Source of the DNA: Terriglobus saanensis SP1PR4
GTDB lineage: Bacteria > Acidobacteriota > Terriglobia > Terriglobales > Acidobacteriaceae
DNA length: 64,000 nt
NCBI RefSeq assembly: GCF_000179915.2
Contig: NC_014963.1
Location: 2,480,001-2,544,000 of the forward strand
Reading direction: 5' to 3'
The notes beneath the pieces were generated by a model. The model was not told the origin of the DNA. It made no database searches and was given only the letters and a program-made list of their open reading frames with translations. This document shows, piece after piece, positions 1 through 64,000 of this stretch. Made by a program: the position numbers and the translations under genes. Positions within the stretch are counted from its first letter, which is position 1; the number at the start of each line of letters is the position of its first letter.

Positions 1-877
1 AATCAGCCACGTAACCGAGATACTGACGCATATCGCGCACCGAAAGACCGGCTACACCGCCGCTGAGCAGATCTTCAGCGAACTGAGCTTCCGCATCAAT
101 CGCTTCTTCCATCATGACGACGACCTGACGCTCAAGCTCCGTGTCCCAGAGATCGGGCTCCTGTGCACGCACAACCTGCACCACTTCGAAGGCGAACTCA
201 AGATGCGCGCTCTCGTCGCGGAAGACCCAGTTGGTTCCCGAGGCGAGACCGTGGAGCAGCCCCTTGGAGCGGAAGAAGTAGACGTAGGCGAAGGCCGCGA
301 AGAAGAAAAGACCTTCGATGCAAGCAGCAAAACAGATGAGGTTGAGAAGGAACTGGCGGCGATGCTCCTTGGTCTCAAGCTGATCGAGCTGCTGGATGCT
401 GTCCATCCACTTCATGCAGAAGTCGGCCTTCTTGGAGATGGAAGGGATGTTTTCCACCGCAGCGAAGGCGGCGTTGCGCTCTTCTGGTTCCGGGATGTAG
501 TTGTCCAGAAGCGTGAGATAGAACTGCACGTGCACAGCCTCTTCAAACAACTGTCGCGAGAGGTAGAGACGCGCTTCGGGCGAGTTGATGTGCTTGTAGA
601 GGTTGAGCACGAGGTTGTTCGAAACGATCGAGTCGCCAGTTGCGAAGAAGGCGACGAGGCGCTGAATGGTGTGGATCTCTGCGGGCGTGAGGCGCTGCTT
701 GAGATCGACGAGATCGGTCTGGAAGTCAACTTCTTCCACGGTCCATGTGTTCTTGATGCCGTCGCGGAACATGTCATAGAACTGCGGATAGCGCATGGGG
801 CGCAGGGTAAGGCAGAGACCTGGATCGAGGATCGTAACGGGAGAGGTGACGGAAGAGTGCAGAACTTCTGAGGACAT
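1..877 (-). CDS. nrdB: Ribonucleoside-diphosphate reductase small subunit (partial, C-terminus off the window)
   Basis: Class I ribonucleotide reductase beta subunit, which houses the metal cofactor that generates the radical used by NrdA. About 292 codons are visible; the 3' end runs past position 1. The translation begins MSSEVLHSSV and has the ferritin-like helices with the expected iron-ligand motifs: EEAVHVQFY for the first helix pair and DESAHLEFAFE for the second, plus the internal FAAFAYVYFF helix. The ATG at 877 is preceded by AAGGAG. It lies 90 bp downstream of nrdA on the same strand, so the two are probably cotranscribed, although a strong hairpin sits between them. Family assignment is secure; whether the cofactor is di-iron or Mn/Fe cannot be read from what is visible. 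Confidence 0.95.
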   Translation of the reverse strand, partial: MSSEVLHSSVTSPVTILDPGLCLTLRPMRYPQFYDMFRDGIKNTWTVEEVDFQTDLVDLKQRLTPAEIHTIQRLVAFFATGDSIVSNNLVLNLYKHINSPEARLYLSRQLFEEAVHVQFYLTLLDNYIPEPEERNAAFAAVENIPSISKKADFCMKWMDSIQQLDQLETKEHRRQFLLNLICFAACIEGLFFFAAFAYVYFFRSKGLLHGLASGTNWVFRDESAHLEFAFEVVQVVRAQEPDLWDTELERQVVVMMEEAIDAEAQFAEDLLSGGVAGLSVRDMRQYLGYVAD

Positions 878-925
878 AAAAGGAGAACTCCTTACAAGTG
901 AGGCAGAGGTGAGGGTGAAAGAAAG

Positions 926-957
926 GATGTAGCCGCGACCCTCCTCGCGGCTACATC
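926..957 (-). terminator. Strong 13-bp hairpin between nrdA and nrdB
   Basis: Perfect inverted repeat: arms 926-938 and 945-957 (13 of 13 pairs, GC-rich) around a 6-nt loop. On the minus strand it is followed by a pyrimidine-rich CCTTTCTTTC stretch rather than a clean U-run. It begins 11 nt after the nrdA stop and ends about 49 nt before the nrdB start. It may be a leaky terminator or a 3' stabiliser that sets the nrdA:nrdB ratio; pairing is seen, role is inferred. Confidence 0.6.
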
Positions 958-967
958 ATCGATTCGC

Positions 968-3415
968 TTACGAGCAGGCTTCGCAGCTCTCGGGGTTCTC
1001 AAGTGAGCAAGCGATCGCTTCCGCGTCAGCTACCTTCGGCCTCGAAGCGGTGTCTGCCAATGCGGCGGAAGCCGCAGCAGCCTTGGAGACCGTGGTCTTC
1101 GAGATCTTCGTCGCCGGACGCGAACGGAGGTAGTAGGTGGTCTTCAGACCACTCTTCCAGGCATGCATGTACATGGAGGAGAGGCGGCCGATGTTCGGTG
1201 ATTCTGCAAAGAGGTTGAGCGACTGCGACTGGTCGATGAAGGCGTTGCGATCACGCGCCATATCGATGAGCGAACGCATGGGCACTTCCCAAACCGTGCG
1301 ATAGACGGCGCGAAGATCTTCCGGCAGGTCTTCCATGGCCTGTACAGAACCCTCGGACATCTTCATGCGCACGCGCATCTCTTCCGTCCACATGCCGCGC
1401 TGCTTCAGCTCTTCGATCAGGTAACGGTTGACCTGAAGGAACTCGCCGGAGAGCGTCTCACGCTTGAAGAGGTTGGAGATCTGCGGCTCGATGCACTCAT
1501 AGCAGCCGACGATGGAAGCAATCGTTGCCGTGGGTGCGATCGCGATGAGTAGCGAGTTGCGAATACCCGACTTCAGAATGCGTTGACGGAGAGCATCCCA
1601 ACGCTCTGGATCTGCAGGCTTGACGTTCCAGAGGTCGAACTGGAACTCACCCTTGGCCAGACGGGTCTCATCGAAGGAAGGATGCTTCCCTTCCCGCTCT
1701 GCAAGCTCCACACTCGCGAGTACTGCGTAGTAGTAAATCTCTTCCTGGATCTTGGTCGAGATCGCCAATGCCTCGGGAGAGTCGAACGGAATCCGCATCT
1801 GGAAGAAGACATCCTGCAGGCCCATCACGCCCAGGCCAACGGGACGCCAGCGAGCGTTCGCGCTGGCTGCCTGCGGTACCGGATAGTAGTTGATGTCGAT
1901 CACACGATCCAGCATGGGAACGGCAATCCGCACGGTGTTGGCCAGCTTCTCGAAGTCGAACTTGCCTTCGGGCGTGACATGACGGGCGAGATTGACCGAG
2001 CCGAGATTGCAGACAGCGGTCTCGTCCTTCGACGTCACTTCCGTGATCTCGGTGCAGAGGTTCGAGAGATGCACCACGTTGCCCGGCTTGCCGGTCTGGT
2101 TGTTCTTGATGTTGCAGGCGTCCTTGAAGGTCATCCAACCATTGCCGGTCTCGGCGAGCGAACGCATCATGCGCATGTAAAGATCGCGGGCCTTGATCTG
2201 GCGGTGGTACTTCTTGTCCGTTTCCGCCTGGATATAGGCTTCTTCGAACTCCTTGCCGTAGAGATCGGGGAACGTCGGGACTTCCTTCGGGTCGAAGAGC
2301 GACCAGATGCCGTCCTCGTCCACGCGCTGCATGAAGAGATCCGGGATCCAGTTGGCGAGATTCAAGTTGTAAGTACGGCGAGAGAGATCACCCGTGTTCT
2401 CACGGAGTTCAAGGAAGCTCTCGATGTCCGCATGCCACGGCTCGAGGTAAACGCAGCAGGCGCCCTTGCGCTTACCGCCCTGGTTCACTGCGGCAACGGA
2501 GGAGTCCAGCGTACGGAGCCAAGGAACGATACCGTTCGAGAGGCCGTTGGTGGCGCGGATGAGCGAACCCTCCGACCGCACACGATGGAAGGCTAGACCA
2601 ATGCCGCCTGAGAACTTCGAAAGCAGAGCCACGTTCTTGTAGGTGTCGTAGATCGAATCCAAAGAGTCGAGCGGCGAATCATGCAAATAGCAGCTCGACA
2701 TCTGGGCATGCTTGGTGCCGGAGTTGAAGAGAGTCGGCGAACTGGGCATGTAATCGTGGCTGGCAATCAGGTTGTAAAACTCGATGGCCTCGTGCGGCGT
2801 TCCGGCAAGACCGCAGGCGACGCGCAGGAAGAAGTGCTGCGGAGTCTCGATTACCTTGCGGGAAATAGGGTCGCGCAGAAGGTAGCGGTCATACACCGTG
2901 CGCAGGCCGAAGTACTCGAAACGATCCGAGAGCTCGTCGTTGATGGCGTGGTTGAGCTTGCGCATGTGCGTCTGCACAAACTCTGCTGTAGCCTTGCTGA
3001 CGACGCCTTCCTGATAGCCGTAGCTGATGGACTGCGAGAAGCTGTGCAGATTCTGGCCAACCACTTCCTTCATGATGGTGCCGAGGAGAAGGCGAGCGGC
3101 GAGCTTGGAGTACTGTGGCTCTTCCGCGATGAGGCTGGCTGCGGTGTCGATCGAGATGGAATCGAGTTCGCGCGTGGTGGCGCCGTCATAGAGGCCCCCG
3201 ATGGTCTTGGACGCGATGCGAATGGCGTCGACCTGGCCGAGACCGTGGGCATTGCGTTGGACTGCGCGGACGATCTTGTTGACGTCCACTGGCTCCAGCG
3301 CTCCATTGCGCTTGCGGACACCCATGGTGGGCATCTCTTCACGCGCGGGGAAACTGGGGGTCAGGTCAGAGAGGCTCGTCTGGATCTGGTTATGATTTGT
3401 TGTCGTCGCGGCCAT
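968..3415 (-). CDS. nrdA: Ribonucleoside-diphosphate reductase large (alpha) subunit
   Basis: Catalytic subunit reducing ribonucleotides to deoxyribonucleotides in the cytoplasm. The 815-residue product has an N-terminal ATP-cone (from about residue 31, MGVRKRNG), the substrate-site cysteine in SSCYLHDSP (about 240), the NLCTEI active-site loop (about 452) with the thiyl-radical Cys and the catalytic Glu, a second redox Cys in AVCNLGSVN, and a C-terminal CSLENPESC dithiol pair for re-reduction. I chose the ATG at 3415 (MAATTTNHNQ) over an in-frame start 60 nt upstream because AGGAG sits about 9 nt before it. nrdB follows on the same strand. The ATP-cone implies dATP/ATP allosteric control; candidate NrdR boxes lie upstream. 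Confidence 0.97.
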   Translation of the reverse strand: MAATTTNHNQIQTSLSDLTPSFPAREEMPTMGVRKRNGALEPVDVNKIVRAVQRNAHGLGQVDAIRIASKTIGGLYDGATTRELDSISIDTAASLIAEEPQYSKLAARLLLGTIMKEVVGQNLHSFSQSISYGYQEGVVSKATAEFVQTHMRKLNHAINDELSDRFEYFGLRTVYDRYLLRDPISRKVIETPQHFFLRVACGLAGTPHEAIEFYNLIASHDYMPSSPTLFNSGTKHAQMSSCYLHDSPLDSLDSIYDTYKNVALLSKFSGGIGLAFHRVRSEGSLIRATNGLSNGIVPWLRTLDSSVAAVNQGGKRKGACCVYLEPWHADIESFLELRENTGDLSRRTYNLNLANWIPDLFMQRVDEDGIWSLFDPKEVPTFPDLYGKEFEEAYIQAETDKKYHRQIKARDLYMRMMRSLAETGNGWMTFKDACNIKNNQTGKPGNVVHLSNLCTEITEVTSKDETAVCNLGSVNLARHVTPEGKFDFEKLANTVRIAVPMLDRVIDINYYPVPQAASANARWRPVGLGVMGLQDVFFQMRIPFDSPEALAISTKIQEEIYYYAVLASVELAEREGKHPSFDETRLAKGEFQFDLWNVKPADPERWDALRQRILKSGIRNSLLIAIAPTATIASIVGCYECIEPQISNLFKRETLSGEFLQVNRYLIEELKQRGMWTEEMRVRMKMSEGSVQAMEDLPEDLRAVYRTVWEVPMRSLIDMARDRNAFIDQSQSLNLFAESPNIGRLSSMYMHAWKSGLKTTYYLRSRPATKISKTTVSKAAAASAALADTASRPKVADAEAIACSLENPESCEACS

Positions 3416-3640
3416 CTGTAATGCTCCTGTCCCCGGCGTTCTGCCGAGGGGGGTGAAATGTCTGTCCAACAGCAAGCGGCAAACAACAAAAGTACCGCTG
3501 AAGGACCTATGCAGTCCCGTGGAAAAACGGGGCCGAAATTGGGTCTGTCGTACTTGTTGCTTTACCTCCGCCGTGACGTAAGGAATGGGAACTTTTCCTC
3601 TCCGTCGCGCCCCATCCGTTCGGGGTAGCTATTGGAAGTA
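3416..3640 (-). promoter_or_regulatory. Long nrdA 5' leader with potential secondary structure
   Basis: About 225 nt separate the predicted nrdA promoter from its start codon. On the minus strand several hairpins are possible, for example CCCC/GGGG around 3605-3625 and CCCGU/ACGGG near 3515-3530. A longer-range match, TGGGTCT at 3646-3640 with AGACCCA at 3546-3540, would close a 107-nt domain, but its first arm overlaps the predicted -10/start-site region and might not be transcribed. I do not recognise a known riboswitch class here. Confidence 0.25.
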
Positions 3641-3643
3641 GAC

Positions 3644-3690
3644 CCACTCTATCTTGTGGCTACCACCAGCGCAAGCGCTTTGCGTTGTGG
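3644..3690 (-). promoter_or_regulatory. Candidate tandem NrdR boxes overlapping an nrdA promoter
   Basis: Two related 16-bp elements lie at 3644-3659 and 3675-3690. On the minus strand the proximal one reads CCACAAGATAGAGTGG, close to the NrdR consensus (acaCwAtATaTwGtgt); the distal one keeps CCACAA and the downstream G. Their centres are 31 bp apart, the three-helical-turn spacing typical of NrdR sites. TTGCGC and TAGAGT separated by 17 bp form a possible -35/-10 pair within the same segment. Repression by NrdR-ATP/dATP is inferred from the pattern. Confidence 0.5.
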
Positions 3691-3979
3691 ATTTAATGAT
3701 AACTGATTAGGCACCTTCCCTGCTTCTCCTAACCCTTTATTTCTCAGAATTGAGGGTCGCTTTCCCACAGAATCTCGCTCGTCTGAAACTTCACCATTTC
3801 CAGTGCAAATTGCTCCATCATAAGGGACTTTCGGGACTAGCACGAACGGCTCGACTTGCGTCCAACAAAGCGCCACATCCAGAAAATGGACACATCCTAT
3901 GCCCCGTGGAATGACGTCTTAACCCTCGTGAAGCGGTGATGTGGATCGCAGTACTTAAGTTTTTTCCAGGAGATGAATC

Positions 3980-5728
3980 ATGGACGCTTCGGATGCTCTG
4001 GTAGAACGGCTGATCGCATGGGGAGTGGACACGATTTTTGGCCTGCCGGGGGATGGGATCAACGGCGTCATGGAAGCATTGCGAAAAAAGCAGGACAAGA
4101 TCCGCTTCATACACGTGCGGCATGAGGAGTCGGCTGCCTTCATGGCCTGCGCGTATGCCAAGTTCACAGGTCGGCTCGGCGTCTGCCTTGCTACTTCGGG
4201 GCCTGGTGGAATCCATCTTCTGAATGGTCTCTACGACGCAAAACTGGACGGGCAGCCCGTGCTGGCCATCACCGGGATGCAATACAACGATGTGACCAGC
4301 ACCTTTTCCCAGCAGGATGTAGAACTGGACAAAATCTTCATGGACGTTGCGGTCTATAACGCTCGCGTGATGAGTGCTCCGCATATGGAGCCGGTGGCGG
4401 ACCTTGCCATCCGCTCGGCCATCGGCAAGCGAGGTGTGGCCCACATCACCATACCGATTGACGTCCAGCAACAGCCGGTCGGAAAGCAGGACCGTTCAGA
4501 GAGAAATATCCCGCATCATTCTTCCGCCAACTATGCGGTCAGTGGAAATATGCCTGCGATGAAGGACGTCTCGGCAGCGGCGCAACTGATCGGCAAGGGA
4601 AAGCGGATTGCGATTCTTGCTGGACGTGGAGCGCTGCATGCTTCGGCCGAAGTGATCGAATTAGCCGAAAAGCTAGGCGCGCCAATCATCAAACCACTGC
4701 TGGGCAAGGGTGTGGTGCCAGACGATTCGCCCTATACGACCGGCGGCATCGGTCTGCTGGGTACGGCAGCTTCGCAGGAAGCGATTGAGAACTGCGACAC
4801 GCTGGTAATGATCGGCACCTCATTTCCCTACATCGAGTTCTTTCCCAAGCCGGGCGAGTGCAAGTGCATTCAGATCGATGCCGACGCGCAACGCATTGGG
4901 CTGCGCTATCCAGCCGACATCGGCCTGGTAGGAGACGCGCAGAAGACGCTTCAGGTCCTTCTTCCGATGCTGAAACGCAACGAATATCGCAGTTTTTTAA
5001 AGGACGCACAGAAGGACATGGAAGCGTGGCGCAAGACGATCGAAGCGGAAGGCACAAGTCGCGCTACACCGATGAAGCCGCAGGTAGTCGGTTGGGAGCT
5101 TGGCAAACACGCCAGCGAAACCGCCATTGTGGTCGCGGACAGCGGAACGAATACAACTGTCTGGGCGCGCTATATGCGGGCCAAGGCCGGGCAGATGCAC
5201 TCCTGTTCCGGTACGCTGGCGAGCATGGCCTGTGGTCTTCCCTATGCGATTGCTGCGCAAATTGCCTTTCCTGAGCGACAAGTGATCGCCGTAATCGGAG
5301 ATGGCGGCTTCACGATGCTGATGGGCGAGATCCTGACGGCGGTAGCGTACAAGCTGCCGATCAAGATTGTGATCATCAAGAACAACTCGCTGGGGCAGAT
5401 CAAATGGGAGCAGATGGTCTTTCAGGGAAATCCTGAGTATCAGTGCGACCTGATGCCCATCGACTTCGTTGCGCTGGCGAAGGCTGTGGGCGCGAACGGA
5501 GTTCTCGTTGACGATCCAAACACCGCAGGAGAGCAGATTGCGGCAGCCCTTGCAATGCCCGGACCGGTCATTATTGAGGCCGTCGTCGATCCTTTGACGG
5601 CGATGCTTCCGGCAAGAATCACAGCGAAACAGGCTTTGAAGTTTACTGAGGCGCTGGTGCGCGGAGAACCTAACCGTGTGAAGATCGCGCTGACTGCGGC
5701 TGGGGACACGGTGCGGCAGATCATTTAA
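3980..5728 (+). CDS. ThDP-dependent enzyme, PoxB-like pyruvate oxidase/dehydrogenase
   Basis: A 582-residue member of the thiamine-diphosphate enzyme family that includes pyruvate:quinone oxidoreductase (PoxB), pyruvate oxidase and acetolactate synthase. The N-terminal pyrimidine-binding domain has FGLPGDGING and the catalytic-Glu segment RHEESAAFMA (about residue 50); the C-terminal domain has the metal/ThDP motif GDGG at about 439 ending in NN at about 467. The rest resembles stand-alone PoxB-like proteins more than IlvB, and no IlvN-type regulatory subunit is adjacent. I do not see a clear PoxB-style lipid-binding C-terminal helix, so quinone coupling is unproven. AGGAGA lies 7 nt before the ATG. 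No operon partner; gmhA follows 100 bp later beyond a repeat element. Confidence 0.8.
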   Translation: MDASDALVERLIAWGVDTIFGLPGDGINGVMEALRKKQDKIRFIHVRHEESAAFMACAYAKFTGRLGVCLATSGPGGIHLLNGLYDAKLDGQPVLAITGMQYNDVTSTFSQQDVELDKIFMDVAVYNARVMSAPHMEPVADLAIRSAIGKRGVAHITIPIDVQQQPVGKQDRSERNIPHHSSANYAVSGNMPAMKDVSAAAQLIGKGKRIAILAGRGALHASAEVIELAEKLGAPIIKPLLGKGVVPDDSPYTTGGIGLLGTAASQEAIENCDTLVMIGTSFPYIEFFPKPGECKCIQIDADAQRIGLRYPADIGLVGDAQKTLQVLLPMLKRNEYRSFLKDAQKDMEAWRKTIEAEGTSRATPMKPQVVGWELGKHASETAIVVADSGTNTTVWARYMRAKAGQMHSCSGTLASMACGLPYAIAAQIAFPERQVIAVIGDGGFTMLMGEILTAVAYKLPIKIVIIKNNSLGQIKWEQMVFQGNPEYQCDLMPIDFVALAKAVGANGVLVDDPNTAGEQIAAALAMPGPVIIEAVVDPLTAMLPARITAKQALKFTEALVRGEPNRVKIALTAAGDTVRQII

Positions 5729-5733
5729 CCGAA

Positions 5734-5770
5734 AGCAGATCCCTCGATTCGCTACGGGATGACAAAAAAA
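5734..5770 (+). repeat. Dispersed palindromic element, copy 1
   Basis: An ATCCCT...GGGAT inverted repeat followed by GACAAAA, lying between the PoxB-like gene and gmhA. A second copy with the same framework (CAGATCCCT, a short loop containing TTCG, AGGGGATGACAAAA) is at 6464-6497 just after gmhA. The A-run after the hairpin on the plus strand (a T-run on the minus strand) suggests a mobile REP-like intergenic element rather than a plus-strand terminator. Confidence 0.6.
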
Positions 5771-5828
5771 GAGAGTCGCACTATGCGCGATAAGATTGGT
5801 GCTGATGCATAACGGAGATTCTTTGCGG

Positions 5829-6440
5829 ATGAAGGACCTGGTCCAGGAACAGCTTGCGCGCAGCATTGCAGTGATGCAATCCGTTCTGGCTGACGATACG
5901 ATTGCGGACGCAGTCGTGCGCGCCGGTGAATTTACGGCGAAGGCGATGAAGAGTGGCCGCAAGCTGATGATTGCTGGCAATGGTGGATCGGCTGCGGACG
6001 CGCAACATCTTGCTGGAGAGTTTGTCTGCCGTCTTACGGTAAATCGACCGGCACTGCGTGCGATTGCACTCACCACGGACAGTTCGATCATGACCGCCGC
6101 CGGGAACGATTACGGGTATGTGCACGTCTTCGAGCGGCAGATCGAGGCCCTTGGTCAGGAGGGCGACGTCTTCTTAGGCATATCGACCTCGGGTAACTCT
6201 CCCAACCTGATGAAGGCCCTGGAAAAGTGCCGCGAGATGGGCATCCTGACGGTCGGCTACACCGGCAACGGCGGAGGCACAATGGCTGCGCTCTGCGATA
6301 TCAACGTCATCATCCCGTCGGGCGTGACGATGAATATCCAGGAGTCACATCTGGCACTGGAGCATATTTTTTGCATGGTGGTGGAGCGGGCTTACTTTGG
6401 GCCTGAGTTCGGCAGGGAGCCTCAGATTCTCAGCGAGTAG
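5829..6440 (+). CDS. gmhA: Phosphoheptose isomerase (sedoheptulose-7-phosphate isomerase)
   Basis: Converts D-sedoheptulose 7-phosphate to D-glycero-D-manno-heptose 7-phosphate, the first step in making heptose for the LPS core or S-layer glycans. A single SIS domain: NGGSAADAQHLAGEF at about residue 50 (phosphosugar loop), GISTSGNSPN, and a C-terminal ESHLALEHIFC helix with the Glu/His pair used in catalysis in the family. The 203-residue length fits (E. coli GmhA is 192). I prefer the ATG at 5829 because GGAGA sits 10 nt upstream; in-frame starts at 5796-5805 have no ribosome-binding site. The other heptose-pathway genes (hldE, gmhB) are not in the window. The adjacent rhamnose genes point to an envelope-sugar neighbourhood. 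Confidence 0.92.
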   Translation: MKDLVQEQLARSIAVMQSVLADDTIADAVVRAGEFTAKAMKSGRKLMIAGNGGSAADAQHLAGEFVCRLTVNRPALRAIALTTDSSIMTAAGNDYGYVHVFERQIEALGQEGDVFLGISTSGNSPNLMKALEKCREMGILTVGYTGNGGGTMAALCDINVIIPSGVTMNIQESHLALEHIFCMVVERAYFGPEFGREPQILSE

Positions 6441-6463
6441 TGATGAAGCGCAGGCATCTCGAA

Positions 6464-6497
6464 ACAGATCCCTGCGCTTCGTTAGGGGATGACAAAA
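6464..6497 (+). repeat. Dispersed palindromic element, copy 2
   Basis: Same layout as the copy at 5734-5770: CAGATCCCT, a loop with CTTCG, then AGGGGATGACAAAA. It lies in the convergent gap between gmhA and rmlA. Arms have compensating differences between the two copies, which suggests that the hairpin rather than the exact sequence is conserved. Confidence 0.6.
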
Positions 6498-6522
6498 GTA
6501 GGCAAGCCCGTTGAGAGTTTGC

Positions 6523-7398
6523 CTAGTAAATGCTGTCTTCCAAGAGCCGAAGCAGGTATTGTCCATAGCTGCTTTTCGCAATAGCGCTGGCGAGGCTCTT
6601 GAGCTGTTCTGCGTCAATATAGCCGAGGCGATAGGCGATCTCTTCCGGACAACTCACCTTCAAACCCTGCCGGTTCTCGATTACGTGAATGAAGTTCGAA
6701 GCCTCCTGCAGAGACTCGTGCGTTCCGGTGTCAAGCCATGCCATGCCGCGCCCCAGGATCTCTGTACGCAGTGTTCCCTGCTCCAGATACCGGCGGTTGA
6801 CGTCGGTGATCTCCAGCTCGCCACGCGGAGAGGGTTTAAGCGACTCCGCGATCTCTACGACCTGAGCGTCGTAAAAATAAACTCCCGTAACGGCGTAGCG
6901 GCTCTTCGGATGAAGCGGCTTCTCTTCCAGTGAGATCGCTTTCCGGTTGGCATCGAACTCCACGACGCCATAACGCTCTGGGTCCTGAACGGGATACGCA
7001 AAGACGGTTGCACCAGAGGTCAGTTTGGCACTCTGGCGAAGCAGTGGAGCGAGATCATGACCGTAGAAGATGTTGTCGCCGAGGACGAGGCAGCAGCCCT
7101 CGCCAGCAAGAAACTCCTTGCCGATAAGAAAGGCCTGCGCCAGACCGTCCGGCGACGGCTGAACAGCGTACTCGATCTTGATCCCCCACTGCGTTCCATC
7201 TCCCAGAAGTCGTTCGAAAAGAGGAGTGTCGAGCGGCGTGGAGATGAGGAGGATCTCCTGGATACCCGCCAGCATGAGCGTGGAGAGCGGGTAGTAGATC
7301 ATCGGTTTGTCGTACACAGGCAGAAGCTGCTTGGAGATGGCCCTGGTCACCGGGTGAAGCCGGGTTCCTGACCCGCCGGCGAGAATAATTCCCTTCAT
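6523..7398 (-). CDS. rmlA: Glucose-1-phosphate thymidylyltransferase
   Basis: First enzyme of dTDP-L-rhamnose synthesis: dTTP + glucose 1-phosphate to dTDP-glucose + PPi. The 291-residue protein has the nucleotide-binding signature [13 protein letters not shown] at the N-terminus, [17 protein letters not shown], the GDNIFYG metal/nucleotide segment and [15 protein letters not shown]. The ATG overlaps the rmlB stop as ATGA, with GGAGG 9 nt upstream inside rmlB, so translation is probably coupled. It is the last gene of a minus-strand rmlC-rmlB-rmlA unit and meets gmhA tail to tail. Confidence 0.96.
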
Positions 7399-8510
7399 CT
7401 TGAACTGCCTCCAGCATCCTGCATGGTGCGTGTTTCCACCGCTCTTGCGGCGTAGTTGCGGTCAATCCAGTTCCGGTAGGCCCCGCTGGTAACCTCTTCG
7501 ATCCACTCGGGATGCTCGAGATACCATTGCACGGTCTTCCGAAGTCCGGTATCGAAGCTCTCCTGGGCACTCCAGCCGAGTTCATCTTCCAGCTTGCGCG
7601 CGTCAATGGCATAGCGACGATCATGGCCTGGACGGTCCTGTACAAACTGGATCAGCTCCCGACGGAGAGCGCGGGACGACGATGGTGCAAGCTCGTCCAA
7701 AAGGTCGCAGATTCGGTGAACCACATCGAGGTTCGTCTGCTGGTTCCCTCCGCCGACGTTGTAGGTCTCGCCCACCTTTCCCTTTTCCAGAACGGCATCG
7801 ATAGCGCGACAATGATCGAGCACGTAGAGCCAGTCGCGAACCTGCTGGCCGTCGCCGTAAACGGGGAGAGCCTTTCCGGCAAGAGCGTTCGCAATCGTGA
7901 GCGGAATCAGCTTTTCCGGAAACTGCAGCGGCCCGTAGTTGTTCGAGCAGTTCGTGATCAGCGCAGGCAGACCGTAGGTATGAAACCAAGCCCGCACCAG
8001 ATGATCGCTGCTCGCCTTGGAAGCGGCGTAGGGGCTGTTGGGAGCAAAGGGAGTCAGCTCATGGAAGGGAGCGTCGTTCGGGCCGAGGGTTCCGTAGACT
8101 TCATCCGTCGAGACATGCAGAAAGCGGAAGTGATCTTTCTCGAATCCCTCAAGCTGGTCGTAATAGGTTCGTGCCGCTGTGAGCATGACAAAGGTGCCAT
8201 CGATATTGGTCTTCAGGAAGGCTTCCGGTCCCAGAATGGAACGGTCCACGTGGCTTTCCGCAGCGAAATGAACGATGGCGCGTGGCTTGTATTCGTTGAG
8301 AAGCTGCTGGACCAGGGCGAGATCGCCGATGTCTCCATGTACAAAGATATGTCTGGGATCATCCACAACGGACGCCAGATTACCGAGATTGCCTGCATAA
8401 GTCAGCTTGTCGAGATTGACAACACTCCCGCCGGACTGAGCGAGCCGATAGAGGACGTAGTTTGAGCCGATAAATCCGGCACCGCCGGTGACGAGGATCG
8501 TATCAGGCAT
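7395..8510 (-). CDS. rmlB: dTDP-glucose 4,6-dehydratase
   Basis: Second enzyme of dTDP-L-rhamnose synthesis, an NAD+-dependent extended short-chain dehydrogenase producing dTDP-4-keto-6-deoxyglucose. Seen: the Rossmann motif [12 protein letters not shown] at residues 6-17, HVSTDEVYG carrying the catalytic Asp/Glu pair, and the SPYAASKAS YxxxK motif. I chose the ATG at 8510 ([10 protein letters not shown]) because AGGAG lies 7 nt upstream; a longer reading frame would add 26 unlike residues over the end of rmlC. It overlaps rmlC by 8 nt and rmlA by 4 nt. 371 residues, normal for the family. Confidence 0.96.
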
Positions 8511-9102
8511 GAATACGCTCCTGGCTTGGGGCCTCAGCGGGCGGGAGTTCGGCAGAGTTGAGAAAAGGTGCGACTGTGTCTTTTGCACTCACGATAGGCT
8601 CCAGGCCATCCAGTTCCGCCAGGGGCCATTCGATAGCGATCTCCGGATCGTTCCAGCGGACCGCCCGATCGCCCTGGGGAAAGTAGTGATTCGTTGTTTT
8701 GTAGAGAAGCTCGGCGGTCTCCGACAATACCAGAAAACCGTGACCGAAGCCTTCAGGAATCCACAGCATCTGCAGCTTTCCTTCGCTGGTCAGGGGGCGA
8801 AGGTGAAATCCAGCCCATTTGCCGAAATCCGGCGACGTGCGGCGCAAGTCAACGGCAACGTCCCAGATGTGTCCGGAGACGCAGCGCACCAACTTACCCT
8901 GGGGCTGACCGAGTTGATAGTGTAATCCGCGCAGAACACCGCGCTGCGACATCGACTGGTTATCTTGAACGAAGTCGGAAGGAAGTCCCTGTTCGCGGAA
9001 GCTTCTTGCGTTGAAGGCTTCCGCGAACCAACCTCTGCCATCCCGGTGAAGCGTAGGCTCAATAAGTTTGACGTCACGAAGGGGTGTATCCAGTAAAAGC
9101 AT
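8503..9102 (-). CDS. rmlC: dTDP-4-dehydrorhamnose 3,5-epimerase
   Basis: Epimerises dTDP-4-keto-6-deoxyglucose at C3 and C5. The 199-residue cupin has the family segments [16 protein letters not shown] (with the catalytic His), WDVAVDLR and [13 protein letters not shown]. It is the first gene of the rmlCBA set. The start ATG directly abuts an AAGGGG sequence, an unusually short spacing, so the exact start deserves checking, but there is no better upstream start. rmlD, the final reductase, is absent from the window and must lie elsewhere. Confidence 0.95.
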
Positions 9103-9264
9103 CCCCTTAGTGTAAAGGGATGTGAGGAGAACATGTTTCCGCTTTGCTTCTCATGCTGCACGTGATAGAAATTTTTCTCCCCCTGAACTAGCCGCGGTTT
9201 CTTCTTCGCATGGCCAGAGCTATTTCAGGTCTACGTGTTCTATCCTCATCCACCTTCCCAACGT

Positions 9265-10107
9265 ATGCCCCTGAAAGACGGCCCACCGTTGAACCTCCGC
9301 ACCAGCAACAGAGTCTTCCTCGCCTTCGTTTTTTTGACGTCTTTTGCTTTAGCCACGCACTCGCAGACAATCCCAACCGGTATTCCCGTACTGGCCTATC
9401 ACCGCTTCGATCCAACGACTCCTGCCGCAACGACGGTTACCACTGCAACCTTCGAATCGCAACTCGCTTTCCTGGCAGAGCACCACTACACGATAGTGCC
9501 GCTAGAACGAGTCGTTGAGGCCGTTTTACGCAAGACACCGCCTCCCAGGACCCTTACGCTTGCGATTACCGTAGATGACGGCCATCGCTCTGTCTATACC
9601 GTGCTGTTTCCTCTGATCAAGCAGCATCACATCCCGGTGACGCTCTTCATTTATCCCTCGGCCATTTCCCACGCCCCCTATGCGCTTACCTGGGACCAGC
9701 TCAAAGAGATGCATGCCTCCGGACTGGTGGACATCCAATCGCACACCTATTGGCATCCGGATTTCCGCCACGACAAGGCCCACCGCACCCCCTCCGACTA
9801 CACGGCCTTTGTCCATTCGCAGCTGACGAAATCCCGTCTTAAGCTTGACGCGGAGCTTGGGACGCATATTACGCTGCTCGCTTGGCCCTATGGCATTCTC
9901 GATGCAGATCTGGAAGCGGCCTCCGCTCAGGACGGATATGTAGCCGCCTTTGGCTATTCCGGAGGGGTTGCTCGTGCCGGAGATGACCCCTACTCCATCC
10001 ACCGTATCCCTGTCCCAAACTTCGCGCATGGTTTCGCCTTTGAGGCACTCCTGCGTGACGCACAAGCTCGTCCAGAAGGTAATTCTTCCCATGCCGGTCA
10101 TGAGTAA
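9265..10107 (+). CDS. Secreted polysaccharide deacetylase (NodB-type)
   Basis: Predicted exported carbohydrate esterase 4 enzyme that removes N- or O-acetyl groups from a cell-wall or exopolysaccharide. A signal peptide is visible (hydrophobic VFLAFVFLTSFALA after a basic stretch). The catalytic domain has AYHRF, the TVDDGH Asp pair, the metal-binding SHTYWHPDF motif (HxxxH type) and the LAWPYG motif. I chose the ATG at 9265; a GTG 30 nt upstream is also open and neither has a clear Shine-Dalgarno. About 280 residues. It overlaps the next gene by 17 nt, so the two are probably co-expressed. Substrate is not deducible. Confidence 0.85.
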   Translation: MPLKDGPPLNLRTSNRVFLAFVFLTSFALATHSQTIPTGIPVLAYHRFDPTTPAATTVTTATFESQLAFLAEHHYTIVPLERVVEAVLRKTPPPRTLTLAITVDDGHRSVYTVLFPLIKQHHIPVTLFIYPSAISHAPYALTWDQLKEMHASGLVDIQSHTYWHPDFRHDKAHRTPSDYTAFVHSQLTKSRLKLDAELGTHITLLAWPYGILDADLEAASAQDGYVAAFGYSGGVARAGDDPYSIHRIPVPNFAHGFAFEALLRDAQARPEGNSSHAGHE

Positions 10108-11404
10108 GTCGCAGCTTCAGATCTTTGCCGCTCTTCCTTTGTTTTTTGTGGCGGCGTTGCTTCACGCCGCTGCCACCGTCCAGACGCGCATTGTCGACGC
10201 CACAACGAATCAGCCAGTGGCGGACGCTACCGTTACGGTGAACGGGAAGCTGCTTACGGCGGACGCCGCAGGCATCTATACGATTCCTGCGGAGGCGCAG
10301 TTCTTTGGAGCACGCGCGCCCGGATACCTGGCGGCGACCTTTGTCTCAGCAGATGCCGCGAAGAATGGCGGAACCTTTGGCCTCAAGCCCTTCGCCGTTA
10401 AGGCGCTCTATCTGTCGGAGTTTGGAGTCTCGTCCAGCATCATTCGCAACTCGGCGCTAGACATCATTCATCACGGCGGGGCCAATGCGCTGGTGGTGAA
10501 TATTAAAAGCGATCACGGGCTGCTCGTCTATCCCAGCGAAATTCCCCTGGCGAAGTCGATTGGGGCGCGTAAGTTGACTACGATCAAATCCCTTACAGAT
10601 CTGGTCAAAACCAACCACGCGCAGGGTATCTATATGATTGCCCGCATCGTCACATTCAAAGACGACCCGCTGGCAAACGCGCGACCCGATCTTGCCGTTC
10701 ATCTGGAAGATGGAGCACTCTTCAGAGATCGCGAACACCTTTCCTGGACCGATCCCTTTCAGCCCGAGGTGCGCGCCTATAACATCGCCATCGCCGTGGA
10801 AGCGGCCAAGGCAGGCTTCGATGAGGTCCAGTTTGACTATGTCCGCTTTCCGGATGCAGCCACCAAGCTGAAGTTCAGTGGTCCCACCGACGAAGCGGGA
10901 CGTGTGAAGGCCATTTCGGATTTCCTCGCTCAGGCGCATACGGCGCTGATTCCGTATAACGTCTTTCAGTCCGCTGACATCTTTGGCTATGTGCTCTGGA
11001 ACACGAACGATACCGGCATTGGGCAACATCTGGAAGAGGTCGTAAAGATCGTGGACTACGTGTGTCCGATGCTCTATCCCTCCGGCTTCAAGTTCGGCAT
11101 CCCGGGGCATCCCAAGCCAATGGCCTCGACGGATGACATCTACAACACCATTAAGCTGACGCTCGACAATGCGGAGAAGCGCACGCATGCCAACCCCAGG
11201 AAGTTTCGTCCATGGCTTCAAGCCTTCCGCGATTACGCCTTCGACAAGTTAGTCTTCGGCCCCACAGAGGTCTCCGCCCAGATCAGGGCTGCGACAGATG
11301 CCCACATGGATGGATGGCTGCTCTGGAATCCGCATAATCGGTACACTGGTATCGGTCTCGGCGAGACCAAAGCAGCTCCTTTAGCCACCCTGCCAGGACA
11401 CTAA
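10091..11404 (+). CDS. DUF4015 putative glycoside hydrolase with N-terminal beta-sandwich
   Basis: A 437-residue exported protein. After a signal peptide (FAALPLFFVAALLHAAA) comes a carboxypeptidase-regulatory-like beta domain (TRIVDATTNQPVADATVTV, about residues 30-95), then a TIM-barrel-like DUF4015 domain beginning near KALYLSEFGVSSS with the hallmark EVQFDYVRFPD and ending WLLWNPHNRYT. DUF4015 is related to glycosyl hydrolases, but its substrate is not established. The ATG at 10091 overlaps the deacetylase end and has AGAAGG 11 nt upstream; the frame is open further upstream but there overlaps the deacetylase deeply. Pairing with a deacetylase suggests joint action on one extracellular polysaccharide (inference). 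Confidence 0.75.
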   Translation: MPVMSKSQLQIFAALPLFFVAALLHAAATVQTRIVDATTNQPVADATVTVNGKLLTADAAGIYTIPAEAQFFGARAPGYLAATFVSADAAKNGGTFGLKPFAVKALYLSEFGVSSSIIRNSALDIIHHGGANALVVNIKSDHGLLVYPSEIPLAKSIGARKLTTIKSLTDLVKTNHAQGIYMIARIVTFKDDPLANARPDLAVHLEDGALFRDREHLSWTDPFQPEVRAYNIAIAVEAAKAGFDEVQFDYVRFPDAATKLKFSGPTDEAGRVKAISDFLAQAHTALIPYNVFQSADIFGYVLWNTNDTGIGQHLEEVVKIVDYVCPMLYPSGFKFGIPGHPKPMASTDDIYNTIKLTLDNAEKRTHANPRKFRPWLQAFRDYAFDKLVFGPTEVSAQIRAATDAHMDGWLLWNPHNRYTGIGLGETKAAPLATLPGH

Positions 11405-11600
11405 ATCGTTCCCTTCAATCCTGGATTGATATAGCAACGAAGGTTCCGGGCACAAGACACGAGCTGCGGGAAGCCGCGGACAAGGCGCTCTACCCGGCGA
11501 ACGCCGCAATATTGTTTGCTATACCGTTTAAGAGGGGTTGCTTCCTTCACCGACGCTCTTTGCGTACTGAAGCATGCCACTAGAATAGAGAGCAATCGCG

Positions 11601-12608
11601 ATGAATGCTCTTTCCCAACTGACCTACACGAGTGTGTTTCTTGCGGTCTTCGCCCGGCAGCTCTGCCTGCCGGTTCCGGCACTGCTGTTCCTCATGACCG
11701 CAGGCGCGCTCTCCGCTCACGGCCATCTACATGTAAGCTTCGTGATTCTGGCCGGAGTTCTAGGCTGCCTTGCGGGTGACGGAGTCTGGTTCTGGCTGGG
11801 ACGCCGCTGGGGAAGCCGAGTCATGCGTCTGGTCTGCCGTTTAAGCTCCGATCCGAAGCGCTGCTCGAAGAAAGCCCGAAACGTCTTCGACCGTTGGGGC
11901 CTGCGTGTCCTGATCGTGGCGAAGTTTGTTCCTGGCCTGGATGGAGTCACGCCTCCTCTTGCGGGTGCGGAAGGTTCTTCCGTAGCGAGTTTTTTGTTGT
12001 TTGACGGCATGGGTTCACTTCTCTGGTCCGCTGGCTACACTGCTCTAGGCTTTTTGTTTGCAGACCAGCTCGATCTCGCGATCCACGGCGCCGAACGGTT
12101 CGGAACCATCTTCGGCGCTGTGATTGGGATTCCCCTGCTCCTCTATATCAGCTGGCGCATCTTTATTATGGTGCGCATGATGCGACAGTTACGCCTCCAT
12201 CGAATGAGTCCCGCTCTGCTGGACCAGAAGCTCCGAGCAGGCGAAAAGATTGCGGTCATAGATCTCCTCGACTTCGAAGATCGAGAACAGAACGAGGGAG
12301 GTATTCCAGGCGCTGTGCGTGCTAATCCCGCCAGACTCCGCACCGGACCAATCATTGTTGTTCCAGACGATGTGGAGATGGTTCTCTATTGTTCCTCGCA
12401 ACGCGAGATCATCAGCGCCCGCGTCGCGATTGCCCTGCAGCATCGAGGTGTCCATAAAGTCTGGGTTCTGGATGGCGGATTGAAGGCGTGGCGAAGCCAA
12501 GGCTTCCCCGTGACCACAATGTTGAGCAGCGCTGAAGAGGTTGCGGAAAGACTGGGTATTCTCCTTCCTCCACCGCAAAGCTCCGTTCTGAGAAAGGAGA
12601 TCGCCTGA
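11601..12608 (+). CDS. DedA-family membrane protein fused to a rhodanese domain
   Basis: 335 residues. Residues about 1-200 are a DedA/SNARE-associated (VTT) membrane domain: several hydrophobic segments and the family segment VAKFVPGLDGVTPPLAG. DedA proteins are implicated in lipid (undecaprenyl-phosphate or phospholipid) translocation and envelope homeostasis. Residues about 215-315 form a rhodanese-like domain in which CSSQRE carries the active-site Cys at about 264, so the sulfurtransferase loop appears intact, followed by VWVLDGGLKAWRSQGFPV, typical of GlpE-like domains. A TAGAAT at 11581 could be a -10 box. The stop overlaps the glgX start (ATGA-type), linking the two in one transcript. 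Confidence 0.85.
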   Translation: MNALSQLTYTSVFLAVFARQLCLPVPALLFLMTAGALSAHGHLHVSFVILAGVLGCLAGDGVWFWLGRRWGSRVMRLVCRLSSDPKRCSKKARNVFDRWGLRVLIVAKFVPGLDGVTPPLAGAEGSSVASFLLFDGMGSLLWSAGYTALGFLFADQLDLAIHGAERFGTIFGAVIGIPLLLYISWRIFIMVRMMRQLRLHRMSPALLDQKLRAGEKIAVIDLLDFEDREQNEGGIPGAVRANPARLRTGPIIVVPDDVEMVLYCSSQREIISARVAIALQHRGVHKVWVLDGGLKAWRSQGFPVTTMLSSAEEVAERLGILLPPPQSSVLRKEIA

Positions 12609-14653
12609 TGAAAGCCGGCAGCCCCTTTCCGTTGGGAGCCACCGTGACGGCTAACGGCGTCAACTTCAGCATCTTCTCTTCGCGCGCCCGTGCGATGCAC
12701 CTTCTGCTCTTCGAAAATGAAGACGCAAAGACCGCAAGCCGTGTGATCGAACTCGCCCCCGAAACCAATCTCACCGGGCACTATTGGCACGTGGAGGTGC
12801 CGGACATCGGTGCCGGGCAGATTTATGCCTATCGTGCCGATGGCCCTTATGCACCGGGAGCAGGATCTCGATTTGATGGCGATAAAGTCCTGCTTGATCC
12901 TTATGGAAAAGCTGTCTGCGCCAAACACTACGACCGAGCGATGTCCTCCCAGCGCGGCGACAACGAGGCTTTTTCGATGAGGTCCGTCGTGGTGAACTTG
13001 CGGAGCTACGACTGGGAGAACGATCAGCCGCTTTCGCTTCCGTTTCAACAGATGGTGATCTACGAGCTACATGTTGCGGGATTTACGCGGCATCCAAACT
13101 CCAGCCTGCCGGAAAATAAACGCGGAACGTACGCCGGTTTGATCGAAAAGATTCCTTACCTGATAGAACTCGGCATCACGGCGGTGGAATTGATGCCGAT
13201 TTTTCAGTTTGACCCGCAGGATGCCCCCGTTGGGCTACAAAACTACTGGGGATATAGCCCAATCAGCTTTTTTGCCCCACACCCCGGCTACAGCTCCGAT
13301 CCGTCTCCTGTCGCGTGTATCAACGAGTTCCGCGACATGGTGAAGGCGCTTCACCGTGCCGGCATTGAAGTAATTCTTGACGTGGTTTATAACCACACCG
13401 CCGAGGGCGGGGCCGACGGGCCGACTCTATGCCTCAAGGGACTGGACAATCCCATGTACTACATCCTGTCTGAAGACCGAAGTAGCTACGCGGACTTCAC
13501 GGGGACTGGAAACACGCTGAACGTCAACCAATCCGTTGTGCGACGCATGATCACCGACAGCCTTCGCTACTGGGTTTCGGAGATGCATGTGGACGGATTC
13601 CGCTTCGATCTGGCCTCTGTCCTTAGTCGTGACGAGAGTGGCCGACCGATCGTCAATGCTCCCATCACATGGGACATAGACTCAGATCCGGTGCTTGCAG
13701 GAACCAAGCTGATGGCCGAAGCGTGGGATGCGGGTGGACTCTACCAGGTCGGTTCCTTTTCCAAGGACCGCTGGAAAGAGTGGAATGGCAAGTTCCGTGA
13801 CGATGTGCGCTCTTTCCTCAAATCGGATCGCGGCTCTGTCATGAATTTGAAGCAACGCCTTCTGGGAAGCCCGGACATCTATATGGAGAAGTTCCATCCA
13901 CCGGAGCAGAGTATCAACTTCGTAACCTGTCACGACGGCTTCACGCTGAACGATCTTGTGTCCTTCAATGAGAAACATAATGAAGCCAACGGTGAAGAGA
14001 ACCGGGATGGAACGTCCGACAACCGCTCATGGAACTGTGGCGAAGAAGGTCCAACGGAAAACGCAGAGATTGAGGCACTACGAGAACGGCAGATTCGCAA
14101 TGCTTTTGCGCTCAATCTCATCTCCATCGGAACACCGCTTCTCCTGATGGGAGACGAAGTCAGGCGTACTCAGGGAGGAAATAATAATCCCTACTGCCAG
14201 AACAACGAGACAAGCTGGTTCGACTGGGATCTGTGCTCGAAGAACGCTGGTCTTCGGCGATTTGTTTCGATCCTAATCCGTATGCGAAGACACTTTGGGT
14301 CCTTAATTCATCAGCGCGACCTTTCGCTACGTGCGCTGTTGGAGCACGCCGAGATTGAATGGCATGGCGTGAAGCTCTTCAGCCCCGACCTTTCAGACGA
14401 TTCGCATACGTTGGCCGCAACCGCGTATGTCGGTGGTGGCCCGGCGTTTCACCTGATGATGAACGCCTATTGGGAGCCGCTGCACTTTGCGATTCCGACG
14501 GCGAGGGAAAATGCGCGCTCATGGTTTCGGGTGGTCGACACATTTCAACCTTCTCCGCTGGACGTTCTGGAATCGCCGAGCGAGACGATTCTTGGTTGCA
14601 CCTACTTGCTGCAACCAAGGTCGATCGTAGTTCTCGGTTCCCTGCCGAAATAG
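12608..14653 (+). CDS. glgX: Glycogen debranching enzyme (isoamylase-type, GlgX/TreX)
   Basis: Hydrolyses alpha-1,6 branches of glycogen or limit dextrins; GH13 subfamily of isoamylases. 681 residues: N-terminal CBM48-like domain (LGATVTANGVNFSIFSS), then the catalytic barrel with IEVILDVVYNHTAEG (region I), GFRFDLAS with the nucleophile Asp334, AEAWDAGG with the acid/base Glu371, and FVTCHDGFTLNDL with the stabilising Asp443, followed by the GTSDNRSWNCGEEGP segment seen in GlgX. Length matches the family (E. coli 657). Its ATG overlaps the DedA-rhodanese stop. No glgP or glgB is nearby. Confidence 0.95.
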   Translation: MKAGSPFPLGATVTANGVNFSIFSSRARAMHLLLFENEDAKTASRVIELAPETNLTGHYWHVEVPDIGAGQIYAYRADGPYAPGAGSRFDGDKVLLDPYGKAVCAKHYDRAMSSQRGDNEAFSMRSVVVNLRSYDWENDQPLSLPFQQMVIYELHVAGFTRHPNSSLPENKRGTYAGLIEKIPYLIELGITAVELMPIFQFDPQDAPVGLQNYWGYSPISFFAPHPGYSSDPSPVACINEFRDMVKALHRAGIEVILDVVYNHTAEGGADGPTLCLKGLDNPMYYILSEDRSSYADFTGTGNTLNVNQSVVRRMITDSLRYWVSEMHVDGFRFDLASVLSRDESGRPIVNAPITWDIDSDPVLAGTKLMAEAWDAGGLYQVGSFSKDRWKEWNGKFRDDVRSFLKSDRGSVMNLKQRLLGSPDIYMEKFHPPEQSINFVTCHDGFTLNDLVSFNEKHNEANGEENRDGTSDNRSWNCGEEGPTENAEIEALRERQIRNAFALNLISIGTPLLLMGDEVRRTQGGNNNPYCQNNETSWFDWDLCSKNAGLRRFVSILIRMRRHFGSLIHQRDLSLRALLEHAEIEWHGVKLFSPDLSDDSHTLAATAYVGGGPAFHLMMNAYWEPLHFAIPTARENARSWFRVVDTFQPSPLDVLESPSETILGCTYLLQPRSIVVLGSLPK

Positions 14654-14821
14654 CGATGCAACCGCTTTCGACCAACATCAGCGCAATACTCTCCGGGAAT
14701 AAAACCGCCCACCAAGGGTCGTTATTAGCAGAGCCGACTTCGATTCAGGCGTGGATGCTGAAATTCGAGATCGAGCCGACTCCCAGGCGCAGACTCGCGT
14801 GGGCAAGGAGAGATCAGGAAC

Positions 14822-16126
14822 ATGAAAATTGGCTTTGTAAGTATGCCCTTATCGGGGCATTTGAATCCGATGACAGCGCTCGCACGCAAGCTGAAATCCC
14901 GTGGGCACGAAATAGTGTTTATTGGAGTTCCGGATGCAGAAGCCACCGTTCAAGCGGCGGGACTAACTTTCGTACCCTTTTGCGAGAAAGAATTCCCCTT
15001 AGGATCCGTTCCCGAAGCTTATGCTCCTGTAGCGAAGATGAGCGGTTTCGAAATCGTGGAATACCACTTCGATGCGCCGGGGCCTCGCCTCGTTGAGGCC
15101 GCGTTCGATCATCTGCCAGACAAACTCCGTGAGACGGGCGTAGAAGCACTGGTTCTTGACGCAATCCACCACTACCTCGAACTCGTCCCCATGAGTATGG
15201 GCATCCCGTACGTACACATCTGGAATGTTCTCCATCTGGATTTCACTGGATCGACCCCGATCTGTCTTTTCGGCTTGCCCTACGGTAAGACTCCAGAAGC
15301 CTTAGCTAAAAACTTCGAGGTCTTGCAACAAGCTGGTGCGTTACTCGCTCCGATCGCGGCCATAGCGATGCGCTATGCGGAAAAGGCAGGACTGGAGATT
15401 GACTGGGCCAACCCTACCGGCACTTTCTCTAAGCTGGCTATCATCACACAGACTCCGAAGGAGTTTGACTTCCCGGATCTGGACGTACCTCCCCAGTTTC
15501 ACTACGCTGGTCCGTTTCACAGCGATGGAGGTCGAGAGCCTGCACCTTTCCCCTGGGAGAAGCTCACTGGAAAGCCTCTGATTTATGCATCGCTTGGGAC
15601 GCTTGTGAACGGTCTCATTCCGGTATACAAAACCATCCTTGCTGCAGTGGCGAAAGTTCCAGAGGCGCAGGTCGTGCTTTCGGTGGGCAAGAACGTCAAC
15701 ACTAATGAATTAGGACCAATTCCGTCTAACGTCATCGTTGTTGCCAGGGCTCCTCAAATTGAACTGTTGAAGCAAGCAGCATTGTGCATCACGCATGCAG
15801 GAGCTAACACTGCGCTCGAAGCGCTGGCGCAAGGTGTGCCGATGGTGGCGATTCCGATAGGGTTCGATCAACCTGGCGTGGCAGCCAGAATTGCGTATCA
15901 CGGAGTAGGTGAGTTCGTGGAGGTAGAAGATCTGACCGTAGATCGCCTACTCGGGCTTATAGAAAAAGTACTTACGAATCAGAGCTATCGCGAACGTGCA
16001 CTCCAATTCAAGAAGATCGTCGAGAAGACAAACGGATTGGAGATCGCAGCAGACATCATTGAACGCGCATTTCAAACGAACCAGAAGATCGATTTTGCAA
16101 GCAAAGACGCTGTACTCCAGGTCTGA
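14822..16126 (+). CDS. GT1-family (UGT/MGT-like) glycosyltransferase
   Basis: A 434-residue GT-B fold glycosyltransferase resembling macrolide/UDP-glucuronosyl-type enzymes that transfer a nucleotide sugar onto a small lipophilic acceptor. The N-terminus MKIGFVSMPLSGHLNPM is the typical acceptor-domain opening; the C-terminal donor domain has PLIYASLGTLVNG, VVARAPQIELL and THAGANTALEALAQGVPMVAIP (PSPG-like box with the conserved His), then GFDQPGVAARI. A weak AGGA precedes the ATG. It stands alone between glgX and tex. The acceptor is unknown; carotenoid, sterol or antibiotic glycosylation are all possible for this family. Confidence 0.88.
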   Translation: MKIGFVSMPLSGHLNPMTALARKLKSRGHEIVFIGVPDAEATVQAAGLTFVPFCEKEFPLGSVPEAYAPVAKMSGFEIVEYHFDAPGPRLVEAAFDHLPDKLRETGVEALVLDAIHHYLELVPMSMGIPYVHIWNVLHLDFTGSTPICLFGLPYGKTPEALAKNFEVLQQAGALLAPIAAIAMRYAEKAGLEIDWANPTGTFSKLAIITQTPKEFDFPDLDVPPQFHYAGPFHSDGGREPAPFPWEKLTGKPLIYASLGTLVNGLIPVYKTILAAVAKVPEAQVVLSVGKNVNTNELGPIPSNVIVVARAPQIELLKQAALCITHAGANTALEALAQGVPMVAIPIGFDQPGVAARIAYHGVGEFVEVEDLTVDRLLGLIEKVLTNQSYRERALQFKKIVEKTNGLEIAADIIERAFQTNQKIDFASKDAVLQV

Positions 16127-16296
16127 TCTGATTTCCTTAAACCGGTATAGGATCGTGGAAGACGCGATTTTGTACCGGTTTTTCTTTATGCAGCCCGATT
16201 CTCTTCCGCTGAGATTTGGCTTTCGCACTGCCGGATCTTCCCTATCAAACATGCGTACAGTTTTCCTCGTTCTCAGTCGGTAGGATAGAGACGGAT

Positions 16297-18549
16297 ATGG
16301 CTGACGTAAAACCGATCGACCCGCAGATTCTTCTTCACATTGCACAAGCGCTAAACCTTCCTTTGCCCAGCGTGCGCTCCGTCGTTGCACTCCTTGACGA
16401 AGGTTCCACTGTTCCCTTCATCGCTCGCTATCGCAAGGAAGCCACAGGCAATCTCGACGAAGTGCAGATCCGTGATACTGGGGAAAGGCTCTCCTATTTC
16501 CGAGAGCTTCTCGCGCGGCGCGATACGATCCTCACCTCGATTGCAGAGCAGGGCAAACTCACGGACGAGTTGAAGGCGCGCATTCTAGCGACGCTGGACC
16601 GCAGCGAACTCGAAGATCTTTACCTTCCGTACCGTCCGAAGCGCCGCACGAAGGCTACGATCGCTCGCGAGAAGGGGCTGGAACCTTTGGCCGTGTATCT
16701 CTGGGCGCAGGAACCGGCCGCGCTCGGCCTTGTAGAACTGGCGCAGTCCCTGGTCGATCCGGAGAAAGAAGTTGCAACCATTGAGGATGCGTTGGAAGGC
16801 GCACGTCACATCGTGGCCGAAATGATCAGCGAAGACGCTGAAATTCGCAAGGCCGCGCGCCATCTGATGTTTGAAGAAGGCATGATCGTCAGTCACAAGA
16901 GCTTCGACGCGAAGGACGAGCAGGAAAAATTCAAGATGTACTACGAGTATCGCGAGCCTGTGAAGACGATTCCTTCGCATCGCATGCTTGCGGTGCGCCG
17001 TGGCGAAGGAGAAAATGTCCTCTACTGGCTGATTGAATTGGAAGAGCCACGCATCCTTGGGCTACTCCGTTCCCACGTCCTCCGGACTACGGGAGACTGG
17101 ACGCCGCATCTGAATCTAGCCATTGACGACTGCTGGAAGAGACTACTTAACTCATCCATCCAGGGAGAACTTCGGCTGGAGTTGAAGCGCCGCTCGGACA
17201 CCGACGCGATCCAGGTCTTCCGCGAAAACCTGCAGCACCTTCTTCTAGCAGCACCTGCTGGACCGATCAGCGTACTGGGGATTGATCCCGGCCTACGTAC
17301 CGGCTGCAAAATCGCCATCGTGGACGAGACGGGCAAGTTTCTGGCCCACGATGTGATCTATCCGCATACCGGTCGAACCAACGAGGCCACGCAGAAGCTC
17401 GACGCCGTGATGAAAAGCCATAACGTCCGTGCCATTGCCATCGGCAACGGCACTGCCTCGCGTGAGACCGACGCGTTCGTGCGTGATTTTCTGCTGGAGA
17501 AGAAGCTCGAGAATGTCTTCCGCGTTACCGTATCGGAGTCGGGCGCCAGCATCTACTCCGCCTCAGATATAGCACGCCAGGAGTTTCCTGACCTGGACCT
17601 CACCGTGCGCGGCGCAATCTCCATCGCGCGGCGCCTGCAGGACCCACTCTCGGAGCTCGTAAAGGTAGATCCCAAGTCCATCGGTGTCGGCCAATATCAA
17701 CATGACGTCGACCAGCGCCAACTTCAGCAATCTCTAGAAACTGTGATTGAGAGTTGCGTTAATCGCGTCGGTGTTGATCTGAACACGGCCTCGTGGACGC
17801 TATTGCGTTATGTCGCCGGCATTAGTGAACGCATCGCACTCAATATCGTCAGCTTCCGGGATACGAACGGACGCTTCCGGTCTCGCAATCAGTTGCATGA
17901 GGTATCGGGCATCGGGCCAAAGACCTTTGAGCAGGCTGCCGGGTTCCTGCGTATCCGTGACGGCGAGCAACCGCTCGACAGCACGGCGGTGCATCCGGAG
18001 TCTTACGCGCTGGTGGAAGAGATTGCCCAGTCCATCGGAACCCCTGTCTCTGAGCTCATCCTCAATCCTCACCTGCTTGGTAAGGTGAATAAGAACGAGT
18101 TCAAGGCTGGCTCGTTCACGCTGAACGATATTCTGGAAGAACTACGCAAACCGGGCCGCGATCCTCGCGATCAGTTTGTCGCTCCTTCGTTCAGTGAGAC
18201 CGTTCGAGATATTGCAGACGTGCAACCGGGAATGGTGCTCGAAGGCGTTGTGACCAATGTGACGAAGTTCGGCGCCTTTATCGATGTTGGCGTTCACCAG
18301 GACGGACTCGTACATATTTCGGAGATCTCAAATCGCTTTATCAAAGACCCCAGCGAAGTCCTCAAGGCTGGACAGATTGTCAAAGCCAAGGTGCTCTCAG
18401 CGGACTCCAAAACGAAGCGCATTTCTCTTTCGATTAAGGCGCTTCGGGAGCCTGCCGGGCGGAAGTCCCAACCTTCTGCTCAGCCAAAAGCGCCAGCGTC
18501 GATCGAAGACAAGCTGCTTGCGCTCTCCACAAAATGGCGGGTCGGCTAA
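16297..18549 (+). CDS. tex: Tex-family transcription accessory protein (S1 RNA-binding)
   Basis: Nucleic-acid-binding protein associated with transcription, related to eukaryotic Spt6. 750 residues with the full architecture: N-terminal helical Tex domain (PFIARYRKEATGNLDE, near 40), YqgF/RNase H-like domain with SVLGIDPGLRTGCK near 328, tandem helix-hairpin-helix near 500-560 (SRNQLHEVSGIGPKTFEQAAGFL), and a C-terminal S1 domain from about 645 (GMVLEGVVTNVTKFGAFIDV). ATG at 16297 chosen because MADVKP aligns with the usual Tex start; an open extension of 27 codons upstream shows no similarity. Monocistronic by spacing. Confidence 0.95.
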   Translation: MADVKPIDPQILLHIAQALNLPLPSVRSVVALLDEGSTVPFIARYRKEATGNLDEVQIRDTGERLSYFRELLARRDTILTSIAEQGKLTDELKARILATLDRSELEDLYLPYRPKRRTKATIAREKGLEPLAVYLWAQEPAALGLVELAQSLVDPEKEVATIEDALEGARHIVAEMISEDAEIRKAARHLMFEEGMIVSHKSFDAKDEQEKFKMYYEYREPVKTIPSHRMLAVRRGEGENVLYWLIELEEPRILGLLRSHVLRTTGDWTPHLNLAIDDCWKRLLNSSIQGELRLELKRRSDTDAIQVFRENLQHLLLAAPAGPISVLGIDPGLRTGCKIAIVDETGKFLAHDVIYPHTGRTNEATQKLDAVMKSHNVRAIAIGNGTASRETDAFVRDFLLEKKLENVFRVTVSESGASIYSASDIARQEFPDLDLTVRGAISIARRLQDPLSELVKVDPKSIGVGQYQHDVDQRQLQQSLETVIESCVNRVGVDLNTASWTLLRYVAGISERIALNIVSFRDTNGRFRSRNQLHEVSGIGPKTFEQAAGFLRIRDGEQPLDSTAVHPESYALVEEIAQSIGTPVSELILNPHLLGKVNKNEFKAGSFTLNDILEELRKPGRDPRDQFVAPSFSETVRDIADVQPGMVLEGVVTNVTKFGAFIDVGVHQDGLVHISEISNRFIKDPSEVLKAGQIVKAKVLSADSKTKRISLSIKALREPAGRKSQPSAQPKAPASIEDKLLALSTKWRVG

Positions 18550-19055
18550 CAGGATCAGATCCCGGTATTGAACGAACCAGAGTCGATCCCTCTGAGGAAG
18601 AAGGCGCGAAGCTCTGGAGGCTATCCGATCGCGTGCATTACCACGTTGCCAATACGTACAGTGTAAGCGCTCCAAGCTTATAGGCCACCGCCCGCAGCAG
18701 CAGGCTCAGAGGCTTTTGATAAGCTGGGCGCCCTTTGGTGGGAAGACCGTCTGGCACAACACGTGCAGAAGTAGTAGCCAAAACGGGTGGGCTGTACGGG
18801 ATATCTGTTGGCGGTGGCGACTGGGCCTTGCGCTGCACCAGCGCACTGACCATTTCATAACCCATATAAAAATATGGCATATTTTTTCCTGTATTCCAGT
18901 GGGCTCTGCAGCTCATACAGGCTGCGCGGGTTTCTGCCTGTCAAAACACGAAAAGAATGACTTTATTCCCGAGAATATGACGCATCCGCGACAGAGGCCG
19001 AAGTCTGCCCGGATCGCCCATCCAGTGCAATCTCAACTTCGGAATTCTTGCGCTA

Positions 19056-19075
19056 AAAATTATTTAAATAATTTT
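19056..19075. repeat. Perfect 20-bp AT palindrome
   Basis: AAAATTATTT followed by its exact reverse complement AAATAATTTT, with no spacer. It lies in the AT-rich part of the gene-poor gap, about 105 bp upstream of the small open frame at 19180. It could be a dimeric regulator's operator; function unknown. Confidence 0.5.
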
Positions 19076-19179
19076 GGAATAAACACCTCGCCTTTGTGTC
19101 TTGTACAGGTAGAAGAAGTTACGGGGCGAGCTGTGTAGCTGCAGTCTGCCTTGGACGCTTTCTTTACCGAGGGAGAACA

Positions 19180-19356
19180 ATGGCCAATGAGAGTACACAG
19201 CGCAAACCGAGCCGCTTACAGGCGTGTGTGCAGATGACCTATGGTGTCCTGTATGGAATCAGGAACGGACAAGAATCCCAAGGGGATCTCACCGATAGGA
19301 AAGTCTGTGAATCATGGGAAAGTTTCTCTTCGGCTACGGCATTCTGCCGGATCTGA
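19180..19356 (+). CDS. Possible small protein of 58 residues
   Basis: ATG at 19180 is preceded by a good GAGGGAGA ribosome-binding site, and the frame (starting MANESTQRKPSRLQ) runs 58 codons to 19356. No domain, signal peptide or family is recognised. Codon use is unremarkable and the surroundings look decayed, so this may be a truncated gene start rather than a functional protein. Confidence 0.3.
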   Translation: MANESTQRKPSRLQACVQMTYGVLYGIRNGQESQGDLTDRKVCESWESFSSATAFCRI

Positions 19357-19647
19357 TTTGACGAAGCTTTCCACTTTCAATCTCCGCTCAGCCAAGAAGT
19401 TTTCGTGTGCCACCCCTTGTGCCACGAAGATCACACGGTACAGATCAAAATGGGTGAGAACCACTTCACTCAAGGACAGAACCAACTAGACGCTTCTCGG
19501 ATGAAGACGTCATTTTATTGAATACAGCGTGGCTTTTTAGCGCGCGAGTTCAGAAGTACACCACCGCTTACGGCACTGGTTTTACCAGTGAAACAATCTC
19601 AGGATGTTAGCTTCCTTCTGCAATCAAGTTCCATAGGAAATGGGAAA

Positions 19648-20214
19648 ATGGCTCCACGGCAATGCGCGGCGGCACAAACAGAGTGTGTAGGGATTGAATA
19701 TATCGACGGGCTATTCAGCTATGCGATGATGCTGACCCGTAATCGTGCTGAGGCCGAAGATCTGGTGCAGGAAACCTATCTTCGTGCGATGCAGGCGATT
19801 GACCGACTGCGCGACAATAGCAACCTGAAAAGCTGGCTCTTCACTATCTTGAGGAATGTCTGGCTCAATCAGCTTCGAAAGCGGAGGGTTGCTCCTCCAC
19901 TCGTTGAGATGGACGGAGATCGTGATCTCATCGAGGAGGTGCCCGGTAAATCGAAAGATTCCTATGCAATTCTTGCGGAAAATGAGGAGGCCGAGCGGGT
20001 TCGTTCGGCCATCCATCTCCTGCCTACGGACTTCAAGGAAATCATCCTACTTCGCGAGTTTGAGGAGCTGTCATATCAAGAGATTGCTAAAGTCTTAGGA
20101 TGTCCTGCAGGTACAGTAATGTCGCGCCTGGGAAGAGCGCGCGGTAAACTCCGAATTTTACTGTCCAATCCACCTGCTAAGGGGTCGCATTCCCCAGAGA
20201 GAAGCACCACATGA
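19648..20214 (+). CDS. ECF-type RNA polymerase sigma factor
   Basis: 188-residue group 4 sigma factor that directs RNA polymerase to a stress or envelope regulon. Region 2 is seen in LFSYAMMLTRNRAEAEDLVQ and SWLFTILRNVWLNQLRKRR; region 4 in PTDFKEIILLREFEELSYQE with helix-turn-helix LGCPAGTVMSRLGRARGKL. I take the ATG at 19648 because AGGAAA lies 7 nt upstream; a GTG 60 nt earlier is also in frame. The stop overlaps the ATG of a downstream anti-sigma gene by 4 nt, the classical arrangement for an ECF pair, so activity is probably set by release from that membrane protein. Regulon unknown. Confidence 0.92.
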   Translation: MAPRQCAAAQTECVGIEYIDGLFSYAMMLTRNRAEAEDLVQETYLRAMQAIDRLRDNSNLKSWLFTILRNVWLNQLRKRRVAPPLVEMDGDRDLIEEVPGKSKDSYAILAENEEAERVRSAIHLLPTDFKEIILLREFEELSYQEIAKVLGCPAGTVMSRLGRARGKLRILLSNPPAKGSHSPERSTT

Positions 20215-21296
20215 TTGACTGCATTGGGTTCGATACTACGATTCAGCTCTTGCTGGATGGAGAACTGACGGGTGAGGAGCTCGAACGAGCATGCGCGCAT
20301 CTGGTGACCTGCGAAGCCTGCGCTGAAAAACTGGCGGAAGAAGAAAAGTTCTCAAAATTACTTCGGAGTAGTTACGTCCCGCAAACCGCGTCCTCCATGT
20401 TGCATGATCGGGTTTTGCAAGTCATACAAACAGCATCTTCCGTTGCTCCGGACGATCTCGCGAAAAACCCTGTGACTTCAGGCCCGATATCTCTCGTGCG
20501 CCGGCGTCCATTTTCGATTGCGCAGTCACGTGGGCAACTTCTGCTGGTTGCGGCCGCCATTCTGATCTGTTTCATTCTGCTTCCCTTCGTACAAAACCGG
20601 GTGCGTGCCAATAGCTTCATTGACTTGGCCATCTCCGAGGACCGCAGCCTATCCGCTCATCTCATACCTCTCGACGTGCAATCGAACTCTCCGAATGAGG
20701 TGACCAACTGGTTTGCGAGCAGAGTAGACTTTCCATTTCGATTACCAAATGCCGGCATGGCCTCCGATGAGGATGCGAAATATACTCTAGCTGGTGGACG
20801 CCTTGTCAGCTTCAAGGGTGAGAATGCTGCTCTGATCGACTTCCACCTGGCGGACGAGCGGATTAGCTTGTTGATTGCCTCTGACAAGTTAGCAAGGGCC
20901 GAGGGAGGCAGCGTAACTATGTCAGACGGCGTTGCGCTCCATCGAAGACAGAGGAAAGAGCACAACATCGTAACCTGGGATAACAAGGGCCTCACGTATG
21001 CCATGGTCATTCCCGCGAAGGCTTCACGCGATGGTAAGTGTGCGGCATGTCATCAAAACTCCCGGCCATCTGCTCAAGCGCAGATTCATCCACCGCAGCA
21101 AACCGAGCCAGATTTCCTTCAGCCTGCTTCCAGCCCAACCAATCTTCACTCCGCACCTCTATACCGTTTCGGAGTGCGGGAGCTACGGCCAGCGGCCTGC
21201 AGAAACTCAGCCAATTTGTGCAACTCCTATACGATCTCTCCGCCTCGACTCCTCTCTGTTGCTCTTCAGAACATGGCACTATTTAGAAAAAGGTGA
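20211..21296 (+). CDS. Membrane anti-sigma factor with zinc-finger domain and periplasmic CxxCH motif
   Basis: 361 residues. The cytoplasmic N-terminus has the ZAS zinc motif H30-x3-C34-x2-C37, expected to clamp the sigma factor encoded just upstream. A single membrane segment lies at about 107-126 (LLLVAAAILICFILLPFV). The periplasmic part resembles the DUF3379/anti-sigma extension seen in this phylum, with a sequence CAACH at 277-281 that fits a c-type haem attachment site. Past the motif the last 80 residues are Pro/Ser/Gln-rich and look unstructured. Sensing of redox state or haem through CxxCH is a hypothesis only. Start ATG overlaps the sigma gene. Confidence 0.8.
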   Translation: MIDCIGFDTTIQLLLDGELTGEELERACAHLVTCEACAEKLAEEEKFSKLLRSSYVPQTASSMLHDRVLQVIQTASSVAPDDLAKNPVTSGPISLVRRRPFSIAQSRGQLLLVAAAILICFILLPFVQNRVRANSFIDLAISEDRSLSAHLIPLDVQSNSPNEVTNWFASRVDFPFRLPNAGMASDEDAKYTLAGGRLVSFKGENAALIDFHLADERISLLIASDKLARAEGGSVTMSDGVALHRRQRKEHNIVTWDNKGLTYAMVIPAKASRDGKCAACHQNSRPSAQAQIHPPQQTEPDFLQPASSPTNLHSAPLYRFGVRELRPAACRNSANLCNSYTISPPRLLSVALQNMALFRKR

Positions 21297-21570
21297 CCAG
21301 GCATTCGGAATTTCGCGCTGAGCCGCTTTTTGAGAACTCGCAGAAGGATGATTCTGTAACAAAGAGTCAAGAGAGTAACCCAATTGTGGGATCACAGACA
21401 GCGCTGTGCCCTCTGGATGAGTGATAGTCTTCTTGACAGTCCCCGATTGCGCAAAGCATCGCTTGATGGTTAAACCTTAGGCCGCATTTTTTGGCCTATG
21501 TCGGTATAGCCAAACAATTGAGGGGCAACCTATGATCGCTGATTCTTGCGCATAGTGAGAATGAGGCATC

Positions 21571-24500
21571 ATGAAGACTCCACCGGCGATTAATCGGAAG
21601 GGTCACCTTGCTTTCGCTTCCGCGATCCTCACGCTTCTCATCGTCGGGGCAATCTCCTACCGAGCCACAGTCCTATCGAGCTTTAGTGACGACTGGGTAC
21701 GTCACACCGGTGCAGTACTCGAAAAACTTCAGGAACTCACAGTTGCGATTGAGACGGGCGAATCATCCTATCGCGGTTATCTCCTCACTGCAGACCCTTT
21801 TTATCTCAAAGCGTACCAAGACACGCTGACCAAAACCAAATCGCTCGAAGACTCTCTTCGCAGTCTGACCATAGACAATGTAGACCAACAACAGCGACTC
21901 AGTGTCGTTGAAACGCTTGCATCAAGGCGGATTCGACAACGCGAAACGACCATTGAACTCCGTCGGTCCAGCGGTTTTGCAGCCGCCCTGGCAACGTTTC
22001 AAATAAGTGTAGAGGACCCCTTTCCTGGACAATTCCAAACGGCGCTTCAGGATTTAAAGGAACAGGAACTGCACCTGCTTGAAGTGCGACAGGATCAATC
22101 CAAGACTCGGTTACACCAAGCAAAGACAGTACTCGCTCTGGGAACCTTGTTTACCTTCTTGCTCGCCTGCGCAGCATGGTGGAGTAAACGTACAGATCAT
22201 TCCAGGCAAGAATTAGTCACGGAAGAACTTGAAGTGAGTGAAGAGCGATATCGGCTCCTTCTCGAAGGAATTAAAGACTATGCAATCTTTGCTCTGGACC
22301 CGCTAGGGAAAATCATCAGTTGGAACGCCGGAGCGGAACGAATCAGCGCCTATAAAGCAGATGAGGTCGTCGGGGAAAACTTCTCCCTGTTCTTTCCTAC
22401 GAACGATGTCGCTGATGGCAGACTAGAAGAACTTCTTCGCGTTACGGCCCTCCACGGCAGACGCGAAGAAGAAGGCATCTGCGTGCGGAAGGACGGCTCG
22501 CGATTCCTTGCGAGTGTTGCCCTCACAGCGCTCAAAGACTCGGAAGGAACTTTAAGCGGATACTCTGTGATCAGTCGCGATCTCACTGAGAGCAAGGAAT
22601 CCGAGGCCAGATATCGCGGTCTGCTGGAAGCGGCCCCAGACGCCATGGTGGTCGTAAATCGGAGCGGAAACATTGTGCTCCTCAACATCCAGGCGGAAAA
22701 GAAGTTTGGCTATCACCGCGACGAACTTGTAGGACAGCCAGTAAAGAACATCATCCCGCAGGGTTTTGCGGAAAGATTAATTGCGGATGAGACGCGCACC
22801 GCTACCGAAGCTCTCGCCCAACAGATCGGGACTGGAATTGAACTCATCGCTTTACGAAAAGATGGCAGTGAGTTTCCTATCGAACTGATGCTCAGCCCGC
22901 TCGAAAGCGCTGAAGACATTCTTGTCACTGCCGCAATTCGCGACATCAGTGTTCGCAAAGCCGCCGAAGTACATCTGGCTCAAATGGAGAGCCGCTACCG
23001 AGGTCTCCTGGAAGCCGCACCGGATGCCATGGTCGTAGTCAACCAGGAAGGTGCCATCGTCCTTCTCAATGTCCAAGCCGAGAAGCAGTTTGGCTATCGA
23101 CGTGACGAATTGGTAGGGCAAGCTGTAACCAACATCATCCCCGAGGGATTTGCCGAACGCATCATTGCAGATGGAACGCGCTCTGCAGCAGAGGCCTTGG
23201 CCCAACAGATCGGTACGGGAATCGAACTTATCGCATGCCGCAAGGATGGTAGCCAGTTCCCTATCGAGATCATGCTTAGCCCGCTGGAAAGCCAGGAAGG
23301 CATCCTGGTTACTGCTGCCATTCGCGATATCAGCGTTCGCAATGCCGCAGAGCTCCATCTGGCCCAGATGGAAGGTCGTTATCGAGGCCTTCTAGAGGCA
23401 GCACCCGACGCCATGGTGGTCGTCAATCAAGAGGGGGCGATCGTCCTTCTGAATGTCCAGGCTGAAAAACAATTTGGCTATCGTCGGGACGAACTGGTGG
23501 GCCAGGCTGTGACCAACATCATCCCGGAGGGATTCGCCGAGCGCATCATCGCTGACGGAACACGCTCTGCGGCTGAAGCTCTCGCGCAGCAGATCGGAAC
23601 AGGCATAGAACTTATTGCAAGTCGGAAGGACGGCAGTCAGTTTCCGATCGAGATTATGCTGAGTCCTCTGGAAAGCCAGGAAGGCATCCTGGTTACTGCT
23701 GCCATTCGCGATATCAGCGTTCGCAACGCCGCAGAGCTTCACCTCGCCCAGATGGAGAGCCGCTATCGAGGTCTTCTGGAAGCCGCACCAGACGCCATGG
23801 TGGTGGTAAATCAGGAGGGCGCCATCGTCCTTCTCAACGTTCAGGCGGAGAAGCAGTTTGGATACCTGCGCGACGAGCTTCTCGGACAGAAGATGACCAA
23901 CATCATCCCGGAGGGATTCGCCGAGCGCATCATCGCCGACGGCACACGTTCCGCGGACGATGCCCTGGCGCAGAAGATTGGAACCGGGATTGAACTGATC
24001 GCACGCCGCAAGGACGGCAGCGAGTTCCCTATCGAGATCATGCTCAGCCCGTTGATTAGCCCGGAAGGCACCCTTGTTACGACGGCGATTCGCGACATTA
24101 GTGTTCGCAAGGATGCAGAAGCGCATCTTCTGCATAAGGTGGAACAGCTCAACCGGTCCAACGAAGAACTCGGCCACTTTGCCTACATCGCTTCACACGA
24201 TCTGCAAGAGCCTTTGCGCATGGTCGCAAGTTACACGCAGCTGCTTGCACGCAGGTACAAAGGCAGACTTGATTCCGATGCAGACGAGTTCATCGCTTTC
24301 GCCGTGGATGGCGCAAGCCGGATGCAGCGACTTATCAAGGACCTGCTCACCTTCTCTCGCGTGGAGACGATGGGAAAACAACCGCTTGTCATTTCAAGCG
24401 AGGAGGCGCTCAACCAATCTCTCAGAAACCTCAGGGGGGCCATCGAAGGAAGCGGAGCTGTCATAACTTATGGCCCACTACCTACGGTACTCGCCGATGA

Positions 24501-24840
24501 GACCCAACTTATCCAACTCTTTCAGAACTTGGTTGCGAACGGAATTAAGTACCATACCACCGGCATCCCGCGCGTGCATATCTCTGCCCATCTGGACGTT
24601 GCAAAAAAATGGGAGTTCTCGGTCAAAGACAATGGCATGGGAATAGATTCACAGTACTTTGAAAAGATATTCGGTATGTTTCAGCGCCTGCACAAACGCG
24701 AGGAGTTTGACGGGACAGGAATAGGACTCGCTATCTGCAAGAAGATTGTCGAACGACATGGCGGAGTACTCTCCGTGCAATCAGAGCTTCAACATGGTTC
24801 AACTTTCAGTTTCAGCTTGCAGGGAGGAAAAGCAGCTTGA
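21571..24840 (+). CDS. Membrane histidine kinase with CHASE3-like sensor and five PAS domains
   Basis: 1089 residues. N-terminal membrane helix (about 13-32), a periplasmic four-helix region resembling CHASE3 (TGESSYRGYLLTADPFYLKAY), second helix (about 186-208), a divergent PAS domain (about 222-345), then four tandem 128-residue PAS repeats (about 348-859), a HisKA domain with phospho-acceptor His876 in ASHDLQEPL (phytochrome-like kinase subtype) and an HATPase domain (KDNGMGIDSQYFEKIFGMFQ; GTGIGLAICKKIVERHGG). It overlaps a following Rcp1-like receiver by 2 nt and that in turn overlaps a GGDEF-EAL protein, so it probably feeds a phosphorelay that tunes cyclic di-GMP. Signal unknown. Confidence 0.92.
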   Translation: MKTPPAINRKGHLAFASAILTLLIVGAISYRATVLSSFSDDWVRHTGAVLEKLQELTVAIETGESSYRGYLLTADPFYLKAYQDTLTKTKSLEDSLRSLTIDNVDQQQRLSVVETLASRRIRQRETTIELRRSSGFAAALATFQISVEDPFPGQFQTALQDLKEQELHLLEVRQDQSKTRLHQAKTVLALGTLFTFLLACAAWWSKRTDHSRQELVTEELEVSEERYRLLLEGIKDYAIFALDPLGKIISWNAGAERISAYKADEVVGENFSLFFPTNDVADGRLEELLRVTALHGRREEEGICVRKDGSRFLASVALTALKDSEGTLSGYSVISRDLTESKESEARYRGLLEAAPDAMVVVNRSGNIVLLNIQAEKKFGYHRDELVGQPVKNIIPQGFAERLIADETRTATEALAQQIGTGIELIALRKDGSEFPIELMLSPLESAEDILVTAAIRDISVRKAAEVHLAQMESRYRGLLEAAPDAMVVVNQEGAIVLLNVQAEKQFGYRRDELVGQAVTNIIPEGFAERIIADGTRSAAEALAQQIGTGIELIACRKDGSQFPIEIMLSPLESQEGILVTAAIRDISVRNAAELHLAQMEGRYRGLLEAAPDAMVVVNQEGAIVLLNVQAEKQFGYRRDELVGQAVTNIIPEGFAERIIADGTRSAAEALAQQIGTGIELIASRKDGSQFPIEIMLSPLESQEGILVTAAIRDISVRNAAELHLAQMESRYRGLLEAAPDAMVVVNQEGAIVLLNVQAEKQFGYLRDELLGQKMTNIIPEGFAERIIADGTRSADDALAQKIGTGIELIARRKDGSEFPIEIMLSPLISPEGTLVTTAIRDISVRKDAEAHLLHKVEQLNRSNEELGHFAYIASHDLQEPLRMVASYTQLLARRYKGRLDSDADEFIAFAVDGASRMQRLIKDLLTFSRVETMGKQPLVISSEEALNQSLRNLRGAIEGSGAVITYGPLPTVLADETQLIQLFQNLVANGIKYHTTGIPRVHISAHLDVAKKWEFSVKDNGMGIDSQYFEKIFGMFQRLHKREEFDGTGIGLAICKKIVERHGGVLSVQSELQHGSTFSFSLQGGKAA
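22612..24147 (+). repeat. Four tandem 384-bp PAS-coding repeats
   Basis: The motif YRGLLEAAPDAMVVVN recurs every 384 bp exactly (unit starts near 22612, 22996, 23380 and 23764). Units 2 and 3 differ at only about two of 128 residues yet differ at many synonymous positions across their first two-thirds, while a 59-nt tract (23284-23342 and 23668-23726) is identical. Unit 1 is the most divergent. Old duplication with purifying selection plus local gene conversion would explain this. Confidence 0.9.
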
Positions 24841-25301
24841 TAGAGATTTCAAAAGAGAACCGTAAACAGCTTCAAGTCCTCCTGGTCGAGGACAGTCTTG
24901 GTGATGTTCGCCTTACACGCGAAGCGTTCCGTGAAGTGAATGACACGATCCCGCTGCATGTTGTGTCCGACGGTGTGGAAGCAATGTCGTTTCTCGAACG
25001 CACGGGAGAACATGAGAACGCGCCACTTCCCGACCTGATTTTGCTCGACCTGAATCTCCCTAGAATGGACGGTCGTGAAGTCCTCGGCAACATCAAGAAG
25101 AACGATAAGTTCAAGATGATCCCCGTACTCATCCTTACGACCTCTGAAGCTGAGGTCGATATCAATAACAGCTATCGGCTGCACGCGAACTGTTATTTGA
25201 TTAAGCCCGTTCAATTTGAAGAGTTTGAGCTGCTGGTGAAGAGCGTCAATGATTTCTGGCTCACGAAGGTAAAGCTTCCTAAGCTTGAGTCTCCCAAGTG
25301 A
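24837..25301 (+). CDS. Single-domain response regulator (Rcp1/CheY-like)
   Basis: 154 residues, one receiver domain and no output domain. VLLVEDSLGD gives the acidic pair, Asp71 in LLDLNLPRMDG is the phospho-acceptor, TTSEAE the switch Thr and LIKPVQ the conserved Lys. It resembles Rcp1-type partners of phytochrome-like kinases, matching the kinase upstream. The start is a TTG at 24837 overlapping the kinase stop (TTGA), with AGGGAGGAAA just upstream; no ATG is available. The stop overlaps the next start as GTGA. Confidence 0.92.
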   Translation: MIEISKENRKQLQVLLVEDSLGDVRLTREAFREVNDTIPLHVVSDGVEAMSFLERTGEHENAPLPDLILLDLNLPRMDGREVLGNIKKNDKFKMIPVLILTTSEAEVDINNSYRLHANCYLIKPVQFEEFELLVKSVNDFWLTKVKLPKLESPK

Positions 25302-27385
25302 ATAAAAAGCCCATTAAAGCGCTACTCGTGGTGGAAGACAATGCGGGAGATGCTCGCCTGCTGCTCGAGATGCTAAACGAAGGCCCACATACCATTGACG
25401 TCACTGTCGTTAGCAGTCTGAGAGATGCGGAACTTCATCTTGTACTACACACTTACGATATCGCTTTGCTGGACCTCGGCCTGCCGGATGGCAATGGAAT
25501 GGAAGTGGTGCGGCGAGCCCGGTCCGCCGCACCCAGCCTTCCCTTGGTCGTACTCACAGGGTTGGATGACGAGGCGATGGCCGCGCAGACTTTAAAAGAA
25601 GGTGCGCAGGACTATCTCATCAAAGGAGAGATCGAAGGGCGTGGCCTACTCCGTGCCTTACGCTATGCAGTCGAACGCAAAGCAATGGAAGAATCCCTCT
25701 TTACCGAAAAAGAGCGAGCGCAAGTGACGCTTAATTGCATTGCGGACGGCGTTGTGTGTACAGATAGCTCTGGCAACATCACGTTTCTCAATGTCGTTGC
25801 AGAGCGCATGACCGGATGGTCTTTGGAAGAAGCGTCTGGAAGACCTATGTCCGAGGTATACCGGATCTTCGACGCCACGACGGGGATCGCGACGAATCTG
25901 GCAAATCCTCTTGCCTTTGGAAACGATGGTATTTATGACAAACCGAATAGCGCGCTGCAGCGACGCGACGGAATCATGACGCCGATCGAAAACTCGATCT
26001 CTCCCATCCTGGATCGCCTCGGATGTACAACGGGCGCGGTGATGGTGTCACGCGACGTAAGTGCAGCCCGGCGCATGGCCATAGAGATGATTCATTCTGC
26101 CGAACACGACTTTCTCACGGGCCTTCCCAACCGGATGCTACTCCATGACCGCGTCAGTCAAGCGATTGCCTTGGCGATTCGGCAACAGCATAAGGTAGCT
26201 CTGCTCTTCATCGATGTAGATGGCTTCAAACATATCAATGACTCGCTCGGACATCCGGCGGGGGACAAGCTACTCCAGTCTCTCGCTCACCGCCTTGTTG
26301 GCTGTGTACGCTCTTCGGACACAGTGAGTCGCCAGGGAGGCGATGAGTTCGTGGTCCTGCTCTCCTCTGTTCGACTCGCCGAGGATACCGCAGTGGCGGC
26401 GAAGAAATTGCTGGCCGCGATCGCAGATCCTCACCTGGTTGACCGGCGTGATCTGCATGTCACGGCGAGCATTGGCGTGAGCGTTTATCCGGATGACGGC
26501 ACGGACGCGGAGACGCTGATCAAGAATGCCGACACAGCCATGTATCAGGCAAAGGCCCATGGGCGACAGGGATATCAGTTCTTTAAAGCGGTGATGAATG
26601 TAAAGGCCGTTGAGCGTCAATCCACAGAAGAAAGCCTCCGGAGTGCACTCAAGCGACAGGAGTTCCACGTACATTATCAGCCGAGGGTGGATCTTCGCAC
26701 CGGCCAAATCATCGGCGCGGAAGCTCTCTTGCGCTGGTCCCATCCGGAACGGGGGAATATTCCGCCTGACCAATTCATTCCCATTGCTGAAGATTGCGGT
26801 CTGATTTTACCCATTGGCGAATGGATCCTTCGCGAGGCCTGCGCACAGACGCAGAAGTGGCTTCAGGAAGGCCTGCCCCCTATTACGATTGCCGTAAACA
26901 TCTCAGGTGTTCAGTTTGGAAATGAGGATTTTCTCGCTGACGTCTTCGCCATCCTGGAAGAAACGGGACTAGATCCGAGGCATCTCGAACTGGAACTGAC
27001 GGAAAGCGTACTGATGAAACACGCTGAATCTACGGAAGTCATTCTCAAGACACTACGCTCGAAGGGTATCCAGGTCTCGGTCGATGATTTCGGTACTGGT
27101 TATTCCAGCCTGAGTTACCTAAGCAAGTTTTCGCTCGATGCGCTCAAGATCGACCAATCCTTCGTGCGCCGTATCATCAGTTCGCCGGAAGACACAGCCA
27201 TTGTGACGGCCATCATCAGCATGGGACGAAGCCTCAGCCTTCAGGTGGTCGCGGAAGGCGTCGAAACGCTGGAAGAACTGGCGTTCCTGCAGGCACATCA
27301 ATGCGATGAAGCGCAGGGATATTTCTTCGGCAGACCTTCGCCCCCCAAGAATTTGCAGATCTGCTTGCAGTTCCACGCTGAGTAA
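25298..27385 (+). CDS. Receiver-PAS-GGDEF-EAL cyclic di-GMP enzyme
   Basis: 695 residues: receiver (about 8-125, Asp59 in LLDLGLPDGNG, switch Thr and Lys present), PAS (about 140-255), GGDEF at 347-351 with an RSSD sequence five residues upstream (product-inhibition I-site RxxD), and EAL from 475 with LELTES, VDDFGTGYSS, LKIDQSF and AEGVET intact. Both diguanylate cyclase and phosphodiesterase activities are therefore chemically possible. Starts at GTG 25298, overlapping the preceding receiver stop. As the last gene of the kinase operon it is the likely output. A convergent paralogue lies at 27836-29944. Confidence 0.93.
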   Translation: MNKKPIKALLVVEDNAGDARLLLEMLNEGPHTIDVTVVSSLRDAELHLVLHTYDIALLDLGLPDGNGMEVVRRARSAAPSLPLVVLTGLDDEAMAAQTLKEGAQDYLIKGEIEGRGLLRALRYAVERKAMEESLFTEKERAQVTLNCIADGVVCTDSSGNITFLNVVAERMTGWSLEEASGRPMSEVYRIFDATTGIATNLANPLAFGNDGIYDKPNSALQRRDGIMTPIENSISPILDRLGCTTGAVMVSRDVSAARRMAIEMIHSAEHDFLTGLPNRMLLHDRVSQAIALAIRQQHKVALLFIDVDGFKHINDSLGHPAGDKLLQSLAHRLVGCVRSSDTVSRQGGDEFVVLLSSVRLAEDTAVAAKKLLAAIADPHLVDRRDLHVTASIGVSVYPDDGTDAETLIKNADTAMYQAKAHGRQGYQFFKAVMNVKAVERQSTEESLRSALKRQEFHVHYQPRVDLRTGQIIGAEALLRWSHPERGNIPPDQFIPIAEDCGLILPIGEWILREACAQTQKWLQEGLPPITIAVNISGVQFGNEDFLADVFAILEETGLDPRHLELELTESVLMKHAESTEVILKTLRSKGIQVSVDDFGTGYSSLSYLSKFSLDALKIDQSFVRRIISSPEDTAIVTAIISMGRSLSLQVVAEGVETLEELAFLQAHQCDEAQGYFFGRPSPPKNLQICLQFHAE

Positions 27386-27418
27386 AGTGACTCAAACCAA
27401 GCTGCAAAGCCGTCTGGT

Positions 27419-27622
27419 CTAAACGGCCTTGCGTTGGAAGGTGGACTTCTTTGTGCTGGCGAAGTTGTCTTTCGCCTTGAAGGATGCCACCGATACTCCG
27501 GGAAGCGGCTTTGCTCCACTGTTGACTCGTGCGGCCTTTTCGCGAGCTGCCTGCAACTTCTGCGCAGCCCGACCCAGCCCGCCTACCTTTACTGCACCTG
27601 CTTTAGGAATCAAATCGCTCAT
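27419..27622 (-). CDS. Small basic protein, unknown function
   Basis: 67 codons beginning MSDLIPKAGAVKVGG, rich in Lys and Ala with a central amphipathic stretch (AAQKLQAAREKAARV). AGAGGA lies 8 nt before the ATG, and the frame has a natural composition, whereas the overlapping plus-strand frame reads as a Cys/Pro-rich shadow. No signal peptide or membrane helix. I do not recognise the family. It sits alone in the convergent gap between the two GGDEF-EAL genes. Confidence 0.5.
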   Translation of the reverse strand: MSDLIPKAGAVKVGGLGRAAQKLQAAREKAARVNSGAKPLPGVSVASFKAKDNFASTKKSTFQRKAV

Positions 27623-27835
27623 ATAGAAATCCTCTCACGCTCCGTGGATTCAGAAGCAGATTTTTGTGACGCGGTGACCGTTGCTTTACTCGATGACGTC
27701 TAAAGCACCCCTCGGAGAACCATTTTATCTCTTTCCATTCAATGACGTTTAGCTGATCCAACAGCAAATTCCTGGGCGCTACGGAGTGACTAGACTACAA
27801 AAGAACAACTTCGCTGCCAGAAGCAGCTACGTACC

Positions 27836-29944
27836 TTAAACAACATTCTGGATGCCGATTTGCAGCAAACGCTCAAACTCATGCGCAACCAGCGGGTGGC
27901 TGAAGAGGTAGCCCTGTCCTTCGTCGCAACGTTGACCCTGCAGGTAAACTTTTTGTTCGATCGTTTCGATTCCCTCTGCCACGACAATGTAGTTAAGGTT
28001 CCTTCCGATACCGATGATCGCGCTGATGAGGATCCCATCGCGGGCTCCGCCGCCAATCTGATTGACGAAAGACTGATCGATCTTCAAGATGTCGATCGGA
28101 AACTGGCGCAGGTAACTGAGGCTTGAATAACCGGCGCCGAAGTCATCGATCGCGAGCTGTACTCCCATCTGCCTCAATTCACGAAGTACGGAGGCCGTTG
28201 AGTCCGCGTCTTTCATCAGTACACCCTCCGTCAGTTCAAGTTGAAGACAACCAGGTTCCAACCCGGTCTCTCGCAGGATGTTCTTAACACCTTCAACGAA
28301 ATGCCTGTCCTGAAACTCGACCGCCGAAACATTGACAGCGATTTTGATGGATGGGAGACCCCGCGTCTGCCACAAACTCGCTTGTCGGCAGGCTTCCCGC
28401 ATCACCCAGCGACCTATTCGAACGATCAGTCCACTGCTCTCTGCTGCGGTCACAAAGTACGCAGGGAGTAGAAGTCCTAGCATAGGATCCTGCCAACGGA
28501 TCAAAGCCTCAGCCCCTGTAATCTGCCCGAGAGCAAGACTCACTTTAGGCTGATAATACAAACAGAACTCGTTCTGTTCCAGGGCGCGACGTAACCCCAC
28601 CTCTAGAGATTGCCGTTCGGTGGCCTTCAATCCCATCTCCGGCTTGAAGAATCGGATGGCGTTACGCCCGGTTTCCTTGGCTTCGTACATCGCAATATCT
28701 GCGTTGTTCAATACGGTTTCAGCATCATCTCCATGATCGGGATAGAGGCTGATGCCAAAGCTCCCGCTGATCTGGATGCAGTGCTCATCAATGTTGTAGG
28801 GCGCACCGATACTCAGCAGAAGCTTTTTGGCACTGGATGCTGCATCTGCGGCATTTTCGATCTCCGGGAGCAGAATGACGAACTCATCTCCTCCCTGGCG
28901 GCTCACCGTATCGGAGTTGCGCAGACCCGCAAGTAGCCTGTCTGCGACTGCTTGAAGAAGCTTGTCCCCAATGGCATGTCCCAGTGAATCATTGACGGCT
29001 TTGAAGTAATCCAGGTCCAGAAACATTACGGCGAACGGTCTGTGCTTGCGGTGAGAGATAGAAATTGCCTGAGAAATTCGATCGCTCAGAAGTATACGGT
29101 TGGGAAGCTTTGTAAGTGGATCGTGGTTTGCAGAGGAAGCCATCAGGATCGCTGTAGCACGCGCCTCGCTCATATCGTGAAACACGATGACCGCCCCGAT
29201 CACGGTGCCTACCGAGTCGTGAATGGGTGCAGCGGTGTCATCGATGACGCGTTCGGTACCGTCTCGATGGAGGAGCACGCAACCCGAAGGCAAACCCACC
29301 GCACGATTCAGATCAATTGCCCTTTGCAGAGGGTCCGGCGCGATCTCCCGAGTCACGCTATCCAGGATGCGAAAGACCTCGGAAAGTGGTTGCCCTAGCG
29401 CTTCCAACCGCGTCCAGCCCGTCATCTTCTCCGCGGCACCATTAAGATAGGTGACGCGGCCTAAGAGATCCGAAGAAAGAACCGCGTCTCCGATTGAATC
29501 CAGCGTGACCAGAGCACGATTTTTTTCTACGGAGAGCAGGTCAACAGCACTGCTTTCGATCGCGCGGTGGAGGGCCCGCGACAGAGAGTAATTGTCTAAA
29601 TGCCTGGGCAATAGGTAGTCCTGCGCCCCATAGCGGACGGCTTCTTTCGCGACGGCTTCCTGGTCTTCACCGACGAGGACCAGCACCGGTGTCTGGGCCC
29701 AGGCCGGATTCACTCTGCGCAATGCCTCCAGACCTTTGTTATCGGTCAGAGAAAAGTCCAGCAAGATGGCATCGTATTTATTCTGCTGCAGGCGTCGAAC
29801 CCCATCACGGAGTCGACTTACACTTTCGACATTGAAGGAAATTTGGTCGGAGATACTGAGAGCCGAGCGGATCTGCTTCGAGATCTGCTTATTGCTTTCG
29901 ATAAGCAAAATGTGAAGCTTGGCTTCTTCGCGTACAACAACCAT
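27836..29944 (-). CDS. Degenerate receiver-PAS-GGDEF-EAL protein
   Basis: 702 residues, same architecture and length as the protein at 25298-27385, and clearly paralogous. GGDEF at 351-355 is intact with an RNSD I-site upstream; EAL, VNVSAVEF, LELTEGVLM, IDDFGAGYSS, ILKIDQSF and AEGIET are all present. The receiver is altered: the acidic pair is ES (LLIESN), the switch Thr is lost (LVLVGED) and the conserved Lys is missing near YLLPRH, although an Asp stays in LLDFSLTD. It is probably not controlled by ordinary phosphorylation. ATG 29944 chosen for the GGAG 6 nt upstream; longer starts at 29974 and 30079 have none. Confidence 0.92.
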   Translation of the reverse strand: MVVVREEAKLHILLIESNKQISKQIRSALSISDQISFNVESVSRLRDGVRRLQQNKYDAILLDFSLTDNKGLEALRRVNPAWAQTPVLVLVGEDQEAVAKEAVRYGAQDYLLPRHLDNYSLSRALHRAIESSAVDLLSVEKNRALVTLDSIGDAVLSSDLLGRVTYLNGAAEKMTGWTRLEALGQPLSEVFRILDSVTREIAPDPLQRAIDLNRAVGLPSGCVLLHRDGTERVIDDTAAPIHDSVGTVIGAVIVFHDMSEARATAILMASSANHDPLTKLPNRILLSDRISQAISISHRKHRPFAVMFLDLDYFKAVNDSLGHAIGDKLLQAVADRLLAGLRNSDTVSRQGGDEFVILLPEIENAADAASSAKKLLLSIGAPYNIDEHCIQISGSFGISLYPDHGDDAETVLNNADIAMYEAKETGRNAIRFFKPEMGLKATERQSLEVGLRRALEQNEFCLYYQPKVSLALGQITGAEALIRWQDPMLGLLLPAYFVTAAESSGLIVRIGRWVMREACRQASLWQTRGLPSIKIAVNVSAVEFQDRHFVEGVKNILRETGLEPGCLQLELTEGVLMKDADSTASVLRELRQMGVQLAIDDFGAGYSSLSYLRQFPIDILKIDQSFVNQIGGGARDGILISAIIGIGRNLNYIVVAEGIETIEQKVYLQGQRCDEGQGYLFSHPLVAHEFERLLQIGIQNVV

Positions 29945-30403
29945 GGATTGCTCCGGGAGTACCAAAGAGTTCATCCGAATCTTAGACTTGCGTAGATTAC
30001 GCTTTATGCCCGGAACAGAACACATTAATCCGCGTGATAAATAAGGATGTACGTTCTCACTCTTAATGCGATAGCACATCGCGCCAATTTACGTCACGGT
30101 GTCGACATTCAAGGTAATCGCCTAAGAGGTCGTCTCTGAAGAGAACTCTCATATCTCAGTTATTTCCTGTGGGCTCATCCACGATCGCTCCCGCTGCCAG
30201 GCTGTTGCCGTCCACACCGTCAGAACCCGCCGATAAAACGGAGATGTTCTCCGAGGCTTCAATCCGGGTGGCGCTATACAAGGCGAAATGCGTGTTCCTC
30301 TCACCTAGACCACGTTGGAGTTTTTTGTGGCTTGGTTGTTTGTCGACCTGGACCCCTCCGACATCCGTACCGTCACTTCTCCCACAAGATCAGACAGACA
30401 CGG
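29945..30403. other. Promoter-containing gap upstream of the GGDEF-EAL gene
   Basis: No gene recognised. It must contain the minus-strand promoter for the 27836-29944 gene. Open frames on the plus strand from 30169 show no similarity until about 30404, where remnants of a lactate permease begin; the earlier part may be eroded upstream sequence of the same gene. Confidence 0.4.
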
Positions 30404-30804
30404 CTGCGGATGAGCCCAGTACGCTTTGGCCGCGTTCTACTTGCCGTAGTCCGTCAGCTTCTGCTTCCAACCACCACAGTCATGTCCGTGCTGGGTATCG
30501 CCTTCCTGATGAACTACTGCGGAGCCACCGCCACGCTCTCTTTGGCAATCTGCAAGTGGTCACCGCAAGTCGTCTTGGCTTCTCTTCGATTCTGATGGGT
30601 GCGGCGAACTCCTCTGGCGCGGTGATGGGCAAGATGATCAGCCTGCAGACCATTGCCATTGCTGCTGGCGCAACAAGGCTCACAGCCGGCGATCAGGTCA
30701 AGCTCTTCCGCTTCACCCTACGGCATAGCATTTGTGCTTACTTCCGTGACGGGCTGTCTGGTTCTGCTCTACGCTTATGTCTTCCATTTGAGTTCGCCCG
30801 GTAA
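30404..30804 (+). pseudogene. L-lactate permease (LctP/LldP family) remnant
   Basis: Fragments of one membrane permease appear in three successive frames. Frame A (about 30404-30545): SPVRFGRVLL, then SVLGIAFLMNYCGATATLSLA. Frame B (about 30535-30720): ALFGNLQVVTA, NSSGAVMGKMISLQTIAIA, KLFRFTLRHS. Frame C (about 30725-30805): FVLTSVTGCLVLLYAYVFHL. These are the conserved C-terminal third of LctP in the right order. Between A and B about 35-40 residues expected in the family (with the LTGSDTSSN segment) are missing, so there is an internal deletion plus frameshifts. The N-terminal two-thirds are not recognisable. Confidence 0.8.
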
Positions 30805-30878
30805 GCGCGACCGTGCATCTTTACCCCTTCTGCGCGATCTAATCTTTTGGATTCGCGATAAAAGACATTGCTTCCAGA

Positions 30879-30904
30879 CAGGCGGCCACGTAGCGGCCTG
30901 TTTT
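30879..30904 (+). terminator. Probable Rho-independent terminator
   Basis: CAGGC and GCCTG arms with an inner GC/GC pair across one G-G mismatch, a 6-nt loop, then TTTT at 30901-30904. It lies 75 bp beyond the permease remnant and just before the metH promoter, so it would have ended the old permease transcript. Confidence 0.5.
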
Positions 30905-30915
30905 GCCTAACTCGA

Positions 30916-30921
30916 TATAAT
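30916..30921 (+). promoter_or_regulatory. Candidate -10 box for the metH genes
   Basis: A perfect TATAAT lies 42 bp before the first in-frame ATG of the methionine synthase operon. No good -35 at 17 bp is visible (GC-rich there). The leader of about 35-75 nt is too short for a SAM or cobalamin riboswitch. Confidence 0.4.
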
Positions 30922-31002
30922 GAAAGGGCAGGCCACGCCTGAGATGCGGCTGATCGAACGCGAATGAACGCGGATGCCATGCATCAAGAACGCAAGAGAA
31001 AA

Positions 31003-32129
31003 ATGACCCTATCCCAGCTACATCCCCTTAAAAAGATCCTCCAGGATCGCATCGCCATCATCGATGGCGCGATGGGCACGACGATCCGCACCTACGGTAT
31101 GACGGAAGCCGACATCCGCGGAGAGCGTTTTAAAGACTCGACGAAAGACCTGCTGAATAACGGCGACATCTTCTCCCTGACCCAGCCGGATATGATCTGC
31201 GACATCCATCGCCGTTTTCTGGAGGCCGGTGCGGACATTATCGAGACGAACACCTTCGGCGCCACCAGCATTACCCAGAGCGAGTTTTTCGTGGAAGATC
31301 CACGCGAGCACGGCGGCCGCAAAGATCCCGAGTTTTATCAGAAGATCCTTGAAGACCCGATGCTCAGCCAACTGGCCTGGGACATCAACGAGACCTCCGC
31401 ACGGCAGTGCCGGGAGTGGGCCGACCGCGTCGGCAACGCAACGGGGCGTCATCGCTTTGTGGCAGGTGCGATCGGTCCGCTGACTGTCTCTCTCTCGAAC
31501 TCCCCTGACGCCGATGATGCGGGCTTTCGTGTAGTCACCTTCGACCAGGTGAAGATTGCCTATATGGAGCAGATCCGCGCGCTCATGGCTGGTGGTTCGG
31601 ACCTGCTTTTGGTGGAGACGATCTTCGATTCGCTGAACGCCAAAGCGGCGCTCGTCGCCATCCGTGAGGTCTTCGATCAGGACGGCAAGGAGTTGCCGGT
31701 GATGATCTCGGCGGCGGTAGGACGTGGCGGTGAGACGCTCATCTCCGCGCAGACGACGGAAGCCTTCTGGAACGCGGTGCAGCATGTTAAACCGCTGTCG
31801 GTGGGCCTTAACTGCTCTCTCGGCCCTGATCTAATGTATCCGTTTCTGAGTGAGCTTTCCGCGAAGGCCGACGTGGCGATCTCCTGCTATCCGAACGCCG
31901 GTTTGCCGAATCCCCTCTCGGAAACAGGATTCGACCTTGGGCCAGACGACATGGCACGATATCTCGGCGACTTCGCGCGCGGAGGCTTAATCAACATTGC
32001 TGGAGGATGCTGCGGTAATACGCCCGAGCACATCGCGGCAATCGCCAAAGCGCTTGAAAATCAACCACCTCGCGAGTTTGGGACCGCAGCCCTTGTGGAA
32101 TCCTTTGCCGGGCGGAGCGGAACCAGAGG

Positions 32130-32133
<4 letters not shown>
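31003..32133 (+). CDS. metH: Methionine synthase, homocysteine-binding module (split MetH, part 1)
   Basis: 376 residues corresponding to the N-terminal zinc/homocysteine methyltransferase barrel of cobalamin-dependent MetH. Seen: [16 protein letters not shown] opening, [19 protein letters not shown], and zinc ligands in GLNCSLGP and [11 protein letters not shown] (three Cys). It ends where full-length MetH would continue into the folate domain; that part is the next gene, which overlaps by 4 nt. I chose ATG 31003 ([11 protein letters not shown]) from the domain boundary; in-frame ATGs at 30964 and 30979 are alternatives and none has a strong ribosome-binding site. Confidence 0.93.
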
Positions 32134-34862
<2,729 letters not shown>

Positions 34863-34870
34863 TATCCGAC

Positions 34871-35485
34871 CTAGGAATCAAGAAACCCGCGGTTGAGCGC
34901 AATCATGACGGCATGGGTTCGGTCGTTCGCGCCAAGCTTCGACAGGATGTTCTTGAGATGGCCCTTGATCGTGTGTTCGGAGAGATCTAAATCCGAAGCG
35001 ATGACCTTATTCGAGTGGCCCGCCGAAACGTGACGAAGCACCTCGACCTCACGCGGGGAGAGCGCTTCGTCTCCGGCATGCTCTGCCATCATCGCGGCAA
35101 TCTCGGCAGGAACCCGCCGGATTCCTGCGTGGACGGAACGAATCGTGTCCACCAGTTCGGCACGCAGCATGTTCTTGAGCAAGTAGCCGCTGGCCCCAGC
35201 CTTGAATGCCTTCAGGGCCTGCACATCTCCAGCGTAGGTGGTCAGGATGATGATGCGCGCCTTGGGATAGTCCTGACGGATCGCGACGATCGCTTCTATT
35301 CCGCTCTTCCGTGGGAGTCTGAGATCCATCACGGTGACATCTGGCAGATGCTTGCGAAACTCCACGATAGCCTGTTCACCATCCGCGGCTTCGGCCACTA
35401 CTTCCATTCCCGGTTGTGCGTTGATTACGCTGCTGATTCCAGCGCGCAGGAGGGGATGGTCATCTACGGTAAGAATGCGGAGCAT
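34871..35485 (-). CDS. NarL/FixJ-type response regulator
   Basis: 204 residues: receiver (ILTVDDHPLLRAG acidic pair; phospho-Asp in VTVMDLRLPRKSG near 54; LTTYAGD; YLLKNM with the conserved Lys) and a C-terminal LuxR-type helix-turn-helix (ALSPREVEVLRHVSAGHSNK, then SEHTIKGHLKNILSKLGAN). The ATG at 35485 was chosen because the receiver begins right there and GAGAGG lies about 10 nt upstream; the frame stays open 59 codons further with no similarity. The natural partner is the HisKA_3 kinase at 36382-39411 on the same strand, from which it is separated by an inverted DUF4126 gene. Confidence 0.93.
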   Translation of the reverse strand: MLRILTVDDHPLLRAGISSVINAQPGMEVVAEAADGEQAIVEFRKHLPDVTVMDLRLPRKSGIEAIVAIRQDYPKARIIILTTYAGDVQALKAFKAGASGYLLKNMLRAELVDTIRSVHAGIRRVPAEIAAMMAEHAGDEALSPREVEVLRHVSAGHSNKVIASDLDLSEHTIKGHLKNILSKLGANDRTHAVMIALNRGFLDS

Positions 35486-35841
35486 CGGTCTTTTACCTCT
35501 CCATACGGAAATTTTTGCTTCCGTAAGATTGCGCTCGACGTATAAGTCAAGTATAGCGAGGAACAGAGGGGATGCGCTCTCAAAGAGTGGTTCCGGGAGA
35601 CAGGTCGATCGAGGGGACCGGCAGAAAAGTAAGGACGGAATCTCCCTAACTCCAGAGATCACCTGTCATTCCTAAACATTACGTTTGCACAGCCTGGTCG
35701 CAGGTCATACCCCGAAAGAGCCATTTGGACCCACCTCTTCATAGTCTGCAAAAGAGTGTGCTTTCTCTTTACATTTGAGACAGTTCTGAGGTCTGGCTCA
35801 AGACAACATCTGTCTTCAACGGACATCAGAGGGGAGTTTCA
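35486..35841. other. Divergent intergenic region, regulator / DUF4126
   Basis: 356 bp holding the outward-facing promoters of the response regulator (minus) and the DUF4126 gene (plus). No RNA gene, repeat or clear operator was recognised. AGAGGGGAG at about 35829-35837 is the DUF4126 ribosome-binding site. Confidence 0.4.
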
Positions 35842-36309
35842 ATGTCTTTGATTGTTCTAGCCTTCTTTATTGGCGTCGTTGCGGGTCTGCGCGCACTTAC
35901 ACCCCTGGCCGCGGTCAGTTGGGCGGCCCGCTTTGGATGGCTTCCTCTTGGAGGAAGCTGGTTGGCCTTTATGGGGTACACCTGGACTCCGTGGGTGCTT
36001 TCGCTCCTCGCCTTGGGAGAACTTTTCAATGACAAACTGCCGAAGACCCCCAGCCGCAAGGTGCCCGCCCAGTTCGCGACGCGCATTGTTACGGGAGCGG
36101 TCGCGGGAGCTGCCTTTGGTATCGCTACATCATCCAGCATCGTAGGCGCGATTGCTGGAGCGCTTGGCGCGGTTGCAGGAACGCTCGGCGGAGCAGAAGC
36201 CCGCAGCCGCCTGACCAACGCTATCGGGGGGAAAGATCTTCCAATAGCACTACTAGAAGATTTCATCACTGTGATGAGTGCTCTGCTAATCGTCAGACAA
36301 CTCGCATAA
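35842..36309 (+). CDS. DUF4126 family membrane protein
   Basis: 155 residues with about four hydrophobic, glycine/alanine-rich segments (VLAFFIGVVAGLRALTPLAA at the start; IVTGAVAGAAFGIATSSSIV in the middle), typical of DUF4126, an uncharacterised inner-membrane family. The arrangement LRALTPLAAVSWAA and the KLPKTPSRK loop are usual for it. A strong GAGGGGAG lies just before the ATG. It is inserted, in reverse orientation, between a response regulator and its likely kinase, and no function follows from the context. Confidence 0.85.
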   Translation: MSLIVLAFFIGVVAGLRALTPLAAVSWAARFGWLPLGGSWLAFMGYTWTPWVLSLLALGELFNDKLPKTPSRKVPAQFATRIVTGAVAGAAFGIATSSSIVGAIAGALGAVAGTLGGAEARSRLTNAIGGKDLPIALLEDFITVMSALLIVRQLA

Positions 36310-36381
36310 CTCACGCCGCTAGCAACTATTCAGCCCCACGGTACAGCCCTGCAGATATCGACAATCGACAGCGTATCTCCA

Positions 36382-39300
36382 CTACATCCTGCCAAGACCG
36401 GTGGACGCCAGCTTGCGATCCCTCATGTCATCGTGAAAGGCGATTGCGGCAGGAATCGTCAAGACCACACGCGTTCCCTGCCCTGGGCGACTTTCTATGT
36501 GCAACCGTGCGCCCATGCGCGCCGCTCTCTCTCGCATTCCCTGCAAGCCCCAGTGCTCCGGGCGTCCACGATGGATCATCGCGGCGTCCATCCCGCGACC
36601 ATCGTCAATCACCGAAAGAGTGAGGCGTGCGCTACTGTACTCGAAGCGCACGGTGATCTGTCGCGCCTGAGAATGCCGCCAGGCGTTGATGACCGCCTCT
36701 CGTCCGATACGCCACACTTCCTCGTAGACGGCAGCACGCAGTGAGCGTAACTCTCCCTCTACAACCACGGAGTAGCCTGCTGCATCTTCGGCGCCTAATT
36801 CGGAGATCAGTTCCCGGAACATCTGCTCCAAACCACGCCGCGTGCCATGGAAGGTGCGCAATCCCTTCACCGCGTTCCGCCCCTCCTCAATCACCTTTTC
36901 CATCATCTGCAATACGGTTTGCAGAGAGCCTTGAATCGGTGACTGCGGCGGCATGCTTTCGGCTGTGACGTGGAGGTGCAGGGAGGCGCTGATAAATCCC
37001 TGCAGAAGCGTGTCGTGCAGTTCACGTGCAATCCGTGTGCGTTCGATCAGCCTCTCTTCAAACCGCATGTTGGCCTGCACAATCAGGTAGCGCATACGGG
37101 CACGGTAGATCCATACTGCCATGAGCAGAAGGATACCGACGCAGGCGATTTCAAACTCCCACCGTTGCCACAAAAGTGGCTGTACATATAAGGAAACGGC
37201 ACTTTCTACCGGGTTCCATTGGCCATCCATATTGGCCGCAACGACGCGAAACTTGTACTTGCCAGGAACGAGATTCGTATAGACCGCTTCCCTCCCCTCC
37301 ATCGGTGGACTCCATTTTTTATCGAAGCCATCGAGCCTGTATCGGAAGCGAACACGCTCTGGCGAGCGGAGATCCAGTCCCGCATAGTTGAAGGTCAGAC
37401 GATGTGCTCCGGCCGGAATACGCACCTCTCCTGACGTAGGTAAGGCCACTCCGTCGGACATCACACCCTCCACCTGTGGGATCGCAATCGGGCTGGGACG
37501 CGACACACTGGGCGAACTCGCAGAAAGCCCTCGGTTCGTGGTAATCCAGATGTTTCCGGCAACATCCGCCACAACCGAGCGGTTGCGTCGCACACCCTCG
37601 GTACTGTGGATCCCATCTTGCATGCCATAGCTGCGAAATGCCCCGGCCACGAGAGGAAGCTGCAGAAGTGCGCTGCGGCGAACACTCAACACGCGCATCG
37701 TCGTCGCAAGCCAGAGAAGTCCTTGTCGATCTAAAGCAATCCCTACGACCGTCTCTGGAGAACGAAGTGGAACATCGATCCTTCGAATCTGTCCTTTGTC
37801 TGCGAACGAAAACCCTCCCGTGGTCCCTACCCAGACTCCACCCTGAGGATCCGCGAGGAGAGAAACAACGTCAGAAGAAGCAAGTCCGTCAGTTGTACCG
37901 TAGCTCTTCACCGCAAGACCATGGAGCGCGGAGAGGCCTCGAGGCGTTGCGAACCACATGGTTCCGTCTGAGCCCTCTTCGATCGCAGCTACCGTATTCG
38001 AGATCAGACCATTGCCAACGTCGAACGGATGAAACTTGCCTCCCTGAAAGTGACTCGCTCCGGATGTAAGTGTTCCCATCCAAAGACTTCCATCCCTGTT
38101 CAGATGGACCGCGTACACGCTGTTCTCTGCTAACCCGTTGGCTGTGGTCCAGGTCTTAGCCTTGATGATGTCTCCAACTGCATCCAGGCGGGTCAGACCT
38201 CCCCGCTGTCGCCCAAGCCAGATCTCATCTCCTCTGCCATCGATCGAATAAACAATATCCTTATCCAGACCTGCGGTTACAACTGGATGCGTGATTCCAT
38301 CACGCATCCAGTAAAGCCCCCCAGTAAGCGGAGCAAACCAGGTGCGTCCCCGGCTGTCTGCATACACGGGACCATATTGATCTCCTGCTGCTTCTTCGGG
38401 ATTGCCATAGGTAGTCAGAGGGCTATCGCGCAGACGCTCCAGGTTACCTCCGCTTCCAAACCACAGATTACCTTCGCGATCCTCAAAGACCGCAGTTACT
38501 GCGGTACCTCGATCCCTGGCATCTCGTGGCATCCATTGCGCTCCGCGGGAGTTATACCTTATAAGTCCGCGCGAACTTCCGATCCAGAGATTTCCATCGC
38601 GGTCCTGCACAATCGTCAGGATCTGAAGCGAATTCATCTCCGCCGGAAGAACATCGCTCACGGTCTTGTGCCCATCCCAATGGGCCAGGCCGCCGTCTGT
38701 ACCAATCCACAGTTGACTAGACGACGTTGCCAGCAAGGAATTGACCTTCAAATCCGGGATTCCTTGGTTCATCACGTTGAGAGTATTGTGGCTCCAGTTC
38801 AGAAGACCGTTCTCTCTCGTTCCTAACCAGAGATCGTCAGTAGTTTGCACAATCGCCAGAGTCAGGGATTCGGCATTTCTGTGGATCTGCTGTATTCCCT
38901 TTTCCGTCACCTGCACAAGGCCATAGGAAAGGCCGGAAGCAAAGATCCCTTCTCCTAGAGGCTTGCCTATTGCTGTAACTGTGGACTCGCCCTGCTCGGG
39001 AGACAACAGTGATTTGAAGGAACCGTTCTTGTAACGAAGAACCCGGGAGTCTTCGGTGCGCACCCACAAAGCTCCGCCAGAATCCACGATCAGATTCAAA
39101 ACGTGGCGGATAGGGGCAAGGCCTTCACTATGCGGCTGTATCTCTTCAAAACGAAACCCGTCGAAGCGCAGTAGATTCTCATCCGTTCCAACCCAAAGGT
39201 ACCCATCCGGCGTCTGTGCGATCGCATTGATGCGTATCGCCGTAGAGCCGGATTCCACTTGCCATTGCTGACGGAGATATTGTCCGACAGCGCGCGAAGG

Positions 39301-39411
39301 ATCGATGGCATGGGCTTGCTCTTGCCGAAACAAAAACAGCAAAATCACGCCGATGGTTCTGTAGTTCAACCGAAGACCAGTTCGTTTAAGGAAGGAACTG
39401 GAACCTGTCAA
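36382..39411 (-). CDS. Two-component propeller-sensor histidine kinase (HisKA_3)
   Basis: 1009 residues. A signal peptide (IGVILLFLFRQEQAHA) leads into about 14 periplasmic regulator-propeller repeats (pattern DGYLWVGT, GNLWIGSSRGL, GSLWMGT), a Y_Y_Y beta domain (VRFRYRLDGFDKKW), one membrane helix (EIACVGILLLMAVWIY), then HisKA_3 with the acceptor His in ARELHDTLLQG (about 799) and an HATPase (NAWRHSQA; DDGRGMD). This is the hybrid-like layout used to sense extracellular saccharides in some phyla, here without a fused regulator. I chose the TTG at 39411: GGAGG sits 6 nt upstream and it gives a clean signal peptide; it overlaps the preceding lipoprotein by 26 nt. Confidence 0.9.
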   Translation of the reverse strand: MTGSSSFLKRTGLRLNYRTIGVILLFLFRQEQAHAIDPSRAVGQYLRQQWQVESGSTAIRINAIAQTPDGYLWVGTDENLLRFDGFRFEEIQPHSEGLAPIRHVLNLIVDSGGALWVRTEDSRVLRYKNGSFKSLLSPEQGESTVTAIGKPLGEGIFASGLSYGLVQVTEKGIQQIHRNAESLTLAIVQTTDDLWLGTRENGLLNWSHNTLNVMNQGIPDLKVNSLLATSSSQLWIGTDGGLAHWDGHKTVSDVLPAEMNSLQILTIVQDRDGNLWIGSSRGLIRYNSRGAQWMPRDARDRGTAVTAVFEDREGNLWFGSGGNLERLRDSPLTTYGNPEEAAGDQYGPVYADSRGRTWFAPLTGGLYWMRDGITHPVVTAGLDKDIVYSIDGRGDEIWLGRQRGGLTRLDAVGDIIKAKTWTTANGLAENSVYAVHLNRDGSLWMGTLTSGASHFQGGKFHPFDVGNGLISNTVAAIEEGSDGTMWFATPRGLSALHGLAVKSYGTTDGLASSDVVSLLADPQGGVWVGTTGGFSFADKGQIRRIDVPLRSPETVVGIALDRQGLLWLATTMRVLSVRRSALLQLPLVAGAFRSYGMQDGIHSTEGVRRNRSVVADVAGNIWITTNRGLSASSPSVSRPSPIAIPQVEGVMSDGVALPTSGEVRIPAGAHRLTFNYAGLDLRSPERVRFRYRLDGFDKKWSPPMEGREAVYTNLVPGKYKFRVVAANMDGQWNPVESAVSLYVQPLLWQRWEFEIACVGILLLMAVWIYRARMRYLIVQANMRFEERLIERTRIARELHDTLLQGFISASLHLHVTAESMPPQSPIQGSLQTVLQMMEKVIEEGRNAVKGLRTFHGTRRGLEQMFRELISELGAEDAAGYSVVVEGELRSLRAAVYEEVWRIGREAVINAWRHSQARQITVRFEYSSARLTLSVIDDGRGMDAAMIHRGRPEHWGLQGMRERAARMGARLHIESRPGQGTRVVLTIPAAIAFHDDMRDRKLASTGLGRM

Positions 39412-40474
39412 TGACAACCTCCGCTCCGTGCTCCAGGGGAACCTTGGGAAATCCAAATTCGCATAAATTAATGTAGGTTCTTTCACCTGTCGGCGCAGGA
39501 ACTCCTGTGTTGAAGGTCCAGACCGCCACCGGCTTGCCGTTCTGGCTGGCGCCATGTGCAGTCGAAAAAGATGCGCTGCCCGGCGACCATCGAAAACCGG
39601 TCGACACACTTCCTTTAGGTATCTCGAACCTGTAGACATTAGACGGGACTTGGTAAGGTTGAATCACATACTCACCGTTTTTGGTCTCCGGATTCCCCCA
39701 CCGGCTGACATGGATGTCCATTTCGGTGTATTTCATATCCGTCGAGTTCTCGTCTCGCGTGAAAAGGCCCAACGTCGCCGCAGGTTCCATATTTTGAACG
39801 GTCTCGAGCATGAACTGGTAAGACCCGTATCCGAGACTTCGTGTCGTTCTCGCCTCGGCACAAACCCACTGGGTGCCTTCGCGTGAGATGCGGAGATGCA
39901 TGGCGCCTTTGTCGTCCAGCCAGACATTGCCCGGCTTATAGTTATGCGCTAGTCCACCTTCAGGGCTGGATACCGCGCGCACCTCCCAGTCATATCCGCT
40001 GAAGTGAAGTATTTTGGAAGAAAAACTAGGTAGTTGCGATCCTGAGGCCGCGGGGACTATAGCTTTTGCGATGACATGCTTGTTGCGATCGGGCAAAGAA
40101 AAGATCACTGCATCTGCATCGTAGTCTCCCCGCACGAGCACAGCCGCATACTCCAATCCCAGGTGCGTCATTGACGTCCAAGTTCCATCCTCTTTAATCT
40201 TCGTAAACGGCATGCGAGAAATCGGCTGAATCCACCATCGGTTGCCGGAATGCGCATACAGCACCACTCTATCCCCTTGTTTAAACCCCATCACCCTGCC
40301 ACTGATCGCACCGCTTGTATTGGGACCGCCGAAGCTGGCCCCCGGGACTTGAGTAAAGACGATGGATGGCTTTTGCCGCGAGCATCCCCCAAAAACGAGG
40401 AAGGGCAAGGCAACCAGGACTCGGCCCAATGTCGCCATCTTCTTTCTGGAATTGCGCAGAGTGGAAGTCTCCAT
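39386..40474 (-). CDS. Lipoprotein with GH16-like (concanavalin-type) domain
   Basis: 362 residues. The N-terminus has a lipoprotein signal with lipobox VFGGC (Cys31). Residues about 45-155 form a beta domain (SGRVMGFKQGDRVVLYAHSG), then a laminarinase/GH16-like jelly roll (SGYDWEVRA, YGSYQFML, LGLFTRDENS, YTEMDIHVSRWG). The GH16 catalytic signature ExDxxE is reduced to EMDIHV: the nucleophile Glu and the Asp are there but the acid/base Glu is replaced by Val, suggesting binding rather than hydrolysis. The 3' end overlaps the propeller kinase start, so it may be its sensory partner. The start is uncertain; 40438 is an alternative. Confidence 0.7.
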   Translation of the reverse strand: METSTLRNSRKKMATLGRVLVALPFLVFGGCSRQKPSIVFTQVPGASFGGPNTSGAISGRVMGFKQGDRVVLYAHSGNRWWIQPISRMPFTKIKEDGTWTSMTHLGLEYAAVLVRGDYDADAVIFSLPDRNKHVIAKAIVPAASGSQLPSFSSKILHFSGYDWEVRAVSSPEGGLAHNYKPGNVWLDDKGAMHLRISREGTQWVCAEARTTRSLGYGSYQFMLETVQNMEPAATLGLFTRDENSTDMKYTEMDIHVSRWGNPETKNGEYVIQPYQVPSNVYRFEIPKGSVSTGFRWSPGSASFSTAHGASQNGKPVAVWTFNTGVPAPTGERTYINLCEFGFPKVPLEHGAEVVIDRFQFLP

Positions 40475-40674
40475 ACAGGACAGTATCAATTCGAAATATG
40501 CCATTGTTATTGAACACCTTGAGGAAGCATTCTGCATCCTCCAATTCATGTTTTCTTTATGTGACAAGTCTCTGTGCTCTCTTGATCTGCGACAGTCTGC
40601 ATATCTGATCGAACAGGCGTACAGGTCCAAATAGCGTCAGGATCGTGCTGAAAGATCGCCTCTCGGCGATGAAG

Positions 40675-41403
40675 TTATTCGGCGACAGCGTGTGAGAGAA
40701 GATGCCAAAGATGAGTTGAACCCATCGGAATCCGCACCTCGTAAAGGGTAGCGATGAGCAAGAAGGCCCAAAGAGTCGATTTCTGAATTCGTCGAGTCGA
40801 GACGAGATCATAAAAGCCAGGAAAGAAAAGAAAGCCAAAATAGACATACGTATGCGCTGAGAAGTGCATCCGCATCTGCTCATAGGGCCACCGATCAAAT
40901 GCGGCATCCATAAGGCTCAGGGTAGCGTAGAGGACCAGCCGCTTATGCGCGCTAGGACGATGGCGAGCCCTATAGGAAGAAAAGATCACGATGCCGAACG
41001 CAACCATATCCATGATCGAAATGGCGAAGGAAACACTTAGGTCGAAGGAACCAATTCCAACACCGCGTCGAAGTGAATCGATTGCTGCGAGTACACCGAA
41101 GAGAACCACGAGTGCGGCTACACCATAACTCACCAGTCCCAGCTTGCGGTGCCAACGCACGCGTCCTGCAGGAATAAGAAATGTCTGGACCAACAACACG
41201 ACAAACCAGAGCGAAAAGATCACTCCATGCACGTGGATCATCCTGCTCGGCAAAGGGGCATGAACGAAACCTGCAAAATAATAGCTTCGAGCGAACCCCA
41301 GCACGACCGAACCGGTCAACAGGACTACCATCCCACCAAAGAAGATTCGGTCGCATCTTGCAGTGACGTTTTGACCTAAGCGGGATGACAAGACCTGGGA
41401 CAT
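40675..41403 (-). CDS. Polytopic membrane protein, unknown function
   Basis: 242 residues with about six or seven membrane helices (FFGGMVVLLTGSVVLGFA; GVIFSLWFVVLLVQTFLI; YGVAALVVLFGVLAAI; VYFGFLFFPGFYDL). Conserved-looking histidines flank the helices: HVHG before helix 2 and WHRKLG after it, an arrangement reminiscent of small haem-binding membrane families, but I cannot name the family. It has no clear ribosome-binding site and stands divergently from the pqq operon. Confidence 0.6.
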   Translation of the reverse strand: MSQVLSSRLGQNVTARCDRIFFGGMVVLLTGSVVLGFARSYYFAGFVHAPLPSRMIHVHGVIFSLWFVVLLVQTFLIPAGRVRWHRKLGLVSYGVAALVVLFGVLAAIDSLRRGVGIGSFDLSVSFAISIMDMVAFGIVIFSSYRARHRPSAHKRLVLYATLSLMDAAFDRWPYEQMRMHFSAHTYVYFGFLFFPGFYDLVSTRRIQKSTLWAFLLIATLYEVRIPMGSTHLWHLLSHAVAE

Positions 41404-41583
41404 GGCAAAAGTGGATTGCGCGGAACGGCCTTACAGCTTGCTCATATCGCTGAGGTGCTGGACAGTCGCAGATTCTTCCCTTTCATAAGCCGCCAGCCAG
41501 CAAAACAACCGAAGGCATCCGTTTATTCCCTTTTGTGAGCTTAAAATCCACTGATGAATCAACGAGCTTCCCAAGTTCACCAA

Positions 41584-41611
41584 TGAGTAAAGCCATGGCG
41601 CTTATTACTCA
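41584..41611. promoter_or_regulatory. Hairpin upstream of pqqA
   Basis: TGAGTAAAGC and GCTTATTACTCA pair over 10 bp with a 2-nt bulge, loop CATGGC. It lies about 100 bp before pqqA in a divergent gap of 303 bp, where control of both flanking genes would be expected. Could be an operator or a leader hairpin. Confidence 0.35.
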
Positions 41612-41646
41612 GAAGACATGACAATCTGCGGCTCTGAATGGGTTAA

Positions 41647-41662
41647 GATCACGGCAGTGATC
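41647..41662. promoter_or_regulatory. Inverted repeat, possible pqq operator
   Basis: GATCAC-GGCA-GTGATC, a perfect 6-4-6 inverted repeat 45 bp before the pqqA start codon, in the expected promoter position. The protein that would bind it is unknown. Confidence 0.35.
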
Positions 41663-41706
41663 GTCGCACCGTTCACTGCGGTCAATCTAAACATGGAGAT
41701 TTAACG

Positions 41707-41793
41707 ATGAAGACGAAGGAATGGACCCGCCCCGATTTCGAGGAAGTAACCCTCGGATGTGAAGTTACCGCCTACGCGCCCACGGAGCTCTAA
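41707..41793 (+). CDS. pqqA: PQQ precursor peptide PqqA
   Basis: A 28-codon gene (MKTKEWTRPDFEEVT...) directly before pqqB. It carries the essential ExxxY pair, Glu19-Val-Thr-Ala-Tyr23, whose side chains are crosslinked by PqqE and excised to become pyrroloquinoline quinone. GGAG lies 8 nt upstream of the ATG, and the stop is 3 nt before pqqB. Length and motif match known PqqA (usually 22-30 residues). Confidence 0.95.
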   Translation: MKTKEWTRPDFEEVTLGCEVTAYAPTEL

Positions 41794-41796
41794 CGG

Positions 41797-42732
41797 ATGT
41801 TGCACTTCAAACTGCTGGGGACGGCCGCCGGTGGCGGCTTTCCCCAATGGAACTGCGCCTGCCAGTTGTGCGATCTATGCCGGAAACAGCCCTTGCGCGC
41901 TGCAGCCCGGCTACAACTTCAGTCGGCAATTTCGAGCGACGGAGAAAATTGGTTCCTTCTCAATGCCTCCCCTGATCTTCGTTCTCAGATCGAAGCGACC
42001 CCCGAGCTTCAGCCGGTAGCAACGAAAGGTCAACGCAATACGCCGATTCGAGCCATCATCCTGACAAGTGCAGATCTCGATCAAGTACTCGGCCTTTTAC
42101 TGCTCCGCGAATTCCAACCGCTGCTCGTTTACGCGACCTCAGTGGTCCGCCAGACGCTGCAGGCCAATAGTTTCTTCCGTATGCTCGATCGCCTTCCGGG
42201 TCAGATTACTTGGATCGACATCCGCCCTAATGAGTCTTTTCCACTCGCGGACTCGCAGATCGTGTGCACCCCGATTCCACTGCCCGGCGCGCTTCCCTTC
42301 TATGCCTCTACAATTCCCGGTGCACCGGAGGGCGAAGCCAGCATTGGCCTTCTCCTGGAGTGCGAGGGCAAGCGTATTGCCTACACACCCAGCGTCCCCG
42401 AGGTCACGGACAACCTGCGCCACCTCTACCGTTCCTGCGAAGCCATCATGATGGACGCTACCTTCTGGAGCGATACGGAACTAAACCGCCTGCAGACCGG
42501 AACCCCGCTGGCCCGCTCCATCGGGCACGTCCCTCTCGGGGGCGAAGATGGCACACTGGCCCTGCTAAGCAATATAAACGTCCCGACTAAAGTGCTCATT
42601 CACATCAACAACAGCAATCCCATTCTCGATCCACTGAGCGCGGAACACGAAGAGACACTCCGGGCCGGTTGGCAGATCGGTCACGACGGTTGGGAGCTAA
42701 CGCTCCACCCATCCTCGAAGGCGGCGGCATGA
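41797..42732 (+). CDS. pqqB: PQQ biosynthesis protein PqqB
   Basis: 311-residue metallo-beta-lactamase-fold protein, thought to hydroxylate or otherwise process the PQQ intermediate. The N-terminal GTAAGGGFPQWNCACQLC contains the structural-zinc cysteines. In the segment that usually holds the metal-binding Asp-His, this protein reads SADLDQVLGL, with Gln in place of His. Further family segments are NASPDLRSQI, APEGEASIGLLLE and MMDATFWSDTEL. Second gene of a compact pqqABCDE operon; its stop overlaps the pqqC ATG. Confidence 0.93.
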   Translation: MLHFKLLGTAAGGGFPQWNCACQLCDLCRKQPLRAAARLQLQSAISSDGENWFLLNASPDLRSQIEATPELQPVATKGQRNTPIRAIILTSADLDQVLGLLLLREFQPLLVYATSVVRQTLQANSFFRMLDRLPGQITWIDIRPNESFPLADSQIVCTPIPLPGALPFYASTIPGAPEGEASIGLLLECEGKRIAYTPSVPEVTDNLRHLYRSCEAIMMDATFWSDTELNRLQTGTPLARSIGHVPLGGEDGTLALLSNINVPTKVLIHINNSNPILDPLSAEHEETLRAGWQIGHDGWELTLHPSSKAAA

Positions 42733-43484
42733 ATCTTCTTTCTAAAGACGAGCTCCATCAGCGACTGCTGAGCGTGGGTTCAGACCGCTACCACCACTTG
42801 CATCCGTTCCACCTCAAGATGCACCGCGGCGAACTGACCAAGGGTCAACTACAGGCCTGGGCGCTCAATCGCTACTACTACCAGAGCCGTATCCCTATCA
42901 AGGACGCTCTCGTGCTTTCCAAGTCGGACGATCCGAACTTCCGCCGCGCATGGCGAAAGCGCATTCTGGATCACGATGGCGATCATGATGGCTACGGTGG
43001 CATCGAAAAATGGCTTCTACTCGCAGAAGCCGCGGGACTTTCACGGAGGGAGGTCATCTCCTGCACCGGCGTTCTGCCGGGCGTTCGCTATGCCGTCGAT
43101 GCTTACCTTGGGCTTGTCCGGGACAACTCCCTTCTGGTCGCAGTGGCTTCCTCACTCACGGAACTCTTCTCACGCAACCTCATCTCTCTACGCATGGACC
43201 AGATGAGGAAGCACTATCCGTATCTGACATCCGGATTGGCTTACTTTGTCGACCGGCTCACGCAGGCCCCTGAAGATGCGGCCTTCGCTCTCGACTACGT
43301 ATCCACACATGCCGCCACGCGCGCGGAACAGGAAGCTGTGGTCGCGGCACTGGAAGCCAAGTGCGCGATCCTCTGGGCGCAACTGGACGCGATTGATTAT
43401 GCCTATGTCACGCCCGGAAACATTCCGCCCGGCTGCTTCGTCCCCCAGGAAGAGATTACGAACGCACTGAAGGAGCAGCGATGA
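42729..43484 (+). CDS. pqqC: Pyrroloquinoline-quinone synthase PqqC
   Basis: Cofactorless oxidase carrying out the last ring closure and eight-electron oxidation to PQQ. 251 residues, all helical, with the family segments HPFHLKMHRGELTKGQ, ALNRYYYQSRIPIKDA, ILDHDGDHDG and GGIEKWLLLAEAAGL, and the C-terminal DYVSTHA. The ATG at 42729 overlaps the pqqB stop (ATGA); a longer frame from 42669 would overlap pqqB by 60 nt and is not needed. Confidence 0.95.
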   Translation: MNLLSKDELHQRLLSVGSDRYHHLHPFHLKMHRGELTKGQLQAWALNRYYYQSRIPIKDALVLSKSDDPNFRRAWRKRILDHDGDHDGYGGIEKWLLLAEAAGLSRREVISCTGVLPGVRYAVDAYLGLVRDNSLLVAVASSLTELFSRNLISLRMDQMRKHYPYLTSGLAYFVDRLTQAPEDAAFALDYVSTHAATRAEQEAVVAALEAKCAILWAQLDAIDYAYVTPGNIPPGCFVPQEEITNALKEQR

Positions 43485-43747
43485 ACCTCGACTCCGTTCC
43501 AAGACTTTCTCTCGGTTGCCGATTGCATCCCGGTGGAGAGGCTCTGCTGATCCCTGAGGGAGCGCTCAACCTGAAGGGCCCCGCGCGTGAAGTGCTTGCT
43601 CGTCTTGACGGCAAGCGCAGCATCGCCGAGATCGCGGCCGATCTGCTGGGAGAGTTTCCTGGAGTGCCTGCGGAACTGATTCAGCAGGACGTCCTCGCTC
43701 TTCTGGAACGGATGCAACAACGCGGTGTGATCCGCTATGAGCCGTGA
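43481..43747 (+). CDS. pqqD: PqqA-binding chaperone PqqD
   Basis: 88-residue RiPP recognition element that binds PqqA and presents it to PqqE. Winged-helix-like pattern: PEGALNLKGPAREVLARLDG, then SIAEIAADLL and DVLALLERMQQRGVI. Start overlaps pqqC by 4 nt and the end overlaps pqqE by 4 nt. Confidence 0.94.
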   Translation: MNLDSVPRLSLGCRLHPGGEALLIPEGALNLKGPAREVLARLDGKRSIAEIAADLLGEFPGVPAELIQQDVLALLERMQQRGVIRYEP

Positions 43748-44838
43748 CCGGCTTCCAACAATCCGGGAAGCTTCTGCCACCACCATTTTCGCTTATCGCC
43801 GAATTGACGCATCGTTGTCCTCTGCATTGCCTCTACTGCTCGAATCCGATCGAGATGCAACGCGCAGAGGATGAGCTCTCCACCAAGGACTGGATCCAAG
43901 TCTTCCGGCAGGCCGCTCTGCTCGGGATTCTGCATGTTCATTTCACCGGCGGAGAACCACTGGCGCGCAAGGATCTTCCAGAACTGATTCGAGCCGCCCG
44001 TGAGGCTGGGCTCTACGTCAACATGATTACGTCCGGTATTGGTCTTACCGAGGCCCGCCTCGCCACCCTGGTGGAAGCGGGTCTGGATCATCTACAACTG
44101 AGCCTTCAGGACCTTGAGGAAGTCACGGCGAATCATGTTGCGGGCGCACGTGCGCACGCGATCAAGCTCGCGCTGATTCCGATCATCAAACGCTTCTCCA
44201 TTGGTTTTACGATGAATCTGGTGGTACACCGTCTTAACCTCGACCGGCTGGAAGAGTTCATCGCATTAGCAGAGACCCTTGGCCCGGATCGGTTAGAGAT
44301 CGCACACGTTCAGTATTATGGCTGGGCCCTCAAGAATCGCAATCTTCTGATGCCCACGGAAGAACAGGTTCGTCGCTCTGGTCCGATCGTGGAAGCAGCA
44401 AAGAAACGGCTTGCAGGGAAAATCCATCTGGAAGCCGTTGTACCTGATTACTTCGGAAGCTATCCCAAGGCTTGCATGGGAGGCTGGGGAAAGCAGGCGA
44501 TGCTCATCGATCCCATCGGCCAGGCGCTTCCCTGCCATGCGGCGGCGGTGATCCCGGATATACACTTTCAGAACGTCCGAACGGAAGATCTCTCTTCCAT
44601 CTGGAATTTCTCTTCCGCCTTCCAGCGCTTTCGTGGCGATGCCTGGATGTCAGAGGAGTGCCGGAGTTGCGCGCGCAAGGAGCTGGACTTCGGCGGATGC
44701 CGCTGCCAGGCCATGCTCCTCACCAACGATCCAAACGCGATGGACCCGGTTTGCCAGCACAGCCCGCAGCACGCGCTCATGCAGGAACTTCGCCAGCCTG
44801 TTCTCACGACGGAGCCGTTTCCTATCTGGCGAGAGTAG
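43744..44838 (+). CDS. pqqE: Radical SAM enzyme PqqE
   Basis: Forms the Glu-Tyr C-C crosslink on PqqA. 364 residues; radical-SAM cluster motif C25-x3-C29-x2-C32 (CPLHCLYC), HFTGGEPLARKDL (GGE SAM-binding), and a C-terminal SPASM domain with the cysteines in ACMGGWG, PCHAA, CRSCARK and GGCRCQA for auxiliary Fe-S clusters. GTG start at 43744 overlapping the pqqD stop. Its 3' end overlaps the convergent WD40 gene by 17 nt. No PqqF protease gene in the operon. Confidence 0.95.
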   Translation: MTGFQQSGKLLPPPFSLIAELTHRCPLHCLYCSNPIEMQRAEDELSTKDWIQVFRQAALLGILHVHFTGGEPLARKDLPELIRAAREAGLYVNMITSGIGLTEARLATLVEAGLDHLQLSLQDLEEVTANHVAGARAHAIKLALIPIIKRFSIGFTMNLVVHRLNLDRLEEFIALAETLGPDRLEIAHVQYYGWALKNRNLLMPTEEQVRRSGPIVEAAKKRLAGKIHLEAVVPDYFGSYPKACMGGWGKQAMLIDPIGQALPCHAAAVIPDIHFQNVRTEDLSSIWNFSSAFQRFRGDAWMSEECRSCARKELDFGGCRCQAMLLTNDPNAMDPVCQHSPQHALMQELRQPVLTTEPFPIWRE

Positions 44839-46576
44839 ATGGGGTTTTTTGAATCCCTGCCCGAGTCCCATCAAGTACGGATGTGCCAGATGGATTACCG
44901 CCTAGTGCTTTTCGCAAGGCTGCGATCCTGATTACCCAGTCGGGATGATCCTGGGACAGCTCCGCCGCGTACTGAAGGGAGTCTTTGTCGCCAACCTCAA
45001 TGAGAGAGTCGACGTACTGTTTGAGCGTTATGGTATTCCACGGCGATATAGGGCGAACGCCACTCTCGGTAAAGTACCAACGGCCAAAGGTCGACCACGG
45101 ATCCGTGTCCTTCGAGGCGAGAAGCTGTAAACGAAGGCGCTTGATCTTTTCCAGATCGGGAACATGGGCGTTGTACTTCGTCTGGGTGGAAGCGTACTCC
45201 GCAAGATCGGCGACCCAAGTTGGAGTTGGGCCCGTGGGCGGTATGTCGAAGACTTGGACGGTCGTACCTTCGGAGACCATCAAAGAAGAACTGTTGGGAC
45301 TGAAGACAGCTGTGGACGCAACGCCGGGGGTGCGTATGGGAAGGAAAACCTGCTCCCCACTGGTGGCGTCCCAAACGCGGGTCGCTCGATCAACGGCAGT
45401 CGTCACCACAAAATTGCCGTCGGGGCTAAAGGCCCCACGAACAACTCCGGCACCATGCTGAAGCGGTGGCGTAATCGGCTCACCGGTCTTCGCATCCCAT
45501 ACACGTGCGGTGTGATCCAGAGAAGTCGTCAACACGCGCGTGGCATCGTGATTGAAGGCAGCGGCTTCGATGGAGGCGCCATGAGAGAAGCTGAAACCCG
45601 TAGGTAGATGCGTCCTTGCGTCCCAGATCTTCGCCGTGTGGTCTGCGGAAGCAGTCAGAACGGTGTTGCCATCGGCACTGAAGACGGCGGTAAGAACAAG
45701 ATTGTTCTGTCGCATGGGGTTGGGTAGATGCGCTCCAGTCTTCGCGTCGAGGATATCGGCCATATTCTCCGAGGTTGCGACCACGGCGTGCGCGCTATCG
45801 GGGCTGAAGGCCACAGACACAGCATCGCCACGGTAGCCGATGATTGGCGAAACGGGCTGTCCCGTTTCTGCATTCCAAAGACGTACCTTACCATCGGTCG
45901 AGAGCGTCGCTACCAATTTGCCGTCGGGGCTGAAGTGCGCCAAAGGAATGCCCTCTTTCAAATACATGGGAGTACCGATCGGACGCGCGGTCTCGATGTC
46001 CCAGACGAGTGCGGTACCATCTTCTGATCCGGTCACTACGCGTCTTCCGTCCGGACTAAACTCCGCTGTGAACACACGGGCAGCATGCTGTAGTGAAGGT
46101 CTAAGCTGGCGCCCACTGTATGCATCCCAGATCCGCGCCGTGTGGTCTGCCGACGTAGTCACGATCTTTGAGCCATCCGGGCTGTACGCCGCGTGTGTAA
46201 TCACGCCTGTATGTCCGCGCAGAATGAGACGGCTGTTGGCTCGCTGCTCAGTCAGCAGTTGAAAGGCAAGGCCGGAAGCAGAATTGTCTTGGCTCTGGAT
46301 TCGAAGACTTTCCGCTAACCGATGCAGAGCCTCCGGCTTGCTACCATCCTCCGCTAGCCGAAGAGCGAGGAGAAAGTCGATATAAGCCTCGGAAGCGCTA
46401 GCTGTTTGCACTCGTGCAGCGAGAGGAGAGGCATGATATGCAACGGGCTTCGCGGAAGGGAGGCTCTGCGTTTGCAAAAACTGTCCTCTAGAGAGAATCT
46501 CCATCACGGCAAAAGTAAAAAGCGTCAGCCTTGCACGTGATGAAAGGAGGGGAAACCTTTTGACGGAGTAAGTCAT
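44822..46576 (-). CDS. WD40-repeat protein, probably exported
   Basis: 584 residues. After a short hydrophobic segment (LTLFTFAVMEIL) and a helical, tetratricopeptide-like stretch (YIDFLLALRLAEDGSKPEALHR cut short here) come about eight WD40 repeats with regular DHTARIWDA, DGKVRLWNA and DRATRVWDA blade ends, forming a beta propeller. The C-terminal 110 residues are helical. No enzymatic domain is visible; a scaffold or binding role is likely. ATG 46576 has AAGGA 5 nt upstream. It lies just downstream of the giant modular gene on the same strand. Confidence 0.82.
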   Translation of the reverse strand: MTYSVKRFPLLSSRARLTLFTFAVMEILSRGQFLQTQSLPSAKPVAYHASPLAARVQTASASEAYIDFLLALRLAEDGSKPEALHRLAESLRIQSQDNSASGLAFQLLTEQRANSRLILRGHTGVITHAAYSPDGSKIVTTSADHTARIWDAYSGRQLRPSLQHAARVFTAEFSPDGRRVVTGSEDGTALVWDIETARPIGTPMYLKEGIPLAHFSPDGKLVATLSTDGKVRLWNAETGQPVSPIIGYRGDAVSVAFSPDSAHAVVATSENMADILDAKTGAHLPNPMRQNNLVLTAVFSADGNTVLTASADHTAKIWDARTHLPTGFSFSHGASIEAAAFNHDATRVLTTSLDHTARVWDAKTGEPITPPLQHGAGVVRGAFSPDGNFVVTTAVDRATRVWDATSGEQVFLPIRTPGVASTAVFSPNSSSLMVSEGTTVQVFDIPPTGPTPTWVADLAEYASTQTKYNAHVPDLEKIKRLRLQLLASKDTDPWSTFGRWYFTESGVRPISPWNTITLKQYVDSLIEVGDKDSLQYAAELSQDHPDWVIRIAALRKALGGNPSGTSVLDGTRAGIQKTPSTLAR

Positions 46577-46631
46577 GTATGTCCTTCTTCCATCGATCGA
46601 TGTCGGTTCGAGAATTGTCGCGGAACTGCAC

Positions 46632-46682
46632 AACGAAGCTGCCACCTGCCTTGGCATGCCAAGGCAGGCGGCTCGCTTCGTT
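46632..46682. terminator. Long hairpin at the end of the giant modular gene
   Basis: Contains a perfect 24-bp palindrome (46645-46668; CCTGCCTTGGCA and its complement) flanked by AACGAAGC (46632-46639) and GCTTCGTT (46675-46682) arms. It overlaps the stop codon of the 46681-52488 gene. No U-run follows on either strand, so it may be an mRNA-end stabiliser or a mobile palindrome rather than an intrinsic terminator. Confidence 0.55.
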
Positions 46683-49600
46683 ACTGGTAGATCTCGATCG
46701 CGCTTGCCTTCGGTTGATCAGCAGATCCTGGAGAATATTGAACCGTAATATTCCCGGCAGAATCCGCCGTCGCCGTGAACTCTTCAATCACGGCCTTGTT
46801 TGCTGCACCTGCAGTAGCGACGATATCGAAGTGAGGAAGAACTGTCAGACCGTTGATGGCCACGTTGAATACCCGTTTGCCTACCGCAGTCCAATAGAAC
46901 TCCGCAAAGTGAAGCCGGACCGTGTATTTTGCTCCCGGCGTTAGATTGGGAAGAGTGTAAGTGAAGGTGCCGCCCGAACGCTCGTGTTGATAGACCGCGA
47001 GCGGAGCCGGACTTACAGCAGTGGTTGTGTCGATCGCATTTCCAGTCCCGGAGCTATTGCCTCCGGCAAAGTCTGCGTCCAGTGCGAAAGGCGCAATAGC
47101 TGTCCCCGCCGCAGTGCTACCTGCAGCAATCTGATAAATCGGAGTTCCAACGACTGCCTTCCCAGGAACAACAACTACTTCGTTGGACGCCGAAGAGATG
47201 CCTCCAGCGTTCATCGCCTTTACGGTGTAGTAGTAGGTAGTTAGATTCGTAACCGTCGTATCGATAAAGTAGGTTCCCGCGATTCCCGAAGCAATAGGGG
47301 TGCTGGCTTCACCACCCGGGGTCGTGCCACGGGAGACCTGGTAGGAACCTGTAGGCCCGTTACCCGGAGTCCATGAAAGGGATACCTGCTTGTTGCCACC
47401 TGTTGGAAATAAGCCCGTGGGAGCCGTTGGCGGCGGCATGGAACCTCCATTGGATACGATTTCGATTCCATTGACCTGGGGATTATTCACGCCATGGGGA
47501 CCTGCAATAAAACCAATCAGGATTTGTCCGCTGCTGTTTGCCGTGGCGGTAAACGATTGGACCACTGCAATATTTGCGCCTCCCGCCTTCTGAACGATAT
47601 CGAAGGCTGAAAGTACGGTCAGACCATTGAGTGTGACATCGAAGACACGCTGGTTGGTGGCTGTGAAATACGTCTCGGCGAAGTGCAGGTAAACGGTGTA
47701 GGTATTACCAGGTACAAGTGCTGGGATAGTGTACGTAAAGGTGCCAAAGCGATTGGTCTGATAGACCTGCATGGGAGCAGCATGGGCGACACCAGCCGTA
47801 TTGACGGTGTTGGTTGTCGAGCTGGTAGTACCGCCGCTGACCAAGCTACTTTGATCGGCGCTGAAGGAACCGACCGCTGCTGCGCTTCCTGCGTCGATCT
47901 GATAGATGGTCACTGCCGTAGAGGCGGCTTGTGCTGGAGTAGTCGAGACCTCGTTGGACTGGGCCGAGACGCCGGCAGTATTCGTTGCGGTGACCTTATA
48001 AAAATAGGTCGTGCCGTTCGTAGCCGTCGTATCGGTAAACGTGGTGGACGTAAGATTCGACGCGATCGGAGCCGCGTTTTCTCCGCCTGCCGTCGTGCCA
48101 CGAAGAACGTTATAAGAGGTTGCTCCGGTGCTTGCATTCCAGGTAAGCGATACAGTCGAGTCGCCAGCAATAGCGGTCAAGCCGGTAGGTGCCGATGGAA
48201 CAACGATGGGTGGAATCGGCATTGCAGAGACTTCGTTCGATGCCGTCGACGAACCGTTTGAGTTGACCGCTTTGACGAAGTAAAAGTACTTCGTTCCATT
48301 AGTCACTGCAGTATCTGCATACGATGTACCGGCGAGATTCGTCGCGAAGGCTGCCTCAACTCCTGAGGCCGTTCCGCGGAAGACGCTGTACGTCGTTGCT
48401 CCTGTGCTTGCCGACCAGGTGAGGTTGATCTGACCGGTTCCGCCAACCGCCGAAAGATTGGCAGGAGGCTGAAGTACAGGCGCACTAATCGTGATGGTCA
48501 ATGTCCCGGAACCAGTGCCGGTGGCGTTCGTAGCTGTAATCGTTACCGAGGTAGTGCCTGAAGTGGTTGGAGTTCCAGTAATGAGACCGGCAGCATTCAC
48601 GCTCAATCCGGCGGGAAGCCCGGTCGCACCAAAGCTCGTAGGAGTCTGGCTCGCGGTAATTTGATAGCTGAAGCTTGAGCCGACGACTCCACTTGCAGTG
48701 GTCGAACTGGTGATCGAAGGTGCTATGCGTGTGGATGCGTCGGAGACGAAGAATCCAAAGACCCTGAACTCATCGATGGAATAGCCGAAGGCCGTGTTGC
48801 GTACAGTGCCTGTCATGCGAACGAAGCGACCGATGGCTGGGGCGGTCTGCGGGTGGGAGATGACGTCTCCTCCGCCAGTAGGGTTATTAGTAATGGTCGC
48901 GAATGGCAGCCAGTTCGCCGGTGTGGCCGTCTGGTCATTGCTGTACTCGAGGACATAGTTTTTGGCCGACGCGTTCTGCCAATCGATATCGACAGAGTCG
49001 ATCTGGGCCGATGCGCCGAGGTCGATGTAAAGCCACTCAGGATCCACTTTCTGGGTGCTCTCCCATCGGCTGTTGTCGTTCGCAATGCCGTCCACGGCGT
49101 TCGCAGGAACATTGCCTGCGTTCGTGCTGAGGGCAACCGTTGTCTTGAAGAGAGCCAGGTTGACGTCAGTCTGTACATTGAGACTCTTGCCCAACTGTCC
49201 CTGGATGATTGCCAAATCCTGAGCATTGATGAGGCCATCGCAGTTGACATCCATCACTGCGTTGGTCTGCGTCACGGGAATGCCGCTGACCTGAGACGTG
49301 ACAGCGTTGAGATCGGTTTGATCGACTCTTCGATCTCCTGAAACATCGCCCTGGAGCACGTTGAAGGGAATATCGGCAGTACCGGGAATGGTGACGGCAA
49401 CACCGGTCTCTTTGCCGGGCACATCATTCACAGCGTAGAAGTTTGCGAGATGGAGGTTGAGGGCCTGGACGTTTTGTACTCCGGTCAAAGCCACGGTTGC
49501 GACCGTCTGCGTCGAGTCGTAGGTCACAGAGCTGACCTGCCCCACTGCAGTTTGAGTTGCGCCCTGCTGCACACCGAGCGTGGCGGTGATACCAGTAACT

Positions 49601-52488
49601 GGCACGGGGAAATGCAGAGCAACGGTATAACTACCCGGAACCGATCCGACGCGCGACTCAACTTGCGCTGCGCTGCCGGGATACAAGGTAACACCAAAGG
49701 TGCCAGCTGTTCCCTGTGCTTGCAAAGAGGCGGCCTCCAATACAGGAGGCGCCAGGAGGCTGGTTACGGTAGCTGGAGGAAGTGCAATGTTGTAGAGGCG
49801 AGCGTCGTCGATCTCGCCCTGAAAGCCGGACACAACATTGTTGATGGTCTCTTCGCCCATGATGAGAGTACCCGGGCTGTCCGCTTCTTGAGCTGCGGCC
49901 GTCTGTGACTGCTGCACACCATTGACATAGATAAAACGCTTTGCCTGCAATGCATCCTGCACCAAAGCAAGATTGGTCCAGACACCGAGGGTTACGGGAG
50001 GTCCGACCAGATCTCCGTTCGCTCCACGGAAGACCCACCGATTCGCAGCATTGACCAAGAGCCCATATGGGAAAGAGGTACCAGCAGACTTGATGAGAAC
50101 AGGCTGCTCCGCACCGGTAAGATTGTCTACTTTGACCCAGGCCGAAAGCGTGAAGCTCTGGCTGGCGGTAAATTGAAGAGCCGGGCTGTCCGCAACGATT
50201 AGTTCGTCCGTCGACTGCGTCCCATGGAAGGCCCACGCTCCACCGATATAACCCTCCGGGGAAAAGAGAGCTTCATCGCGGGCCGGTATTGTGGCTGTGT
50301 GTCCGTTGCCCGTGACGTCTACGACGCTGGTCGCGTTTGGCCCATCGTCCATAGGCCAATAAGCCACCAGACCGGAGGGCTGGAAGAGTGGGAAGGTCGT
50401 TCCCGAAGCCACATTCGTGCTGAGAGAATTGCCGTTGCTGTTGGTAGAAACCACCTTGTAGAAGAACGTTGTTCCCGCAGCAAGACCTGTGTCCGTAAAA
50501 CTCGTCGAGTTCGAGGCAGAAGTCCCAACCGTCGAAAAATTAGCAGTCGAAGAAGTCGCCCGCATAATAGTGAACCCTGCGAACGCTGTCCCCGAGGGAA
50601 CGTTGTTGGTCCAGGAGAGAGTGATCTGACTGGAAGAGATTCCCTGTGCGGTGAGATTCGTGGGCGCCGCAGGAGTTCCTGGAGCCGCAGGAAAGAGACC
50701 GTAAGCAAAGAGGTAGCCTTGATTCGTGGTGCCGTTGAAGCAAGTGAGATAAGCTTTCCCGTTGGTCACCGTCGGGGTTGTGAACTTTGCGGTCGTGCAA
50801 CCGGAGTTCGCCACACCAGGAACGTTCGTACGAGAGGAAAAGATGTGATTGCTGAGATTGGTCGCGTCATACGCTTCGAGAGAGGACTTAACCGCCCAGA
50901 CGATTCCATTGGTCGTTCCGTTGGATGAGATGAAGACCGTAGCGCCTTTATTGGCGAAGGTATCGTTTGTGCCTGTGGTCTGGGGAGGATCCGAAAACTT
51001 TACGACGCTATTGATTTCATCGAGTTGGAGTGTTCGCCGCTCTACGGGATTGCCGCCTGGAGCATAGTAGATGCTCCCATTGAAAAAGGCCGGTGTATTA
51101 AAGATGGAATTAGTATTTGGTTCGACGATCTCCTGAATGGCACTGCCGTCATTTGCGTTAATACCGCCCAGGTTATCGCGATCCAGCAGATAGAGCGTAC
51201 CCGCCTTGCCACCGCCCACCATCAAGTGAGTATGGTTTCCAGGTTGATCCGGCAGAAGCAACAAGCCGCCACCTCCTAGGTCTCGATCACCGCCGGGGAG
51301 ACCCGTCATCCCAAAGCCGTCATTGAGCAACTGCCAGTCATGAGGGGTGAAATAGTCCATAGTGTCCTGCTGGGATATCTGGATGGGACCGGAAAGGCTG
51401 ACCGGGAGCTTAAGAACACTTTCGCCCCAATCGGCTGTCGGGCCGTTTTGATCCCAGGCACCGTTACCGGTTATGAAATATAAATTGCCTGCATCGTCGA
51501 TCGCTGGCGAAGCGCCACCTTGCCAAATTCCTGCCTCCCCGGCGGCATGATCAGTCTTATTGGGTGGTTGCGTCGGATCTCCATTCACGGTTCCACTATT
51601 CGGAGTTGCGATAAAAGTCTTCACAAGCTTCAAGGTGCTGGCGTCAAAAGCCAGAATTTCGCCGTAATACGGCTGGGTATCGCTATGCGACGCATAGGTT
51701 AGATAAAGAATGCCCTGAGAGAGAACCATCGCTGAGCGGAGATGTTCGTGGAGTGCCGAAAAGGGAATTTTCCCCGTTGGAGCCGTAACAGGATCGAGAT
51801 CGTTTTGCTTCTGAAACGGCGTTCCATCGAAAGAGATCGTCGTCGAATCCAGAACAACCGGACTGCCGGGCTTGTCCAGGCCAGTCTTCACATCGAGCGC
51901 GTGAAGAAATTGCTTGTAGGGAGTTGGGGTAAACGCAGGATTTTTGACCTTGGCCACAACGTAAATAGTTCCGGACACGGGGTCAATCACAGGGGTCGTC
52001 GTAATACCAAGCTCTATTAGAATATCGCTCGAGCTTACATCGGTCTGGGGAACGGTTGTTGCACCAGCAGGGGTAAGATTCGCCTTCCACAAGGGAGAAG
52101 AGTTCGTCCCGTTGGGATTCGCCCCTTGGAGATCCGCGTCCGCATCGAAAGCATAGATGGAGTTATGCTCAGTGGCAACATAGACCACATTGTGAGATTT
52201 TGCATCGCTGAAACTGCCGGGCAGTTTGGCTAACGTGGCCGCGCTCAAGAAAAGCGGCTGGCCATAGGTTTGTCCGTCTAGTACCTGCGTAAAGAGAAGA
52301 CCGAAGTTTCCGGTGGTCCCTACGTTTGCGGGAGTGAGGATTGTTTCGCTTGCGTTATTGCCGGTATGCTGCGGGTTTACCTGCCATGTAGTGATGTCCG
52401 GACCGGCGGTCTGCGCCATCAGGGCAGACGCCAGCACAAAGGTAGCGACGAAGGCTACAAAAAATCCGGGAATCGATTGGGGTCTCAT
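46681..52488 (-). CDS. Giant secreted modular protein: PQQ-like propeller, FN3, LamG, dockerin, discoidin, malectin
   Basis: 1935 residues. Signal peptide (FFVAFVATFVLASALMA), then approximately: PQQ-like beta propeller 26-596 (NVVYVATEHNSIYAFDAD; GNLYFITGNGAWD), FN3 603-693, LamG/concanavalin 700-890, beta domain 909-1043, type I dockerin duplicate 1048-1101 (DVSGDRRVDQTDL and DVNCDGLINAQDL), F5/8C discoidin 1101-1245, putative Ig 1256-1336, two FN3 1338-1516, malectin 1523-1679, FN3 1686-1774, malectin 1779-1935 (RLHFAEFYWTAVGKRVF). No catalytic domain is recognised: binding and adhesion are likely. ATG 52488 has GGAGA just upstream. Lies next to the pqq genes, but PQQ binding by the propeller is unproven. 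Confidence 0.88.
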   Translation of the reverse strand: MRPQSIPGFFVAFVATFVLASALMAQTAGPDITTWQVNPQHTGNNASETILTPANVGTTGNFGLLFTQVLDGQTYGQPLFLSAATLAKLPGSFSDAKSHNVVYVATEHNSIYAFDADADLQGANPNGTNSSPLWKANLTPAGATTVPQTDVSSSDILIELGITTTPVIDPVSGTIYVVAKVKNPAFTPTPYKQFLHALDVKTGLDKPGSPVVLDSTTISFDGTPFQKQNDLDPVTAPTGKIPFSALHEHLRSAMVLSQGILYLTYASHSDTQPYYGEILAFDASTLKLVKTFIATPNSGTVNGDPTQPPNKTDHAAGEAGIWQGGASPAIDDAGNLYFITGNGAWDQNGPTADWGESVLKLPVSLSGPIQISQQDTMDYFTPHDWQLLNDGFGMTGLPGGDRDLGGGGLLLLPDQPGNHTHLMVGGGKAGTLYLLDRDNLGGINANDGSAIQEIVEPNTNSIFNTPAFFNGSIYYAPGGNPVERRTLQLDEINSVVKFSDPPQTTGTNDTFANKGATVFISSNGTTNGIVWAVKSSLEAYDATNLSNHIFSSRTNVPGVANSGCTTAKFTTPTVTNGKAYLTCFNGTTNQGYLFAYGLFPAAPGTPAAPTNLTAQGISSSQITLSWTNNVPSGTAFAGFTIMRATSSTANFSTVGTSASNSTSFTDTGLAAGTTFFYKVVSTNSNGNSLSTNVASGTTFPLFQPSGLVAYWPMDDGPNATSVVDVTGNGHTATIPARDEALFSPEGYIGGAWAFHGTQSTDELIVADSPALQFTASQSFTLSAWVKVDNLTGAEQPVLIKSAGTSFPYGLLVNAANRWVFRGANGDLVGPPVTLGVWTNLALVQDALQAKRFIYVNGVQQSQTAAAQEADSPGTLIMGEETINNVVSGFQGEIDDARLYNIALPPATVTSLLAPPVLEAASLQAQGTAGTFGVTLYPGSAAQVESRVGSVPGSYTVALHFPVPVTGITATLGVQQGATQTAVGQVSSVTYDSTQTVATVALTGVQNVQALNLHLANFYAVNDVPGKETGVAVTIPGTADIPFNVLQGDVSGDRRVDQTDLNAVTSQVSGIPVTQTNAVMDVNCDGLINAQDLAIIQGQLGKSLNVQTDVNLALFKTTVALSTNAGNVPANAVDGIANDNSRWESTQKVDPEWLYIDLGASAQIDSVDIDWQNASAKNYVLEYSNDQTATPANWLPFATITNNPTGGGDVISHPQTAPAIGRFVRMTGTVRNTAFGYSIDEFRVFGFFVSDASTRIAPSITSSTTASGVVGSSFSYQITASQTPTSFGATGLPAGLSVNAAGLITGTPTTSGTTSVTITATNATGTGSGTLTITISAPVLQPPANLSAVGGTGQINLTWSASTGATTYSVFRGTASGVEAAFATNLAGTSYADTAVTNGTKYFYFVKAVNSNGSSTASNEVSAMPIPPIVVPSAPTGLTAIAGDSTVSLTWNASTGATSYNVLRGTTAGGENAAPIASNLTSTTFTDTTATNGTTYFYKVTATNTAGVSAQSNEVSTTPAQAASTAVTIYQIDAGSAAAVGSFSADQSSLVSGGTTSSTTNTVNTAGVAHAAPMQVYQTNRFGTFTYTIPALVPGNTYTVYLHFAETYFTATNQRVFDVTLNGLTVLSAFDIVQKAGGANIAVVQSFTATANSSGQILIGFIAGPHGVNNPQVNGIEIVSNGGSMPPPTAPTGLFPTGGNKQVSLSWTPGNGPTGSYQVSRGTTPGGEASTPIASGIAGTYFIDTTVTNLTTYYYTVKAMNAGGISSASNEVVVVPGKAVVGTPIYQIAAGSTAAGTAIAPFALDADFAGGNSSGTGNAIDTTTAVSPAPLAVYQHERSGGTFTYTLPNLTPGAKYTVRLHFAEFYWTAVGKRVFNVAINGLTVLPHFDIVATAGAANKAVIEEFTATADSAGNITVQYSPGSADQPKASAIEIYQ

Positions 52489-52596
52489 GAGTTCTCCAAA
52501 GCCAAGCATTGAGGGTTGGACAACAGACAGCTCAAGCGCGCCGGCGGAGAAATCCGCTGGAAGCTGAGAGCAGGAGGGTGCAAAGGAAAGATACGG

Positions 52597-52699
52597 GGCC
52601 CTTTTCTTAGTTCTGCTTCGACACACTTTTACTATTGAGAAGAGAGTTGCAAAGTAAAAACACCAAGGCGCCTTTTTTATTCCGCTTCGAAATACTTTT
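52597..52699 (-). repeat. Pair of imperfect direct repeats upstream of the giant gene
   Basis: Two 33-34-bp copies (52597-52630 and 52667-52699) share GGCcCCTTTT, a CTGCTTCGA-like core and ACTTTT, with start-to-start spacing of 70 bp (near seven helical turns). They lie 109-211 bp upstream of the start codon, where promoter control elements are expected. The remaining intergenic sequence (52700-52911) is AT-rich near 52670-52720 and otherwise shows nothing recognisable. Confidence 0.4.
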
Positions 52700-52911
52700 T
52701 TTTATATTTATTTAAGGGAAGGCATGCGAACTCCACATCCGTGCGCTCGCGCTATGCCACGGACAAGTGCAGACAGCGATGCAGCAAGGTCGCCGCGCGG
52801 AGGGATGGGATCTCCACTGAAGTTGAAACGTTTCCTGGCTCATTCAAGAACTCACAGAGTGATTTCCAACTCAGCCCAGGGAAAGAAAATAATCAAGAAT
52901 CAGCGGGATCC

Positions 52912-53631
52912 CTAGTAAACCGGCTTACTCTCCGGCTCGTAGGGACGGCCAAATTTATTTAGATGATGCTGCTCTTTTTGTGCTCCTAAACGAATCTCCC
53001 CAAGGTCGGTCGATTCGTTTGTGATGCGAACTCGGCGCGTCAGGTCGTTCAATGCACTCTGCTGTCCGCCTTCCACCCAAACGTGGAGTTCATATTCTCC
53101 GCTTGGAACAGAGCCTATCTGAAAGTTTCCGAACGCATCCGCAACGCTGTAAAATGGTGTCGCCAACGAGAGCACAACGGCACTCATTTCTGGGTGGATG
53201 TTGCAGAAAATATAGGAAACTCCCTCGCGCGAGAAGAGCACAGTACGCATGGAACCGGCTTCATATAACCCCAGATCAAAGCGCTTCCCATCGAAGAGGG
53301 AGAAGACGTTGTGAAAGAAAGGATCTGCATTGGGAAAAGATACATTGCTTCCCACGGGCACCACAAGCAAGTGAGGGGAAAACATCTTGTTCTTCTGCAG
53401 CAGACTATATTTTCCAGGCGCAAGCAAAAAAACGGTATCGGGACGAGTTGGCTTCAGCCAAAGGACCGACGGTGGGAAATTCTTCGACTTCGTGGCTATC
53501 TGGTCCTTATTTACAAGTACGAGCCGTGCCCGGACCGTCGCCGCTTGAAGCGTTCCAGACCAGCAGACCAGTGGAAGAATTCCCCTTATCAGCCACACTC
53601 CGGAGATTCGCCTGGTCTTTACGCACATCAA
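52912..53631 (-). CDS. Exported cupredoxin (blue-copper) protein with beta-sandwich tail
   Basis: 239 residues. Signal peptide GILPLVCWSGTLQA, then a plastocyanin-like domain with a complete type 1 copper set: His107 (DPFFHNVFS), Cys143, His146 and Met149 (FCNIHPEM). Residues about 155-215 are a carboxypeptidase-regulatory-like domain (VADAFGNFQIGSVPSGEYELHVW). Similar exported proteins act in periplasmic electron transfer or metal delivery. Last gene of the regulator-kinase-porin operon; its ATG overlaps the porin stop. Electron donor and acceptor unknown. Confidence 0.85.
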   Translation of the reverse strand: MMCVKTRRISGVWLIRGILPLVCWSGTLQAATVRARLVLVNKDQIATKSKNFPPSVLWLKPTRPDTVFLLAPGKYSLLQKNKMFSPHLLVVPVGSNVSFPNADPFFHNVFSLFDGKRFDLGLYEAGSMRTVLFSREGVSYIFCNIHPEMSAVVLSLATPFYSVADAFGNFQIGSVPSGEYELHVWVEGGQQSALNDLTRRVRITNESTDLGEIRLGAQKEQHHLNKFGRPYEPESKPVY

Positions 53632-55142
53632 AATTTGTACCCCACTCCGATACCGATGACGTCGCTGGACTGCGGAAACTGGCTCGCATAACTGGTCCGT
53701 AGCTTACGGTATTCAATGGAGAAGAGCAGATAACTGCTTGGACCGTAGATCACATTTCCGAAGATCGAACGATTTTTCGCCAGCCCAGCATAACCGGATG
53801 CGGCTGTCGCACTGGCGGCGGCTTCGCGTACGGCCTCCGCGAAGGGATTGTCTATTCCGAAACCTGCATTGAACTGCAACCTCTCGTTAACTTTCCCCTT
53901 CAACTGAACCCAGCCACCTACATCATCCAGCGCATGCGCGCTTTGCACTCCTCCAACACTTTGGTAGTAGTAATAATCGACATATCCACCACCACCCAGT
54001 CCACCCAGCGCCTGACCCCGATAAGCATTCCCCGTCGCTTCGAAATGCCGACCGATCGGCAAACGCAGATCCACCGTCCCCGCCCACGCATCAAAGCGAG
54101 AGCTATTATTGGTCATATGCGGGCTGAAATAGCCACCGATTCCGATCTCAGGCCCAACGCCACGCTCGCCCGAGGCATAGGCTATGCGTGCCTCTGTACC
54201 GGGCCAGCGGCTTCTTTCAGCACGCGACACATTGACTGTCGGAGTTGTACCAGGGAGTAAAGGATCTGCTGGTTCGATCAGTGCCGCCTGAACGTCGATT
54301 CGCTTGCTGTCACCCAGACCGATTCGATGGGTCAGTCCAATCTGCGGTACCCACATCCATAAATCACCGCTCCAGGCCAGATTGGGCTGGGAGGCCGCCA
54401 CCAGCGAAGTCGGGATATTCGGGGCGATTAAGGCACGATCCAGTGCGACAAACGCCTCCGTATTCTGCCACTTCAATCCGGCGTGCGCTGTTCTAAGCCG
54501 TAAAAGGCCCGTGGCCGCGTAGCTTGCCTGTGAACCACTATTGCCGAAGAAGTCCACACGCAAATCCGCATAACTTGTGGCACCGTAAAGGCGAGGTCCG
54601 CGGGCATCAAATCCAAGAATCGTCTGCCTCAGCGATAATCCGGTGGTTCCACTGCCGCCAAGCGCATAGGTTGGGTTGGCTGGCACATCGACCCCGCGTG
54701 TATTGATGTAACTATTAAAGAGCAGAAGGCCAGTGATCTTGAGCGGATACTTAGAAGCAGTCTCCACCTTGGATTGCTCATGCGTAGCAATCTGCGATTC
54801 GTCGATCGCCTGTCGCTCATTGATCTCTTCGATAGAAGTCGAGGATCCACCAACGTCCGGACGCTTCGTTGCAACGGTAGGTACCGTCGTCGTCGTGGCT
54901 CCGCTCTCTTTAGCCATCTGCTCGCGAAGCAATTCCAACTGGGTCTGCAAGTCTTGCAGTTGAGTCTTGTAGGCCTCCATCTGGGCCTGTACCTGCGATA
55001 CCGCAGTGCTGAGCCGCTGCACCTTTTCCTGCGTGGTCTCGGAGGGTGCAGCCTGTGTGGAAGTCTGCTGCCCATGAGAAGAACGAGCGGACAAAACCAT
55101 CAACGCAAGTGCTGGAAAGAGTCGGTTGCTGATCCTCTTCAT
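53628..55142 (-). CDS. Outer-membrane porin with N-terminal coiled coil
   Basis: 504 residues. Signal peptide (LFPALALMVLSARSSHG), a coiled-coil (VQRLSTAVSQVQAQMEAYK and LQTQLELLREQM, about 40-80), a Thr-rich linker, then about 16 alternating beta strands ending in a terminal aromatic (GIGVGYKF), typical of DcaP/OprO-like trimeric porins with an N-terminal periplasmic coiled coil. Start overlaps the histidine kinase by 4 nt (ATGA) and the end overlaps the cupredoxin start. Its expression is therefore probably tied to the two-component system. Substrate not deducible. Confidence 0.85.
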   Translation of the reverse strand: MKRISNRLFPALALMVLSARSSHGQQTSTQAAPSETTQEKVQRLSTAVSQVQAQMEAYKTQLQDLQTQLELLREQMAKESGATTTTVPTVATKRPDVGGSSTSIEEINERQAIDESQIATHEQSKVETASKYPLKITGLLLFNSYINTRGVDVPANPTYALGGSGTTGLSLRQTILGFDARGPRLYGATSYADLRVDFFGNSGSQASYAATGLLRLRTAHAGLKWQNTEAFVALDRALIAPNIPTSLVAASQPNLAWSGDLWMWVPQIGLTHRIGLGDSKRIDVQAALIEPADPLLPGTTPTVNVSRAERSRWPGTEARIAYASGERGVGPEIGIGGYFSPHMTNNSSRFDAWAGTVDLRLPIGRHFEATGNAYRGQALGGLGGGGYVDYYYYQSVGGVQSAHALDDVGGWVQLKGKVNERLQFNAGFGIDNPFAEAVREAAASATAASGYAGLAKNRSIFGNVIYGPSSYLLFSIEYRKLRTSYASQFPQSSDVIGIGVGYKF

Positions 55143-56950
55143 AAAACCACCGCAGAGGGAGGATGAGAGACGGGCACTATCTTGATCTCATCGGGCAAGG
55201 AACGCAAGACGGTAAGCCGAAATACCGTTGCGCCTGCCTCGCTGCTTACCAGCTCTACCTCTCCACCATGTTCGCGAGCTACGCTGCTCGCAAGCGTCAG
55301 TCCCAGGCCGGTTCCTTTTTGCTTTCCCTGGCTCACAAACGGATCGAAGAGGCTTTCGCGAATCCCCTCCGCAACGCCGGAACCCGTGTCCGTGATGCTT
55401 ACACTCACGGTCGATTCGTCTGAGCTCACCCGAACGCTCACTTCTCGCAGACCTTCACTTTCGCGCGCGGACTGGCAGGCATTGAGCAATAAGTTATAAA
55501 CCGCACGCTCCACCTGCCTGGCATCCAGCGCAGCCGCCGTATCTCCCTCTGTTTCTTCAATACGAATCAGAACGAGGTCCGCATCTGGATGCGTTCGAAC
55601 CCGCGCAACCGTCCGCTCCACAAGAGCATTCATGGGAGTAGTCACGCGCTGTAAAGCGGCACCTGTACTGCCAAAGATCAAGAGCGAATCCAACATGTCC
55701 GTCGTCCCGTATACGGCCATTCTGATCTCTTCAAAGAGTTCCAGACGTTCGTCGAGAGAAACATCTGGGGAGGCGAGAAACTCGGCGTTGGCATAGACCG
55801 CGGCCAGATAATGTCTCAGATCGTGCGAAACCGAGCTAGCCATGCGTCCAATCGTTGCCAGACGTTCAGATTCTAGCAGTGCCCTGTTTTTTTTCTGAAT
55901 CTCGTCACGCATTTCTGCAAAGACGCGGCTCAGATAGCGCACTTCCTGCGTGCCACCTGCTGGAAGATCATAGCTCAGATTTCCTTCCCCAAATGCCTTA
56001 ACACCCGCAGCTAAAGATTCCAGGGGGCGCGTCACCATACTGGCAAGGAACAACATCAGAGAAACACCGGGAATGATCGCCAACAGGCCTGCGAGCAAGA
56101 TGAGTCGATTAATCTCCTGCTCTGCGTTCTCGGCTTGGTTAAACGATTTCATGACGACAAGTCGAAGTGGAACGCTCCCGCTATCGATCAGATCCGTTCC
56201 AATGGTCAGATAGCGCTCACGCCCCATTGCCATATTCAACTCGCCGTCCACCTGGAGGGAGGCCAGATGGCGCTCAAGTTCGCTCTGTTGCTCTTTGGAG
56301 AGAGTACTCACCGCGATCATGTTCCTCGTGAGGAACATCGCCTCCGCTCCCGCACCACGACCAACGTCCAGCAGAAAGTGGTGATCTACCGCATATCCAC
56401 TGATGACATAACCCAGGATGGTCCCGCTTCCCTCGCTTCCAAAATAGATCGGGCGCTCCGAGTACTCGTAGAGTTTTCCATCGCTGAAAAGATAGTGTGC
56501 GGAATGATCCGCAAGAATAGTCTGCAGATCACGTTTCAAATCGTCGGTATCCTGCGTTCCCAGAGCGTCCGCCGTGATCACGCGACCTTCTGAATCGGCA
56601 AGCGCAAAGAGATCGTTGCCGCTCGTCTTCCAAAAGTCTATGGCGCCATCCGCGATCGTGCGTTGATCATGCGTGGTCATCAGAGCTTTCAAAGTTGGCA
56701 GGAGAGACAGAAGTGTATTTTCACGTTCCAACGCGAAGCGTCGGCGTGCTGTCATTCCTTGGAAGGCCTCAAGAGAGTGTCTCAAGTCTGCTTCCAGCGT
56801 ATTTTGCACACGCTGGCGCAACTTGAAACGGACCACGTACAAACTGGACACCATCGTGCCCGCAATAATCAGGGACAACGAAGTTAACAGTAGGACGCGT
56901 GTCCGTATCCCCGGGCCGTGCTTTTCAACGGACACAGTATCCTTTCTCAT
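55139..56950 (-). CDS. Sensor histidine kinase with periplasmic sensor and HAMP
   Basis: 603 residues. Two membrane helices (about 17-38 and 280-303) flank a large periplasmic sensor of the Cache/dCACHE type (DSEGRVITADALGTQDTDD; ILGYVISGYAVDHHF). A HAMP linker (VTRPLESLAAGVKAFGEG), HisKA with acceptor His in SSVSHDLRHYLAAVYAN (about 376) and HATPase (NLLLNACQSARES, TDTGSGVAEG, KGTGLGLTLASSVAREHGG) follow. The ATG overlaps the regulator stop by 1 nt. It likely controls the porin-cupredoxin pair encoded just after it. Signal unknown. Confidence 0.93.
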   Translation of the reverse strand: MRKDTVSVEKHGPGIRTRVLLLTSLSLIIAGTMVSSLYVVRFKLRQRVQNTLEADLRHSLEAFQGMTARRRFALERENTLLSLLPTLKALMTTHDQRTIADGAIDFWKTSGNDLFALADSEGRVITADALGTQDTDDLKRDLQTILADHSAHYLFSDGKLYEYSERPIYFGSEGSGTILGYVISGYAVDHHFLLDVGRGAGAEAMFLTRNMIAVSTLSKEQQSELERHLASLQVDGELNMAMGRERYLTIGTDLIDSGSVPLRLVVMKSFNQAENAEQEINRLILLAGLLAIIPGVSLMLFLASMVTRPLESLAAGVKAFGEGNLSYDLPAGGTQEVRYLSRVFAEMRDEIQKKNRALLESERLATIGRMASSVSHDLRHYLAAVYANAEFLASPDVSLDERLELFEEIRMAVYGTTDMLDSLLIFGSTGAALQRVTTPMNALVERTVARVRTHPDADLVLIRIEETEGDTAAALDARQVERAVYNLLLNACQSARESEGLREVSVRVSSDESTVSVSITDTGSGVAEGIRESLFDPFVSQGKQKGTGLGLTLASSVAREHGGEVELVSSEAGATVFRLTVLRSLPDEIKIVPVSHPPSAVVL

Positions 56951-57657
56951 CAGGGAACGAACTTATACCCCGCACCGTAGACCGTTCGCAGATAGCGTGG
57001 CTCCGCAGACTCTGGCTCCAGCTTCTGTCTCAACTTCAGGATCTGGTTATCGACCGTTCGCGTGGTGGGGTAGGAGTTATAGCCCCAAACCTCGTTCAAC
57101 AGGACGTCCCTGCTCAAAACCCTCTCTGCATGCTCCACAAAGTACTTCAGCAACTTGAACTCGTGGGCTGTCAGCGTAATGGAAACCCCTCCCCGGCGCG
57201 CTGTCATCTTGGAGAAATCGATCTCGCAATCTCCGAAGCTATAAGTAGTGATCGCGGACGTTTTTTGCCGACGTCGCATAGCAGCCTGCACACGTGCCAT
57301 CAGCTCCCTCGGGCTGAACGGCTTCGTCACGTAGTCATCCGCTCCCAACTCCAACAGAAGAACCTTGTCCGCAACGTCGGTGATGGCGCTCACGACAATC
57401 ACTGGCATATCTTCCTGCTCGGACTTGATCGTCTTGCAGACGTCGCGACCAAAGATATTGGGCAGGACCAGATCCAGAACGACTGCGGAGTATCTCCCTG
57501 CGCGAAACGCATCCAGACCGGATTGACCATCGCCACAGACTGTGACGTGATAACCCTGCTCACGAAAAACGCGTTGGAGAATTTTCTGCATGCGCGGATC
57601 GTCTTCAACGACAAGAATCTGCGTACGGGAATCTGTTTGTAACTCCGTTACATCCAT
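56950..57657 (-). CDS. OmpR/PhoB-type response regulator
   Basis: 235 residues: receiver with ILVVEDDPRM acidic pair, phospho-Asp in VVLDLVLPNIFG, VVSAITD switch and YVTKPFSPREL; C-terminal winged helix (LTAHEFKLLKYFVEHAERVL, RTVDNQILKLRQKLE, RTVYGAGYKF). I chose ATG 57657, 13 nt after CAGGAG; a TTG at 57669 is the only longer option and is too close to that site. First structural gene of a four-gene operon with its kinase, a porin and a cupredoxin. Confidence 0.94.
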   Translation of the reverse strand: MDVTELQTDSRTQILVVEDDPRMQKILQRVFREQGYHVTVCGDGQSGLDAFRAGRYSAVVLDLVLPNIFGRDVCKTIKSEQEDMPVIVVSAITDVADKVLLLELGADDYVTKPFSPRELMARVQAAMRRRQKTSAITTYSFGDCEIDFSKMTARRGGVSITLTAHEFKLLKYFVEHAERVLSRDVLLNEVWGYNSYPTTRTVDNQILKLRQKLEPESAEPRYLRTVYGAGYKFVP

Positions 57658-57665
57658 GTCAATTA

Positions 57666-57695
57666 TCAAGCTCCTGCAGATAAAAGTGTCTGCAT
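57666..57695 (-). CDS. Possible nine-codon leader ORF upstream of the response regulator
   Basis: ATG at 57695 with a strong AAAGGAG 8 nt upstream opens a frame MQTLLSAGA that stops at TGA 57666-57668, 8 nt before the regulator ATG. The regulator's own CAGGAG site lies inside this little frame. A leader peptide coupling translation, or a regulatory uORF, would fit; coding is unproven. Confidence 0.35.
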   Translation of the reverse strand: MQTLLSAGA

Positions 57696-58272
57696 ATCAT
57701 TCTCTCCTTTAGAGAAGCGACCACAAAGGCAAGCGAGCTGAAATGACAATTTGGTGACAATCGTCAGGCAAATGTCACCGAATTCCCTTACGGAATCTCT
57801 CTCCAATCGTTGAATCAAAAAAATATTTCTTCCTACAAGCTCAAAATTAGGGAATATTTTGCCGACTGCGGGTACGTCATTCCTAATCGTCTGCGTTTGC
57901 CTTCAGGCCATGATCACAGACAAAGTCCTCTACCGCAAGATCTCGTAGTCTAGCCGTATTGTTTGTCCGTGACATGAAGAGCTCCCATTTGTGTGCTGCA
58001 TCGTGCACATTTGTCTCCAGATCGAGTTACCCGGAAGCAAAGCCATGAGCGATGTCGGACGACGAATCGAAAGACTTCATCAGATGGTTGATAAACCGAT
58101 CTGCACTCTTAAGTGCAGAAGTAATGCTATGTCCTCATTTGGTTGCCTCAAAAGTGTTCCCTGAAAGTTGTAATGCTCTTCACAAAAGTTCCCCCCAGGG
58201 GAACGAGGGGGGATTCTTTTCCAACCTTAAGTAATCGATTATGACCAAAGAAATAACTTCCGGGGTGTCGCA
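57696..58272. other. 577-bp divergent intergenic region
   Basis: Lies between the regulator operon (minus) and the giant NHL/Ig-like gene (plus). AT-rich near 57820-57850 (AAAAAAATATTT), where a minus-strand promoter is likely. A 60-codon plus frame at 58052 has no ribosome-binding site and is not accepted. A competing-hairpin element lies at 58188-58220. No RNA gene recognised. Confidence 0.4.
58188..58220 (+). promoter_or_regulatory. Competing hairpins with T-rich tail before the giant surface gene
   Basis: Hairpin A: GTTCCCC (58188-58194) with GGGGAAC (58198-58204), loop CCA. Hairpin B: TCCCCCC (58190-58196) with GGGGGGA (58207-58213), loop 10 nt, followed by TTCTTTT. They share the C-run, so only one can form. 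Hairpin B resembles a terminator. About 53 nt before the GTG start of the surface gene. Confidence 0.4.
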
Positions 58273-61200
58273 GTGCTTGGTCTGAAAAATCGGTTTAATC
58301 TTTCCTCTTTGTATCGGTTTTCGCCCTTTGGCCATAAGTTTCAGCGGCTTGCACTCTTCGCTTTGGCTGGCGCACTAAGCGCGACCGGATATGGACAGAC
58401 CGTAACTGACTTTGGCGCAGCCATTCCAGTTTCCACGGGAACCACCACGCTGACCGTTCAGGTTCCCTTTCAGACGGGCGGGCAGGCTTCATCCATTCGA
58501 GTCGTTACAGCGGGTCTCGCAGACAAAGACTTCACAACAAGTGACGAGGGAACTTGCGCTACGGGAACCTTCCTTGCGGGACAGAGTTGCTCCATCTCAG
58601 TCACCTTCTCTCCCAAGGCTCCCGGCGAACGCGTTGGCGCGGTCGTTCTTATGAACGGCGGTACGGTTCTCGGAACCCAGTTGCTGCACGGAAGCGGCAA
58701 AGGTTCGGTTGGAGTTTTTCTTCCTGGCACTGTTTCAACGGTGGCCGGTAACTCCAGTTTTAACTATGCTGGCGACGGCGGCGACGCGCGCTCGTCTCCT
58801 ATCTTCATTCCAAGTGGCGTAGTTGTCGATCCCGCCGGAAACATATATCTCAGCGATACCAACAACAACCGCGTCCGCAGGGTGGACGCGGTAACCCATG
58901 TCATCACCACAGTCGCTGGAGATGGCACCACTGGAGTGACCGGAGACGGTGGCCCGGCAGTGAGCGCCCCGGTGAATTACCCCACCGCCCTCGTACTGAA
59001 CGGAGCAGGCGATCTCTATATCGCAGACACAAGGAATAATGCGATCCGCAAATTGACCCTGGCCACGGGTATTCTCAGCACCATTGCCGGTCGGCTGGGC
59101 GTCCCAGGATCTTCGGGTGATGGAGGCTCCGCCACCTTGGCTACGTTGAACGCTCCCGGTGGACTTGCGATGGATGCAGCTGGCTTTCTTTACATTGCGG
59201 ACACTGGTAATGACACGATTCGCAGGATAGACCCTTCGACCGGCATGATTACTCTTTTTGCTGGCATACCGACGGTTGCCGACTTCGCGGGCGATGGTGG
59301 TCCCGCCTCGGCAGGTCGATTCAATAACCCCCTGGGTCTCGCCATCGACTCCGGTGGCAGTCTCTATATTGCAGACCAGGCGAATCATCGCATCCGCATG
59401 ATAACCGCAGGCGGCAGCCTGTCCACAGTAGCCGGTACAGGGGTGCCCAGGTACAATGGCGATGGTGGCCTGGCAGTCGCGGCACAACTCCAGCAGCCAG
59501 CAGCCGTCGCAGTGGACGTAGCAAGAAACCTTTATATCGCCGACTCCAACAACCACCTCGTACGCAAAGTGAGCTCGACCACCGGTCTGATCTCGAGCAT
59601 CGTCGGCATCCCCGGGGCCGCAGCCTACAGTGGGGACAACGGACCGGCGAACGTGGCCAAGATCAATGGACCATATGCCCTTGCACTCGATTCTGCGGGC
59701 GATCTCTACTTTGCCGACCTTCTCAATAACCGCATCCGGAAAGTCAGCAATTCCTATGCGACGCTGCAATATACTCCCATCCGTGTTGGACGCACTTCGG
59801 CACCTCAAAGCCAAACCTTTGAGAATGATGGAAATGACTCGCTCATCTTCACCGCGATTGCTCCGGATGCTGACTCTGCAACAGACCCGGGCACAACCTC
59901 CTGCGCGATCGTTACTCCGCTCGACAAGAATGACACCTGCGTCGTGGGGGCCGAATTCAAGCCCCAGACCGTTGGCGCCGTCGTAACCGCAGAGATTCAG
60001 CTCCAATCGAACGCTTCAAACTCCCCTGGGATCATTCACCTTTCAGGTGAGGCGGACGCTCTTGAACCTACGACGGTCGCCCTCCAGACGAGCGGCTCTC
60101 CTTCGGCCTTGGGTGCCGCTATCACCTTTACAGCGACTGTCAAGATTACGAGTGGTGTAGGTACGTCTCCTGTGGGAACCGTAACTTTCCTGGATGGCAC
60201 TACACAGATCGGCACCGGAACTTTAAACGGTACCGGAGTCACGACCTTCACCACCTCAGCGCTCGCCCTCGGAAGCCACGACATTACGGCCCACTACGGT
60301 GGCGATACCCAGAACGCGCCGAGCACCTCGGCTGTTCTCACCCAGATAGTCAAGCAAGGACCCAGCGTCGTTCTTACCGCGAGTCCGAATCCTTCGCTGG
60401 TAGGAGACAGCGTCCTGTTTTCAGCAAAGGTCACGACCTCCACCATCCAGCCTTCAGGACTCGTCGCCTTCAAGGATGGCGCCACATCCATCGGCAGTGG
60501 AAGCCTGAATGGAAGTGGTGTTGCTACCTTTGCGACGACAGCCCTCGTGGCCGGATCGCACTCGATTACTGCGTCCTATGTCGGCGATGCGAATACTCTC
60601 TCCGGAACTTCCGTCGCCGTCACGCAAGTGGTCAATAAATGGACGACAACGACGACGCTCACTTCATCCGCAACGCCTTCAGATATAGGAACGCCGGTGA
60701 CCTTCACCATTACGGTGACGCCGACCAGCACCACAACCCCCACCGGTTCCGTGACGCTGCAAGACGGGGCGGCCACAATAGCCACCCAGCCTCTTGTAAA
60801 CGGAGTTGCAACATTCACCACCAGCACGCTCACGGTGGGCTCCCATCTCCTGGTCGCCCGCTTTCCCGGAGACGCAACGAACGACGTCAGTGGTTCAAGC
60901 ACGTTCACTCAGGTGGTTCGTCAGATTGCGACCGGCACCGCTCTGACCTCGTCTCCTAATCCCTCCGCAGGCGGCGCGACCGTTCGATTCACGGCCACGG
61001 TGACTGCGGCGACCAACGCCATTGCTGGCGCGATCAACGGCACAGTAACGTTCAAGGAGGGCCCAACAGTCCTCGGAACCGGCACTCTCTCGACGGGCGG
61101 CATCGTTACACTGGACGTCAGCACCCTCACCGTAGGCACACATCAGGTGATTGCGACGTATTCGGGAAACACGAATTACGCGACCAGCAGTTCTTCTACC

Positions 61201-63738
61201 TTGAACCAAGTGGTTCAACTTGCAACGACCACCGTTGCCTTGACTTCCAGCGTGAATCCGTCGATCGCTGGGAGCAGCATTACGCTCACGGCGGTTGCTT
61301 CGGGAACGGGTGGTATTCCTACCGGAGCGATTACCTTCTTCGATGGAACTCTTAATCTCGGCACGATCAACCTCAATGCTTCGGGCCAGGCAAACCTTAC
61401 CCTCTCGAACCTCTCCACAGGCTCACATTCCATTACCGCCTCTTACGCTGGGGATACGAAGGACAACCCCAGTATTTCGTCTCCCCTTATCCAGGTTGTC
61501 AAGCAGGCCACCACTGCGCTCACGTTGACCACCAGCGGAAGCCCCGCCTTCCTCGGCACTCAGGTCACCTTCATCGCTACATTGAGCAGTAATGGAACCA
61601 TTCCCGCCGGCCAGATCGTGCTCACGGAAGGTGCAACCGTTCTCGGAACAACCACCATGAGCGCAACCGGCGTCGCACGCTTCATGCTGAATACGCTGAC
61701 TGCGGGATCGCACAACCTAGTGGCTTCATACGCAGGGGACGTCGATCACACCGCGAGCAACTCGGCAGTTCTGATCCAGGTCATGCAGGCTGCCACCTCC
61801 TCCGCTGCAATCTCCTCCAGCCAGAACCCGTCTACCTTTGGTGATTCGATCTCCTTTACTGCGATCATTAGCGGCACAGGAACACAGACCACAGGCAATG
61901 CCGTCTTCCTCGATGGTGGCGCAACGATAGCAACTGTTCCACTCAATGGATCTGGTATCGCGGTCTTCACCACCTCGACGCTCGCCATCGGTTCGCACAC
62001 GATCTCGGTCAACTACGCAGGCGATGCGACGCATTCGGGAGCAGCGCCCGCGTCCTTGATTCAACATGTCCTCCAGGCAACGAGCACTGCGGTTGTTTCC
62101 AGTCAGAATCCGGCTCTTGTGGGAGCAACGGTACGCTTCACCGCAACGGTGACCGGCGTGAGCGGAACGGTGCCGACGGGGACAGTAACGTTCACAGATG
62201 GTGCAACGACTCTTGGCAGCGCAGCTCTGAATGCTGCGGGTATCACCGTCCTGGATGTCTCTACCCTGGGTGCCGGGACGCATCTCATCGCGGCGACTTA
62301 TTCTGGCGACGCGAATGACAAGGTCAGCACCTCTCCCGCACTTTCGCAGGCCATCAACACCGCCGACACCACCGTAACCATCAGTTCGAGCGCGAATCCA
62401 TCCGTCGTCGGCACACCCGTAACCTTCACCGCTCTGATCGTAAGTACCGGTAAGTCTGCGAACGGCCCCGTAAGCTTCCTCGACGGCTCGACTGTTCTCG
62501 GCAACGTGACCGCCGTGAATGGAAAAGCTACCTTCACAACGAGCGCGCTTATCGCCGGTCAGCACGCCATCATCGCCCGCTACGGCGGAGATAGCGGAAC
62601 CCAGGTAAGCACCTCCAACGTGTTGCTGCAGGTCGAACAACAGACCACCACCGCCTCGCTCAGTTCCGATACAAACCCGGCACTTACCCTGCAGGCCATC
62701 ACTCTGACTGCCACCGTGGCTGGCGGAGCGAATGCTACCGGTGTCATCACCTTCAGAGACGGTACGGCGATCATCGGCAGTGTTGCACTGAATAACGCAG
62801 GAACTGCATCTCTCGTCCTTCCCTCTTTGAGCGCGGGCACACACAGTCTCTCCGCGAGCTACGGTGGAGACAACTACAACCTGCCCTCAACAACGAATGG
62901 CGTCTCTGAAGTCGTGCAGCTGCGCTCCACGACGATTTCCACGACCGCATCGTCCAGTAGTTATCTCGCAGGCCAGCAGGTAACGCTCGTCGGTGTTGTC
63001 CACTGGACCGGACCTGTTACACCAACCGGCACGGTCACCTTTACCTCTGGCGGCGCAACGCTTGGCACAGTGCAGGTTTCGACCGCTGGAGCAGCAACGC
63101 TGATCTTCTTCCCTCAGAATGGTTCCTACAACATTGTGGCGACCTACAACGGTGATTCGGTCTACTCACCCTCCACCGCGGCGTCCTACACGATCACCGC
63201 TGGCGCTTCTACTACCTTCAGCATCACGGCGAATCCTACAACGATCTCTGTTACGAGCGGAGATCACGTTGGAGTCGACGTCACGATTGTGGCTTCGAAG
63301 AGCTTTACGGACACACTCGCTTTCGGTTGCCTGGACATGCCGCTCGATGCGACCTGCACCTTCGACAAAACCAGCATGGATGTCACAGGCGGAGGGACAA
63401 ATACGATTCACCTCGTATTTGACACCGGCAACCCACTCGGTGCCGGGGCAACGGCGAAGTTGACTCAAAGACACGTATCGCGTGTCGCGGAAGCCGGTAT
63501 GCTTCTTCCCTTCGCTGCACTTCTGGGGTTCCTTCTCTTCACTTCGCGCAGACGTCGTAGCTTACCGGCTCTTCTCTCTCTCGCCGTTCTCATCCTCGCA
63601 GGACTTGGTGTAACGGGATGCGCCAACAAACTGCAGATGAGCACCACACCCGCAGGAACATATACGGTTCGTATCATGGCCTCAGGTCTCCATACCACTG
63701 CCAGCCAGATCGCCGATCTGTCCGTAACGGTGCGCTAA
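58273..63738 (+). CDS. Giant surface protein: NHL propeller plus 11 Ig-like repeats
   Basis: 1821 residues. Signal peptide (LALFALAGALSATGYG), ASH/HYDIN-like beta domain (about 40-140, SFSPKAPGE-type ending), six NHL repeats (about 145-500, GDLYIADTRNNAIRK type), a second ASH-like domain (about 500-595), eleven bacterial Ig-like repeats of about 95 residues (597-1645), a further beta domain, and a C-terminus with two hydrophobic stretches split by RRRR (LLPFAALLGFLLF, 1742; LAVLILAGLGVTGC, 1764), which probably retain it in the membrane. Adhesion or surface display is likely. GTG start at 58273; weak GGGGTG upstream. Confidence 0.88.
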   Translation: MLGLKNRFNLSSLYRFSPFGHKFQRLALFALAGALSATGYGQTVTDFGAAIPVSTGTTTLTVQVPFQTGGQASSIRVVTAGLADKDFTTSDEGTCATGTFLAGQSCSISVTFSPKAPGERVGAVVLMNGGTVLGTQLLHGSGKGSVGVFLPGTVSTVAGNSSFNYAGDGGDARSSPIFIPSGVVVDPAGNIYLSDTNNNRVRRVDAVTHVITTVAGDGTTGVTGDGGPAVSAPVNYPTALVLNGAGDLYIADTRNNAIRKLTLATGILSTIAGRLGVPGSSGDGGSATLATLNAPGGLAMDAAGFLYIADTGNDTIRRIDPSTGMITLFAGIPTVADFAGDGGPASAGRFNNPLGLAIDSGGSLYIADQANHRIRMITAGGSLSTVAGTGVPRYNGDGGLAVAAQLQQPAAVAVDVARNLYIADSNNHLVRKVSSTTGLISSIVGIPGAAAYSGDNGPANVAKINGPYALALDSAGDLYFADLLNNRIRKVSNSYATLQYTPIRVGRTSAPQSQTFENDGNDSLIFTAIAPDADSATDPGTTSCAIVTPLDKNDTCVVGAEFKPQTVGAVVTAEIQLQSNASNSPGIIHLSGEADALEPTTVALQTSGSPSALGAAITFTATVKITSGVGTSPVGTVTFLDGTTQIGTGTLNGTGVTTFTTSALALGSHDITAHYGGDTQNAPSTSAVLTQIVKQGPSVVLTASPNPSLVGDSVLFSAKVTTSTIQPSGLVAFKDGATSIGSGSLNGSGVATFATTALVAGSHSITASYVGDANTLSGTSVAVTQVVNKWTTTTTLTSSATPSDIGTPVTFTITVTPTSTTTPTGSVTLQDGAATIATQPLVNGVATFTTSTLTVGSHLLVARFPGDATNDVSGSSTFTQVVRQIATGTALTSSPNPSAGGATVRFTATVTAATNAIAGAINGTVTFKEGPTVLGTGTLSTGGIVTLDVSTLTVGTHQVIATYSGNTNYATSSSSTLNQVVQLATTTVALTSSVNPSIAGSSITLTAVASGTGGIPTGAITFFDGTLNLGTINLNASGQANLTLSNLSTGSHSITASYAGDTKDNPSISSPLIQVVKQATTALTLTTSGSPAFLGTQVTFIATLSSNGTIPAGQIVLTEGATVLGTTTMSATGVARFMLNTLTAGSHNLVASYAGDVDHTASNSAVLIQVMQAATSSAAISSSQNPSTFGDSISFTAIISGTGTQTTGNAVFLDGGATIATVPLNGSGIAVFTTSTLAIGSHTISVNYAGDATHSGAAPASLIQHVLQATSTAVVSSQNPALVGATVRFTATVTGVSGTVPTGTVTFTDGATTLGSAALNAAGITVLDVSTLGAGTHLIAATYSGDANDKVSTSPALSQAINTADTTVTISSSANPSVVGTPVTFTALIVSTGKSANGPVSFLDGSTVLGNVTAVNGKATFTTSALIAGQHAIIARYGGDSGTQVSTSNVLLQVEQQTTTASLSSDTNPALTLQAITLTATVAGGANATGVITFRDGTAIIGSVALNNAGTASLVLPSLSAGTHSLSASYGGDNYNLPSTTNGVSEVVQLRSTTISTTASSSSYLAGQQVTLVGVVHWTGPVTPTGTVTFTSGGATLGTVQVSTAGAATLIFFPQNGSYNIVATYNGDSVYSPSTAASYTITAGASTTFSITANPTTISVTSGDHVGVDVTIVASKSFTDTLAFGCLDMPLDATCTFDKTSMDVTGGGTNTIHLVFDTGNPLGAGATAKLTQRHVSRVAEAGMLLPFAALLGFLLFTSRRRRSLPALLSLAVLILAGLGVTGCANKLQMSTTPAGTYTVRIMASGLHTTASQIADLSVTVR
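60065..63205 (+). repeat. Eleven tandem Ig-like-coding repeats
   Basis: Eleven units of about 285 bp, each encoding an Ig-like (Big_3_5-type) domain with the pattern NPSxxG, TPTGxVTFxDG, GSHxITAxYxGD and a terminal QVV(K/Q). Units differ from one another by more than half of residues, so they are old; DNA copies are not near-identical. Confidence 0.85.
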
Positions 63739-63761
63739 ACGTGCAAGATCAAGGAACAAAC

Positions 63762-64000
63762 TTGAAGACCCTTCTCTGCAATCTCTTACTTCTACTCTGC
63801 GGAAGCCGCCTGTTCGCTCAGGCGGCTCCCGCAGGCGTAGGACCCGGCACTTCTGTCAGCATCGGTGGAGGCGTCGCCCTGTACAAGCTGCAGTATGGCG
63901 AACGATGGCTCGGGGGAGCCCAGGGATGGGTAGATGCAAACCCCTATTGGTGGCTTGGCGTTGAAGGTGAGGCCCGTTGGCTGCGCTATCACCAGGACGA
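63762..64000 (+). CDS. Predicted outer-membrane beta-barrel protein (partial, 3' end off the window)
   Basis: 79 codons visible. A signal peptide (MKTLLCNLLLLLCGSRLFAQA) is followed by alternating beta-strand sequence (SVSIGGGVALYKLQYG; WWLGVEGEARWLRYHQ) like small outer-membrane barrel proteins. TTG start at 63762 with AAGGA 6 nt upstream; GTG 63741 is an in-frame alternative. It starts 24 bp after the giant surface gene, so the two are probably cotranscribed. No specific family can be assigned from the fragment. Confidence 0.7.
   Translation, partial: MKTLLCNLLLLLCGSRLFAQAAPAGVGPGTSVSIGGGVALYKLQYGERWLGGAQGWVDANPYWWLGVEGEARWLRYHQD

Follow-up and report, generated by a model that had tools for sequence, protein, structure and literature searches.

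How can two neighbouring domains of one protein be the same as protein and different as DNA? The question is raised by a sensor histidine kinase gene of Terriglobus saanensis SP1PR4, located in a stretch of 64,000 nucleotides (the window, from whose first letter all positions are counted), in which four PAS units of 128 residues follow one another in frame. A first-pass annotation, made from the sequence alone, had described four nearly identical PAS repeats at 22612-24147. The four in-frame units are there, each starting one codon earlier than this span implies (Table 1), and the near identity holds for units 2 and 3 but not for the other five pairs. These differ from one another at 20-31 residues (21 between unit 4 and each of units 2 and 3, 31 between units 1 and 4), which corresponds to 76-84% identity in protein and 71-76% in DNA. 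All six pairs are synonymously diverged, with Nei-Gojobori pS values of 0.68-0.81.

Table 1. Position of the kinase gene, its domains and PAS units, shared tracts and downstream genes in the window.
Feature	Position	Strand	Basis or remark
Sensor histidine kinase, CHASE3-PAS0-(PAS)4-HisKA-HATPase, 1089 aa	21571..24840	+	ORF and Pfam
Hydrophobic segment 1, probable transmembrane helix	21601..21660	+	Kyte-Doolittle 19-residue maximum 1.93, residue 11
CHASE3, probable extracytoplasmic sensor	21691..22095	+	PF05227, E 1.4e-24, residues 41-175
Hydrophobic segment 2, probable transmembrane helix	22126..22185	+	Hydropathy 1.80 at residue 186
PAS0, PAS domain outside the repeat family	22282..22590	+	PF13426, residues 238-340; no match to the unit profile at a domain E of 1e-20
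PAS unit 1, 128 aa	22609..22992	+	Differs from units 2 / 3 at 21 / 20 residues
PAS unit 2, 128 aa	22993..23376	+	2/128 residues differ from unit 3
59-nt identical tract	23284..23342 (unit 2) = 23668..23726 (unit 3)	+	Codon-shuffle P = 5e-5
Continuous helix predicted between units 2 and 3	23332..23400 (model residues 247-269)	+	AlphaFold2 model m6ac2e1f10a24
PAS unit 3, 128 aa	23377..23760	+	Unit profile and pairwise comparison
43-nt identical tract	23510..23552 (unit 3) = 23894..23936 (unit 4)	+	Codon-shuffle P = 5e-5
PAS unit 4 (last), 128 aa	23761..24144	+	C-terminal linker HLLHKVE, HLAQME in units 1-3
HisKA dimerisation/phosphoacceptor domain	24172..24366	+	PF00512, residues 868-932
HATPase_c domain	24496..24819	+	PF02518, residues 976-1083
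Single-domain response regulator	24837..25301	+	PF00072, E 8.8e-17; overlaps the kinase stop codon
REC-PAS-GGDEF-EAL protein, possible output partner	25298..27385	+	Pfam

The CHASE3, PAS, HisKA and HATPase_c domains of the ORF all score above their curated gathering scores, which identifies the product as a CHASE3/PAS sensor histidine kinase. The order of the domains and their hydropathy suggest that the array, placed after a hydrophobic segment and before the kinase domain, is cytoplasmic. When the best 10-14 first-look candidates of the T. saanensis genome were scored, four matched the unit profile at E <= 1e-42, and every one of them is within the kinase gene. A single-domain regulator and a REC-PAS-GGDEF-EAL protein like the two that follow the kinase are found downstream in many related loci, the regulator downstream of the array gene. 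In the window the REC-PAS-GGDEF-EAL protein has a second one as its neighbour on the opposite strand (27836-30079). Upstream of the kinase (19588-21296, forward strand), a sigma-70-family factor with an ECF match is followed by a zf-HC2 zinc-finger protein; the two are likely a sigma/anti-sigma pair. Antisense ORFs of 168 and 261 aa run across the PAS array (22852-23358 and 23392-24177, reverse strand) and are probably a by-product of its codon structure.

The only residue differences between units 2 and 3 are C/S at residue 82 and G/S at residue 128. The DNA of the two units differs at 68 of 384 bases (82% identity), with a Nei-Gojobori pS of 0.70 and pN of 0.010. The pair thus differs as the annotation had described it, at about two residues and at many silent sites, and the observation named there as speaking against constraint, a synonymous divergence no higher than the nonsynonymous one, is the reverse of what was found. 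We used a pairwise maximum likelihood model (GY94-type, F3x4) to estimate omega, which is 0.0026 (support up to 0.010) with a dS of 2.9; values of dS below about 1.2 are rejected, and the estimate of omega rests on this lower bound because the silent sites are saturated. Under the same model, the portion outside the 59-nt tract shared by the two units has an omega of 0.0024, with support up to 0.008, and a dS of no less than about 1.8. The loss in log-likelihood is 3.8 units at an omega of 0.02, and only 1.3 at 0.01. Since the units are 98% identical after silent saturation, selection on the protein seems to maintain their identity, which does not look like a remnant of recent duplication. Strong protein constraint combined with synonymous drift, as first proposed, is supported both by this omega and by the conservation of the unit across its family.

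The first-pass annotation had also proposed that recoding protects the array from recombination. Outside the 59-nt tract, 62 of the 106 codons that specify the same residue in both units differ, while 65.7 +/- 4.7 are expected from random recoding, modelled as independent draws from the codon usage of the window. The longest run of identity in this portion is at most 14 nt; runs shorter than those in random recodings were not found. The third-position GC content (GC3) is 0.586 in unit 2, 0.602 in unit 3, and 0.570 in the gene as a whole. The silent sites are randomised, not over-diverged. As an adaptation, protection through recoding is therefore not supported: the codon difference is no greater than random, the runs are no shorter, and the two identical tracts point to exchanges that still happened. 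The lower homology between units 2 and 3 is a consequence, and these tests give no sign of selection for it.

Relative to the family consensus, unit 2 and unit 3 have 14 departures each in 127 columns, and 13 of these are common to both, with the same residue. Seven of the 13 are written with different codons, and several are at columns that vary freely in other units. The two units appear to have inherited one version of the sequence, which was kept through silent saturation. Judged from these 13 common departures, the identity of the pair exceeds what constraint across the whole family would produce.

The unit family was collected with a scan of genome contigs, which gave 52 loci, and further loci were added from genome searches. 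The 49 named array loci are from Acidobacteriota (31), Pseudomonadota (14), Chloroflexota (3), and Nitrospirota (1), with the proviso that the labels of metagenome-assembled genomes (MAGs) can be wrong. The unit is present in at least 13 of 300 genomes from the family of T. saanensis and at least 2 of 19 from its genus, in at least 2 of 396 genomes of a phylum-wide sample (T. saanensis itself counted), in at least 24 of 396 from the order of a Granulicella genome (a survey that overlaps that of the family), and in at least 3 of 297 from the order of the genome that harbors locus L066; all of these counts are lower bounds, for which scoring was confined to the best 10-14 first-look candidates of each genome. 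The distribution of the family is patchy. After duplicate loci of one gene were merged (69 to 63 genes) and copies of the window from its own genome were dropped, the final set comprised 63 genes with 138 units. The analyses excluded any unit or pair for which the aligned codons were too few (under 100-110, depending on the comparison). As the annotation had advised, the number of repeats was compared between relatives; it ranges from 1 to 8 units per gene across species, each represented by one genome, and the 23 single-unit entries include genes truncated by contig ends.

Neighbouring units are spaced by 128 aa in 60 of 67 steps, and at 69 of 127 columns a single residue accounts for at least 95% of the 116 units compared. 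Between unit 2 of the window and 28 selected units of other loci, identity is 72-90%. For comparison, the window's CHASE3 and PAS0 domains have identities of 27-47% and 29-70%, respectively, where matched in 58 loci, and the kinase core has 62-79% in the 28 loci of this kinase type, four of which encode it in a separate ORF. By these identities, conservation of the unit roughly equals or exceeds that of the kinase core and is far above that of the sensor end of the protein. In 8 of the 58 loci the ORF that carries the array matches the GGDEF-EAL protein, and in others the kinase match is only 26-46%. Given these differing outputs, the unit looks like a sensor cassette that has been combined with several of them. 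A genome of the same genus (G005) has three units that are 72-80% identical, with silent divergence similar to that in the window. The nearest foreign unit, the best of 164 compared (a set that still contains some duplicate loci), is unit 1 of L032 from Granulicella sapmiensis, with identities of 90% and 89% to units 2 and 3, respectively.

To see how exceptional units 2 and 3 are, we compared 9,451 pairs of units, among which 6,489 have different codons at 45% or more of their same-residue positions. The window pair ranks first of these 6,489 for the fewest residue changes, with 1 in 127 aligned columns (the second difference, at residue 128, falls outside these columns); the next pairs have 8 in 105 and 9 in 126. 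The 40 other within-gene pairs with this much codon difference have 10-34 residue changes. The other within-gene pairs with dS below 3, 110 in number, have a median omega of 0.057 and a minimum of 0.0146 (0.0146-0.017 for the lowest ones); comparisons of omega were limited to dS below 3 or replaced by codon-difference fractions, the omega values of pairs with very large dS (about 4-123 among the 20 lowest) being unreliable and left unused. Because the support interval of the window pair, which reaches 0.010, almost meets the lowest of the other pairs, its excess amounts to an outlier of one. The pair is at or just beyond the extreme of the family and is not a separate class.

The tracts of 59 and 43 nt had been noticed in the first reading of the sequence and taken for local conversion tracts. 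Both are exact at the positions given there and are not random. Shuffles of codon columns reached each tract length in 1 of 20,000 trials, and neither length was ever reached in 3,000 random recodings. Across the family, 23 of 145 within-gene pairs were positive in the tract test at p <= 0.01 versus 4 of 300 between-gene pairs, with positives in 13 of 40 multi-unit genes; pairs taken from the same gene are not independent of one another, and the eight-unit array L028 alone contributes many. With the first gene set the corresponding numbers were 19 of 111 and 5 of 300. By all three approaches the tracts are conversion-like. We infer that they reflect gene conversion, a process that the tract test does not tell apart from crossing-over.

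Units of one gene also resemble one another more broadly. In arrays of three or more units, the inner units cluster by gene: 18 changes are needed on the tree of 43 units from 15 genes, while 300 shuffles have a mean of 33.6 and a minimum of 28. This tree was calculated from 112 core columns and, with few columns and weak branches, holds as a whole but not for single branches; the unit of L092 was left out of the clustering trees. A stable class of last units was considered and rejected. With the linker columns included, such a class needs 12 changes versus 29.5 after shuffling, and without them 28 versus 29.5. The signal disappears with the linker, which indicates that the linker and not the PAS core sets the last unit apart.

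Two units of one MAG share 244 identical bases: a first unit that follows PAS0 (at the contig end of L070) and a later one preceded by another unit (at the contig start of L061). Of the 161 bases before these two units, only 77 agree. Contig ends are met at or near a unit by 10 of 60 array ORFs. Since long-identical units coincide with contig ends, young arrays are probably under-reported by short-read assemblies. An absence of very recent duplicates, suggested by a minimum within-gene pS of 0.19 in the first 52 genes, was not upheld; it is weakened by L152, where the codon difference is 0.05, and is biased by assembly. A greater divergence between neighbours than between next-but-one units was seen for units 2, 4, and 6 of L028 and is not general over 8 arrays. 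In this array (L028, 4617-7685) the codon difference among units 2, 4, and 6 is 0.14-0.16, and that to their neighbours is 0.21-0.42, as if two-unit blocks had been duplicated. A seven-unit array (L169, genome G1250) from the same order as the genome of L066 has third and fourth units that differ at 2 residues, with a codon difference of 0.16.

The heme PAS proteins FixL and DosP are the nearest solved relatives of the units by sequence and fold. By sequence, the closest structures are FixL 1y28 (E 9.6e-16) and DosP (E about 1e-8); by fold, they are 1d06 (Z 15.5, rmsd 2.4, 113 aligned) and 8js5/8js6 (Z 14.6-14.8). The heme ligand of FixL is a histidine, which aligns with unit position 57. Among 116 units this position is L in 105, I in 10, and H in 1, and units 1-4 of the window have L, I, I, and I; the histidine of FixL is present in none of the four. 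Because 115 of the 116 units have Leu or Ile at this position, binding of heme as in FixL is unlikely. The window protein further differs from FixL in that its units form an array and in that its kinase, with 300.1 bits, is far below the cut-off of 850 for the NCBIfam FixL equivalog NF041777. The lone histidine is in the L092 unit, which is on the longest branch of the unit tree.

In an AlphaFold2 model of the four units (mean pLDDT 70.6), helices of 23 residues are predicted to run from the end of each unit into the next; both models calculated have moderate confidence (70.6 and 73.3), and no pocket or interface was read from them. The predicted helices between units and the nearly fixed period suggest a dimeric rod, to which whole units could be added without shifting the phase of the helix. 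The annotation had pictured the identical sensors as a multivalent ligand or oligomerisation module. A period of 128 aa with a continuous helix would fit a dimeric relay rod at least as well. Work on PpsR describes PAS domains linked by a helix that consists of a C-terminal extension and the next N-cap (PMC3949515). The modelled helices of the array would resemble this arrangement; unlike PpsR, the array has near-copy units and an almost fixed period of 128 aa.

The closest parallel to the evolution of the array is polyubiquitin. PMC10457151 describes head-to-tail units that are alike in protein while their silent sites diverge and that resemble one another more within a gene than between species; concerted evolution, birth-and-death evolution, and purifying selection have all been debated as explanations. 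Three traits of such concerted evolution are seen in the PAS units. Inner units, compared over their 112 core columns, are closer within a gene than between species, silent change has accumulated with the protein fixed (omega of 0.0026 and dS of at least about 1.2 for units 2 and 3), and the tract test (23/145 versus 4/300) indicates crossing-over or conversion between repeats. In contrast to polyubiquitin, the array is part of a bacterial signalling protein that is not known to be cleaved to monomers, the divergence of units 2 and 3 from those in the other genomes compared is about 10% or more, and the silent-saturated pair is a neighbouring one. The array thus offers a natural bacterial test case for the debate over polyubiquitin, concerted evolution versus purifying selection, and a test case for what repeated PAS domains do in signalling, be it relay, tuning, or spacing; since relatives have 1-8 copies, the question is accessible to experiment.

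Periscope Proteins, according to PMC8201768, are surface stalks with tandem folded domains of very high protein identity, variable number, and high DNA identity. The array likewise has tandem folded near-identical domains in variable number (1-8 across species). However, the DNA identity is 82% for units 2 and 3 and 71-76% for the other five pairs, and the domain order places the array between a hydrophobic segment and a kinase domain. In large multidomain proteins, according to PMC8201768 and PMC4660218, adjacent domains are usually less than 50% identical, which is taken to limit misfolding. Titles and abstract openings of the literature, with subscription journals mostly outside the scope of the search, yielded no account of this PAS unit family or of recoded identical PAS repeats. 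The kinase is a PAS-array protein with extreme and well-measured protein identity without DNA identity; it evolves like polyubiquitin and is, by the measure of DNA identity between repeats, not a Periscope Protein, nor is it a FixL.

The reading that we favour, and consider probably correct, is that of a FixL-like PAS rod shaped by duplication, occasional conversion, and purifying selection with silent drift. Equivalent FixL-like units without the heme ligand would form a rod between the membrane CHASE3 sensor and the kinase, with a continuous helix that keeps the units in phase every 128 residues. New units would arise through duplication of inner units; in domain repeats, frequent duplication within the middle of the repeat region is reported (PMC1553488). 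Short conversion tracts would pass between copies now and then, and strong purifying selection would keep the protein nearly fixed while synonymous sites drift to saturation. Old neighbours would then be alike as protein and look recoded as DNA, and units 2 and 3 may be held tightly because they are side by side in equivalent positions. Domain order, spacing, silent saturation, the very low omega of the pair, clustering by gene, and the non-random tracts were observed directly; that the units work as a dimeric relay or sensor rod is our inference. What weighs against this reading is that constraint across the family does not by itself account for units 2 and 3. In a bolder reading, which we think rather unlikely, adjacent identical units would be locked: a mutation in either would do harm unless the other matched it, and the private sequence with its 13 departures would have been kept through complete silent turnover, well past the general constraint on the family. 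Alternatively, silent divergence itself would have been selected to keep the array intact. To the simpler notion that any two copies look alike because of family-wide constraint, and that nothing special joins units 2 and 3, we give little credence. The many columns nearly fixed across the 116 units speak for it, as does the unit of G. sapmiensis that is 90% identical to unit 2 at a pS of 0.78; it is already strained by the 13 common departures and by the first rank of the pair among 6,489, with one residue change where others have at least 8.

Selection for the recoding itself would require that units 2 and 3 duplicated fairly recently and that silent differences were favoured since they lower homology and thereby prevent the loss of a needed unit. 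Residue changes that are too few for the synonymous distance when compared to the family, the lack of any identical run above 14 nt outside the tract, and the existence elsewhere of long-identical units, which coincide with contig ends, are compatible with such a history. Yet we doubt it strongly: neither the codon difference nor the run lengths depart from random in the direction it demands, over the 8 arrays examined, divergence is not consistently greater between adjacent inner units than between non-adjacent ones, and the tracts of 59 and 43 nt show that exchange still took place. A mixed origin, with one unit acquired through recombination from a related species that had the same protein and another codon history, is very unlikely. 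The patchy family reaches into other phyla, and donors could exist; however, the best of the 164 foreign units is just 90% and 89% identical to units 2 and 3, the GC3 values of the two units are alike and close to that of the gene, and any donor would have to carry these 13 departures from the consensus as well. Least of all do we expect an artefact of sequencing, assembly, or design. Tandem repeats are often misassembled, and the 10 of 60 array ORFs that hit contig ends at or near a unit are a reminder of this. The T. saanensis genome, in contrast, is a single contig of 5.095 Mb, the two copies differ at 68 bases, nearly all of these differences are synonymous and in frame, a pattern that errors would not produce, and tandem units of this family are present in 39 other genes. 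The concern voiced at first reading that the number of repeats might come from assembly is therefore an improbable one.

Internal repetition was also compared in 358 ORFs by shifting each against itself. An internal 80-aa match of at least 40% identity was found in 42 ORFs with the unit motif, the match in the window kinase having 100% identity in amino acids and 80% in nucleotides, and in 13 ORFs without the motif, the best of which has 85% and 78%, respectively. A response-regulator ORF beside the array of L029 (7403-8533) contains a repeat shifted by 157 aa with 85% identity in amino acids and 78% in nucleotides, and is probably a tandem receiver pair. The window has two other long ORFs of note. 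The ORF at 46681-52626 (reverse strand, 1981 aa) has malectin, fn3, laminin-G-like, F5/8 type C, and dockerin domains. The ORF at 58273-63738 (forward strand, 1821 aa) has NHL repeats and 11 stretches of the Big_3_5 bacterial Ig-like type, with a best internal 80-aa match of only 51%.
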